This document shows, piece by piece, positions 1 through 64,000 of a DNA stretch of 64,000 nt. The DNA is from Branchiostoma floridae (lineage: Eukaryota > Chordata > Leptocardii > Amphioxiformes > Branchiostomatidae). Within the stretch, counting starts at the first letter, position 1; the number at the start of each line of letters is the position of its first letter. The translations under genes were made by a program, and so were the position numbers. A model generated the notes under the pieces. It was not told the DNA's origin, made no database searches, and saw nothing but the letters and a program-made list of their open reading frames with translations. The stretch is taken from positions 28,804,277 to 28,868,276 of the forward strand of contig NC_049982.1 of assembly GCF_000003815.2 (NCBI RefSeq), read 5' to 3'.

Positions 1-3000
1 CACTTAAGACAGTCAGCTTCCCTGTCTTGGCTTGCAGATCTTCTGACAGGCTAGATAGATATAAGTTTACAAAAATATCTATAAGAAAATATGTTTAATT
101 AAGACAATTTCCATTACATGACATATATTGTAAGGCCATAGAAGGTACATTTTATGGCAATTATTTTTGCCTGATTTTAAAGAACAGCAGAGTCTGCAGA
201 AGATGTCATCCATGAATTTTACATGCTGTGGCCTATGGGATGAAACCTTAATAGATAGATATACAAAAAACCTTAGCTGTTACCTTTTTGGTTTATTTAG
301 AACATAAGAATTATTCCTTGTTCCGAGAAATTGCATAACTTCATTTTCATTTCCCTGAGGAAGAAAGGTGGAAGCCTTTCGAAACATCTATTAAAATTTT
401 TAAGGCCACACCAAATTAATTTCTTGGTTCACGGATTCGCTCGCTCCGATTTTTTGGAAAAAAAAATAAAAATAAAAATCACCACTCAGCAAATTTTCAC
501 CATTAATGAAACCATTCACCAACTTTCTGGTGTAGCAAATTGGCCTTTATATCATAAGCTCCTTAAAATCAACAAACAGGTGCTGTGTAAATACTGTACA
601 GTAATAGTGGTTTTGTACTTTTTTCAAGCTGAAAACTTTTTATTCTTTATATTTTGGATTAGCCCTTACCTTTACCCCAAGCATTTTACAATTTTTATTT
701 TTATTTTTATTTCGCCCTTTCGCTCCATATTTTTTATGAAAAAATCCGTGAACCAAGAAATTAAATTGGTGTGGCCTAAAGTATCCAGAAGTAAAGAGTG
801 AATCTTCTTCAATTTTAATGTTTCCTGGATGAGTAACCTTCACAAACGTACAGATAGATATATAGCATATATAAATCATTTACATAAGTCTATCTTTGTC
901 CTTTCCAGATGGTTTTCACATTCAAAGCGTAAACATATCATATGGGATTGAAAGATTGTCAAACTGTTTGCACTGTAGAGAGTAGTATTGATTATTACAT
1001 TGATCGGGACCAGGCTGAATAAAACAACTTTTGACCCCACTCTCTAAGCACCATAAGCTTTTAGAGTATCATATTTCATCACGGACAAACACTGTACATA
1101 ATAACGTTAAAAGCTTTCCATTGGGGACAGTACATCACACAATAGACACTTTTTCGGAATTCGGGGGGGGGGGGGGTGTTTGTGGGTTTTTCAAAGGCAT
1201 AACTCCAGAAAGAAGTAGAAGTCATGGATGGATCTGTATGATATTTGGTATATTAAGTGTTTGAGATTAAAGGGAGAAATAATTAGATCCTGACAGCTTT
1301 TGTAGGTACTGCAACAAGAATTCCTGTTTTGATAATGTAAATGAATTGAAGTTCTTGGGGATTTAATTTTACGGTAGTGGGAAAAGGACTATTTACTGTA
1401 GTCTCTAACTGCCACGGAAAGATGTTCGTGATGATTTTAAGTTCCCTGTGAATTGGCAACTTGAAAACCGTGAACATAAAACCACCAGTAGACAACTCTT
1501 GTGCTTGTGAAGAAATGACACAGGTTTGAGCCCCCAGGCAGAATTTTTTTGAACTGCAGGGGCCAATTTTGTTTGATACTTCTTTGAAGAAAGAGTTATT
1601 TAACTTTATCTGGTTATTTGGCCTCAGCACAGCTCAGAACAGTACTGTAAATGCATTTACAAAACATGTACTGTAATTCACTTTATGTTAACGGTAGCAA
1701 AATTTCGCGGTGTGAGAAAAAATGAGGTGTTAACGGCACTCTATGTTCGCGGTGGCGGCGGTTCACCAAAAGAAAGTCGGTAATTTACAGAACTTGACTG
1801 GGGTGTGAAAGGAACAACAGCCAAGTCGGCTATGCCGCGGGATTTACAGAAAGGGACGGAGGTGTGAATGAATCATAAATAAAACACTAGCCAGGTCGGT
1901 AATTTACAGACCGAGGTGTGAAGGAAACATAAAATTAAAGAACAGACAGGTGGGTGCGTAGAAGCTTTTGTAAAACAATCTACCTGTGCGTCCCCAGCGC
2001 GTCGGCGGTAGCTTCATAGGTTTTAGAGTCGCTTGTGCGTTGCTTCAAAAGACTTTAATACTATTATTATTAAAAATACAATTGTAGACAACACAGACGT
2101 TCACGCTATAAATCAAGACCCGGACTCATGTCTGGTTCATTCCTTTGTGAATTCGACGAGAGACGACGACAACACCGAAACAATGCTGAGCTGGTTGAAG
2201 AAGGCCAATCCCTCCCTGCAGCCGCCAACATTTCCCGGCCTGCCGAATCCCGCCGACACGGACGATCCGCACCTCACTGCCGCCGTCAATAAGGAAGTGG
2301 AGAAGGCGATGAGGGAAGCCATCAGCCGCAAGAGGAAACGTGGCAGCTACGGGCAGTACACTCCAGAAACGAGGGCGAAGATTGCAAAACTCTGCATTGA
2401 AATCGGCCCTAAGAAGGCGGCCGAGAAGATGTCCAAGGAAGTGGGGAAGCAGATCAACGAATCCACCGCCCGCTCCATCAAAAGAAGCTACGAGAAGGAA
2501 GTGAAGCGGCAGGGCACGAACGACATCGCAAGTTTCCCCAGAAAAAACGTGGGGAAACCACTGAAGCTGGGAGACCTGGACGCCGACGTGCAGAAATTCA
2601 TCCGCAGCACACGAGACAGCGGGGGCGTGGTCAACCGTTGCCTCGTCATGTCGACCGCCAAGGGTATCGTATTGCAGAAGGACCGCAGCCTCCTGTCAGA
2701 GTTTGGCGGGCCCATCGAAATCACGCAAGCCTGGGCGAACTCTTTGCTCAACCGTATGAAGTACGTTCAGAGAAAGGCGACAAAAGCTGCCAGGAAGCTG
2801 CCAACGGACTATGAAGAAACCAGAGACGAGTTCTACGCCAGAATCCAGGAGGCGGTCCGCAAACACAACATTCCGGCTGACATGATCGTGAACTGGGATC
2901 AGACGGGAGTGCCGATCGTTCCGGTGGGAGGGTGGACGCTAGAGGAGGCTGGATCCCGCCAGGTTGCGGTGGTGGGACTCGAAGACAAACGCCAGATCAC

Positions 3001-6000
3001 CGCCCTGCTCACCATCAGCCTGGCGGGAGAACTCCTGCCTCCCCAGGTCCTCTACCAGGGGAAGACCGAGGCCTGTCACCCGAACTTCCCCTTCCCCGAG
3101 GAGTGGGACGTGCACCACACCCCCTCCCACTGGTCGACCGAGGAGAGCATGAAGCGGTATGTGGATACCATCATCTCACCCTACATGGCTGGCCAGCGCG
3201 AACGACTGGGACTGCAGGAAAACCAGAAAGGGTTGGCCATCTTCGACGTTTATAAGGCACAGCGAACTGAATCTGTCCTGACCAAGCTGCAAGAGGCCAA
3301 CGTCATCCCGGTGTTCGTGCCGGCGAGCTGCACGGGCGAGCTCCAGCCGCTTGACGCAGATGGCGGTCTGAACGACGCACTGAAGAAGGATATGAAGTCC
3401 AGCTTCATGACCTACTACGCGGAGTCAGTGGCGAAGGAGATCGAGCAGAACACAATCGACGATGCCAAGGTTGATCTGAGACTCAGTACCCTGAAACCTC
3501 TCCACGCCAACTGGCTCCTCGGCGCGATGGACAGGTTGGGCGGCAAGAAGGACCTCATCCTCCGAGGCTGGCAGCGCACCGGAATCCAAGCCGCCGTGGA
3601 GAAGGTGCGTTAACAGTTACCGCTGTAAGTTGTAATACTAGTACTTGTATTCTGTACAATTACCAATGTAAATACGGATTGTAAAAATGTTTGTTAGTTA
3701 ATCATTGATACCTTTAGTTCTACACATGTAACGTTACCGTAACTTACGTACTGTCGAAAGTTTAGAAGAATTCAAAGGCCGCCATTTTTGTTGTTTTCAT
3801 GTGACGCCGTAACTGAAAATTCGAACTTAGGATTGATCCTATGCTGCCGTAATTTACTAAATTTCACATTACAGTGATTTTATCATGTGCTGTAAGTTGT
3901 GCAATATTATGTATAATAACCCATGCAAATACCAATTGTAAAAATGTTGTTAGTTAATCCTTGTATTTCCTAGTACTAGTACTTGAATCCTTGAAAGTTT
4001 AAGAAGAAGGCCGCCATTGTTGTTGTTTTCTCAGTGTGACGCCGTAAGTGAAATCGAACTTAGAATTAATCCTATGCTGCCGTAAATTTCACAGTGCTTG
4101 TATCTTTCTTTTATTTTTACAACATACTGGTATTTCAGTAAATTCGCTGGTTTATTTGTACTCATCACCTGAAATTCCGCGACTTTGTTGAAAATTCCTT
4201 TGTCTAACGCTTGGCTTGGGTACCGCCATTTTGTAACATTTTTTTTATGTATCGCTAGCTGTAGTTGTACCAATATACGAGTCATTTTTTGTACTAGTAC
4301 TAGTACTTTCAGTGATGATCCTGTAGTAATTCCTTGCTTGAATAGCACTGTAGTAGTTTTTTAGTTTGTAAATGTACACATGCTGCCTGCTAGCGGCGAT
4401 GTAAACAAAATAGCGGTTTATGTTATCGTAACGTAAACATGAACATAAGTAAAAGAAATGACACAATTTTGTGCTTGTAGAATAAATGTTTTATTTCTTG
4501 AGGAGAATTTGTGTTTGAGTTGTTATTGTGGCGATCGTTGCGTGTTGAAAGTGTGTTGTGTGAATGGATAAGACATTCGTAACGTACTAGTAAGTACTAG
4601 TTCTAAGTACTTGGATGGTAGCGGAGAAGGGGGAGGGGGGCGAAAGACGAATGATTTTTTAACGGCAATGATAACTTCGCGGCACAGACGTCACCGTGAA
4701 AACCGTGAACATAAAGTTACCGTTAATAAAACAGGAATTACAGTAGTTTGCGGGGAGTTAATTTCACGGTAGTAAACTTCATAGCGTCACCAGATAAGGA
4801 TGAACTGAACTGAACTGAACTGAGGTAAGAAGACTTTAGCGGTGGTTTTAAGTTCGCGGTAGCACCATGCACTGTAGTCTCTTCCTCACTGCCATGGAAA
4901 AATGTTTGCGGTGTTTTTAAGTTCGAATTGGCAATGCAAAAATCGCGAAAGTAAAACCGTTGCAAAAGTTTCTGCATTTACAGTATTTCTGTCATTGATG
5001 CAATTGGTTACAGTTACCTGGTATGAAAAATGTTGGGACGTCAACGTAGTCATGGTGTATTAAGAACCCAATACCAGTGAAGGTACTGAACAACAATGGT
5101 ACCATTGATTACTTGAGAATCTCTACAAAGTGGCAGACAAAGAAAACTATGCATCTTTGGAGTGCTTCGAAACTATATTTTGCTAAAGCCAAATATTTGA
5201 GTGTTACCTAGTAGTCACTAAGCATTGAGTTCTGAGTTTTGCTTGAGCAAAATACCTGATAAGTGATAGCACATACTTTCGTTGGGATTCAATTTTGCCA
5301 TTGAAGGGGAAAGTCAAAGCGTTTTTTTGTGGTCTTTCTTTAGTTTATGACTGTACACGTATTCGCGGGGTCTTGTTCCAGGTCCAAACACACAAAACCT
5401 CTAAGCCTAGGAAAAAAATGTTGTGTTTCCTGTTTCCCTACCTACCCTAGAAGTAGAAAAACCTGCTGACCCTTGACTTTTTTTGGTGGGCAGTGGAGTC
5501 ACAAAGATTTCAGTTAGAATTCTTATTCAGCCTGCTTCCTATATTGAAGTGAAAACACAGCTTGTCCTATCTAATGAAGGATAAATGTATCGATTATGCA
5601 CAAAATTAAAGTTTGATATTGAAAGACAAGTGTCCTCACGCATTTCAGTTTGATTTGTTCAACTGTATTGTAATATGTATTATTTCTAGTTTTGGCCGGC
5701 CTGAAAAATTACAAGAAAAAAAAGATTTTTTTTCTGAACTGAAACAGGAAACACAGCTTTTTTTTCCGAAGGTCTTACCTTTGTAATTGTACAGCCTGAT
5801 CCGTATGTGACTGCATCAGAGTCTCGAACTTGACTTTCAGTTCCGCGTACTCTGGAGCGCCCGACAGCGAAAGGTCGTTCCTCAGACCGTTGGGCAGATC
5901 CGCTGCCGCCATTTTCTCGTTTCGTTTTTCCGGATCCCTGGGGGAGGCAGCTGGTTGCAGGGCTGCGTCCAGCTCCGACAGTAGCGCGTCTTCCCCCTCC

Positions 6001-6989
6001 GAAACACTGTTGACGCTGGAACCAGTGTGCTCCGGCTCCACCTCAGTTCTGAGGATAGTTCTCTCGCAGCCTTCGAGAGGGCTCGTCGGCTGCGCGGGCT
6101 CTGTCGTCTCCGTTTCGTCTTCCTGTGCGTCGTCAAGCGATATCTCTTCCATTGGTTGTTCGCCACTTGGAACGGACGCGTTATTCCCAACAGTAGCCAA
6201 CATATCTACCTCTACTAAATCACTATCCGCCGTTTCTGCGCGATGATCGGAAAGAGACTCTGCGAGATCCAGTTCCTGGTCTGAATCCGCGGGCGAAGTT
6301 GATGTTAGGGGGCTGTCCATTGCTTCTTCTACGTCAACGACATTTCCGAATCCATCAGACGCGGCGATCCCGTCGGCATTGTCTTGGTCGGCCTCTGTAA
6401 GTTCACTGTATTCTGTAGGATTTTCTTTAACTGTGTCGTTGACACCTTGTGATGCTGCTACAGTATCGGAAGTAGTTTGGAAAGCTTCGGGTTCTTCTTC
6501 ATCCTTGACACATTTTGTTTCCTCCATTGCAAGATGTTGCGTAACATCTTCACTGACTGTATCCGCCTGCTCGTTCGTTGGCGTGATGTCTTCTGCATTC
6601 TGGCGTTCGTCCTTGCTTTCGGTTTCGCTACTCTCCGATTGGATCGTATCTTCCCTGTCTTCCGGGTCTTCGAAACCACCGCCGTCCTGTCTTTGCACGG
6701 TTGTCGTATCGTCTGAATTTTCTTCGATAGAAGGAGAAGGGTTGGCGTTTGGAGCTTCTTCTGAAATCCTAGAATCTTCTGTCGTTTCACCTGTGATGGC
6801 AACTTGGGCGTTCCCTTCACTTGTTTCATCAGAGCTTTCGGTGGCTGCCTCTTCCTCTTTGTCTTCTAGATTTGTAGTAGTAGCATCTTTCTCCTTTTCT
6901 TCTTGGACAGAAAGTTTTGGATCCTTGGTGTCATCCACCTCATCCCCCCCACCTGTGACCTTTGCCCCTTCTGGGTCACTTTCCTCCAT
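1..6989 (-). CDS. Acidic, disordered coiled-coil protein, N-terminal part (gene runs off left edge)
   Basis: Two coding exons are visible. Exon A (6989 down to 5779) encodes 403 residues plus two bases. It starts at MEESDPEG, is very rich in E, D, S and T up to about residue 340, and then becomes helix-forming. Its donor is AAAG|GTAAGA. Exon B (50 down to 1, continuing outside) follows a ctag acceptor. Joined in phase 2|1 it reads SLSEDLQAKTGKLTVLS, which continues the helical character. The intron between them is 5.7 kb and contains the pogo-like transposon. A ctccag acceptor just upstream of the ATG (about 7008) and a strong donor at 8839 suggest a 5' noncoding exon. The family is not recognised. 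An acidic N-terminus followed by coiled coil is seen in golgin-like proteins such as CCDC186, but that resemblance is weak. Exon A confidence is high, exon B moderate. Confidence 0.7.
131..235. mobile_element. Deletion derivative of MITE family A (GGCCACAGCAAGT ends)
   Basis: It begins TAAGGCCATAG...ACATTTTATGG and ends GATGTCATCCATGAATTTT...TGTGGCCTA. These are the two ends of the roughly 500-bp family seen at 9123, 35000, 42467 and 43310, with almost all of the interior missing. Confidence 0.6.
401..778. mobile_element. MITE family B (GGCCACACCAAATTAATTTC ends)
   Basis: The terminal inverted repeats are TAAGGCCACACCAAATTAAT at the left and ATTAAATTGGTGTGGCCTA at the right. The repeat continues for about 35 bases (TTGGTTCACGGATT / AATCCGTGAACCAA). 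A second copy lies at 27876-28260. The terminal TAAGGCCA is shared with family A, so the two families may use the same transposase. Confidence 0.75.
779..1335. other. Intronic sequence, no gene seen
   Basis: This lies in the intron of the acidic coiled-coil gene. Apart from a G run at about 1164-1177 I see no organised feature. Confidence 0.5.
1336..1487. mobile_element. Truncated MITE of the TACTGTAAATGCATTTA family
   Basis: It contains the family order of TTGGGGATTTAATTTTACGG, GGGAAAAGGAC, ACTGTAGTCTC and CCGTGAACATAAAACCACC, but lacks the final GCATTTACAGTA end. Confidence 0.55.
1669..4745 (+). mobile_element. Complete pogo-like DNA transposon with terminal inverted repeats
   Basis: The left end reads TACTGTAATTC at 1669. 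The right end reads GAATTACAGTA, ending at 4745, its exact reverse complement. A TA on each side fits a TA target duplication. Similarity continues inward for about 30 bases (TTAACGGTA in both). Between the left end and the ORF, three copies of a GTCGGTAATTTACAG...GGTGTGAA motif lie at about 1776, 1828 and 1893; these may be subterminal transposase-binding repeats. The 3' untranslated part contains a diverged tandem duplication of about 260 bp (about 3620-3870 and 3885-4100, both with GCCGCCATT and GACGCCGTAA). The element is about 3.08 kb. Confidence 0.8.
2183..3613 (+). CDS. pogo/Tigger-like DDE transposase, intact
   Basis: A single-exon ORF of 476 codons from the ATG at 2183 (MLSWLKKANPS); the open frame extends 50 codons upstream without an earlier ATG. 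A basic stretch (RKRKRG, about residue 50) and a helix-turn-helix-like region (about residues 55-105) precede a DDE_1-type catalytic core. The catalytic acidic residues appear to be D239 in NWDQTG, D355 in IFDVYKAQ and D391 in LQPLD, with 35 residues between the last two (DD35D). This order and spacing suit the pogo/Tigger branch of the Tc1/mariner superfamily. No stop or frameshift interrupts the core, so it may be active or recently active. It is more GC-rich than its flanks. A domesticated host gene is possible, but the flanking inverted repeats argue for a mobile element. Confidence 0.85.
   Translation: MLSWLKKANPSLQPPTFPGLPNPADTDDPHLTAAVNKEVEKAMREAISRKRKRGSYGQYTPETRAKIAKLCIEIGPKKAAEKMSKEVGKQINESTARSIKRSYEKEVKRQGTNDIASFPRKNVGKPLKLGDLDADVQKFIRSTRDSGGVVNRCLVMSTAKGIVLQKDRSLLSEFGGPIEITQAWANSLLNRMKYVQRKATKAARKLPTDYEETRDEFYARIQEAVRKHNIPADMIVNWDQTGVPIVPVGGWTLEEAGSRQVAVVGLEDKRQITALLTISLAGELLPPQVLYQGKTEACHPNFPFPEEWDVHHTPSHWSTEESMKRYVDTIISPYMAGQRERLGLQENQKGLAIFDVYKAQRTESVLTKLQEANVIPVFVPASCTGELQPLDADGGLNDALKKDMKSSFMTYYAESVAKEIEQNTIDDAKVDLRLSTLKPLHANWLLGAMDRLGGKKDLILRGWQRTGIQAAVEKVR
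4986..5402. other. Intronic sequence, no gene seen
   Basis: AT-rich sequence within the same intron; no splice-flanked coding exon or repeat recognised. Confidence 0.5.
5403..5777. mobile_element. MITE family E abutting the splice donor of the acidic gene
   Basis: The ends read TAAGCCTAGGAAAAAAATG at the left and TTTTTTTTCCGAAGGTCTTA at the right, with inner TGTTTCCTGTTTC / GAAACAGGAAACACA repeats. A second copy is at 24744-25152. The right end touches the exon boundary at 5779, so part of the GTAAGA donor lies in or next to the element terminus. Confidence 0.65.
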
Positions 6990-7215
6990 CGCCGGGCGAG
7001 GCCTCTACCTGGAGACGGGTCAAAGTTCACTCATGCATGCTCTGGGTTATCCATCTGTGCGGGAAATGATAAAAAAACATAAGTCATAAGCTGAAAGAAA
7101 TGAGTATTTCAATACACTCAAAAATCAAGACTGAACACTGAAAGAAAAACATTGAAATGTGGCCTGGGTTAGAATCCCTGACAAGTCCCAATGTTGTGCC
7201 CTTGGGAAAGGTACA

Positions 7216-7607
7216 CAGGGTTCTACCCAGATGGTGGAATAAGGGAGGCCCTCCACTATACTCTCAGCCAGCTCCACTATACTATTTTTCAAATTTAGTT
7301 TGTTTCTTCCCTATTTTCTTTGTTAGTTTTGCTAAAATCAATGACAATTCACAGATTTTTGTGCCAAGTGGCATCACTTTTCCAGTCAGCATTGTCTGCA
7401 AAAACTTGTGAATGAGCAATGATCAAAACAATAGTCGTTTTGCCACTTTACAACAAAGGAATCACAACAATATATTATACTTGTAGTATTTGACACCCTC
7501 TGTCATAATTTGCAAAATGAACCCATTTTCATGAAAGCGCAGCGCGTTGGTGCGGGTTATTTTTGCCAGCCCCTCCACTATACTAAAAAATTCTGGGGAG
7601 AACCCTG
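7216..7607. mobile_element. MITE with CAGGGTTCT ends and 5-bp target duplication
   Basis: The ends are CAGGGTTCTACCCAGA and TCTGGGGAGAACCCTG. Direct repeats GTACA flank it exactly (7211-7215 and 7608-7612). A copy in opposite orientation lies at 25650-26037. The CAGGG terminus resembles hAT elements, but the duplication is 5 bp rather than the usual 8. Confidence 0.8.
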
Positions 7608-7963
7608 GTACATGTACCTGACACCTATGTCCTCACTTGACACCACATCTTGAACTCACCACACTTATCAAAAAGAGAGTCCTTCTTGGTGTGAGCAGAT
7701 CAAACCTTACAGTTACAGTCCAATGTTAGAAAGCTTGTACCTACTATACTGTACAAAACTGGGCTTTTATGCCAAAATATAGTTAATTAGTTTTGCAAAA
7801 AAATAGGAAGTTAGTTATAAAAGGAACAGGATGTAATTTATTTGTTTGATAAACCAGTCATGCTTTCTTTTATGATACGTTGACATAAGCCTTGTTCAAA
7901 TGACGTATGGGTAAATACAATAGACTGGTAAAAATGACACGGCTCCAAACAAGAAGTTTGGAG

Positions 7964-8185
7964 TACCGTAAATTTATTTAGTTCTTTCTAGTAGTCGTTT
8001 CTTTTTGCAGTAGAGGAAAAAAAATGATGTTTATCTTTTATCTTAAATCCACAGTAAAAACAATTCTGTAACACATAATGCAGACATTCAAGGGAGACAT
8101 ACAATTGTTGCATGTGAATGAATTTGCTGTAGGACATCTCGCCGTAAAATAACATCTACCACAAAAGTTTTTAGGATTTACAGTA
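7964..8185. mobile_element. AT-rich MITE with TACYGTAAAT / ATTTACAGTA ends
   Basis: It starts TACCGTAAATTTATTTAG and ends GGATTTACAGTA. The same end type occurs at 16911-17111 and 23997-24215. The interior is diverged. Confidence 0.45.
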
Positions 8186-8838
8186 TTTAGCGAGAGATTG
8201 TGACTTCTAGAGGCTACTTTTGCTTCCCAGAAGAACCGAACCTTCCGGTTCATAATTTGTATAAATCATGATTGACAGATGGCAGCTATTGTTCGCATAT
8301 CAAAATTTAGGTGACAGTACATTTACTCCTTTGTATAAATGGATGCTATACACATTTCGTACTAATAACCAGTATGAAAAGTTTGTAATATAGAAGCATA
8401 ATTCTGTAAACAATACACAGTTTAAATTCTTATCTGTAGCTGTGATAGCCCGCTATGAAGTGATTCTTGAGCTTTTTGTTTTCTGTTCTGTTTGGATAAA
8501 CATTGACCCAAATTTGTCCCAGATTATCTATTGCATTACACAGCACAAAATATGCTAATTAACAGGCAAACAAAATTTATGCACGCAAGAACTTTCATAA
8601 AAAGGGCTGAAATTCGATCCAGGGCGGTCAAGGTGGAAACTTGACAAGTCGAATCCCGGAAGCCAGAAGAAAAACTACCACGTAGCCAGATGGATTTTAA
8701 CGTCAAAAATCACACTAAAACGACACCCATGCCGCCTGAAACTTCGCCAAATGGCTCATTTCACTCTCTTAAATCAACGCGTATCTCCAAAATATGATAA
8801 ATCTGGAGAAATATTGATTATTTCCTTGAAATTCTTAC
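8186..8838. other. Intergenic or intronic DNA, no gene seen
   Basis: If the 5' exon at 8839 belongs to the acidic gene, this is its first intron. No coding exon recognised. Confidence 0.4.
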
Positions 8839-8960
8839 CTTTGTTCGGCCAAAACAGCACCGAGTACCACCAGGTGACTTGTCAAGATGGCGGAAATTAG
8901 TTTTCTATCACGTGATGAGGATGGGCCAATGAAAAACCCTTACATCACTACAACCTTTGA
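8839..8960 (-). promoter_or_regulatory. Possible promoter and 5' noncoding exon of the minus-strand acidic gene
   Basis: On the minus strand an AACAAAG|GTAAGAATTT donor ends at 8839, with no long open frame upstream. Just above it is a CACGTG E-box (8911-8916). A ctccag acceptor near 7008, immediately before the ATG at 6989, would receive it. This is inferred from splice signals only. Confidence 0.35.
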
Positions 8961-9122
8961 CCTCTAGGCTTCAGCTCGTCTACGTCATTTTGCCGCGAAA
9001 ACACGGCATGAGGTTTAAAAAAAATGCTAAATTATTTCATAAAAGTATGCATGTGATTGTTTCTTTGTGGATAGTTATGACCTTAATTTCTTTCCTACTT
9101 TCACTGTCATGTGAATCCGACA

Positions 9123-9679
9123 TAAGGCCACAGCAATTAAAGTTTATGGATGACATCAGCACGCATTAATTTTCGCCTGATTTCAGAAAAAAAAAAAAAA
9201 ATTTCTTCTGCAGGGCAGGGATAGTCAACATTACGATTAAGTACCAAAATGAGCAAATCATGTGTTGTGTTGTACGTAGCCTAATGATTGTGCTTGTAGA
9301 AGTGACACTTGCGAGGTACCCAGGACTGTAGTAGAAATAAACTTATTTGATAGTTGTAAAAGTGACACTATTAAATATGGATGCCATGAGTGTGGTTACC
9401 AACTTTGTTGGTGGTGCCAGTCTACCACAGTAGTGTGACTTTTATCACACTAGTAACGTTAACATGTCTAGAATACAGGAATGAATACCTTGTTAGCTCT
9501 GATACCATGTTTTGTCCCTTTAATTCTTGTAACAACAGTCATCACAACTTAATGGTGCATATTTTCTAAAATGTAGCCATCTTGTTTTTTTTTACCCATC
9601 TTCTTTTTGTTTCTCCCTATCGCACTATTTTTGCAGTCTGCACAGCATGTCATCCATAAAACTTACTTGCTGTGGCCTA
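9123..9679. mobile_element. MITE family A copy between the two divergent genes
   Basis: The terminal inverted repeats are TAAGGCCACAGCAATTAAAG and AACTTACTTGCTGTGGCCTA. The interior matches the copies at 43310 and 35000, including CTTGTAGAAGTGACACT, AGGAATGAATACCTTGTTAG and GTCATCACAACTT. It lies between the start of the acidic gene and the start of the Tudor gene. Confidence 0.8.
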
Positions 9680-9949
9680 ACCCTTTTTTCAAGTGTTTGA
9701 AATATTTTCAAAAAAATGGGGGTGTTTTGAAATTTCGTACAGATAATGTTTCTTCAACTCATGTGTAAAAGCAGATACAATACGCTAGAAATATAATATA
9801 TTATAAATATTGATGTTTCAGAACGTAAATCATATATAATTATTGTTAATTATTTTTTTATACTTTAGTATTATTCATTTATGAATCCAATCCTCCCTTC
9901 TTTATGAGTGGATGGATCCAAAGTTCGTGGAAAGCCACGAAAGTTTGCG

Positions 9950-10050
9950 ACTTTTCCCGAGTCGGTCATTCCCAAGGGAGAGCGGACGACGCGCCAAGTT
10001 TTCGTGTGTATCTCTCGTCTGCAAGTCTGTCAACCGTTTGAGGGGAAAAC
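9950..10050 (+). promoter_or_regulatory. Promoter/5' UTR of the Tudor gene with Myb-like and E2F-like motifs
   Basis: Just upstream of the ATG at 10051 are CAACCGTTTG (10031-10040), which contains the palindromic Myb core AACCGTT, and GCGCCAAG (about 9991), the reverse complement of an E2F-like CTTGGCGC. No clear TATA box is seen. In vertebrates A-MYB activates piRNA-pathway genes including Tudor proteins. Motif presence is observed; function is inferred. Confidence 0.4.
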
Positions 10051-13000
10051 ATGAGGTAAGTTAAGTATTTTGAGAGAAATAAGAAAAGTCTAAGTCCATG
10101 ACGAGTCTTTAGAATGCCGAGAATGAATGTTTAGGCATTGAAAACAACAGAGAAACGTGTGTTTTTGAAACGGCATGGCCTTGCTGGTGTGAATTTATTT
10201 CCAACATCTGTGGTGGCCGCCATTTTTCACAAAATGTCGCCTGACAAAGTTTATCTTTTAGCCTGTGAAGCTTTGCTATTCTACGCGATTAAAATTGTGG
10301 ACTTGTGATTATAACATTGCATCTGTGCAAATAACGAAGAATATAACGGTCTTCTTTGCTCTTTTTAATCCAAGGCAAACTAAACGTCCCCAGAGACTTG
10401 ATCTGATTGAAGAACACCTATGCATATATTTGCATATGAATAAGCTTGTTGTTCATCTCTTGATTCGTTATCTTTTAGACTGTGACATACAAGTAATTTA
10501 TCAGAAATGAACTTTATTACTATAACTATATTCATCGATTAGGGGGGAAATGAGCTGTAATGTTATATGACATTGGCAACAAACAAGTGGCCACTGTATC
10601 AAAATATCAAAGTTTTATTTTATCAGGCCAGCCATACGCATTTCAATGCAAAATAATGAAAATTGAGGAATTGTGAGAATATGTCAGGAAACAGAATAAT
10701 TGTAAAATTGTCATCTTCCAATGTCCAAACGCTTACATATGATCTCTGTATCTGTACCTATATAGCTGGTATAAGTATAACCGCCTTTCAGCGTAACACG
10801 TCAGCTTTGCAGGCACGCGGTGCGGCAGCAGCTGGTTACATTGCACTCAACGACCCGTCAAACCTAGACCCGTCACACCTAACTTTTGCACATCTATCCG
10901 CAAGCATTCTTAAAACTATCCAGAGAAGATGCCCCTACTGTACTTGGTCATAAGAAGTTCTACTCTACAATAGTTCTGGGAAAGTAGGAAGTTTTTAAAC
11001 ACATCATTCCTAGGCTGGTACACTGGTACTTGAAGGCATGACTGTTTCTTGTTCTACAGTACCAGTGGAAAAGATTTGGATGGTCTTGGGACCTGGAACC
11101 CCATGGAGGAAGACTTCAAGTCACCAACCTTCAACAGCTATGACCGCGGGCCTGGTGCAAACTTCCCTAACGGGCTGTCCCCTGCCTCCAGGAGCAGGTA
11201 CCAAATGTGGTGCTATTGCACAAATATACTTACTGTAAATTCATCTATTTTTTGCTAGTGTTAGCAGGGGAAAAGGACGTTTCCACAGTGTTTTAAGTAC
11301 AGTTAAAAGTATTCTGTTGCACAGTTTTCATGATTTCCCTAAAAGGAAAATGTGAAAATAGAACCACACAAATATATGTCAAGATTTGCAGTGTCTCAAG
11401 TAGAGGCCGCATCAAAACGACAGGCCTGAAATTTTGTAAACTAGATGTCTCATGTGTAGCTATGAGATACACATTTTGGGCAATTGTACCTGTATTTAAA
11501 CCATTGTATATTTCACAGAAAATCTTGATAAGAAATGGGGAATTGTTGTAGGAAGGAGAGGAAAATGAATTTGTTGCAGTTTTGCACAGTCCATTGTACC
11601 TACTTGCTTCTCAGTTTATGTTGATTTTGTACTTATTTAAGTTGTAGATTTTCCCGGCATTCATGCAAAAAATGTTTTTGTGAAGACTTTTTCTTTGTTA
11701 AAAAGTATTCCATGTTCCTATTTCAGTGGAGATGGAGAGAGACCCCAGTCCGACAAAATCACCCTGTATGTAAGTGGCATCCCACTGGAAATGGAAGCGG
11801 TAAGTATCTTTTAGATTTTATTCATATTCATTATGAGATGATGGGACAAAAAGCAATATTGCTCATCAAAGCCCTATCTTCTTGCATACATACAAAGGTA
11901 AGATGAACACGAGAGCAGTTAGTGTTATGTGTTGACAAGATAGCAGTTAGTTACTAGCTATCTGTGCCACAAGACTATTATTTAGAAGCTGTATTCAAGA
12001 TAATCTAAAAATAAGCATGTCATAATCTCAGTTGTAAACATTCCAGATCATAACAAATCACTCCACACGCTATCTTATCTCAAGTGTCATAAAATGGTTT
12101 TATCTTTTACAATTACATGGTGTTTATTTCTTGCTTTAGGATGGGGTGAAGAACTTTTTCAGCCAAGTAGCTATACCATTGTCTGTCGACATAAAGAAGC
12201 CTCAAGACTACTCCTATGGCACTACATATGGGTAAGTTCCTAAAGTTTCTCATCTTGTGCGGATATGCCTGTACCCAGTACCGGCAAAGGAAAGTGTATC
12301 TTTAACAATTGTGTTTTCCAGACAACACAAATTGATGACCTTTATTGACGTGTCAGTCATCGTAGGAAAAGTTGTCTTTTCCATGCAATATCCTTGGAAA
12401 AATGCCCCCCCCCCCAAGCTGTCTCGTAATTATGTATTTCACAAAAACTATTGTTTCATCAGAAAATGTCAACTAAGACTGTCTGTCAGTGGCAAGGTAC
12501 CCCTTTCTACCAGAAACATTGAATTGTCTAGGAAACAATGTTAAGAGAAGTGCCAGCTCTTTTGTGAGAGAATGTCAGACCAGCCCTCAGTTGTAACAAA
12601 CTCTGAACTGAGACCTCAAATGTAGCAAGAGGCAGGGTAAAGCGGGGTGTGTGTGTGGCTGGTCACCTCATATATAGATTTGAGTAAGATTACTAAGAAT
12701 AAACAGCAGCAGCAGTTTGTTTGGGCAGACCACATGAAGGTAAACGCTATGAATTTGCTTGCAAATGCTGTCTAATTTCTCTCTCTTCCATATCATATAC
12801 GGCCTCCTTCGGTCAATATTGACCATGGTAAAATCCTAATTGATATCCGCCCTACAGCGTCGACTGTGGCTAAACAGTCCTATACGAGAATGACAGTCTT
12901 TGCCACATAGGGCACATCTGTAAGCTGACTCAGGTCTGTTGCAGAGTTCTTTTCGCAGGATCCGCTTTTCTTCTGCAATATCTTTCATATCAAACATATG

Positions 13001-16000
13001 TTAAAGTTAGTCTATGTACTGACGTATTTGTTTCCCCAGTTTTGTGGAGATGGCTTCAGTGCGTGATGCCGATGCTGTGATGAGGGAGTTTGATCAAAGA
13101 AAATGCGGCAAGTTCACTCTGAAGATCCGACCAGCCAGGCCCAAAGCTCCAAGAGAGGTGTGTTGGGCACTTTGTGATGGACATTGCATTTCCTGCTAGA
13201 CTTTCCAAGTGTACTTAGTACGAATTTATTGCTTTTGTTGAATAAAGTCTTTGAATGGTATGATGACGATGATGATGTTATTTACCAATTCAAAATATGA
13301 ATTTTTATGTTTTTTATGCAACATTTCAGGAGTCATATACACAGAGACGAGAGCCACTTCAAAAGGTTCAACTGTATGCAACACAAGGGCAGTCCCAAAG
13401 GTAAAAAAAAAGCTGTTGCTTTTGCAATGTTTATTTGGTCTAACAATAGAATATGTGAATACTATACCGGAAAAGTAGTGGAAGATTAAAAGCTCTTTAT
13501 TTGTCATTGTCCACATTACAATACAAAAAGAGACAAACTATTTAAACTAAGTCAACAAAATTTTTCCCGGCTTTGCACGTCATCCTTAACTACAAAACAC
13601 AATCTTCCTGTTAGCACCACATTTTGCATTATGATAAAATTAATGCATTATTCAGTGCTTTCTATACAGACTTAAACTTTGTGTAGAACTCGATAGTACA
13701 TTGCATCACAAAGGAAAGGAACTTTTCCTATGGTATTTTCAAAGCATATGGAACAATCAAAACATAAAGAAAGGTCACTGTCATCCAGCAACAGCAGCTA
13801 AGATTTGAGTGGCATTTGCATATGATCCTTATGAGTCAGTGACTTTGACATGTTGAGTCAGTTTTTGACGACGCCTCAGGGGAGTCGTCAAGTGGTATAT
13901 ATTGCATTCAGTCTGCAAAAATTCTAGGAATTGCACAGGCATTTTTCCAAGAATGCTAGTACTTCACAGTATGCTGGATATGCAAGCCCCCCCCCCCCAA
14001 ATCTGTTCCAGATGTATCTCTGGCATGCAATGGTGGAATGTAGGTCATAGTCCGGGGATAGTACATTTCTGTTGGCTGTAGGTTTATGTTACAGGTGGGC
14101 TAGTATATTGTGCCCAGGGATAGTACGACAGGGAAGTTCCAGTCTATTTCTGATTTGACCTGTATTGTTGTACCCTCAATCGTCGTCATGGCAATAATAC
14201 ATTTTTATTGCCAGTCTTGTTCTTGTTAGATGTACTGGTGTTGGATTGTCTGCCAGTTCATTCTAGTGACTCTGAAGAAGAGTAATTGATGTCAATTAAA
14301 ACATCTGGAAGTAAATCTCTATTTTTTACTAACCTGTACTAACCTTATGTCTAACCTTCTTTAGCATAATAAAAAAAAAATGATAATTTGCACCCCAGTA
14401 GGAACTACAGCTCCTCTGACAGTGGGAAAGAGTCCCGACCCCAGCCGGCCATACGGACGATAGAGAATCGTTACGGCAAGAGTTCGCCTTCGGCGCCAGA
14501 CAGAGACCCCCAGGGGAGGCGCCGCAGCAGTGGCGGGGACTCCCCACCCCCTCTCGACGACAACAGGCCTCCCTCTCCTATAAAACGTACCTCCAGTACC
14601 AGCAGCATACCTGCAACACTAGACATGTCTGGACAAGCTTCGTTTACCAACAAGTACAGCCAGTTCAGAGGCAGCATGGCAGGACAGGACAGAAGTCCCC
14701 ACCCCCAGCCTGCAGTACCTTATGATTCAGATAGAGGGCGTTCTCCAAACAGATTCACTGGGCAACAGGGTGTTGGAGGTGGAGTCAGGCGTAGCGTCTC
14801 CCAGAGCAACATGCGCGACAGGCAGCCAAGTGGTGAGTTTAATCGTGGAAGCTATAACGATCGAGGGTATGGCCGAGACAGCCAGGTTTCGCCATCACAG
14901 CGAGCAGTTGAATTTGAACGAGGGGGCCAGCGTACGGGAGTTCGGACCAGTCCAAGTCTGTCTGAGATGAGGGGAGGGGATAGGACGGAAGCAAGTCCTA
15001 CTCCGCAGGGATCGTACACGAATGGGATGCATGAAGACATTAGAGACGCCACGCAGATGGGTGCATCATCCAAGCCTAGTACACCACAGGTATAAATTTT
15101 CATGTGTGTGTGGTTTGTGTGTGTGTGTGTGTGTGGACAGTATAACTCGAGAAACTGTGGATGGATCCTTGTTATATTTGATAGGTGGATAGGAGTCAAG
15201 AAAACACATGTCAAGTTAGATAACATCCTATAGGCTTTCTACAGCACTGCAGTGGAAGTTATTGCGTGTTTGAGACAAACTATGGTCATGTTTTTGAGTG
15301 GTAGAAAAGTTCTTGGGGCAGAGAGTAATTGCTGTCGTGTTTAGGCCCTCTAGCAGCATTCTTTTAAACTGCAGGGGCCCATTTCTTCCAGACTTTAATG
15401 TTGAACAGTTGATATACATGTACTAAAAAGATTTCTGTTTGACTCTCGTATTCCAGCCTACTGGTTCACCCCAGAAGACCACAGAACGTCCCTGTGTACT
15501 GTGTGGTCAGCTGGGGAAGTCCAAGTGCAGCACATGCAAGACACCATACTGCAGTAGGGACTGTCAGCGCAAACACTGGCCTGAACACAAGAACCACTGC
15601 AGGCCTGTAGGAAAGAGGTAGGGGGCACTACTTTTGATAGGGAGACTAGAGCTGTTGTTGAATTGTTGCAAGGCCTAACAAGAAACTGAAGATCTCATGC
15701 CTGAAGTTTTTGTGGATTTGGAAATGCCATAGCCCCAGACATCACATGTGTTAGTGATCCTCCCCTTCCCATCCTCTCTAAGCCAATCCCTCTTAACCAA
15801 TCCCTCACACAAGGGGTCATTCATTCAACTCATTGGGTACAGCTGACTAGCTGTCTTTGGTTCTACCACACTACCTTTACGAAGGGGGGTATAATACTGC
15901 AGTACCTGAAAATACTGCTAGATGGCCCAAAATGGCCATGTTTCTTGGGGACCTCAAAAACTTATCCAAATATAGTCAAACCAAGGAGATTCCCTTTTCA

Positions 16001-19000
16001 ACCTCCTTGGTCAAACTTTTTAAAGAAGTTTCTCTGGTCTCTTCCAAAACACTAGTTTTGATAATTTTCAAAGACATATCCGAAGCCCTTTCTAAGTTCT
16101 ACTGTCAACGATCTTTTATGTTGAGAACAATTGTAGACTAAGCAGTTTTGTAGCTGTTTTTTTTGCTGAAATCATTTCTCAAGGTTTGTTTGCATTCTTT
16201 AAGTTGAGTGTTGTGTTGAAGTGCGACAACTCCCTCCCCCCTATTAGAGTAGAGCAATGGTTGGACCCAGGAAGGGTCAGGAGGGAGCCAAGGACACAGT
16301 ATCAGTTGCGTCTGGAAAAAGTTTCTGAGGAGTGAGCTGTCTGGTCACTTAAGGTGAAATAAAGTGTGGAGATCTTGTGTGTTGGACTAATCCTAACTAT
16401 GGACCCTTCCTACATTGAGCAAGTTTTTGCTTTCTTCCACAGTGACGACGTTCCCACTGGGTTTGAGAACTTTGACGTCTCGGCCGGGGAAGACGTGAAA
16501 GAAAAGATGGACACCCTGATGGCCCTCTCAGGCATACAGATGGTGAGTTGACATTTTATCCTTCTTTCTGTACAAGGTTGATTTTCCTAGGCCTAACATA
16601 CTGCATAGGAAAACAAATGCAAGTATTTCCTGAAATAGAAACTCTATTCTCTCTATGATGAGTCTATCTGCTGTAAGCTTCACTGTTGTGTTATCCTTCT
16701 TTTGCCAGCCTTCTGCAACTCCACCACAAGAGCACCGTGCACAACCCAGCCCCTCTCCACCGCAAGCTGCCCCTCCCCCTGAACTTGCAGTGGCCAACTT
16801 GGAACGGTCCCAACTACCCAAGGGAGAAACTGTCAAGGCAAGTTTCTCTATTTGTTGTAAAAATTCATGTAAGATTAAAGCTTAGAGAAACTATGAGTAT
16901 GATGTTATAGTACTGTAAGTTCATTTATTTTCATGGGAACATGATTTTATGGGATTACGTGGAAAGAAGGTTTTCATGGTGTTTTATGTTGTTGATTGAA
17001 ACAATGCTGTATCGTGGTCCCGTAATACATAAAAAATACAAATTCCCAGTGTCATGAACATGTAATGGAGAGGTCATTGTGAAAGTAAAACCACATGCTT
17101 AGATTGACAGTATTTTAAAAAGTTTTTCATTGTAAAAGTAAAACCACATGCTGAGATTGACATCACCTCAATTGAAAAATTTTGTTTTTATACATTTTGT
17201 CAGGAAAAAAATGTAGTCCTCTTTGAGGTTGGAAACATCATTGAAAGATGGCCCAATCCTGAAATCAAGTACAGTGAAACTTGTTTAAGAAGACCACCCT
17301 GGGGACCAGTGCAAAGTGGTCGTTTTAGACACGTGGTCTTCTTGTGCAAAGAAAGAAAAATTGACAAGATAGGACAGACACAATGATTTCAAAGTTAATG
17401 GTCTTTAAAATAGTTTAATTCCACGAACCTGTACATTTGCACATGAGAAACATTATCACTGTTGAACTGTCTTCCTGTATGATTCATATAGTATTGTTAT
17501 ACCAACTGATGTAAAATTGAAAAGTTTCCAAAATTTAGGGCTTTTCTTTCAAATTTTCGTAGCTTTTTGTAGCCGGAGCAGCGTCATTTTCCCCGCCGGC
17601 ATTGTCTGTCAAAAACTTGTGAATAGGCGACACCGTCAAGACAATGGTCATTTACATATTGCTTACAAAAATATCGCTGTTTTCGGTGGAGAACCCGACG
17701 CCCCACGAGCGTTTTAAAATGCGATTTTCATGTTAGCAACGCTAATTGCCTATCTTTACTTTGTGAATCACAGCCAACGGGCCAGAAATAAGTTGGGGAG
17801 CTTACCGCCATAACAAAAAGCATGTGCCCGACAAGACGGGAACCTTCTTTCAAATCGGCAGCACGACAGAAAAATAAATGGTTCATTTCCACGATGTTAC
17901 CCATGAAAATAATGTGTGTGAGTTTGTTTCACTTCTGGCGAGGGTCTTAAAGTCTCAACGCTGCCTAGAAGGTGAAAATTTGCCGAGAAAAACAAGTTTA
18001 ACCCCACCGACGCTTCTAAACATGACTCATGTTGACAAATGGACGCTTCACTAGAAGCAAGGGGAGCAGTTTCTCAAGAAGACACACAGACACCTTTTAT
18101 TCTCTAATAAGATGTGTTATAAAGTCATAAAGATATTTTATATATGTTATCTTTACTTCAAACAAGTTTTATTAAAATAAATTTGCATTTTGTAGGGTTT
18201 AAATGTAGAGTACATAACAACGCACGCAACATTTTTACCTACACTTCAGTGGACTTTCCCAATGACACCGTTTGACCTCTTGGGCGCCATGTTTGATTTT
18301 GGCTCGGCGCGAATAACAGAACCCAAACACACGAGTTTGCCGTAATTTCCCGGCAGTTATGATAAAAAATCGATGTTGTTATACCCTTGAAAATGACGCA
18401 GTGGTTTCGGTCACACTTTAGTTGCCAAAACATAAGCCAATTTTAGCGATATTTCTCGCGAGTTATCATCAAATATCGACAGTTGCTACAGTCTTGAAAA
18501 TGACGCAGTCGTTTCGGCAAGTTTTCTTCGCCAAAACACAAGCCGATTTTAGCGGATTTGCCACCAGATATCATCAAAAATCGAGGCCACTACACACTTG
18601 AAAATGACGTGGTCGTCTTCGGCAACATTTCGATCGCGGGCGGACCGGATTCGGGGTGGTCGCGGTCACAGAAGACAAGTGGTCGCTTTGGCCACGTTGC
18701 TTAAAGGACAGCATCAGAAAATTTTCAATTCTTTATTTTCCAGTATTTTACTCATTAAAAAGTTGATGTACGTCAATTTTTACATTGATCCGCCTAATAT
18801 GACCCTGTAGACACGTTTGAACTTCGCGCTCTCCTCCTCTCCCCGCCGCGCTGGCCGATGACGTAATGGCCTCGTTCTGATCGTCTGAGATTGTATGACG
18901 TCACGGATCCAAAACTTCTAGCCAGCCATTTTGCTCGGTGAACCTCGGTCCTCTCAGCGGTAAATAATCACCCCGCCATTCTGGAGTTCAGTTTGTTGTC

Positions 19001-22000
19001 ATTGAAAATTACTTTCGTGGACCTGTAAGTCGCATTGTGAGCTGTCTACGAAGCCATAGTCCCCGGGAGACTGAACATGAATAAGCTTGCCTGCGTGTGA
19101 ACCGCGCGGCGATGGAACGAAATCAAAACAATGGTGGTGGGGGAGGTTCACGCACCGTGTCATTCTGGACTATTACAAGAGCGAGTTCGAGTCAGTTCTT
19201 ACCTTCTCCTTTCCGGACAGCACAGCGATAATTACACGTAAGCTTCCACGAATTTTGGTTGAATTCACAATTGTCCAACTGGCAGGGACATTAAAAAAAA
19301 TCATTCTCTGACAACATACACTTGATCGCTACATATCGAACGATCCCCCTTCCGCGCCGAAACATACATACAGCATTGTTGTTTTTACATACAACACAGG
19401 CCGGCATTGTGAATGGCGCGAAATGTCGGCTTCGTTTCAGAGTCCGTGATTTGTTTTGAATGAACCCCCAGCAATCTCCGCCAAAGCTACATGATTGAAA
19501 AACCGACCAGTCCAGATAATTTACCCGAGAAACAGAAAATAAAGTGAGAGGCGAGGCGTAACTCGCACGATCTGTACAAGTTGCGGTGCTATCTGTTCCG
19601 GCGCGAAAAGGGGGTTGTTCGATATGTAGCGATCAAGGGTATGTTGTCAGTAGAACAAACGAGGTCTACAACTGTGAATTCAACCAAAATTCGTGGAAGC
19701 TTACGTGTAATTATCACTGTGCTGTTCGGAAAGGAGAAGGTAAGAACTGACCCGAACTCGCTCTTGTAATAGTCCAGAATGGCACGGTGCGTGAACCTCC
19801 CCCAAAACCATTGTTTTGATTTCGTCCCGTCGCCGCGCGGTTCACCCGCTGCAGACAAGCTAATTCATGTTCAGTCTCCCGGGGACTATGGCTTCGTAGA
19901 CAGCTCACAACGCGACTTACAGGTCCACGAAGTTAATTGTCAACAACAACGGACTGGCTTCCAGAATGGCGGTGTGATTTCCCGCCGAAGGGACCGAGGT
20001 TCACCGAGCAAAATGGCTGGCATGGCCAGAAGTTTCAATTCTGATTTGTGACGTCAGCGCGCAGGCAATCAGAACGAGGCCATTACGTCATCGGCCAGCG
20101 CGGCGGGAGAGGGGAGGAGAGCGCGAAGTTCAAACGTGTCTACAGGGTTATATTGGGCGGATTAATGTAAAAATTGACGTAAATCAACTTTTTAATGAGT
20201 AAACTACTGGAAAATAATGAATTGAAGATTTTCTGATGCTTTCCTTTAATGCTTGTGTCAATGGGGAGGAAAATCGGGACCAGCCAAAAGCGGTCGTAAT
20301 AGGCCGATGGTCGTCTTATGGACGTGGTCGCTTATACAAGTTTCACTGTATAGTTATACCACTTTTACAACTTTTAAGTAACTATCTTTTCACTCCAGGT
20401 GTCGGTGACTGAAGTAGTTAGTCCGGAGAACATCTCTGTCCAGATTATACATCATGAGACCATACTAGAGCTGTCCCAACTCATGGTGAACATGGCACAG
20501 ACATATGAGGGGACAAATAACGAGGGAACCAATGCCTACCATCCACAGGTATGTATTGCATTACCTAGTAACATCAAAAATCAAAACTGTAGCATGTCCA
20601 GACACAAAGTGTCACACACACACACAAACACACACACACACACACATACACACACACACAAACACACACACACATACACACTCACACACACACACACACA
20701 CATAGCCTTCTCCAAGGTAAGTAAACGTCAAGTTGTAATAAGCTATTTTGAAAAGTGTATAAAAGACTCAGGAATGTCAGGAGTTTGAACCCAGAAGCTA
20801 TGTAGATTATAGGCCAAACGAGAGCCAGTAACCAGTTATGAAGTGGCTAGGTCAGTAGGCACAAGATTGAGAAGTCATGGGTTCGATTTCTGGCCATTGT
20901 GACTAGAGGTTGTGTCATTTGAAAAGACTTAATAAACAACTTTCCTCATTCCACCAACACATGTATACTTCTGTCTCGGTTAGAAAGGTGATTGCATGAG
21001 TGGTTTGGGCTCTGCCTTCCAGTACCGTGCCCTCGTGGGACTACTTTTTATTTTACCTATTGGCCTAAAGTGTAGTGATGTATTGTTGTAGGCAGGAGAG
21101 TTGTGTGCTGCCAAGTTCAGCGATGGAGGATGGTACAGGGCCAGTGTGGATAGTGTTAACCCTGATGGCACCTTGGCTGTGACGTATGTGGACTTTGGAA
21201 ACAGCGAAAGCATCCCCGTGGCAAGGGTTCGGAAGTTGGAACCAAAAATGGCAAAGCTGCCATTACTGGTAAGGTTTCCACATGTTCTTAATGTAGGGTT
21301 GAAACAAGCACATTTTTTTTGTATCACAGTTGCTATTGTGATTACGCAATATACTTTCATAGTTATCAGAAAACTGTAAATATTTCAGAAACATGCATCA
21401 GTATGCTGTATACAGCATTTTACCCAATTTATTGTCCATTCCTTACCCTTGTAGGCCGTGAAGTGCAGCCTGCTAGTGTTGGCAGGCAAGGGAGGGAGTA
21501 CCTGGAACACAGAAGTGGTGAACTTCCTCAAAACTAACATTGTCAACAAGGAGTGCTCTGTGACCATGAAGGAGCAGCAAGATGGTACGCCTTTGGTGGA
21601 AATGGTGGAAACAGGCACAGGTAAGTGGGGTTTTTATATTGCCTTCCAAGTAAGAAATGATCTTGTATGATTTTTTAAAAATATCTACCTTAAGTTTACA
21701 GAGGAGAAACATATTGTTTTTGTTTTGTTTCTTCGACTGTTCCAAAGGAATATCTGGACCAGGCTGTCACCAATGTTGTTGTTAGTAGACACCCTATGGT
21801 GTTTGATTACATTATGTAGCAAGTGGTAGGATAGAGCTGGAGGGGCTGGTCACCAGATGTATGGATGTGTTTCAGTAAGATTAAACAGAGTATAAATGGT
21901 TAGGCTAGACTATATATCTGCTTGCAAATGTAGTCTTTCAGTTTTTTTCTAGTTGCATCTGACAGTTATTCTCAATTTGTTGTCTTTCTTTCAAGGAAAC

Positions 22001-25000
22001 TTTTCTTCAGAATTTTTAACCATCCATTGAAACAAAACATAAAGATTTTCTTTATTTTCTGGATGTTTTACAAAAACTTCTTTTTACATACATTTGAAAA
22101 AAATGTAATTTGTTTTATTTTTCCAACAAAGGCAAGTCTGTGGCAGACATGGTTTTGGAGTCGGGACTCTTTGTTCCTTGCCAGAAGCCACCACCACCCC
22201 CACAAGACCCTCAGGAAGACTTTGGGTTTCTCGTAACCCACATTGACAGCCCCGCATCCTTTTACGGCCAGGTAAAGGGAAAGACTTAAATCAAATGTTT
22301 CATACCATAAGCATAGACAGTAGGATTTCATTATAGTACAATTTGTAAGATATTCTGCAAGGGCATTTTATTTCCTTGCTTTAGAAGTTGAACAATTGGA
22401 ACCATTGATTATCTACTTTTTGGCTACACTCTAAGGGTGGATCCATTTTTGTAGTTGTGAAAATATATGCTACATTTGTCAATGCAAATGCAACTGTACT
22501 TCAGGTTGGCCTTGGTGCAGACATGAAGGAGGTGGCAGTTGACCTTGCGAAAAAGATGGAGCTGATTGCTGGACTTCCCGAAGCAATTTCTCAGAACAAG
22601 CAGGAGCCATACATGCCTCAGGTTAGTCTAGAAGTGTTCCTGCTTTCATGCCTTGTGTGCGTCTCCTAAAAGGCAACTCTTTCATGAATTAGGCTCAACC
22701 ATTGGGTTTAATGGGGAAAATGCTGACATTTTATGACATATGCGTAAATTTGGAAATTTGCAAAAAACAATATCTGTATTTCATGGCATAAACATGTAAT
22801 TTTGCAAGTCTAAAAAGACAGATCCCAACAATGATTAGCCTGAAAATTTATAAGATAACACTGACAATTTTATAAGTTTACACTCGAGTAATACAGGAAG
22901 AAGATCTTGTCTGTCTCTGTTTGGGGTATGTATTGTTACCGCAGCACTGGCATCTAGGAGTGCTTAGAGCACCACCTAGCAGGTTTGATGCTTACTGCAG
23001 GACTCTTCACCCTTTCTCTGTCAGGTGGGGGAGTTGTGCTGTGCACTGTGGGAGATGGACGGCATGTGGTACCGCGCAGAGGTCATAGAGGTCGTGTCCA
23101 ACAGCCAGCTGAAGGTGTTCTTTCTGGATTATGGCAACACCGAGACTGTGACCGAGGCTAACACCCGCCCGATCCCAGAAAGTTTCACCCAGTGCCCTGC
23201 CCTGGCACTGCACTGCAAGTTAGCAGGTATGTGTATGGAAAGCTCTCTTGTATTTGTTGCGATACCTCGGGTTGGCCGAATGGTTCACTATTTTTTATTT
23301 CATCACAAGTTAGGTCTTTTCATGACTCCCACTCATGAAGAAATTTAACATGGTCATGGATAAGTTAGAACAATACAATATCAGTATCACAACAGACCAT
23401 CATTCTAAATACAGAAATTGTTCACAAATTGAAACCTCTGCAAGTTGACGCTCCAAATCATTTAGTGTAACTGTTAGGGACTTACTTTAATTATTTGCAC
23501 CTCATTCAAATTTTTCCCAAGACAAAAAAATTGCAATTGTTTACCAGTCTTCTTGTACTGCCATTTATCTCTAACATCACATGTAACATTTATTTAAATC
23601 TACAGGTGTTTCACCTGTAAATAGCGACAGGTGGTCGCAGCAGGCGACTAAATGCTTCAAAGACCTAACCAAGGACAAGCTGCTCATGGGAATGCCCATG
23701 GCCAGGGAGGGAGATGTGCTATCTGTAGAGCTGAAGGACTTTGCTACAGGTAGGAGCCACTGACAAGAATTTCTAATCTCCAAACAGACCCTACAATGGC
23801 ATAAGACAGCATCAAACTGGCCAAGGAGTGTAGTCAGCCAAGAGGTGTACATTTGCCGGTAGCGAAACACACTCCCAAGCCGGCTTCACTTCTCTGCCAG
23901 CTTTTGATATTGTCCTATGATACCATGGGATCCGCTTGGAGATTAAACAATGTCATCACTGTAGATATTACATTTTACATGCTGTAGTCTGTTGAATACT
24001 GTAAATTCAATTACTTTTGCAGTGGTTTTTTTCTTGCCAGTATTGGGGGAAAGTTTTTTTTTTTACTGTTTTAAATTGCTGTTGGAGCAAAATCAGTATT
24101 ATAGCAGTAGTACATGGAAAATTCTTATTAGAGGTGTTATAAATTCTCAGTTGGGAGGTCAGCGAGGGAAAACCACAAAATCTGAACCGTTGTGAAAATT
24201 TCAAGATTTACAGTAGCAATCCTGGCTCAGGACAGATTTGTACCATGGACGAGTGATTCCGATAAGTACGATCTGTTAGTGGTCTTTTTGTTTCGTAGTT
24301 TGTCAACAAAAGCTCCACAAGTTGCTTTTAACTCATCACCTTGTATTTGACTCTTTTCCTTACATGCAGGTGCAAAGGTGTCAGAAGAGATGGTACAAGC
24401 AGGTGCAGCTGTCAGCTCTGCCAGACCACCTGCACAATCACCTGCAGCGACACCTGCAGCAATGCCAGTGCAGCCATCGTTATTCACACCTGGTAAGCCA
24501 GCAGGTGACTCTAGCCGGTCGCCATCCGAGCAGCTGCAGCGTAGGTCTCCCACTCCACCTGTACAGCTGTCAAGCTCCCCCTCTCCACAGTCACATGAAC
24601 TGCAGCCAAGACCCCAGAGCAGACCTAGTAGGTTTATTCAACACTTTATCAGAATGATGTGTTTGAAAATGTAACATATATATCATATCTTTCATCAAAG
24701 TCAATATTTCAAGCCATATTAAAACAGTCCTGTCAGATTTTACGTTAGGAAAAAAAATGTTTTGTTTCCTGTTTCCCTTCCTACCCTAGAAAAACCTGCC
24801 AACCCTAGACTTTTTTGGGGATGGGCAGTGGGGTCACATAGCTTATAGTTAGAATTTTTATTCAGCCTGCTTCCTTTTGTCTAGTATTGAAGTAATAACA
24901 CTGCTTGTCCTATCTAATAAACGATGAATGTATCCACAGATTTGTAACCATTATGCATAAAATCAAAGTTTGACATTGAAAATATAAGTATACTCATGCA

Positions 25001-28000
25001 TTTCAGTTTTACTTTATTAAATCTGTTGTATAACTAGAGTTTAGGCTAAAAAAAAGAAGCTTTAAAAAAGATAATCCCTACAACGGACCCTAATTAGTAA
25101 TTTGTTTTCAGACTGAAACAGGAAACGCAACATTTTTTTCCCTAGGCCTTAGTCAATATGGCAAGGCGCATTAAACAAGTCTTGTCAGATTTTACATTAA
25201 TCAAAAGACCCCCTTCTAAACAATGGTTTTATCATGAAACCAACAACCACATTTTGCAGTCCCAATGGAGCATTCACACTGCAATCAACCAAAATTTATG
25301 ACAATTGCACCATACACAAGGCTGAAATTATTTTATTTTTATTTATCAGTCTTGTAGGCTGGTCCCTTCAGTTGTCAACAACTGATTTCCAAGGGAGCCC
25401 TGCAACAAATCAGTCAACATAAACTTAACAATTTATATAAAATAAAACACGAATAATCAAATATAGGGAAAACAGCTTATGTAGTAGACTCAAAATCAAA
25501 CACTACCAACTCAAAATGATTCATCTAAATCAGTGAAGCATATTAATTAATATTGTCCAAACTACAAATTGGACCAGTAGAAATTTTAACATAAGAAAAC
25601 CTCTTGGGGTAAGACAACATGGGAGTTTCATACTAGTGCATAACTATGACAGGGTTCTCCCCAGAATTTTTTAGCATAGTGGAGGGGCTGGCAAATATAA
25701 CCCGCACCAACGCGCTGCACTTTCATGAAAATGGGTTCATTTGGCAATGACAGGGGGTGTCAAATACTACAAGTATAATATATTGTTGTGATTCCTTTGT
25801 TGTGAAGTGGCAAAACGACTATTGTTTTGATCATTGCTCATTCACAAGTTTTTGCAGACAATGCTGACTGGAAAAGTGATGCCACTTGGCACAAAAATCT
25901 GTGAATTGTCATTAATTTTGGCAAAACTAACAAAGAAAATAGGGAAGAAACACACTAAATTTGAAAAATAGTATAGTGGAGCTGGCTGAGAGTATAGTAG
26001 AGGGCCTCCCTTATTCCACTCTCTGGGGAGAACCCTGTATGAGCACCTCTTTTAGATATGTTTCTTTTAACCACAGTGTGTATTGTGCAAACGTTATTTA
26101 TGTTTTTTCCAGCCAAGAGATGCAGTCGTCTCAGCCACTGTCCCTCACCAACCACTTTTTATCAGTATGATTGGTAATTAAGACCAGGTTTGACTGCAGT
26201 TTACATTAAGGTTGAATAGTAAGCAGTGACATTTCTTCATTCTTTTTCTCAGGCAGTGCAAATAAGGGCCGTATGAAGACGGTGACTCGTGTGCAGCCCC
26301 CCGTATCAGGCAGGTTTGATGTGCTGTTGAAGTGTGTGAAGTCTCCTGGACTCTTCTACTGCCAGCTGACTGAACCCTCAGGTGAGACCCAACACTACTG
26401 TGAAACTGCCATGTGATACCAAATAGATGCATTAGTGCATCCTCGCCTTTCTTGCACACCTACATGTAAGTGATAACGTGTTACACTGTGAAGGGCTTAA
26501 TTGGCCTCCTACCTTAGAGCTTGTGGCCGTACACCTCTTGTTAGAAAGAACCATTTCCTTTTCCTGAGTCACCAATAGGAACTCAGGATTCTGACTCACT
26601 TTGAAAATCCACCCAATAGGAGCTCAGGATTCTTAATTACTATGAAAATCCATCCAATAGGAACTCAGGATTCTCAATCACTATGAAAATCCATCCAATA
26701 GGAGCTCAGCATTCTTGATCACTATGAAAATCCATCCAATAGGAGCTCAGGATTCTTGATCACTATGAAAATCCATCCAATAGGAGCTCAGGATTCTTGA
26801 TCACTATGAAAATCCATCCAATAGGAGCTTGAGATTCTCAATCATGGCATTCATCACCATGGTAACAGACAGTTCTCAGTCTGACAATAATTGGTCTGTG
26901 TTAACACATTATGCATAAATAAAAAAAATAGAATGTTTCAAAAGTCTCATGACTTCGAGATTCGAGCCCATAACACTGAGGAAGCCACACGGCGAAACAT
27001 TGTTGTGTGTCGGTTCGAATAAAGTTCCTAAACGGGGAACATGCGGCTCCAGTGTCTTTTCTGAAGATGTGGCGTAAGTGTGAACGGTTGGCTGAGGTCT
27101 CCTTCTCCACATATATCATGACTTCGAGATGTTCGCCATTAAGGTTCTAGGGACCTGACCAGTTGAAGGCTGCTAGAACCATGATTAAGTCAGGCAAACC
27201 AAGTGACAAATATGACCAGCAAAGGTTAAGATAAAGATGGATTAGCCAAACATTGGCGATGCCTTAAGATTCTGTATCATTGTTTTCAGGTGTGCAACAG
27301 CTGCAGGTGTTGTTGAATGACATTACTCACCACTGCCAAGCCCAGCCCATGGACCCGGCATACATCCCAGACATAGGGGAAATCTGCTGTGTAAATTCTC
27401 CTAATGGTAGGGAGGACAAATTTGCAACTGTATTTGTCTAGTACACATGTATCTCAATGAACTGCATCAAAATGTAATAGGAAGTTGTGCCAACCTAATG
27501 AATTTGTGACAAGTTTCTCTTCCAGTCACACTGGTAGTTGCTGTGTGTAAAGCCTAGATGAGCAGGTTATTTATAATCACAGTGCTGCCACTGAATTGAA
27601 AAGCAATGTACAATAATTGAAAATACCCTGAGAAGAGACTTGCACTGATAAAAGGATGTTCATTTATATTATCCTTTGTACAACAAGGGGAGATAAAGTT
27701 TTCTTTTCTTAAAAGTTTTTCCCCGGACGAGACAGTCGCTCGAGACTTGAGAGTGCACAGCCACAAATTTAGTGTGCTTCCATATAACCCCTTAGCTTTT
27801 AATTTAGGGATTGACTTTGAAGGTTTACTGATCCATAGGAGAAGAGAATTCAGCAACATTTAGCAAATGGTAAGATAAGGCCATACCAATTTAATTTCTT
27901 GGCTCTCGGATTTTTTCAGAAAAAAAGTTGAAGCGACAGGGCGAAAAAAAAAAAAAAAATTGCAACAAGCCTGGATTCAGGTCCAGAGGTTCGGGTTGGA

Positions 28001-29576
28001 AATTGCGGATCTGAAACCATGGTATATGTGTGGCAGACTACTTATCCATTTAAAATTACATGAAAAATTTGCATGTAGGCATACAGGCAAGTCCAGTACT
28101 TGTTTTTAGAAGTTCTGTTAAACTGAGCCGAAGTTTATCCAGCAACTTGTATTACTGGTACCTCATGGTCCTGGCAAATTCAATTTTTTATTTTTTTTTG
28201 AAATTGGGAAAAATAGAAGCGGCGATTCCGAGAACAAACAAACTAAATTGGTATGGCCTAAGTATAAAGTGTTTTTTTTCTCTGTAGGTAGGACCTGGCT
28301 GAGGGCTCAGGTCCAGGAGCACCGTTTGTCCAACAAAGTCCAGATTGAGTGTGTGGACATCGGCAAGCAGGTCCAAGTGAGCCAGACCAGGCTGCGGCCG
28401 GCACTCCCCCAGCACACTGACCTGCCTCTGCAGGTCTTCAAGGCCAGTCTGGCCGGAGTGGTCCCCGTCCATGGCGGGGAGTGGTCCAAGAACTCTGCAG
28501 ATTTCCTGTCCAAGTATGTGGACAGTCAGAGACTCACAGCAGAAGTTGTAGCACAAGAAGGTACTAGACTTCTTTGTCTTTACCTCCAGGGCAGGGGAAC
28601 TGTTTCTGTCTCTGTTGGCATGTGTTGATAGTTACTGATGTTGTGAGCAGATATGTTGATTTTGGACCCCTAATGGTGTGTTCAGGTACTGCAGGATTAT
28701 AGACCAACACCCCCATCTTGAAAGTAATGCATTGCAGCTCATTATATACCCATAGCTGTTCCCTGTCAATAGCTAGCATTTTTTTAGATACAAGGTCTTG
28801 TTTGTGTTCTGCATAAATATTCACTTAGATCCTGGTCTTTTCTTTTGTATAAAGTGCCTGCCACACATATCAATAGCATAGTATGAGGGGGGTGGCATAG
28901 TTGGAGGGGGGTGGCAAGGTCTTAGGTTGGATTTACCTATTGGTCTTCAAAAGTTTCGCCAGTCAACTATAAATTTTTTAAAAACCTAAGTAGGGAAGAT
29001 CATATTATACTTGGATACAGTCAATGGAATGGAGTCGAGCTAGGATTGGACGAATTTCCTATGACAACACCAACACACATGGAGACATGAGAAAGTACAA
29101 TTATCATTTCAAGCTGACATCACATAGTAAAAGACCAATTTTGATGACTGTCCCTTTTTCTGCAAAACTAAGCCAACAACTGTTTTTCAGGCGATCTTTA
29201 TTTCCTACACTTGTGGGATCGTACGAGTGGGCAGGAGGTCAGCCTGTCCCAGATGCTGTCCGAGGAGGGACTGGCACACCTGGAGCCACTGACCCCCGAG
29301 GGGAGCCCCCCTCCCTCTCGTAAGCGCAAGCCGCCACCCATCCATCCCTCTCCAACACAGAACGGGCACATCCGTACCCCAAGCCCGATACAGGTCATCC
29401 AGAATGGTGGTGTAGAGAGAGCCAGCAGCCTCAAAGCTCCCCCTGCAGCAGCTGTTGGTACTGCAAGCGTGGAAAACATCTTGCAGGAGATGAAGGAGAT
29501 AATGGCTCAACAGGCACAGGAGATATCAGAGCTTCGCAGGATGGTGCAACAGCTGCTACATGCACAAACAAGATAA
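10051..29576 (+). CDS. TDRD1-like: RRM-MYND-multi-Tudor protein, TDRD1/Vreteno-like (22 exons, complete)
   Basis: Likely a germline scaffold that binds dimethyl-arginine tails of Piwi proteins in nuage. Coding exons: 10051-10055, 11060-11197, 11727-11799, 12140-12231, 13040-13157, 13330-13400, 14399-15089, 15457-15617, 16443-16542, 16709-16837, 20399-20548, 21092-21268, 21455-21620, 22132-22271, 22505-22621, 23025-23226, 23606-23749, 24370-24627, 26253-26381, 27290-27406, 28288-28560, 29191-29576. All phases agree, giving 1278 residues. RRM: about 62-140 (RNP2 LYVSGI, RNP1 YGFVEM). A Ser/Arg/Pro-rich linker follows. MYND finger: 409-444 (CVLC...CSTC...CSRDC...HKNHC). Tudor cores: about 578-625 (WYRA, VDFGN), 779-827 (WYRA, LDYGN) and 1050-1098 (VDIGK; cage residues lost). 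A C-terminal helix lies at about 1235-1278. The exon ending at 16837 uses a GC donor. The start is only ATGAG before the first intron. RRM plus MYND plus Tudor matches insect Vreteno; MYND plus several Tudors matches vertebrate TDRD1. Confidence 0.9.
12785..12975 (-). mobile_element. 3' end of a non-LTR (LINE) retroelement, degenerate
   Basis: On the minus strand this reads RKELCNRPESAYRCALCGKD then CHSRIGLFSHSRRC. That CxxC...C-x-SRIGL-xSH-xRxC zinc finger is typical of the C-terminus of endonuclease/reverse-transcriptase polyproteins of LINEs. It is followed by a short non-coding tail (TGGTCAATATTGACCGAAGG). It sits antisense in the intron between Tudor exons 4 and 5 and is 5' truncated. 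Confidence 0.6.
16911..17111. mobile_element. AT-rich MITE with TACTGTAAG / GACAGTA ends
   Basis: It runs from TACTGTAAGTTCATTTATTT to AGATTGACAGTA and includes GGTTTTCATGGTG and GTGAAAGTAAAACCACATGC segments. It lies in the large Tudor intron. Confidence 0.45.
17270..20350. mobile_element. 3.08-kb element with terminal repeats and a very long internal inverted repeat
   Basis: The ends are TACAGTGAAACTTGTTTAAG (left) and the complement of TACAGTGAAACTTGTATAAG (right). Inside, about 18700-19365 pairs with about 19595-20245 in inverted orientation, at roughly 90% by eye, around a loop of about 230 bp. Matching landmarks include AAACGTGTCTACAGGG and its complement, CCGCGCGGCGA and its complement, and GATCGCTACATATCGAAC and its complement. 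No transposase ORF is seen, so it is non-autonomous. It occupies most of the GC-AG intron of the Tudor gene and would form a long hairpin in the pre-mRNA. Confidence 0.75.
20612..20702. repeat. (CA)n microsatellite
   Basis: About 90 bp of CA dinucleotides with CAAA and CATA interruptions, in the intron after Tudor exon 11. Confidence 0.95.
23775..23944. mobile_element. Hairpin MITE family F (TCTCCAAACAGACC ends)
   Basis: The left end is AATCTCCAAACAGACCCTAC; the right end is GGGATCCGCTTGGAGATT. Inner GCATCAAACTGGC / GCCAGCTTTTGAT are also inverted. A cleaner copy is at 50184-50340. It lies in the intron after Tudor exon 17. Confidence 0.5.
23997..24215. mobile_element. AT-rich MITE with TACTGTAAATT / GATTTACAGTA ends
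   Basis: It starts TACTGTAAATTCAATTAC and ends AAATTTCAAGATTTACAGTA. It has the same end type as the copies at 7964 and 16911, and is intronic. Confidence 0.5.
24744..25152. mobile_element. MITE family E copy
   Basis: The ends are TTAGGAAAAAAAATGTTTTG and CATTTTTTTCCCTAGGCCTT, with inner TTTCCTGTTTCCC / CTGAAACAGGAAAC. The interior is clearly collinear with 5403-5777 (ATTCAGCCTGCTTCC, CTTGTCCTATCTAAT). Confidence 0.7.
25650..26037. mobile_element. MITE with CAGGGTTCT ends and 5-bp target duplication (second copy)
   Basis: It is the reverse complement of 7216-7607 along nearly its whole length. It is flanked by TATGA direct repeats at 25645-25649 and 26038-26042. It lies in the intron before Tudor exon 19. 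Confidence 0.8.
26572..26843. repeat. 41-bp minisatellite, about 7 units
   Basis: The unit starts CCAATAGGAGCTCAGGATTC and ends CACTATGAAAATCCAT. The central units are almost identical and the outer units more diverged. It is intronic in the Tudor gene. Confidence 0.9.
26962..27115 (+). mobile_element. 154-bp retroelement insertion with 15-bp target duplication and hammerhead-like core
   Basis: The insert is flanked by identical TCATGACTTCGAGAT (26947-26961 and 27116-27130). It contains CTGAGGA, a short GCC/GGC hairpin, GAAAC and then GTC. The segments flanking this core, ATTCGAGCC and GGTTCGAAT, pair at 8 of 9 positions. After an AATAAAG, the stretch AAACGGGGAACATGCGGCTC is homologous to the minus-strand copy near 57690. 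It is probably a short, possibly Penelope-like or ribozyme-bearing, non-autonomous element. Confidence 0.5.
27876..28260. mobile_element. MITE family B copy just upstream of a Tudor exon
   Basis: The terminal repeats are TAAGGCCATACCAATTTAAT and AACTAAATTGGTATGGCCTA. Its right end lies 27 bp before the exon starting at 28288, within the likely branch-point and polypyrimidine region. Confidence 0.75.
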
Positions 29577-29620
29577 GCTGAACGTGTATGGAGATGTGAC
29601 AAGACTGGTTGTCGGTAAGC

Positions 29621-29959
29621 AGGGCTCTAGCCAGCTCGAAATTTTTTTCCGTCAGCCAATTCCCATTGTCGCAAAAACCGCAAAAATTAAGTTAGAAAGA
29701 CAGAACTGAGACCTTGAAAAATGGGTTTTAATGAGATTATCCTATGCGAAAGGGCGCCGACACACTAAGTGAACAATCATAACAATAGCAAAACAAACTG
29801 TGTGTGGCTTTTACGGCCGTGGACAGCGTCCCCAAGCCGCCTGTAGCTTCCACCAAGAATTTTTGTCCGTCAAGGTTGACGGATTGGTTTAAAAAGTTTT
29901 CCGTCACACACAGCAAATTTCCGTCAATTGACGGAAAAACGGACGCTGGCTAGAGCCCT
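29621..29959. mobile_element. hAT-like MITE in the 3' UTR
   Basis: The ends are AGGGCTCTAGCCAGC and GCTGGCTAGAGCCCT. The flanks GTCGGTAAGC (29611-29620) and GTTGGTAAGC (29960-29969) match at 9 of 10 positions and look like an imperfect target duplication. Inner TTTTTTCCGTCA / TGACGGAAAAA repeats are also present. Confidence 0.7.
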
Positions 29960-30779
29960 GTTGGTAAGCATCTTCCAACAGTTCAGAGAGTGACATATCA
30001 TGAAGAAGGTAACAGTGAAGAAAAGTATGATACAAAAAAGTTACAGTTTAGTGAAAGTTTTGTACCCAAAGTTCTTTTTAGTTCTTCTCTATCTGTCTGT
30101 ATACTGAAATTCGAAGTTATGATACAGGTAAGTTAGTTTATTTGGGATGGTATCTCCCTTATATTAGGTCTACAAATCTAAGTATACAGTGACAGATTAC
30201 TTTTTGTAGATTAGTTTCTTTTTTTTAAGTGTTTTGTTTAGGATTAACGGTAAAGCCCCCTGATAGTGAAAGCCCTGATGACATGGAACGTCCTGGTAGT
30301 GAAATGTCTGGAAACCTTCCAGGTTCACAATGGCATGATAAGGGCCAATGATCAGGGCATTGTGGGTGATACTGGTACATGCCAAGGTTCCGTAGATCAT
30401 GTTATGTGTGTTGTAGAGAAGATATGTTGTTGAGAAAGGCACAGTGTCAATCAAGGTATCAAAGTATGTGGAAAGTATAACAGTGCATATACTAGTATGT
30501 GAAAAGTTTTGTCATATTTTTTTTTTGTTAAACGCAAAAGACTTTATATTTGATAACGCATGATGAGTGATGCCAAACTCTGCCAAAAGCTCAGGACAAA
30601 AGATTGAAACCTTTAGTTTTAAGTATATTTTTGTATTTCAACATATATATAAGGTTAGACATCAGGAGATGATGTTGTAAGGACTTTCTGTTGCCCAAAG
30701 ACTTTTTTGTACTCAGGAAATAAGTGTTGTTATTGATATGAGAAAAAGCATCTTGGACCCATCGCATCTCTTAAGGGTT

Positions 30780-31790
30780 CTAAATTCTGAAAAAGGTGAA
30801 GGTATCGCATACTGGAAGGATAATAGATGATGATGATGATGATGGTGTTGTGATATGTGCTGAATGTTGACAAGCTATCAGATACTACAAGGATAGTTGA
30901 TGATAGAAAAGGTATTGTGATAATGACTTCCTATGCCAAGTTGCAAGAAGATTTTGGACAGGACTGTCTGTGATTGATGATAAAGGTGAAGGTATTGTGA
31001 TAATGATGCTCTCTACTGAATTGCCAGAAGGTTGGACAGTCTTATCGAATACAACAAGAATAGTTGATGATGGTGAAGGTATAACGACTTTCTTGGCTCA
31101 GTTGTGAAAAAGATATTGGACAGTTCTGTCTTTTTCTGTACTTGAGGGTAGTTGATAAAGGTAAAGGTGATAATGACGTTCTTCGCTGAATTGTGGCTGA
31201 TAAGCTAAAGAGTCATTATGGACAGTGCCATACACTAGCTTGATTAAACATATGATAACCTTGCATGCATTAATTTAAAAAAAAAAGGTTGCAACCATGT
31301 TGTAAAAGATGCTGATAACGAGCAAAATACATGCCATGTATTGCACACAAAAAATTAGAATTATTTGAAAACATAAACTATCTTACAAAGCCAAAGTCTT
31401 TTCCAAAGTCGAATAAGAATTTCAAAAGACAAAACTGAAAAATTTTCAATTTGTTACATGTTCTGTGTGTTCAGTTATCTATTCGACATTCCTGACCACT
31501 TAGATTTCATATTGAAGTTGATCATCTTCTTTTCTGCTCGCTCCAGAGGTTTTCATCCAATCAATATGTATGTATGGCCTAACTGATTGTCAAAGTATTG
31601 TGATGATCCTTTCTATGCTGAATTATGAAAAGCTTGAGATTGATCTTGGACTGCTATCTATTACCTTTAGGGTAACTGATGATGCATATGAGGTGCTGAA
31701 CTGTGAAAAGCTAGGGAAAGATCTCAACTGTTTCATCTAATGCCTTAAGGGTGACTAATTCTTTGTTGAATCGTGGCAACAAGAGAGATA
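30780..31790 (+). repeat. Degenerate tandem repeat in the Tudor 3' UTR
   Basis: Variants of GGTGAAGGTATTGTGATAAT recur about every 80-115 bp (about 30791, 30907, 30986, 31072, 31160, 31595). They are followed each time by a CTGAATTGTG...AAG...GGACAGT-like block. The units are strongly diverged. Confidence 0.55.
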
Positions 31791-32795
31791 GTGGACACGT
31801 TCAAGCTTAAAATGGACAAATCATGTTGAAAAGATTTCAGCTTGTACTACCTTATTCCTTAATGAACTTTTGTTTATTTAGTGGTGAGTTTTTTGCTTCC
31901 CAAGATGTAGATTTTTTCCCACTTATTTGTACATCGTTACACTGCTAGGTTATTAGTGGCACAATAGGCTTAGTAATGTTCTGTTCTTGTGTTTATCTCC
32001 AAGAAAGGGAAACATTGTATTTGCTCTGTTCCAGTGCTAGATTGTTTGTTACAAAGAAGTCATATGAAGCTGTTGGTAGATTTTCTATCTATTTTGATTG
32101 TAATTAGGCCCTTTTGGTCTATGAAACATTATTTCATTGGGGCATATTATCAGTATGTTTTAAAACCTTTTCCTTTTGGCTTTACATACAAGCTTGTTCT
32201 TTGAATTTGTGTTTTTTTTTTGCCCATGGGTAGCTTCCTTTCAAAGTAGAATTTTTTGTGTGCACATCACAGCTAAAGAATAGAGTTAGAGATGGATTTT
32301 GATGTCCATCAATGTCACATTTCAAAGGTAAACTGCCTCAAGTAGCACCTTTAGTTACAGAAGCAGAACTGATTAGATGGACTCCTCTATAACTATTGTA
32401 TGTTCTATATATTTGATGCTTAGTACTCATGTAGTCTTTCGATTGCTTAAATGAACACCAAAGTTGTTTTACAGCAAGCTACATTCATTACATTTCCCAG
32501 TACCGTCATTGGAAGCAGTGTGTATTGTTATGTTCTTGACGCCCAGAGATACAAACACTATTAGCGTCCCCTGCTGTAGGAGCTTAGTGGGGCACCTGCA
32601 AACAAAGTGTTGAGATACACGATGTTTACTGACAAAGTAATAAGTCATGTTTACGACCTATGTGGAACAGAAGTATACTGTGTCATCCGTCCAAATAGTT
32701 TCTATTACTATCTTAAGTGTGAAATGTTCCGAGTTGCACCACTGTTGTTCTTACCATATTGTAGGCATGGTACAGAATGTTCATAGACTAATAAA

Positions 32796-33420
32796 TTACT
32801 TAAGTTTGTTTGGGAAAATGAGTTAATACGCTGTGGTGTGGTGTTTGGGTTTTATTTCAGCATCTCTGCAATTGGGAAGAAATATTAAGTTAAAATTTAA
32901 AGTTTCCTAGTTTGTCCTCATACAATGACCATTCGTGCGTAGATCTACCAAAGCAAACTGTATAGTCATGTACTGTACCTGTACACCCATCATCATTATG
33001 CTAATTTGCGTAAATTATGTAAGGTAGCACCATTCGGGCGTCAATCTAACTATATAGTCAAATCTGCCTGTACTCCCACGACCACCATACGACTTCACCC
33101 ATATTTTAAAGATTTATCAGCGTTTATGCAAATTAGCTCATTTGCATAAATTATGTAAACTAGAGTCAGATCTACCTGTACGCCCACGACCACCATACGG
33201 CTTCACACAGCTGACCTTTTTTAAAGATTTAATATCGATTATGCAAATTGAGGTGATGCAAATTAGCTCATTTGCATAAGTTATGTTAGACAAGAATGGT
33301 CACTATCTCTATGTACATCAAACTTGACAAGAACGTATTTCATTACAGGCGATAAGGTATCCATGATATGATATAACTTTACTTTCTTTTTCCAATACCT
33401 ACCAACGTACCACACACTGA
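32796..33420. repeat. Two diverged about 130-bp repeats (TTTGCATAAATTATGTAA)
   Basis: Both units contain CTGTACxCCCACGACCACCA, CTTCAC, AAAGATTTA and GCAAATTAGCTCATTTGCAT. They lie at about 33050-33165 and 33170-33290. The rest of this stretch shows nothing I can name. Confidence 0.6.
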
Positions 33421-33622
33421 AAATGCAGAATTCTTCACGGTGGATTAATGTTCGCGGTTTTCGCGGTGACCACTTCACCACGAATATAAAACCACCGCGA
33501 ACATTTTTCTATTATGGTATTAGACTGCAGTCTATGGTTATACCGAGAACCGAAAACCACCGCGAAAAGTCCTTTTCCCGCTACCGTGAAATTAAATCCC
33601 CGTGAACTTAAATGCATTTACA
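33421..33622. mobile_element. MITE of the TACTGTAAATGCATTTA family, good copy
   Basis: It reads AAATGCAGAATTCTTCACGG ... ACCACCGCGAACATTTTTCT ... ACCACCGCGAAAAGTCC ... CTTAAATGCATTTACAG. This is the reverse orientation of the copies at 1336 and 4744. Confidence 0.7.
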
Positions 33623-34511
33623 GACAATACAGTACCATCAAGATCCTTCCACATCTTCTTGAGTAATGAAGTTCCCAAACACTCGCACGTACGTACAAAT
33701 AGCCAATATCCTTAGCGAATGTGATGAAAAAGCATGCATGAAACAAATCCATTAATGGACAATGTAGTCTTTACATAGTGCCCTGTCCCAAATGTGCTCG
33801 TAAGCCTGATAATGGTACCAAAATATCTTCAAAACTTGCTTTTGCTACCATCAGTTTTCTAACATAATCTCCAGGTACTGTACCAAATCCAAGGGGTGCA
33901 TTTTATTTCAACTAGTGTAATAAAAAAAACATTGTTGAACGTCCTATAGGTACTACAAAAATCCACTTACTTCTGCTTTCAAACACGCGTCGGGAATTGT
34001 CCATGTATGAAAGCTTATTGCAAATCTGATTTTCCCTTTGCTATTGGAGCCTAATAACACTCTTTCCATCAAAGCTTTGTGATTCGCTGAGCTTGAGGCC
34101 CCAAAACTCTGTCTCAGATATATCAAAAAAGAGACAGGAAGGACCCAGCTTTGAGGTAAAACTTTTGATGAAGAGAGAACGTGGCTTTAGATTTATCAGA
34201 ATCTTGCAATACTCTTCACTGAAGCTAAGAATAGCAACTTAAAAGGCAAGACCATAGGGATGACATTACAGGCATTTCGAGCCGGAAATTTGCTGGTCTG
34301 AAATAATTAAGTGGTCTTTGAAGAAGATGACTTTGGAATGCGTAAGGCCTTGCTGATTTGAATCTATGGGGTCTTGCGAGCGTGTGAAAAAAAGTTTGCC
34401 TTCATTATGAATGAAGTGGCCAGAAATTAATGACTCAACACACAGAAGTATGGATTCTTCACATCTTCTATGACTTTTGATTGGCGTTCACAATTCTGCG
34501 TCTTTCACATT
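33623..34511. other. Intergenic, no gene seen
   Basis: No coding exon, RNA gene or recognised repeat. Confidence 0.5.
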
Positions 34512-34913
34512 AGTATCATCCTCCTACGCACGGACATCATACAGCCAAACTGCACATACAGCAGGGTTGAACAAGTTTTCTAAAATCCACTTGTCCTATC
34601 GGGCCGAACCAATTTTTCACTTGCCCAAAATTCAAATGTCACTGTTACTAGTATATGCATTTTCACTTCCAGCAATGGAATTCTCTGTAGACAATTGCTT
34701 GATGTCATGACTGTAAAAAGTAACAAGTATATCAAAATTGCACTAAAATCAATGGAAAAATCTTACTTGCCCGATCGGACAAGTGGGGTAGGACATGCAC
34801 TTGCCCGAACAGCACTTTCACTTGCCCTGGACAATAGGGCTAGTGGACTTGTTTATCCCTGTACAGACAGGCAGTTTGGCTGTTGGATGTCCCTACGTAG
34901 GAGGATGATTAGT
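34512..34913. mobile_element. Palindromic MITE interrupted by a second MITE (inner element 34562-34861)
   Basis: The outer arms ATCATCCTCCTACG...CAGCCAAACTGC (left) and GCAGTTTGGCTG...CGTAGGAGGATGAT (right, approximate) form an inverted pair. Between them lies an element with CAGGGTTGAACAAG / ACAAGTTTATCCCTG-like ends. It is flanked by exact TACAG repeats (34557-34561 and 34862-34866). This is the same 5-bp duplication and CAGGG terminus as the elements at 7216 and 25650. Confidence 0.7.
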
Positions 34914-34999
34914 ATACGTTTTCCACAATTTCTTTTGGGGGGGGGGGGGGGGGGTTATTTAAGTTTGCTCCTATCGCTGCTGCTTTGCAAGATTTATAG

Positions 35000-35492
35000 T
35001 AAGGCCACAGCAAGTATATTTTGCGGATGATATCAGTACCATCATTAATTTTCGCCTGATTTCAGAAACAAAATCTCCTCTTTGGGGATGGTCAGATTGA
35101 CCAAAACAGGCAAACACGTGGTGTTGTAACCTAATAATCATACTTGTAGAAGTGACACTAGGGATATTGAATTGACTATAGTTGCAGAAGTGAAACTTAT
35201 TCTGAAAGTGCCACCAAATGGAAGTCATGAATGTAGTTGCCAGCTTGGTAAGTGATACCAGTGTACCGCACTCTTGTCACTTTTACTACACGTATAGTAT
35301 ACTAGTCAAGACAGGAATGAATGCCTTGTTAGTTGTGATGCCACGTTTTGTCACTTCAAATCTTGTTACGCCGATTATTGCGTCTATTTTGAAAATTTAG
35401 CCGTTTTTCCCCATCTTTTTTTTTTCGCTATGTCATTTTTTTGCACTCTGCACAGAATGTCATCGTCCATAAAATTCACTTGCTGTGGCCTA
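35000..35492. mobile_element. MITE family A copy
   Basis: The ends are TAAGGCCACAGCAAGTATAT and AAATTCACTTGCTGTGGCCT. The interior is collinear with 9123-9679. A run of G (about 34937-34954) lies just outside. Confidence 0.75.
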
Positions 35493-35774
35493 TGGTCGAA
35501 AACATTTTCTTTTAACACAACACAAAAAGGAACTTCACAATGTTGACATAAGATACATAAGATCCAAAAGGTGTGCACAAGAACAACTTTGCAATGACAC
35601 ATGGGGGGTACAAACTTGGCCACGATTGGGATTGTGTTCTCCCTGCAAAGGAAGCGCCACCTACACCGGCTAACTCCATCTAACGGCGAGAAGCAGAACT
35701 CCAGTCAGAAGCTCTGAGGAAGAGGTCTGATGGACATCAAAACGTAAGCAGGTACGTAATACTGATTGGGCATA

Positions 35775-35886
35775 TATAGAATACAACACGGTGTATTCCG
35801 TATCACCCGAGGTACCAGCCCGACCGCGGGTCGGATCGCCCGACGGCCGAAGGTGATGCAGAATACACCATGTTGTATTTTATGTA
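35775..35886. repeat. Imperfect palindrome/hairpin
   Basis: AGAATACAACACGGTGTATT...TATCACC pairs with GGTGATGCAGAATACACCAT...GTATTTTAT around a CG-rich centre (CGACCGCGGGTCGGATCG). Related TATCACC and GAGGTACC pieces recur at 36100-36370. It is probably a fold-back element end; the class is unknown. Confidence 0.45.
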
Positions 35887-36433
35887 TGTCATACACACCT
35901 GAAAAAAACCCTGTTTTGATACGAAATGCGCCAGAAGTTGAACAAATTTGGTGCCCTCGAACAAAAAGTGTTACAACAGTAATGTTCCAACGTCCAAATC
36001 AGGTATTCGAACTTTCGATGGCGCCGCACTCGTCCCGCTCGAAACAGTTCGATTTATTCGAATGGAGCCCTTGTGATACAACTTAGAGCCGGTCTGATAC
36101 GGAAGTTATCACCCAGTCTGGAGCACCCGTATCGAACGTTTTCGCGGCACAGGTATGACGTAAAAGAATATACTAGTTCTTAGAATAGCTAAGAGGCCAA
36201 CATGAATAATAAGTCGAGCCACACCGTAAAACATTGTTTTGAACCTTATTAGGCACCTTGCAATTTTCGTTATTAAAAAAACTGGGCCATAAAACATTTC
36301 TGACAGGTCGTACATGCAAATAATCCATCGTATATTAGATACGACGTATATCGTCAGCGAGGTACCACTATGGGGAACATCTATGAAATTAATCTCTTAT
36401 TCATTTTCATATTCACCTTCATTTTCACCTTCC

Positions 36434-36725
36434 AGATCAACTGCCACGGGACGATCACTGAGAAACAAAAACACTTTCTCCATCCCCCCAGCTAGAACTA
36501 AAAGACTTCAGAACTCTTTCCTGCACACAGCTATCAAGCTGTACAACAAGACTGTAGACACGTAGGTAGTAACAATGGCTACTTAACGTCGGAGATGTTG
36601 TTTACTACTTTAGTATATTGTTTCTTATTGTATATATACGGTTTTTATGTTGTAAATTTCAACGCTATTCAGGCTGCTATTTTGTCTGCTATGTTGAAAT
36701 CAATAAAGGATGATGATGATGATTG
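36434..36725 (+). mobile_element. 5'-truncated LINE 3' end with (ATG)n tail
   Basis: The last 43 codons of an ORF (RSTATGRSLRNKNTFSIPP then ARTKRLQNSFLHTAIKLYNK, stop after VDT at 36565) have the look of a LINE reverse-transcriptase C-terminus. A short 3' UTR and AATAAAGGATGATGATGATG follow. Short tandem tails of this kind are common in several LINE clades. Confidence 0.6.
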
Positions 36726-37111
36726 ATTTATTTTTCCGCTTTGGGCCTACAATGTAATTGATTAAAGAATGTTTCCGTATGATACCGGGATTTTCTTAAT
36801 ATTCTATCTGGTAGCTTCCCCAAGGAAAAAGAATTATTATGGGGCGTGAATCACTCTATTTATCATTTTCAAACGTAGATTTTATTATGTAATTTATCTG
36901 GCTTGTCATCACAAAGCACTTTTCAGTTAGAAGATTTATATGGGAGCTAAAATTTAGTTTGCCATTTACGACTATCAAGGAATAGTTCCTGTTGATGTAT
37001 ACGAGAGATTGATGAATAAGTTTGCAACCAGAAATGAGATGCGCAACTCAAATTTTGGGGCGTAATTCTGGAGTATGAAGCCTTTTATGAATGTGTACCA
37101 AAGTTCAAATC

Positions 37112-37575
37112 AGAGAGAGAGAGAGACAGACAGTGAAAGAGACAGAGAGAGACAGACAGACAGAGAGGGAGAGAGACAGAGAGGGAGAGACAGAGAGAGG
37201 CACAGACAGAGACACACAGAGAGAGACAGACAGACAGACAGAGAGAGACACAGAGAGAGAGAGGGGGGGGGAAGAGACAGAGAGAGACAGACAGAGGCAG
37301 AGACACAGAGAGAGAGACAGACAGCGAGAGAGAGACACAGAGAGAGAGGGAAAGAGACAGAGAGAGAGAGACAGACAACGAGAGAGAGAGACATACAGAG
37401 AGGGAGAGAGACAGAGGGAGAGAGAGAGAGACAGAGACACAGAGAGAGAGACAGACAGCGAGAGAGAGACACAGAGAGGGAGAGAGACAGAGAGGGAGAG
37501 ACAGAGGCAGAAAGAGACAGAGAGAGAGACAGACAGCGAGAGAGAGACAAAGAGAGACAGAGACAGAGAGAGACT
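37112..37575. repeat. About 460-bp polypurine (GAGACA)n tract
   Basis: Almost uninterrupted A/G with regular C (GAGAGACAGA-type units) on the plus strand. The long ORFs in all frames on both strands are low-complexity artefacts. Confidence 0.95.
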
Positions 37576-38126
37576 GCGACCTGAGCTAGGTGTGCAGGTG
37601 AACTCCAGTTCTACTGAAAGACATGTACCCATTTAATAGAGTTCATTCCAGTTATGGCGGCCATGTTGGATTTCTGGGGTCAACTGGGGTCATGGCACCA
37701 GAACGAGACTGCAGGTGGTGGCAGCTGGGCATTCTACTATATAGGCTGTATTGCAGACATAAATATGCCATTTTCGGGAGTGCATTTCATTCCGATGGAA
37801 TGCGAGGGGAATCCTCATCAAACATCTTGACAATGTCTTGAGTTCGTTGATTTCATGGCATAAGGAGCACGAACCACACAGCACTGATCACAGTTCATCC
37901 TCGTTTTTCTCAACACTACCATACTGCTTTTCAAAAGGACGTCAATTGGAAAGTACATTTTTAATGACCACACAGAATTGTCTGATTTTCTGGTAAATGA
38001 TCAAAGGCTTCATACTATACAGTCGTGTCTAGAATTTGTAGTTGTGAATTTAATCTGTGTGGGTCCAAGAACTCATCAATCACCTCTCGTATACTAGTGC
38101 GACATCTTTTTTTTACATGGCTCAAT
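37576..38126. repeat. Segment duplicated at 52960-53295
   Basis: Shared order with 52840-53295: ATGTGTACCAAAxTTCAAAT (before the purine tract), CTACTGAAAGA, TTGACAATGTCTT, CATAGTTCACCCTTGTTTTT-like text, and AAAGGxTTCATACTA. The two copies are diverged, but the order is conserved and both end at a family C MITE. Confidence 0.6.
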
Positions 38127-38460
38127 TAAAGCTAAAGGCACAACCCGACGTACGTGGAAATACGTGATGTCTACGTGCCAAAACGTGGGCAATCTTTTGG
38201 GATCCGTAAGTGGTAAGTACCTCCTCCGTACGAACTCGTAGGGAATCCGACGGATTTTGGAGCACGCAGACACGCCGTAGAACGTGCAGGCAAAACTTCG
38301 TGTGCCATTGGGCTGCGTATTCGCCCCCGTACGTGCCAGCACGGGCAACGCGCCTTTCCTTTACAGCCTGAACGTTTTCAGAAATACGTGGTGGACGAGG
38401 CCTCTCAAAAAAAACGTACGGACAAATTGCACGTACGTCGGGTTGTGCCCTTAGCTTTAG
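38127..38460. mobile_element. Palindromic MITE family C (CACAACCCGACGTACGTG ends)
   Basis: The ends AAAGCTAAAGGCACAACCCG and CGGGTTGTGCCCTTAGCTTT are inverted repeats. The interior is rich in CGTACG. Copies are at 52181-52517 (opposite interior orientation) and a short one at 53296-53404. Confidence 0.8.
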
Positions 38461-39394
38461 CATGCTGCTAGCATGCTTTTAGCGAAGGTAACACCTACTC
38501 CCTGGAGTGTCAGCGTACACCACAAAGGTGTCGATGAACCTATAACTTTTTGTAACAAGATAAATCTCTTCTCTACGATGGATTCAATTAAGGTTACCAA
38601 ACACTCCGGTTGTTAAGCCGTATGCGGCTTTCAAGTTAATTTTTCACCTGCCAAATAGTGTTAAGGAGCTAATGCAACCAGAATATGCCGTGAAATTAAT
38701 ACATTTGACGAGCTTAAAACTAGAAAGGTAACACTTGCGAGCAAAGCCATATGATGAAATCAAAATATGGCCTGTCTTGTTGTTGAAAAAAAGAGGGATT
38801 CTGTAATTTAGCTCATTTCATGCGACAGAGACGGATCACTGCACTTCCAAAAATGATTCTTTTTTATTTTGCTTACCCTATGGACAATTCTAGTCTTATA
38901 TGAGGAAAAATATTCTTGCAGGAAGAAAATGTAGAATAAAATTCAAGCAAAACGACAAACTACAAAAAATTTCTAGACATTTAAGTAAAATAATGCAAGA
39001 AAAAAATTCTAGACATTTTTGTTATTTTCTTGCCAGATTCAACTCTTAAGAAATACAAGTATTTTTTTCTTCCTGGAAGATGAATTTTCTGTGAGGAAGC
39101 AAGACAAAACAAGAAAAAGCATTTTTGGAAATACAAGAAAACATATCTCAAATTTTCTCAAAAACTTGACAAGCAAAAATTTGCTTGCCCCATGGACAAG
39201 CACGTTTTTCTAAGATCTCTTAGTGATAGAATAGTTTTCTTCCTGGAAGAAAAAAATTCTGTAAGGAAGCAAAACAAGATAAACAAGAAAAAGCATTTTT
39301 GGTAGTGTGGTGACAGCATATTTCTGTACACTACCATCCATGAGAACGAGCCACGTGTACGTGCATGCCTATTTCTTATGGACCTCTCTCTGGC
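38461..39394. other. Intergenic, no gene seen
   Basis: AT-rich. A short repeat of TTCTTCCTGGAAGA...TTCTGTxAGGAAGCAA occurs at about 39068 and 39237. No exon recognised. Confidence 0.5.
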
Positions 39395-40444
39395 TATTGG
39401 ACACCAAACCGAATCAACCATAAAACGAATCGTGACCACTCTTAAGTATTAACAAAGCCCTATAGTCAAACTGCCGACTTTTTTTTCATTTAAACATCAA
39501 AGTAGGGTAAACCTCTGCCATGTTTACGAACGGAATTGAGTTAGGCCTTTGAAAGACTGTACGATTTTATGGATGACATCCTCTGTTTTAAGTTTGCATC
39601 TATTTAACACCGGACCGAACGAAGCATAAATCGAATCGTGACCATTCTTTGGTATTGATAAAGCCTGACAGGCAAACTGCCAAGTCTTTTCATTTAAACA
39701 CCAAAACAGGGTGAACCTTTGCCATGTGTACGGCTGGAATTGAGTTACTATTTTGAGGGGTATTTGAAATATACAACGAATTTAAGCGTGACCATTGGTA
39801 GTTAATAATAAAGCCCCACAGGTAAACTGTCAAATCTTTTGATTTAAACACCAAAGTAGGGTAAACCTTTGCCATGCGTACGACCGGAATTGAGTTACGC
39901 CTTTAAAAGACCGTACTATTTTATGGATGACACCCTCTGCTTTAAGTTTGCATCTATGTAACACCGGACCGAACGAACCATAAAACGAGTCAAGACCAAT
40001 ATTATTAAGTATTATTATAGCCCTATAGTCAAACTGCCGACTCTTTTCCCTTAAACATCAAACTAAATCTTTGCCATGTGCACGACTGGAATTGAGTTAG
40101 ACCTTTGACAGACCGTACGATTTTATGGATGACATCCTCCGCTTTACGTCTGTATATATTTAATCCCAGACCGAATGAAGCATAAAACGAATCCTGACCA
40201 TTCCTTAGTACTAATGAATCCCCACAGGCAAACTGTCGACTCTTTTGATTTGAATGTCAAAGTAGGGTGAAACCTTTGCTATGTGTGCGACTGGAATTCA
40301 GTTAGGCTTTTGTAATACTAATAAAGCTTGTTAATGAAGCCCTATAGGCAAACTGCCAACTCTTTTGATTTTTAGCATCAAAGTCTTTGCCATGTGCGCG
40401 ACTGGAATTGAGTGAGGCTTTTGTAAGTTTAAGGCCAATACAAT
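39395..40444. repeat. Diverged tandem array, units about 160-210 bp
   Basis: Blocks recur in order: CATAAAACGAATCGTGACCA, CCCTATAGTCAAACTGCCGA, TTTAAACACCAAAGTAGGGT, TTTGCCATGTGTACGACTGG, AATTGAGTTAGGC. Units begin at about 39410, 39625, 39775, 39975, 40175 and 40320. Several contain TTTTATGGATGACATCCTCT. Confidence 0.65.
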
Positions 40445-40725
40445 GCCGGTGCAATGGCCGAGTGGGTAGAGTGTTCGCAATTCGGTACGTCTTGAATTCG
40501 ATCCCCGGCCGAGTCATACCAAAGACTTTAAAAATGGCACATGCTGCTTTCTCTGCTTAGCACTCAGCATTCGGGAAAGAGTATGGATTACTGAAGTTAA
40601 AACACACTATCACCAGTGGACTAGCCCCCTGGTGCACAAAGTTGTGTGGCCCACGGCTACTGAAACGGAGATGGGCGCGGGAAGGACTTTGACTTTGTCC
40701 CGTATATCTTTGACCGATGTTTAGG
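40445..40725 (+). mobile_element. tRNA-derived SINE (plus-strand copy of an inverted pair)
   Basis: The head GCCGGTGCAATGGCCGAGTG contains an A box (TGGCCGAGTGG). A B-box-like GAATTCGATCC follows about 40 bp later, resembling a class II (Ser/Leu) tRNA. The body GTGTGGCCCACGGCTACTG ... GATGGGCGCGGGAAGGA is shared with 55844. It is not a functional tRNA: the stems are degraded and a non-tRNA body follows. Confidence 0.75.
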
Positions 40726-40975
40726 GGTGGCACCTATCTCGATTTCTGTAGCCCTTGGGCCACACATTTGTGTATGTACAGCAGGGGGCTAGTCCACTGG
40801 TAGTGTGATGTGTGTTTAACTCCCATGCTCTTCCTCATTGGTGCTGAGTGCTAAGCAGAGAAATCAGCATATACCATTTTTAAAGTCTTTGGTATGACTC
40901 TACCGGGGATCGAACTCACGACCTACCGAATACAAGGCGAACACTCTACCCGCTTGGCCATTGCACCGGTTTTCG
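40726..40975 (-). mobile_element. tRNA-derived SINE (minus-strand copy, tail-to-tail with the previous one)
   Basis: On the minus strand GCCGGTGCAATGGCCAAGCG...GAGTTCGATCCCCGG gives the same A and B boxes. The body TGTGTGGCCCAAGGGCTAC lies toward the middle. Together with 40445-40725 it forms a 530-bp inverted repeat. Confidence 0.75.
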
Positions 40976-41099
40976 AGGAAGTTTCTTGAGCATAATTGAA
41001 GGGAATGGCTGGCAACCCTTCCTTGTAAAAAAGAACCTCTCACGCTCCCTTATGTGCCACTAGAGACTACAATGGTCTCCAAGGGTCTATAAGGAATCT

Positions 41100-42400
41100 G
41101 AAACATAACATCAATGTTTCTTGGCCTAATGGTGCAAACAGGTAACCTCAGATGTTCTGTGTGTATCATAATTGCTCCCAACGCACCCCCGTTAAATATA
41201 ACAGCATCACAAGGCCATGGCATGGTAGTCACGTTTTCCATAATCTTTCACGTTGAGGTCATGTATTTTCATGTTTATTCATGAATGGATTCGCATTCTA
41301 CTCTATCTATAGTCAAAAGTCATAGGAGTTCGTTGTGCGTTTATCTTTAGTCAAAAAGTCATAGGAGTTGTGCTTTTACCTTTAGTAAAGAATTCAAAGG
41401 AGTTTGTTGTGTGAGTTTACAGTATACATTAAATGCAAATTCAAATTTCGGCTGACGAATTGGTGTCGACTAGCGCCAGTTCGCGATAACAGGGAGAGGT
41501 ACCGGTTATACGAGTCCGTACTTATGAGTTGCGTATTCGACTTAATGAGTTGCGTATTCATTCTTACGATCCGTGTTACCGCTCCCATAGACCTTAAAAA
41601 TGCCTTGAAAGTAAAACCAAAAACGTAAATACTGAATTCATGGGGACTTGAATATACGCCCTCCTATGACCGCTTCCATTGAGGTAAGTGCTTTGACAGC
41701 AGTGTTCCAAACTGGTACCCTCAGATGTCTCTGCGTGTAACATAATTGCCTCAAACGCACCCCCGTTAAAGATAACAACATCACAAGGCCATGGTGGTCA
41801 CAATCTTTTTATATTTCACTTCCCGTTTAGGTCATGTCTTTGCTAGGTAAGCGCTTGTAAATGGATGAATTCTTATTCTGCTCTATCTATATTTATTCAA
41901 AACGTCATAGGAGTTCGTTGTGCGTACAGTATACATTAAATGCAAATTTAAATTTCGGGTGGAAAAAATTGGTGACGATTAGCGCAAGTTCGCGATAACT
42001 TTCGTCAGCAAACAAGCGCGGGCCAGTAAGATACTAAAGTATACATGAAGAGGTCATACGAGTCTGTACTTAAAAGACCGGATATAAGAGTTATGTATTC
42101 ATTATTGTGACCCGTTTGGCTACTCTATAGATGTAAAAAAAAAAGTGCTTTGACAGTAATGCAAACGGGTACCCTCAGATGTTTCTGTGTGCAACAAAAT
42201 TGACTCAATTGTACTTCACAAGGCCACGATGGTCACATTTTTCACGTTTTACTTCCCGTTCAGGTCATGTATTTTCAGAATTGGTCACATGTAAATGAAT
42301 AGATTCTCATTCTAATGTATCTATAGTCATCTAGTAGGTTGCAAAGGAGTTCGTTGTGGGTTTCGTACACGTTAATGGCATATGACAGCTGGTTGGGTGA
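41100..42400. repeat. Three-copy diverged tandem duplication, unit about 450-580 bp
   Basis: Each copy has GGTAACCTCAGATGTxTCTG, CAACGCACCCCCGTTAA, ACATCACAAGGCCATGG, GGTCATGT, ATTCTxATCTATAGTC and GGAGTTCGTTGTG in order. They start at about 41138, 41711 and 42165; the third is shortened. Confidence 0.65.
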
Positions 42401-42466
42401 TTTGTATGCAGTCACACGTGTGTGTTGATTAAGTGCCCGAGGTAAAAAAAAACATCGATCGCAAAC

Positions 42467-42950
42467 TAAGACCACATGTACAGCAAGTAAACTCTATGGA
42501 TGACATCCTATGCAGGATGCAGAAATAATGAGAAAGCGCGAAACAAACAAGATGGGCAAAAATAAAAATTTGAAGTGACAAAATTAAACGTGGCATCACA
42601 ACGAACAAGGCATTCATTCTTGTATTTAAGAAGTGAACTAGTGCAGTAAAAGTGATACTAGTGTGGTACACTGATATCACATGCCAAGTTAGCAACTACA
42701 TTCATGGTTTCCAATTTGGTTGCACTTTTACACCTATCCAACAAGTCAACTATAGTCATGGCTATCTCCCTAGTGTCACTTCGACAAGTATGATTATTAG
42801 GCTACAACACAACATGTTAACATGTTTGCCTATTTTGGTCTGTCTGACCATCCCTGAAGAGAAAAAAAAAAAAATTCTTTTTCTTCTGAAATCATGCGAA
42901 ATTTAATGAGCGAGCTGATGTCATCCATGAAATTTACTTGCTATGGCCTA
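42467..42950. mobile_element. MITE family A copy, opposite interior orientation
   Basis: The ends are TAAGACCACATGTACAGCAA and AATTTACTTGCTATGGCCTA. The interior is the reverse complement of 43310-43844 (AAGGCATTCATTC, CAGTAAAAGTGATACTAGTG). Confidence 0.75.
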
Positions 42951-43309
42951 ACGTTGCATTCTTGAGAAGATAGTCATGGTTGTGCTCTGCAAAGTTTAGC
43001 GGTCTGGTTACCAAAAATGCTTTCTCTGATCCTTGTCGGCGATTTGTTCTGTCACAGTCTGATTGAAAATGCTTCGACAGCAAAATCGAGCTACATCGAC
43101 AATATACGACGAATTTGCTACAAGCTGATCGCTCTATCTAATGAAAATCTTTATTGGTATGCAATATATAGTGCCAAAAGATAAAAGCTTGCTAGGACAA
43201 TGCACCTCTTGTAGAATAACGAATTCGAAGTTACAAGCAGTTAGGACGTTGTCTTTGAAACATTCAAGTTTAACGTTTAGGTCAATTCGAAACGTAAGAA
43301 TTCTACGTT

Positions 43310-43844
43310 TAGGCCACAGCAAGTAAATTTTATGGATGGCATCAGCGCGCGCATTAATTTTGCCTGATTTCAGAAAAAAAAACGATTTTTTCTTCCGCAG
43401 GGATGGTCAACATGACGATAAAGTACCAAAATGAGCAAATATTTTGTGTTGTAGCCCAATAGTTGTACTTGTAGAAGTGAAACTTGCAAGATACCCGAGA
43501 CTGTAGTTGTAGAAATGAAACTTACTGGATAGTTGTAAAAGTGACACAAATATGGAAGCTATGAGTGTGGTTACCAACTTTGTTGGTGATGCCAGTCTAC
43601 CACACTAGTGTCACTTTTACACACCAGTACATGTCTTAAATACAGGAATGAATGCCTTGTTGGCTCTGATACCATGTTTTGTCTCTTTATCTCTTTTTAC
43701 AACAGTCATCACAACTTTATGGTGCCTATTTTTGAAAATGTAGCCATCTTGTTTTTTTTTACCCATCTTGTTTTTTTCGCCCTATCGTACTATTTTTGCA
43801 ATCTGCAGAGGATGTCATCCATAAAATTTACTTGCTGTGGCCTT
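43310..43844. mobile_element. MITE family A copy, best preserved
   Basis: The terminal repeats are TAGGCCACAGCAAGTAAATT and AAATTTACTTGCTGTGGCCT, matching for about 30 bp including ATGGATG / CATCCAT. No ORF inside. Confidence 0.8.
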
Positions 43845-44812
43845 AGGTCAATTTACAACAAATCAGCGCCCTGTCTTTGAAAAGTATGAGCTAACAACCA
43901 GTTAACAGCCAGTTAGTGCCTTCAATTTGAAACTTTAGACTGAAACGTTAACGTCAGTTTGTATTGACTCTGAAACTTTGGAGTTTAACGTCCAGGTCAA
44001 TGTACAACAAGTAAGCTCTCTGACTTTGAAACTTTAAAGTTTAAAGTTAACGTCAATTTACAACTTATTAGCGCTTGGCATACCAAGTGAAGAATAGCGT
44101 GACATTTGATTATCGACAGAATGTGTATTACGACTAATGAAGTAATCTTTTACGGAAGCGTTTGTTCGTAACTCATTAAAATCCTCGTACATCATAACAT
44201 ACTGTAAGAGGTGCAGTGTGTTTGTTGACGGACACTCTTTCCGAGAAGACTTACCGATCTGTCAATTATGAAAAGCTTTTTACAACGTCCTAAGTTATCC
44301 CTATTTGGACAGATTTTTATCAGTATTTGTTTTCAACAATTCAACAAATCATGCAACAGTTATGCAGAACTTTGCAAATATCCAAAGCTAGTAAGGATAC
44401 TATTTCCCCATAAAATGCTGCAAGCTAAGGGGAAGAACCTTTGTCGCGGGATAACTGTAATGTAAATTAGCAACCTTCTGCCTCAAACTTTGAATTTGAT
44501 GTCTTCATTGCTCTTAAACAGTCTGCCAAACACCGAACCCCAAATAACCCCCGATTGAAAACGCGCCTGCGCGTACGAGTACACGAGGCACACACCAATA
44601 CAACTGTATCTATTCAAACCACAAATATCGTTAATTTCGCTGTCATCGCCAGCGGACTCTCGATGGTGTTGACGCATTTGCAGAGATTTTAATTACAACT
44701 AACACCCGCAGCTGCCACGGACATGACAAGTACTAATAATTGCCTACAGGATATGCAATATGACTAAGGCCACAGCAAATAAACTCTATGATGAACGACT
44801 TTGTTGAGACAA
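43845..44812. other. Intergenic; small repeats and one solitary MITE A end
   Basis: GAAACTTTxGAGTTTAACGT and GGTCAATTTACAACAA recur three times (43850-44070). AAGGCCACAGCAAATAAACT at 44766 is a solitary family A end. No gene seen. Confidence 0.5.
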
Positions 44813-45115
44813 ACTCTCAGAGTCTACCCTGGGGGCCAGCCGGGAACGGGCAGCTAGGGCGGTTTATTCGGTGGCCCAAGGCCCGCCAGAGTTTCTATAA
44901 GCGCCCGGGGAAGTTTAAGCCCGAAGGAGGTCCACCTGTCCTTATCTAGGCAAGGAGGTTAAAAAACCTCCTTGATCAAGGGTAGCGATAACTTCTTCTG
45001 GCTTAAACTCCCCGGAGCGCTAGTGTGAGATCGGCGGGCTGACTGCCTTGGATCCCCGAACAAAACTCGCTAGCTACCCGATCCTGTCTGGCTCCTAGGA
45101 TACTCAGAGTCTATT
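44813..45115. mobile_element. 300-bp fold-back element
   Basis: The arms are imperfect inverted repeats about 150 bp long: AGAGTCTACC...GGCAGCTAGGGCGG against CGCTAGCTACC...ACTCAGAGTCT. The centre is the perfect palindrome AAGGAGGTTAAAAAACCTCC at about 44953. It is more GC-rich than its surroundings. Confidence 0.6.
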
Positions 45116-47339
45116 ACTAGCAGTCCGGGGGCTGAACTGATGTTAGACTTTACATGCATGATGCTACACATGGCATACATATACGAATCAACATATTGCC
45201 ATAAATCAAATTAGTAGAAGGCAAGCACACGCACACACACACACACACATACGCACACGCACACATGCACATCCAAAACAGTAACTCCATTTTCATGAAG
45301 ATAAAATTCCTCTGACCCATTATAGCAGAGCATGTCAAAGCGACGAACATTCGCAACTGCCCACGGGCATACAAGGTACATAATAGCGTGGCATTCAATT
45401 ACCGACAGTATGTGCAATAGCACTAATATAATGAAGCAAGACAACTCTTTTACCCGAAGCGTCTCTTCGTAACTCATTAGAACAACTCTTTGAAATGTAT
45501 CACACAATTCAGCCTCAGTATAGGCTGCGGTGTCTTACAAATATCTAAAGAAAACAAGAGTTCGTAGACCTCAGGCCTGCATGAAATATATTGGGTGTCT
45601 GTAGACCTATTGTGTATTTTTTGTCTGCGGTACGTGCTTGGAAAAGTCAGCTTTTTACCGTGTTGGTTGTGCACCATGCAAAAGTCTGAAATTCCATTTT
45701 CTGAATTTGTAAGTTTGGACATGGATGAACATTACTTATTTTGGATTTCCTAAGTACATAACCAACCATAGTACCTTGAAGTTGTTGAGACAACTTTTTG
45801 CTACTTTTTTCTCTCAGATGGCCCATGCATTTATTCTGTCACATGATATATTTAGTACTGATATCTTCCTATTTCAATGTACTGACCTGATGCAGCTGCT
45901 AAGTCTCCTTGGTGTGTATTCTTCCATTAAAGATTTATTTCTGGAGTGATATATCACTTGACATTGGAAGGTTCTTTGCATAATTTCACCAATGGTACTT
46001 AGTACAGTAGTTCCATAGACAATCTCACTGTGGTAGCCCCCATGCAACAGCAACAGTTAGTCCCCAGGGTGGTATCATATTTTCATTCAATCTGACCAAC
46101 CCAACCCACCCCAGGAAAGTCTAACCATAAAGATCGCAGTTTTTTTTAGCTGCACGCTGTCATATTGAACAAAATTTCATTTTTTGTTTGCTTACCACTT
46201 CCAAGTGATTGAAATTCAAATAGTATTTGAATTTCATAAGAAATACAAGTCCCTGACTACGTTGTTGTTTCGCTGACACTTCTGGTAACTTCGACCACAC
46301 AATTTTTGATAAAAAAGGACTTTAAAAACCCATTCAAAATTGAAAGAAGATCCCTTTCTTTCAGTGATAACTTGCTAAGTTATGGCTACGCACTGAAATA
46401 ATCACCTAAACCCTGACTCCGGCTGTCAGGGGCCCGACGCGTTATCTTTATACGCAGTTTGAAGTTGTCGGGGACTCCCACTGAGCCTACGGGCATACAC
46501 TTCGGAGTGGACGGGAGAAAATTTGAAGACAACGGGACTACAACGACGGGAACTCTCTTTACATGGGGCTCCCGCTCTCGCCAGTCCCGCTCTCGCGAAA
46601 ACCGTAATGTAAAGTGGGCCTAAATCTCTTCTAGTATTCAAGCCAAATTTAACAGCAGAATTAATAATCAAAATGTCCTTATAGATGGCAAGCTGCTGGC
46701 AATGGAAACTTTGAAAAGTTCAGAAAACTGTTGTAGCCAGAGCGAACACCCGGCAAACATCCCCCAAAACCAATGAGCAGTTGCTTAGAAGGGGAAAACA
46801 ATTTCATCATATATATGCAGTGACAAAATGCACCAGATGATACTTAACAAAGCCTCCACCACTTAACCCTGCCTGTACAATAGATTTAAAAGCAGGCCCA
46901 AAAATCAAGTGAATATGACTGGCCCAAAATTACCTGCATACAGGATGGAAATGGCATCACCAAAGAAACACAGGAAAAATCATACACATACCTTTCTCCT
47001 ATGCTTATGCTCTAATCATTTCTCCTCCACTTTAGAAAGTTGTATCTTCTTCTGTTTAACCATGATTGCCAAACAGGGTAAAGGAACTTGTACCAGAACT
47101 ATATAGTTTATACAGCTGTCAAAACACCACAAAGACTAAGAAGCAAACTCAAATTATACCTAACCAGTATGGCAGGAGCTGTAGCATCATCTGGCAGATA
47201 CAAAGTAACCCAATACATTGAAAGTGACCTACATGAACGCCCCTGCTAACCAGATGACAATTACACAAGTAAAGACCTATCAATCAACCCAAACCCTGGA
47301 CCATAATCTGTTTTTACAACCAAGCAGATGTTAGTGCTG
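45116..47339. other. Intergenic; (CA)n at 45222-45268, otherwise no gene seen
   Basis: A CA/CG microsatellite lies at 45222-45268. Degenerate pieces of the GTAACTCATTA repeat seen at 48.4-52.6 kb occur near 44170 and 45470. No splice-flanked coding exon recognised. Confidence 0.5.
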
Positions 47340-47965
47340 AATCCCAACCAAGAAAAAATCAGCATCAGCCTACAGTGTCAAGTTCATGAACAAGGAAGCC
47401 CAAAATCAAACCTGACCGCCAGGACACCACCAACAATTCATGTACCAAAAAGCAACACAATGGCACCTTGCGTTCCGGAGATACAGCGCACGCCCCGTGC
47501 CCGCACAAAAGGTAACCTGGAATGTCAAGTTCAAGCACCAAGGGCGCCAAAATCAAAATTGAGAATTATTCAGCCACCGCCGACACATGTGCCAAATATC
47601 ATCGCGCCCGCACCAACCGTTCAGAAGATATAACTCCGGAAATACCCCTCCCGAACACAAAATTCGACCTGCCGCGTCAAGTTCAAACGCGACTAGGCCC
47701 AAAGTCGATCCTAGGCAACAGGCAATAACTTCCCACCCATGCACCAAAAATCGTCCCAATGGCGCGTATCGTTTTAGACACACAGCGCCAAAAGTGCCCA
47801 AAAAACACAAAAAATGCCATCTTCAATGTCAAGGTCAAGCACCAGGAGACCCAAAATCACGCCTGAGAGTCAAGCTACCACCCCCAACCCACGTACCAAA
47901 AATCGTTGTGCTCGCATTATCTTTTCTCGAGATACAGCGCCCTAAATCCCCAGCTTCCAAAAGTT
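47340..47965. repeat. Four-unit tandem repeat, period about 150 bp
   Basis: CAAGTTCAAGCACCAAGGxG-like starts recur at about 47379, 47525, 47671 and 47827. Each is followed by CCAAAATC, CCACC...CATGTACCAAAA and GATACAGCGC. The overlapping ORFs (up to 178 codons) are by-products of the repeat. Confidence 0.65.
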
Positions 47966-49310
47966 CCCACGCCCGTGAAAACCATACCTGCATACATGCA
48001 GGTAATAATCCTGTTATAAAATCGCCTGCAATACTTTTTGACTCACCCTCGCACCTGATCTTAGTATGCTGTGTGAAGTGTAAGTGTAAGTGTCGATGCA
48101 AAGTTCAGGTAAACTCAAAGTGAAGGTAGAATCGTGAAGGTCGCGTTGAGCAATCACGAAGAAAGCTTCTGCCTCAAAGATAAAGTTCTAGGAAATACGT
48201 CTTCAGCGAAAATATTCCTCCTGAGACGTGGCGTATAGGAGAAGAAAGAGCTTTTCTATTTGCTACTTTCAAAGAGGCAAAATTCAGCAATGTTGAAGAA
48301 GATCGGATTGGTGCACAGGAGAGCAAAGCTCAGTGGAGTGTTTCCCGTGAGCTGAAAAATAAAGAGAAATCGACCAAATAGGCTGCAAATAATATTCAAG
48401 AGGAGTTAGTCAAATAGCTAGAGAATTGCGGCACGTTTCATTACGGACTCGGTGTGAAATACGACAAAGGAAGCAAGGCAACTCATTTCCCCCAAGCGTA
48501 ACTCATTAAAAACCTTGTACAACAAAGGATAGACTCTCGAGTCTCGACTGACAGATGTTGACGCATTAGCGGAGCATCTTGAAAAGAACTGCACATGACA
48601 TTGATTGACACTTGCACGCACAGAACTTCGCACCTGCGGTTTCGTGTACATCATTAACCGCTGTCTGAAGAGTCCCACATGTCTCAAAAGAAAACTTAAA
48701 TGAGTACTGAACTCCAGAAGGAAGATAATGAATGATGTATCTTGTTTTGTTGTAGAACTGTGGTGAGCCATTGGTGCATGGCATTCAACCATACATTGCA
48801 AGGATGTGTGATTTGCTGTCTTACCAGCCAAGTGGCCCATTTACAAAGTATTACAAAAAATGCTGTTACTTTTATTCACGAACTATTAAAAATATCCTAT
48901 TCCACATCATGAATATTTCGAAAGTTTCACACAACAAGGGAAATATTTAGAACGTTGAAATAGCGTTCAAAAGATGTCTTTTAAGTATCAAGTCTTCTGG
49001 ATATACAGAAAAAAAAATTTAAAGCATTTCTTCAAAACAAGGCCAGCAAACACCCTCGCAGTGACTTGGAATTGACACTAAGGATGTAAACAGCTCATTT
49101 TCTGAAGCGTTTCTTTGTAACTCATTAAAAACCTCTTCTAAAATATAATTGACTCTTGACAAACGCTTACACATGAGCAGAGCATATTGAAAAGAATTGT
49201 ACCCTCTATAATGGACACCTAAGTGCACGCCATTAGTCACTTTCTCAAAGGTCTCCAGAGAAGACTTAAAGGAATTTTAAACTCCAGGAGGTGGGGTAAT
49301 TTTCTAATTA

Positions 49311-51168
49311 TTTTTACTCCGCGTACCGTAGGTACGCTCGGGAGTAAAAATATTGTTTTCATACTGTTTCTTTCTTTCTTTCTCCTGTCGCGATCGTTAA
49401 AGTGATTCCTCTCCGTCGTTCCTGCACCGAATGACCTGAAATTTGGCACAAAGGTAGAGTGGGCCAATACCCAGATGCTTTTTTCTCCTTTTTTTGATAG
49501 ATACCTTTAAAATGATTTTATGGATGTTTTTAGGTCCATTTCTGACCATGACTATATATTCTTGCCTCCCGTGCCCAGGTACTCAGTCCAAATGACCTGA
49601 AATTTGGTATGATACTGCGGGAGATAGTTATCAAAAGAACCAAGCTATCATTTTTGGCCCAAAATCACTTCATAATGATTTATAAGCCAGTTTGGCGGGG
49701 TATCTACGTGTATTTTCATGCGTTTCACGCGTTTCGCGCGTGTCACCATATATGGTCACGTCCCGCGAGTGACGTAATGTGGTGCAGCTGTGAGTTGTGG
49801 GTTGTGGCTAAATGTAATTACCACGTCACCAATACGCGCGGCACTTAGCGGAAGCGATGACCTGATTGGGTACAGCAAATGAGGAAGTGTCTTTCAAATT
49901 AGCAGCTTAACCATACCAGGAGAGCATGTCGTCGGGGAAGAAATTTGTTAAAAGTAAGTAAAAAATCGTACTGTTTAACTTAAAATTGGCTACAATGCAC
50001 AAACACAGTAACAAATTTGGGTAGGTTGTCGTCGTTATTGTGTAGTTTTTGTACGTTTAATTAACGCAAGTTTAGAGTGTCGGGTTTAGCGATACAGCAG
50101 GGCGTGCAGAATGGAGCGGTGAGTGGTACATGAAACTACACAAAGGAAATACTAATCATTATATTGTATTCTATTTTCTACTTGTCTCCAAGCAGACCCT
50201 ACGGTGCCTTAGAAATAGTATCAAAGCTGGCAAGGGACTTAGTGTAGCCCTTTGGCCGGCTATCTCCTTTTGGCCGGCTATGCTCCTTTGCCAGCTTTTA
50301 TATCATCTCTAAGGCACCGATGGGTCTGCTTATTGGAGACTATTTTCTACTGGATGAAGAGGATACACCACCAGTTGTGCAGACACATGGGATTGTGCCT
50401 TGATAGAAGGTGTCAATTTGACAGTGCTAAATTTATTATTGGCCGGGTGCTGAAACTCTGGCCTGTCAGAGGGTACAATAGTCAACCGGCCACAAGTGGC
50501 ACCAACAGACACCAAGCAGAGGATAGCAAAGTCAAGTGCAAGAAGTGTTCCCACATACATTATGAAATTATGACAGAAACACCATCATTCCTGCATCGAA
50601 TGACCTGAAGTTTGGCACAAAGGTAGAGTGGGCCAATACCCAGACCCGATTTTTTCTGCTTTTTTTATAGATACCTTTAAAATGATTTTATGGATGTTTT
50701 TAGGTGGTGTTCTGACCGAACTGTATAATTGTGCCTCCTGTGCCCAGGTATTAAGCCCAATGGACCCGAAATTTGGTATGATAGTGCATGAGATATTTAC
50801 TAAAAGAACCCTGATATCATTAGCCTGGGTACCATTCTCCGCGGTCGGCTTTGGGGTGTTTTACCCGGCACCGACCTGCTTCTGTCAGTCTGTCTGATTA
50901 GCTGCCCTTTGAGATTTCGCCGATAGAGCTTGTAGCCGGCCTTTTGAGTTTACCCCGGCTTTCTTTCTTGAAGAACAACGGTGTCTTCTTTGTTAATGTG
51001 TGAATCACTAGCATACTGTTTGCGTGTTGTAATCAAGAAATAAAAGTGTGATTACTGTACAGTACTAGTATGAAAGAACCGTAATTCCGAGTCATTCTCA
51101 AACTGGATTTTTTTTTTCAAATTCAATTTTGGAACAGTCCATTTTCGCAAGGAGGAGCGGAGTAAAAA
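49311..51168. mobile_element. 1.86-kb DNA element with TTTTTACTCCGC ends
   Basis: The left end TTTTTACTCCGC is followed at once by a hairpin (TACCGTAGGTA, then GGGAGTAAAAA). The right end is GCGGAGTAAAAA. Inside, GACCTGAAATTTGGCACAAA and TTAAAATGATTTTATGGATG occur twice (about 49431/49510 and 50606/50677). It interrupts a family D unit exactly between conserved blocks. No transposase recognised. Confidence 0.55.
50184..50340. mobile_element. Hairpin MITE family F with 11-bp direct repeats
   Basis: The ends are GTCTCCAAGCAGACCCTACG and GGGTCTGCTTATTGGAGAC, with inner AAAGCTGGCAAGGG / CTTTGCCAGCTTT. TATTTTCTACT flanks both sides (50172-50182 and 50341-50351), suggesting an 11-bp target duplication. 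It is nested in the 49311-51168 element. Confidence 0.65.
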
Positions 51169-52180
51169 TAGCTGAATTTGCTCCTAAGCAAATACCGGCC
51201 TTTCTAGTAGATTATATCTTCTTCATTTTGCAAAATTGTGGTGGGCCATTGATGCATAACCATACTTTGCAATGATGTGCGAATCGTTGTCTTTCAATCC
51301 TAGTGACCCATTTACAAAATATAACAGAAGTGCTGTTACCATTATTCACAAACTATCAAAATTATACTTTTTCACATCATGAGTATTTAGAAAGTTTCAC
51401 ACAACCTGAAAAATATTTGGATGGTTGAAATAGCGTTCAAAATATGTCTTAAGCATCAAGTCTTCTGGATATACAGAAAGAAATTAAAAATCTTTCAGCA
51501 TTTCTTCAAAACAAGGGGAGCAAACACCCGCGCATTGACTTGGAATTGACTCTAAGAATGTAAATTATAAGGTAATTCATTTCGTGGAGGGTTTCTTTGT
51601 AACTCATTGAAAACCTCGTATGACATATAACCGGCTCTCGACAGGTGCTGACGCACAAGCAGAGCATCTTCAAAGAATTGTGACCAAGCTGATTGACAGG
51701 CGTATACGCACAACGTTAACTCCTGCAGCTGCGTGAACTTCATTAGCCAAGGTCTCAAAAGTCACAAAAGAATACTTAAAGGAGTCCTTAACTCCAGAAG
51801 GGGGTGCTGTTTTCCAATAGATTGTATTTTTAACATGTTGTATGTATTATTTAATGTATTTTATGAATACATGGTTAGCCGTCTTTTTCTTGCAGAACTG
51901 TGGTGGGCCATTGATGCATGACACCCAACAAAAACATTAAGAAAGTTAACTTTGAAATAGTGTCAAAAATATTTCTTAAGTATCAGATTTCCAAGATATA
52001 CAGAAATAATCAAAAAGATTTGAAATTAATATAACTTAATTGCACAAGCACAACAATTGTACGAGGTAACTACAGTTCTATAGCTTAACTTAAGGCTTAT
52101 CTAACTAATACAGGAGTTGTAGTATGGATTGAATGCAGCAAACAACTGCACGGTGACTTGGAATTGACTCTAATGATGTT

Positions 52181-52517
52181 TAGCCTGGGGCACAACCCAC
52201 CGTACGTGCAATTTGTCCGTACGTTTTTTGTGGAGGCCACGTCCGCCACGTATTCCTGAAAACGTTCGGTCTGTACATGGCAGGTGCGTCGCCCGTACTG
52301 GCACGTACGGAGGGCGAATCCGCAGCCCGAACGCAGAGAAAGTTCTGCATGCACTCAAATTTCTACGGCGTGTCTGCGTGCTCCCAAGTCCGTGGGAATC
52401 GCCACGTGTTCTTACGGAGACGGTACTTACCACTTACGGATACCAAAAGATTGCCCATGTTTTGGCACGTAGACAGCACGCACTTGCAAGTACGGCGGGT
52501 TGTGCCCCTAGCTTAAG
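52181..52517. mobile_element. Palindromic MITE family C copy
   Basis: The ends are AGCCTGGGGCACAACCCACC and GGCGGGTTGTGCCCCTAGCT. The interior is the reverse complement of 38127-38460. It is inserted in a family D unit. Confidence 0.8.
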
Positions 52518-52640
52518 CAACTCATTTGTGGAGGGTTTATTTGTAACTCATTAAAATCCAAATGACATATAACCGGCTCTTGACAGGTGCTGACGCAATA
52601 GCAGAGCATCTTGAAAATAATTGCACCCAACCTGATTGAT

Positions 52641-53295
52641 AGGCGCCCGCACATGTGTTTAACCTTGACGTCGACGTCGTGATTTCGTTGACGTTGTTTC
52701 CGCGACAACGTGCAACGAATCGTGACAAACTCAGTGGCGTGCTAGGCGTGATTAATAAGTTCTCAGCCTCACCCAGAAATAATAAAGTTAACACAACTCA
52801 GATTTCGAAGCATTTATGTCAAGTTTAAAGTCTTTGATAAATGTGTACCAAAATTCAAATTATTGTGATCATTACTTTAGAGGCAACACCCAGTAAAGGT
52901 AGGTAAAAGAGAAGAAAAGAAAAGAGAAACATGGACAATTGAGCTGTGGCCTGAGGTGTGCGGGTCAACTTGCTCTACTGAAAGATAGATACCCGCTTCT
53001 TTCGACTTGAAATAAGAAGGGAATCATTATTAAACATTTTGACAATGTCTTCAAAGAATTTACGCCATGAGGAACTCGACCCACACATGTCTGATCATAG
53101 TTCACCCTTGTTTTTCTCGCCACTTACATTCTGATGTTAAGAAAGACGTTGCCTGAAAAGTAATGACTGCAATGATTTGAAACTTAGAGAATATTGATAA
53201 AAGGTTTCATACTACGACGTTGTGCCTTGAAATTTGAGTTGTGCTTATCATTTCTGGGTGAGGCTGAGAACTTATCACCCCTCGGAGCATGTAGA
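52641..53295. repeat. Segment duplicated with 37080-38126
   Basis: It holds the same ordered landmarks as 37080-38126 but lacks the polypurine tract. AGTTCTCAGCCTCACCCAGA at about 52759 is repeated in inverted form at about 53253. Confidence 0.55.
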
Positions 53296-53404
53296 TTTAA
53301 GCTAAGGACACAACCCGCCGTACGTGCAAATAAGAATGCCCACGTTTTGGCACGTAGACAGCACGTATTTGCACGTACGGCGGGTTGCGCCCCTAGCTTT
53401 AGCT
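53296..53404. mobile_element. Short internal-deletion copy of MITE family C
   Basis: A 109-bp near-palindrome from TTAAGCTAAGGACACAACCC to GGGTTGCGCCCCTAGCTTTA. It keeps only the ends and a CACGTTTTGGCACGTAGACA centre. Confidence 0.75.
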
Positions 53405-55843
53405 TTCGGGAGAAGATGGTCCAGAGACAAGGTCGCAAACTACGCATGCCACTATGGCGCTTCATAGTCTAAGATTTCCACAGATATGTACATCATTTTA
53501 CAGCGTGCCTTCCCTGAGAGAAAATCATAATTATATATCACCAAGTGTATGTTGAACGAGAACGAAAACGTTGCAGGTAAAAAGTGCATGCGATAACACT
53601 ATCTTTGAATAAGATTTTATTGTTCATTTAATCGCTTCGTTCAATCAATAACTGTACAACTAAATCGCTGACATATGTTGGTTTATGATAGCTAATAATC
53701 TCTATTCCCTCGGGCACCATAAAATATTGCTCAAATACAAAAGTATCTTATCGTAATTCCAATAATTCATTGATGAAGGACATTAAGATAAATTTCAGAG
53801 ACAGATGGTGTAACGATTTGGGGACAAATTTGCGGTGGATCAAAAGATTTGACAATCATTACCTCATGAAAACTGGAGGTATTGTTCTTTGTTGTGTATG
53901 CGTTTGTGTAACTGTTTTTGTGTTTTTTTTTTTGTGTGTGTGTGTATGAGTATCTCTCTCTCTCTCTCTGTGTCCAGAACATCTTGATGGAATGTGATAA
54001 TGTTTGATTTGTGTGTAGGTCTTAAAAAACGAGGGACGAGGTAGATTTTGGGCTGCCTTTCTGTTTGTTTTGGTATTGTAGCTAAAAAGTAAACAAAGAA
54101 AACCCTACCTAGAGAGTAGTGTAGTCCAGAAATCAGAGGAACTGTAGATGGCCTTTATTCTACAGCCTTGTGCTGATTATTTGCTCTCAAAGGAGAGGTT
54201 AGACCATTGCCTTTGTTGCTGCCTAGTGGTATGATAAAAAGAACTCCAACGTAAATGGAAACCTGTCTTGATCGGCGCCCACCAACCTTCTATCAACCGG
54301 GACTGTGGGCGGTACCGACCTTGACCCTGTGATGACGTCACAGTTGCGAAAAAGTCAAGTGCTCCGGTCAGTTAGACCTAGAGATTCGGTCACAAATTCC
54401 AGTGAGTGAACTTCTGTTGGCTAACAGTGTATTTCTAAACATGTTTTCAATAAATTGTGATTCCTGGTAAAGAGGATACCAATTAACAATCACAAAACAG
54501 TAACAATCATAAAACAGTAACAATCAAGATTACTTTACGGAGGTTTGTGTCCTACGGACTCCAACATATTTTTTTTGTATACCCCTTTACCTCCAAGTCT
54601 GTTTAAGATTCAAGCGAACTGAGTGCTCCTTTTGAAGGCCGAATGTTTTAGTGTGCGCGGTCGTCATAAGACGAAAAGGTCAAGATCATTACCGAATCTA
54701 GTGACCTTGACTGTCAGAGGTTACGGAACAGGGTGCGAGAATTCGAAGCGGTGTGAAAACAAATCATAATCAATCGTACAGACAGTCGGAGGACTATAGA
54801 GAAGGCCACAGAGAAAGCTCTCAAATTATTTATTGACCTCTTTTGGCACAATGCCTCTTTGACCATGAATGCTTCTCTGGCAACGTTTCAAGACCCTTTC
54901 AACGCTTTTAAGAGATAAGATAAAAAACGGTATAAGTAGTTTCTTATTAATCGAGTATTTCACTAGTATTGGACTGCGTTGTATCCAAACCGCGCCAAGC
55001 ATACACATTTGGCACCACACTTAACGTTTTTGGTGAAATTTCTCTTTTGGCAAAATAGCGCAAAACTGCATAAAACGGTGAGCGTTTCTTTTGTCACTAC
55101 AAATCTGTTTTTATGACTCTTTTATCGTTGCACATTGTCTTTTAATTCAGTTGCAACACTGCGATTTTCAATGAAGTTATCATATGCATCGAAACCGGCA
55201 AACGTGCGATTTCATTTTATTTGGCTCATCTTGACTTAATTCGCAAAAACACGTAAAGGGAAAATTGACCGCAAGGGAAAGTTGGCACAAATTTGTAAAG
55301 TTGGCCCGAATTTCCTAGCGCTATCTAGTGCAATCCAGTGTGAGATAAAACATTTACTTTGAGCACGATTTTCAGTGAGCTCTGGCAAGTGGCCAAGTCT
55401 AGCACCTGCGGGTTTCGTGACCCCGAAACCCCAGAGGTTAGGAAACAGCTGGAGACTTGTACAGCGAAGTCAAGAAAATTTCATTCAATCGTACAGGCAG
55501 CTGAGAAAAAAACGCTTTAGGATATGACTGTTAATTTTTTTTGAACGCTTTTTAAGCTAACTAGCTTTGAGAAAATTATTCTGACAAAAGTTTTTCAATT
55601 ACTTCTAAGAGATGGTAAGCGAATGATAGATCCTTACTTAAAGTTGCGTTATCTCTTTTTATGATGGTTCTTTCGGACCCTTAGAGCAGCAAGTTTCCTT
55701 GCTACTTCAGTTGCAGTGTATATTTTACAGAAAGGAGTTGCTAGCCCTTTCCCTCTGACGCACTCGAGGTATTATCTTTCAGCTACAGCCCCAACCGAGA
55801 TGCCCTTCCTAGGCCGTTGAACCGCGGGGTCTTTCAGTTAGGT
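53405..55843. other. Intergenic; (GT)n(CT)n tract at 53919-53972, diverged repeats, no gene seen
   Basis: A TTTGTGTGTG...CTCTCTCTCT microsatellite lies at 53919-53972. GTGACCTTGACTGTCAGAGG (54702), GTGACCCCGAAACCCCAGAG (55418) and GTGACCCCGATCGTTAGCTG (56421) head three diverged copies of one block that also contains GxAATCGTACAGxCAG. No exon recognised. Confidence 0.45.
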
Positions 55844-56065
55844 GCCGGAGCAATGGCCGAGTGGGTAGAGTACGTGTTCGCCTTGCATTCGGTAGGTCGT
55901 GAGTTCGATCCCTGGCCGAGGCATACCAAGACTTTAAAAATGGTACATGCTGCATTCTCTACTTGCACAAAGTTGTGTGGCCCAGGGCAACTGAGACGGA
56001 GATGGGCGCCGCCCTATGTGCCATCAGGCGCGGGAAGGATGTTGACCTCGACTTTCTGACTTCCA
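55844..56065 (+). mobile_element. tRNA-derived SINE copy
   Basis: GCCGGAGCAATGGCCGAGTG (A box) and GAGTTCGATCC (clean B box) are followed by TACCAAGACTTTAAAAATGG and GTGTGGCCCAGGGCAACTGA. It is the best-preserved head of the family in this window. Confidence 0.8.
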
Positions 56066-57640
56066 GTTGGGCTACCGTCACTTTTCCAAACCGGGGCCCG
56101 ACCGGGCTGTTTGTGGAAACCCCAAAAAACTGAAATGCTTATGTAAAAATATACACAAATATATATGTATAATGCCCACATCTATTCTCTTAACGTTTTG
56201 TATAGTTTGGTGTCATTTATATCATACGCTTGGTTCCCGAAAGCTGTCTGGCAGGGCCCCCATTTAGAAATGTGACGTAGGCCTTGCCAACTATAATTTG
56301 TACCAGGAGCTGAATTGTGAGGATGCTAACAGTTGAGTTACTGAAATATTCCGTTAGGATTACATACTGACTGGTTCAGTGTGCGCGGTCAAGAGGTCAA
56401 GATTATATAACCGTATTTAGTGACCCCGATCGTTAGCTGTTATGAAACTGGTTACAGGTGAAACGACGCGAAGGCAATGGCAATCGATAGACCATTGACC
56501 GTAGCTGCACAGTGGGGAGCTTAAAATAGAACAGTTTACGAATAATACGAGGGGGCAAAGCTCTCACTCATAACGATTTTTGCATCACGCAATAAGTTTT
56601 AGGGGAAGGCTCTTATGAGGAATTGATAAATGAAGACCTTTATTGCCCATATATTCCAGAGGGTCAAGCACAGGTCGCAACAGAATGATAGACACATGAA
56701 ATGTTAACAATGTCAAACAACATCATATTCTACTATTCTTACAGGGCTCCTTTGCAAAGCAGTGTAATATCACTGAGTGGACTACCCTGGTTAAAATGAC
56801 AGTCTAAGTGAGTTCGACTTCTTCTGGCATCTTTCTGTCACTGAAAATGTAGAAACGGATATTTTTTTACAATCAAAGGTGTGTCTGAATTCAGAAGGAA
56901 TGTGAATTTGTCTTTATTACTGTGAATTTGTCTTAGATGTATGAAGAGGGGGTTCTATCAATCTACTGTATAAAGCTCTCTTTTTGTTGTATTATCTATA
57001 GTTTACTATAAAGCGCTGTTCAGCTTCTATTCTATCTAGATCGCAAAATCTGCTTATTCGTTGTTCCAGAGGAGTTCGGTTATGCTTTTCGTATGAAATA
57101 ATGTCTTTCTGCGCTATCAAATTTCAATTAAGGAAAACGTTTTGGTTTTGCTCCATTTAGTACTTCTTCTCCAAACAAAAAAAGGTCACCAATGGCCTGG
57201 ATCACACAGCCCTCACAATGGTTACTGGTGATATAGCAAGTGGCAGGACAGAGCTGAAACAGCTGGTCATCATATATATGAATGTGCTTGCGTAAGAACT
57301 AGAGTTCCACGACCTCATACTTTTACGATTTCTTATAATTTTTGTAAAAGAGGTACTCATTTGCATAATTCATATTCAACGAAAGTCACATTTAGCCTTC
57401 TTTGCAGACGTCTGTTGCGGTGGCGTTAACTTTTGGGGGGGGGGGGGGGTGCTCGTTCACTATTTTCAACGTGCGTTCTCTGTGCTGGGATAGGGAGTTG
57501 GCTGGGAGAGAGAGTTTTATAACGGCAAGCACATCACCTGAATGTCTAATGTGGTACTAATGTGAAAATGAGGTTATAATGCATTAAGTTTACAAATTGG
57601 GATAGCAAGTATGCATGGGCATAAGCCTTATGCTAACCTA
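56066..57640. other. Intergenic, no gene seen
   Basis: A G run (57437-57450) and a piece similar to the Tudor intron at about 21825 (TAGCAAGTGGxAGGAxAGAGCTG) are present at 57234. No gene recognised. Confidence 0.45.
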
Positions 57641-57775
57641 ATCTTTTTCACCGCAGTCACCCATCAGTAAGACAGTCGGAGCCGCAGAGTTCTCGTTTAC
57701 AAATTTTATTCAGTCTGTCATCACAGAGCGATTTCGCCATTGTGACTTCTTCAGTGGTCCAGGCTCAAATGAGCA
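57641..57775 (-). mobile_element. Minus-strand relative of the 26962-27115 retroelement
   Basis: On the minus strand it has CTGAAGA...GGCGAAATCG, then GACTGAATAAAATTTGTAAA, then ACGAGAACTCTGCGGCTCCG. This is collinear with the 154-bp insertion near 27 kb. The cleavage-site region is less convincing than in that copy. Confidence 0.45.
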
Positions 57776-58475
57776 CAGTATACAAGCTTTGGAAAACAGC
57801 TGGAAAATCTCTATAACGTGGCTAATTATAATGCCTAGAACGAAGGAACTTCCACCAATAAATGCCAACCTCTGGGACTGTTTTCGTCCATTTACTACAA
57901 CAAAAAGACGTCAGGCTACTGTAAAAAAAGTGAAGTAACGTGTTGTTTTCAGCGACGTTTCTTAAACGATTACATTTTGTCTGTCCTGTCTCTTTCAGCA
58001 TTTTGTTGGAAACTCCCCAAAAAAGGAAATGAACTTGATGCCGCCGCAATACCAGGAGCTTTTACCTTTCTAAGATATTCTTCACGTAAAAGAACTTCAG
58101 GCTAATGTGAAAAAAAATCTGAAAATTCTCATATGAAAATTGAGGTGTGACTACTATTATTGTACAGTACTTCTCCATTGCTTGGGTGATCATTCATTAC
58201 TTCTTCATTACATCACATCCCTTTGTTCTTCTTTTATCAAACTGAGTCTGAATGTTTTCTACTCGACAAACGCCGATAGAATATTTGGAAAACAAAGTAC
58301 TATTTGGGCACATTGACATTGCTTTAGTTTTCCTGGGTTAACTTTACATTTTACTGGTTAGTTTTACTGCGGAGAGCAGCTGTACAAATAAAGACAAATA
58401 CTATTCGGAACTATTGCTATAATTCCAGGTTCTGCGTTTTGCTGGTAACTTTTACTGCAGATGGTCGAAGAGCCG

Positions 58476-59256
58476 TTACCCGTGCATGTTGCGAAAGGGC
58501 CGCCTGACACGTCCTGGAAAAATGATAAGGAATAATAGGAGTGAGATGTGGAGTAATGCATATTTTGACATGGTTTGTGGCATGAGATCTGATGATCCAA
58601 CGTGCCTATTTTTTTAGTAAGGTCACTATGAAATAAAGTATCTATCTATAAAGCGTCAACTGTTTAGCATTATGAAGTGTCATGTTTACTAGACAGAAGG
58701 GTTTGTGGAGATGGTACGATTATAAAAAGTACCTGGAACAGCCTGGCATAGGAAGCTCATCCGAAGGTTGCATTCGATGTCTGCCCACTTGCCGTGCAAG
58801 TAACGAACGCAATCTTGGTTGTTATGGTTGTTTGGTTGTCCCAGTTTCCAGGAGTTGTACGTCCCAATTACAGAACCGTCCACCCACTTAAAGCTTCCCT
58901 CTTTCTGCTGATCGTGCAGGCCGATCCAGAAGTGCTGATGTAGGCTGGCTCTCACGGACTTGTACAAGGAGATCAGGAAGGCGTTGGTCTTTGCGTCTCG
59001 GGGCATGGCGAGGGTGCCGCCATATTGACGACAGGTCGCAAGGGCATCCTTGAAGGTCTTAGGTGTGCTGAAGGCCTTGTAGCAGATTTGACGGAACACT
59101 TCGTAATCTTTAGGACAAGATGCTGGAAAAAATGAGGATGGACGTAGGGATAGACATTGGTAATGTTGATATTAAAAATGTTCCAGAATTCCTTCATAAA
59201 TAAATAAATCATTACATTTAACATATCTCCCCAATAGGTTATGTAGCTTCATTTCT

Positions 59257-59306
<50 letters not shown>

Positions 59307-62300
59307 ATGAAATGATGATGGCCAGTTCCCCATATTTTGCTCCTTTCAATCTGATCACGTTGAAAAATAGACCCAGTAGTACGAATCCTGGATATCTAGT
59401 TTACGTACGTTTTTGGACGAAAGCTGGAGGTCGAAGACATCTGGATACACCAGTGGTTCGGCTGCGCTCCTTGTTCAGGTCGCGTTTCAAGGCATCAACA
59501 GTGGTGGACAGTTGGCGCATGCCGCCGTGGTCGCGTTTCAAGGCGTCAACAGTGGTGGACAGTTGGCGCATGCCGTCGTAGTCGCGCTTCAAGGTGTCAA
59601 CGATGGTTGACAGTTGGCGCATGTCGTCTATGTCGCGTTTCAAGGCATCAACAGTGGTGGACAGTTGGCGCATGCCGTCGTGGTCGCGTTTCAAGGCGTC
59701 AACAGTGGTGGACAGTTGGCGCATGCCGTCGTAGTCGCGCTTCAAGGTGTCAACGATGGTTGACAGTTGGCGCATGTCGTCTATGTCACGCTTCAAGGCG
59801 TCAACAGTTGTGGACAGTTGGCGCATGTCGTCATGGTCGCACTTCAATGCGTCAACAGTGGTAGAAAGTTGGCTCATGTCATCTTGGTCACGTTTCAAGC
59901 CGTCAACAGTAGCAGCCATGTCGTCTTGGTCGCGCTTCAAGGCGTCAACGGCGGTAGACAGTTTGCGCATGTCATCTTGGTCACGCTTTAAGGCATCAAC
60001 AGTGATAGAAAGTTGGCGCATGTCATCTTGGTCACGCTTCAAGGCGTCAACAGGGATAGCCATGTCGTCATGGTCACGCTTCAAGGCGTCAACAGTGGTA
60101 GGCAGTTGGCGCATATCGTCGTGGTCGCGTTTCAAGGCGTCAACAGTGGTAGACATGTCGTCTTGGTCGCCCTTCAAGGCGTCGGTGGTGGTGGACAGTT
60201 GGCGCATGTTGCCTCGGTCGCGCTTCAAGGCGTCAACAGTGGTAAAAAGTTGACGCATGTCGTCTTGGTCACGCTTCAAGCCGTCAACAGTTGTAGCCAT
60301 GTCGTCTTGGTCACGCTTCAAGGCGTCAACGGTTGCAGATAGTTTGCGCATGTCATCTTGGTCACGCTTCAAGGCATCACCAGTAGTAGAAAGTTGGCGC
60401 ATGTCATCTTGGTCACGCTTCAAGGCGTCAACAGTGGTAGCCATGTCGTTTTGGTCACGCTTCAAGGCGTCAACAGTGGTAGACAGTTGACGCATGTCGT
60501 CGTGGTCGCGTTTCAAGGCGTCAACAGTGGTAGACATGTCGTCTTGGTCGCCCTTCAAGGCGTCAACGGTGGTGAAGAGTTGACGAATGTCGTCTAGGTC
60601 GCGTTTCAAGGCGTCAACAGTGGTAGCCATGTCGTCTTGGTCACGCTTCAAGGCGTCAACAGTGGTAGACAGTTGGCGCATGTCGTCGTGGTCGCGTTTC
60701 AAGGCGTCAACAGTGGTAGACATGTCGTCTTGGTCACCCTTCAAGGCGTCAACGGTGGTGGAGAGCTGACGCATGTCGTCTAGGTCGCGTTTCAAGGCGT
60801 CAACAGTGGTAGACATGTCGTCTTGGTCGCCCTTCAAGGCGTCAGCGGTGGTGGACAGTTGGGGCACGTCATCTTGGTCGCGCATCAAGGCGTCAGCAGT
60901 GGCGGGCATGTTGGCACATGTTTAAGTGGTCGTGTTTCAAGACTTCAACGGTAATGGACAGTTGGGTTAATTCCTACAGACGAACATCAAAATACCAAAC
61001 TTTAGAAATAACTTAAGGGAAAACAATAGCATGTTCTGCGTGACCTGATAGTCCCTAAACGGAACAGCAGAAAAATGACGTGAAGCTGTTTTGTAAGAAG
61101 CTTAAGAGTACTTACCGCTTTATTCATGAATGTCAAGGGGGCGAGTCCCACAGCGGCTATGCTTAGCAGCAGGGCAATGCCGGCCGCCATGTAGCTAAGG
61201 TGGGAGCAGATGTAGCGACAGAAAGCACGGCGGTCACTTACTCCACCCGGATAAGCACGGTCTGTAGAGATTTCAACTAAGTTAACGTCCACATGTAGAC
61301 TCAAGACGATAGTGAATTAATAGATAAATAAAGAGATATTTGAGACATAGAAATTTGATATTTTGTTTCCTATTACAGTCATGAAAAATAGTTTCGGTTG
61401 GTAAATGTTCTCTCTTTTTAGACTTCAGTCGAAGTGATACAACAAATTCAATACAGTTTAACAAATGGAATGTAGATTTGAAATGCATCTCCAAAATCAT
61501 GTTGTTATATAATAATATGTATGTTGTACATGCACATTTGTAGCTAGATACATGGAAGAAAGAAGTGAAAAATCAAGTAAAGAAAGTAATGTTTATTACA
61601 TCTTCTTGCATTAACTGGCCAAAGCATTTATCTGTTAAATAATGTGAACTTAGAAGACGTCTGTTTGAATTTCATCAGATGTCAGATCAAAACAATGTGT
61701 CCTTCTGTCAGCGATGCACTCAAAACTAGATCAGGTTTGCATGGTATTACTAGACCCTGTCGGTCAACAAGAAAGTAGAAACACAACATTTCCGCTTTCT
61801 CCTACGCAGATTCCAAACCGCGGCTCAAAAGTCTGTTCGACCCTGCTTCTCGTCCCTCTCATATTCATTATTATGTGCGTCGTCGTAATGGCCCCTTCAC
61901 ACGAGAATCGGAATGAGCCGGAGCCAATCAGAAAGACGCCTTTGTGTTGCCCAAAGGGAAACTGGTTCTAAGTATACGTAAGGCAAGCGAATGGATATTC
62001 ATGACCGATACGATCAAAATGTTTCGAAAGGGCAATGCGACTTTCCTTTCTTCGTTCAAATATGTATATAAGATACCAAAATTGAGATCCGTAGGATCTA
62101 TTGGTAGAGGGCTATCGCAGCATCAACGAACGCTACCCGAAAACACTTAGAAACTATCATTCCCTTGCTAACAACAGCATCAATTTTGTCAACTTGCCCA
62201 TGCCCGCCATATTGAACAATTCAAATCTTGGCACTGCGCGCTGATTGGCTTGTACGAAAAAACGCAAGCTCATTAATATTCATGAGCAGAACTAGTAATA

Positions 62301-63061
62301 GCGAGATATAGTTGATGTAGTTCTACGATCGGGTTCGTCTCTGACTAGGAGAATGCATTTTTGCTAGGCGAATGACATGGATTTTGGTCCGTTGGTACAT
62401 GAAATCTTATAGCACGCATCAATTTTCGACCCCCCCCCAAACAAAGTTTTCGACTTATACTGTAAATTGTAAAAAAGCAGATGAAAAATGAGCAAATATA
62501 TACCGTAAGGGTATGCCCAGGTGATGTCATCCATTCAACCAAATCAACATGACCTGAAATATTGTGAAAAAATAAATATATTTTCGCAAGAAAGCTGAAA
62601 CAGAGGGCATGTCACGCCCATGAAAATAAAGCCTAATTTCGCAAACATATATATCCGTAGGTAGTACATGGTAATCCATACACCATTTCTGCTTGAAAAT
62701 TTCTGATATTTTTTTTAAATCATAATCATCATCATTACTCATCCTCTGAGGTGCAGGAAGTGAACTTTTTTTCAATTTTTTTAAATAATTGCCTATGTAG
62801 TATTGAAAAGCGAGTAAAAAATGAATATCGGCTACCTGCAGACGAGTACGTTGCGTTACGTTTCACCGCCTCGGCTTCTTCGTACGTGTAGTCTGAAGAC
62901 GTTTCTTGCTCTTCTTGAAACCTCTCAGCACCGTTGCCATGGCGGACACGCCCTCGAGAACCACCCTGATGGACAGGACGGGGTTGGGACGGCGGCCCGC
63001 TGGTTTGGCCGCCGTTAGGACGAGGGAAAGGGGACCGAACCGGCTCTGCTTGCTCGTACAT
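58476..63061 (-). CDS. Type II transmembrane C-type lectin with repetitive stalk (frameshifted)
   Basis: Exons on the minus strand: 63061-62836 (cytoplasmic tail, MYEQAEPVRSP..., tyrosine motif DYTYEEAEAV), 61261-61116 (transmembrane, YMAAGIALLLSIAAVGLAP), 60973-59409 (stalk), 59122-58733 (C-type lectin domain) and 58513-58476 (13-codon tail, stop TAA). All junctions are GT-AG and phases agree, except that the stalk exon is 1565 bp, one base too long. An extra base near 60909, relative to the repeat unit, brings a TGA at 60895-60893 after about 150 residues. The lectin domain shows SCPKDY...CYKAF, WIGL, QPN (variant of EPN/QPD) and WAD in place of WND before FLCQ, so the principal calcium/sugar site may be weakened. 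Without the extra base the product would be 787 residues. It could be a pseudogene, a null allele or a sequence error. Confidence 0.8.
59259..59303. repeat. (TA)n microsatellite
   Basis: About 45 bp of pure TA in the intron between the stalk and lectin-domain exons. Confidence 0.95.
59430..60908 (-). repeat. About 30 tandem 42/51-bp units encoding the lectin stalk
   Basis: Each unit codes for a variant of TTVDALKRDQDDM. Some units carry an extra RQLS-type segment (17 residues) and others do not (14 residues), often alternating. Fourteen residues are two heptads, so the stalk is probably a long coiled coil with 3-residue insertions. Units 24-26 and 27-29 are near-identical in order (RDIDD, TLKRDY, RDHxG), showing a recent 153-bp duplication. 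The opposite strand has long open frames that are shadows. Confidence 0.9.
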
Positions 63062-63127
63062 TTGGACCGTAGTGTGCAAACAACCACCCCGCAGTGTATA
63101 ACTAGCGTGAGTAGCGATAAAAAAATA

Positions 63128-63150
63128 CATAAATATACCTTGATTGGTCT
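63128..63150 (-). promoter_or_regulatory. Candidate promoter of the lectin gene
   Basis: On the minus strand ACCAAT (63148-63143) is followed by TATATTTA (63137-63130), about 70 bp before the ATG at 63061. Spacing to the start codon leaves room for a short 5' UTR. The CCAAT and TATA elements are unusually close together. Confidence 0.35.
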
Positions 63151-63497
63151 GACTACGTAAGGCCACATTTGCATTTATTTGAGGGATGACGTGGCATTAG
63201 GTGGTGCAAATGGCATTTTGTTTTTCTGAAAGTGGCAGACTAATTTTCTAAGAAATACACGTTAGCGTGGGCTGGGACGGAGAAACATATTTAAAAAGTT
63301 TGCACGTGAAAACTCTTTAAAAAGTCATTGGATCCTTGTGATTTTATAGAGACATTGCATACCCTTCCTCTGGACACCACATGCAGTTTCCATATAAGGA
63401 AAAAATAATGACGGATACGTTGACGTACCAACTATCGCTCAAATAAAATTCTAAAAAGTTTTAAAAAAGTTTAAGTTTGCCCATGCATCTACAGACG

Positions 63498-63545
63498 CGT
63501 AGGGTGGCGCCCATCCCCACTTCGAAGCCCTTGGGCCACACATGC
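63498..63545 (-). mobile_element. Fragment of the tRNA-derived SINE body
   Basis: On the minus strand TGTGTGGCCCAAGGGCTTCG ... GATGGGCGCCACC matches the SINE body at 40445-40975 and 55844. The head is absent. Confidence 0.5.
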
Positions 63546-63559
63546 TGGCTACCTTTGAC

Positions 63560-63656
63560 CCGCTGGTGACGTCACCTGTCCATCCAGATCATGTGACAAA
63601 TGCACGCACTGGGTACAACTTTGGAGAGATCAGACGACTGCTCTAAAGATTGTTGG
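63560..63656 (+). promoter_or_regulatory. Possible plus-strand promoter with CRE and first-exon donor
   Basis: The palindrome GGTGACGTCACC contains a perfect CRE (TGACGTCA, 63567-63574). About 80 bp downstream AAGATTGTTG|GTAAGCG makes a strong donor. It may be the first noncoding exon of a gene to the right of the window. Confidence 0.3.
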
Positions 63657-64000
63657 TAAGCGCTTTACTTTGGGTACAGAAAATAGCCTTTCATGAAAAT
63701 TCCACATCCAATGCCTCACAGTCCCAAGGTGTACGGCTTTCTAATGGTAGCTATATGCTAAGCGATGACTGGATTTAAAAACCGTTACAAGAGAAATCAT
63801 TCCACACTTATAAGTCCCTCGGCGGAGACAATAGAGATTTATAAATCCCAAGGCCACGACTTATCTAAAGCCTTATCTGCAGACAACACCGATCGATCGT
63901 CTATAGATCAACACTTATGTAATAAGGCATGTTATATCATAAATGGTCATGATATGATTCATTGGTGCTAGAAGAGATCCAGATCGATATGTAGGGGGCA
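63657..64000. other. Right end of window, no gene seen
   Basis: A 68-codon open frame (63765-63971) has no recognisable motif and no supporting signals. Possibly first intron of the gene suggested above. Confidence 0.35.

Follow-up and report, generated by a model that had tools for sequence, protein, structure and literature searches.

Does a single gene of the amphioxus Branchiostoma floridae join an RRM, a MYND finger and three extended Tudor domains in one protein, and what would such a protein say about the ancestry of vertebrate TDRD1? We analyzed a stretch of 64,000 nucleotides (NC_049982.1, positions 28,804,277 to 28,868,276), hereafter the window, which lies within contig 4 of the genome that we searched (513,431,437 bases, 431 contigs). 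Our answer, held with good confidence, is that one amphioxus gene encodes a TDRD1/Vreteno-type piRNA scaffold that keeps the RRM-MYND-three-extended-Tudor layout, and that the RRM was most likely lost in vertebrate TDRD1.

Gene model and domain content

Exons were located by their splice sites (GT/GC-AG), with the joins deduced from the DNA. Spliced together, 22 exons (10051-10055 to 29191-29576) gave 3837 nt, or 1278 codons and a stop codon, with no internal stop. Introns were GT-AG in 20 of the 21 cases, the exception being intron 10 with its GC donor. A sequence-only reading had proposed a phase-consistent protein of 1278 residues from 22 exons, and our re-derived splice sites returned the same product. 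The parts of the gene are as follows.

10051-10055 (+): coding part of exon 1 (ATG AG), donor GTAAGT; from splice sites, with a presumed start codon
11060-11197 (+): exon 2; from splice sites and codon usage
11727-13157 (+): exons 3-5 (11727-11799, 12140-12231, 13040-13157), with RRM_1 at residues 61-130, genomic 11764-13121; from Pfam and an exon-wise self-match
13330-15089 (+): exons 6-7 (13330-13400, 14399-15089), a linker with many S, P, G, R and Q residues; from splice sites and codon usage
15457-15617 (+): exon 8, with the MYND finger at residues 409-444, genomic 15493-15600; from Pfam, the ligand pattern and a genome MYND search
16443-16837 (+): exons 9-10 (16443-16542, 16709-16837), GC donor after exon 10; from splice sites
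20399-22271 (+): exons 11-14, extended Tudor 1; from Pfam, PDB match and cage pattern
22505-24627 (+): exons 15-18, extended Tudor 2 followed by a linker; from Pfam, PDB match and cage pattern
about 22236 to about 24416 (+): span of extended Tudor 2, whose first residues lie in the end of exon 14; from domain matches
26253-29276 (+): exons 19-22 (part), extended Tudor 3; from Pfam, PDB match and cage positions
29463-29576 (+): end of exon 22, heptad-patterned C-terminus, then the stop codon; from a shuffle test

When codon usage was scored with each exon left out in turn, the frame of the model was the best of the three forward frames in all 21 testable exons, with a margin of at most 0.06 bits per codon for exons 2, 8 and 10. 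The start codon is the least certain part of the model, because exon 1 contributes just five coding bases.

All three domain types exceeded their Pfam cut-offs in this one protein, which bears out the RRM, MYND finger and three extended Tudors that had been read from the DNA. RRM_1, which is split across three exons, scored 26.5 bits, modestly over its cut-off of 20.7. The zf-MYND match scored 29.8 bits (cut-off 22.7) and lies N-terminal to all three TUDOR matches, which together scored 240.5 bits in three stretches. The cysteine/histidine pattern of the MYND finger was complete. In the RRM, the RNP2 sequence was LYVSGI (61-66) and the RNP1 sequence was TTYGFVEM (100-107); the usual first two residues of RNP1 are missing, and aromatic residues are kept at the usual contact places. 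Both readings assume the usual MYND ligand positions and RNP contact positions.

Aromatic cage residues were read by comparison with SND1 and TDRD1 stretches; which Tudor residues form the cage is likewise our assumption. The cage pattern was complete in Tudor 1 (F585, Y591, Y608, F611, N613) and in Tudor 2 (W785, Y792, F809, Y812, N814). In Tudor 3 it was degenerate, with none of the five cage residues at the corresponding positions (S1057, L1064, C1081, I1084, K1086). The C-terminal 35 or so residues showed a strong heptad pattern, the best 28-residue window starting at residue 1242, and none of 300 shuffles of the C-terminus reached its score. The OST-HTH (LOTUS) domain that marks Tdrd7 and Tdrd5 was not found in the protein by Pfam at E values up to 1.

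One transcription unit or two

Two adjacent genes might have been wrongly joined in the model, one for a small RRM protein, made up of exons 1-5 or 1-6, and the other for a vertebrate-like TDRD1 with MYND and Tudors. This would agree with the AATAAA motifs at 13241 and 14368, past the RRM exons, and with the vertebrate TDRD1 described without an RRM in passages of PMC10711660. Against such a join, there are two in-phase routes from exon 5 to exon 8. Exons 6 and 7 together are 762 nt long, and the end of exon 5 and the start of exon 8 are both in phase 0; thus the RRM and the MYND finger share a frame whether exons 6 and 7 are both included or both skipped. In addition, the 691 nt of exon 7 form an open frame, for which the chance probability is about 1.5e-4. 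The three domain types are also reported within one protein for silkworm Vreteno-Long and Aedes Veneno in the parts of the literature covered.

CpG content bears on the same question. Methylated gene bodies of amphioxus lose CpG like those of other invertebrates. Passages of PMC8857923 and PMC11292947 describe this loss in invertebrates for methylated gene bodies. CpG o/e was 1.17 around exon 1, compared with 0.24-0.51 for segments of the gene body between 11060 and 17200.

9700-10300 (+): putative promoter / transcription start region; from CpG o/e

By segment, the values were 0.38 in the RRM block, 0.51 in the interval between RRM and MYND, 0.24 from MYND to exon 10, and 0.30-0.36 in the Tudor exons. 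Introns 2-9 were all at or below 0.48, with introns 6 and 7 at 0.32 and 0.30. The RRM-MYND interval thus has no promoter-like CpG level, and just one of 377 overlapping stretches of equal length outside the gene was as CpG-low. Its highest 400-base window reached 0.79, in exon 7 and on its donor side. Upstream of the gene, CpG o/e was fairly low at 7200-9600 (0.56) and high at 8601-9000 (1.02). Because of these exon 7 windows and variable upstream stretches, the CpG measure, an indirect one, supports one gene but is not decisive.

The phase of exons 5-8, the open exon 7 and the CpG depletion favor one gene, so the RRM, MYND and Tudor exons likely form one transcription unit, and a wrong join of two genes is very unlikely. 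A transcript that ends early, after the RRM, is possible, since each of introns 4, 5 and 6 contains an AATAAA motif (12698, 13241 and 14368).

A second possible break is intron 10, where CpG jumps and where the MYND/Tudor block could be parted into two genes. The intron is long (3.6 kb), has a CpG o/e of 1.11 and uses the non-standard GC donor. However, its CpG-rich part (about 17262 to 20249) consists of repeat DNA that also occurs many times in other places.

17262-20249 (no strand assigned): repeat DNA in intron 10, comprising 17262-18700 and a long inverted repeat, 18701-20249; from genome-wide copy number

The inverted repeat gave 124 alignments genome-wide, and at least 34 near-full-length copies including this one (40 of 151 candidates scored). 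Among these listed copies, 27 were 96-100% identical, which points to a recent repeat burst, and seven were 91-92% identical. The stretch directly before it, 17262-18700, had at least about twenty near-full-length copies at 88-98% identity (40 of 266 candidates scored). Being multi-copy repeat DNA, the CpG-rich stretch of intron 10 is not a gene boundary.

Domain matches also run across this intron. Exon 10 ends at residue 526, while the TUDOR match starts at residue 520 and the match to TDRD1 chain 4b9x at residue 522. Because both cross the join of exons 10 and 11, though by just 5-7 residues, extended Tudor 1 starts in the last residues of exon 10. A division of the gene at intron 10 is therefore hardly credible.

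Relatives of the single domains

Tudor kinship was compared against solved structures only, with assumed source species for the matched PDB chains. The best match for each of Tudors 1, 2 and 3 was the TDRD1 chain 5m9n, with E values of 3.5e-18, 5.3e-18 and 4.3e-19, respectively. SND1 was near behind for Tudor 1 (65.7 bits, compared with 69.2 for TDRD1), as was fly Tudor for Tudor 2 (66.7, compared with 68.8). Since these scored nearly as high, Tudors 1 and 2 taken alone would be weak evidence of TDRD1 kinship. For Tudor 3 the top three PDB matches were all TDRD1, by a clear margin.

The RRM resembled generic RRMs in the PDB (HuC, ELAVL1; best E value 2.6e-6). The rest of the genome contained nothing closely related to it; the sole match outside the window had an E value of 0.97.

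The two marks of the TDRD1/Vreteno family, a MYND finger N-terminal to the Tudors and TDRD1-like extended Tudors, are both present in the protein, and its kinship with TDRD1 and Vreteno is well supported.

Tudor, MYND and RRM genes elsewhere in the genome

The genome search gave 42 Tudor matches (57 of 57 candidates scored) and at least 116 MYND matches (150 of 156 candidates scored). Among the 26 listed MYND matches on Tudor-bearing contigs, that of the window was alone near a Tudor (5.6 kb), the next being 721 kb off. Because no other listed MYND match lies near a Tudor, the window gene, with its RRM, appears to be the only one of TDRD1/Vreteno type in this animal. Large clusters of MYND-finger exons were seen on contig 7 (C7:15.5-21.6 Mb) and on contigs C198 and C199, some with identical score, which suggests a recent expansion. 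Elsewhere, thirteen Tudor matches lie within one open frame of 3013 residues (C2:24851765-24860185).

One other locus combines Tudors with RRM-like sequence. This Tdrd7-type locus, at C2:9.91-9.92 Mb (L015/L016/L026), had a LOTUS match of 45.3 bits, two Tudors of 39 and 28.2 bits, and two RRM-like pieces, one of 21.0 bits, just over the cut-off, and one of 11.8 bits, under it. There was no MYND match near it among the listed genome matches. It is probably the Bf-Tdrd7 of PMC3735472, which is described in part of that paper as having LOTUS, RRM and two Tudors. The same part gives 15 Tudor gene models for B. floridae, and the window gene may be among the models drawn in its supplement. Like the window gene of this genome, Bf-Tdrd7 combines Tudors with an RRM; unlike it, Bf-Tdrd7 has a LOTUS domain, two Tudors, and partial RRMs that are no nearer to the window RRM than generic RRMs are.

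Searches for further RRMs at Tudor loci were of limited sensitivity, and a TDRD10-like gene could have escaped them. The Pfam RRM search of the genome gave at least 118 matches (150 of 263 candidates scored) but recovered neither the RRM of the window gene nor those of the Tdrd7-type locus. Among the 64 listed RRM matches on Tudor-bearing contigs, the nearest was 62 kb from a Tudor, in a search insensitive to split RRMs of the window type. A profile built from six PDB RRM stretches and run on 7007 frames (window and L001-L025) gave its best score, 15.2 bits (E value 0.0066), at the Tdrd7-type locus. The same profile gave exon 5 of the window gene just 6.8 bits; therefore, its failure to find an RRM at other Tudor loci means little.

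Read by eye, the RRMs of the window gene and the Tdrd7-type locus share intron places: one of phase 0 ahead of helix 1, and one of phase 2 close to RNP1, the latter about two codons apart. We did not use this as a sign of kinship, because a similar profile start (position 12) was seen for two RRM exon matches at C4:29.28 Mb and because the identity of the window RRM to the Tdrd7-type pieces (14/54 and 9/62) was no better than to HuC (22/82).

Comparison with known proteins

Passages of PMC10711660 describe silkworm (Bombyx mori) Vreteno-Long as a piRNA factor with an RRM, a MYND finger and three extended Tudors, and report that its RRM binds RNA. The amphioxus protein has the same domains in the same order, and it fits the insect Vreteno layout given there (N-terminal RRM, MYND, two or three extended Tudors). 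They differ in that the silkworm is a protostome and that two of the three Tudor cages of Vreteno-Long are described as not intact, compared with one of three in the amphioxus protein. A short isoform lacking the RRM is also described in silkworm.

Aedes Veneno, in the parts of PMC6411831 covered, likewise has an N-terminal RRM, a low-complexity stretch, a MYND finger and Tudors, but it has two Tudors and 785 residues. There, granules depend on MYND, Ago3 is bound by the Tudor part, and neither granules nor Ago3 binding requires the RRM.

Vertebrate TDRD1 (mouse, fish, human) shares the MYND finger and several extended Tudors, and is the best solved relative of all three Tudors of the amphioxus protein. 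In contrast to the RRM_1 and three Tudors found here, it is described with four extended Tudors and no RRM in passages of PMC10711660 and PMC9002060. Both papers, in these passages, treat Vreteno and Tdrd1 as homologues; PMC10711660 treats fish and mouse Tdrd1 as Vreteno homologues lacking an RRM, and asks how RNA reaches vertebrate Tdrd1 complexes without one. In flies, Vreteno is described in part of PMC9002060 as one of three Tdrd1 orthologues, of which the other two lack an RRM, and Veneno is described without an RRM in part of PMC10711660.

Vertebrate TDRD10 is similar in combining an RRM with a Tudor in a table of PMC12147562, which lists one Tudor and no MYND for it. The amphioxus protein departs from this layout in its MYND finger and three Tudors, a distinction drawn from the description of TDRD10 only.

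The RRM-MYND-three-Tudor combination is therefore not new; what is new is the branch of the tree on which this known layout is seen. No amphioxus RRM-MYND-Tudor protein was named in the titles or abstract starts of the literature surveyed, and among the papers listed in one of its searches none contained both MYND and Branchiostoma.

Ancestry and probable loss of the RRM

Insects have this layout in common with a non-vertebrate chordate, whereas the RRM is missing from fish and mouse Tdrd1. The simplest reading is therefore an ancestral RRM-MYND-Tudor protein with loss of the RRM towards vertebrate TDRD1. The RRM would be lost readily, since fly Veneno and two of the fly Tdrd1 orthologues are described without it in the passages cited above. 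An RRM on the protein of a non-vertebrate chordate suggests that the RRM-less state of vertebrates is a loss and not ancestral.

There might instead be one gene whose RRM was gained independently in the amphioxus lineage, in which case the likeness to Vreteno would be convergent and uninformative about the ancestor. RRMs are common domains, and that of the window gene shows no specific closeness to other RRMs; the RRM pieces of the Tdrd7-type gene indicate that combinations of RRM and Tudor arose repeatedly or are old. Nevertheless, the order of RRM, MYND and three extended Tudors is that described for silkworm Vreteno-Long, a second gain at the same place is an extra event, and the RRM-less fly orthologues suggest that loss is easy. 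We consider an independent gain unlikely, and prefer retention of the RRM in amphioxus with loss in vertebrate TDRD1.

It had also been proposed from the DNA that a protein holding all three domain types may represent the form from which TDRD1, TDRD10 and Vreteno split. The ancestral RRM-MYND-Tudor protein agrees with the shared layout of insects and amphioxus, but for the TDRD10 split we found no sequence link in the PDB or in the amphioxus genome. The descent of TDRD10 from such a form is not supported; it is weakened because the window RRM carries no specific signal and because a Tdrd7-type gene with RRM and Tudors is another possible source. That the window gene keeps the layout of the bilaterian ancestor, whose vertebrate descendant split into TDRD1 (MYND and Tudors) and TDRD10 (RRM and Tudor), seems quite improbable. 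If true, it would mean that vertebrates put the RNA-holding and PIWI-holding functions on two proteins.

Proposed working of the protein

The steps proposed here, including the germ-granule role, PIWI binding and piRNA biogenesis, are transferred from insect and vertebrate homologues. The MYND finger would direct the protein to germ granules. Tudors 1 and 2, whose aromatic cages are complete, would bind dimethylarginine on PIWI proteins, and Tudor 3, with its degenerate cage, may bind something unmethylated or be structural. The RRM might hold the RNA that is being processed into piRNA; its role is uncertain, because the RRM of Aedes Veneno was dispensable for granules and for Ago3 binding. 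The C-terminal coiled coil may pair molecules. Amphioxus offers an animal between insects and vertebrates for probing the role of the RRM.

Neighborhood of the gene

Synteny with vertebrate TDRD1 had no anchor among five open frames around the gene scanned with Pfam. One of these encodes a DDE_1 transposase, one a C-type lectin and one a repetitive coiled coil; the other two matched no family. A search with AbLIM_anchor, chosen to mark a human neighbor of TDRD1, gave no match and was uninformative by its own control. An open frame of 409 codons at 5778-7004 (-) had no Pfam family at E values up to 0.01. The transposase frame, at 2027-3610 (+), is open from stop to stop over 528 codons, with a DDE_1 domain of 40.1 bits. 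At 58692-60921 (-), a C-type lectin domain of 82.8 bits adjoins the repetitive coiled-coil frame of 506 residues.
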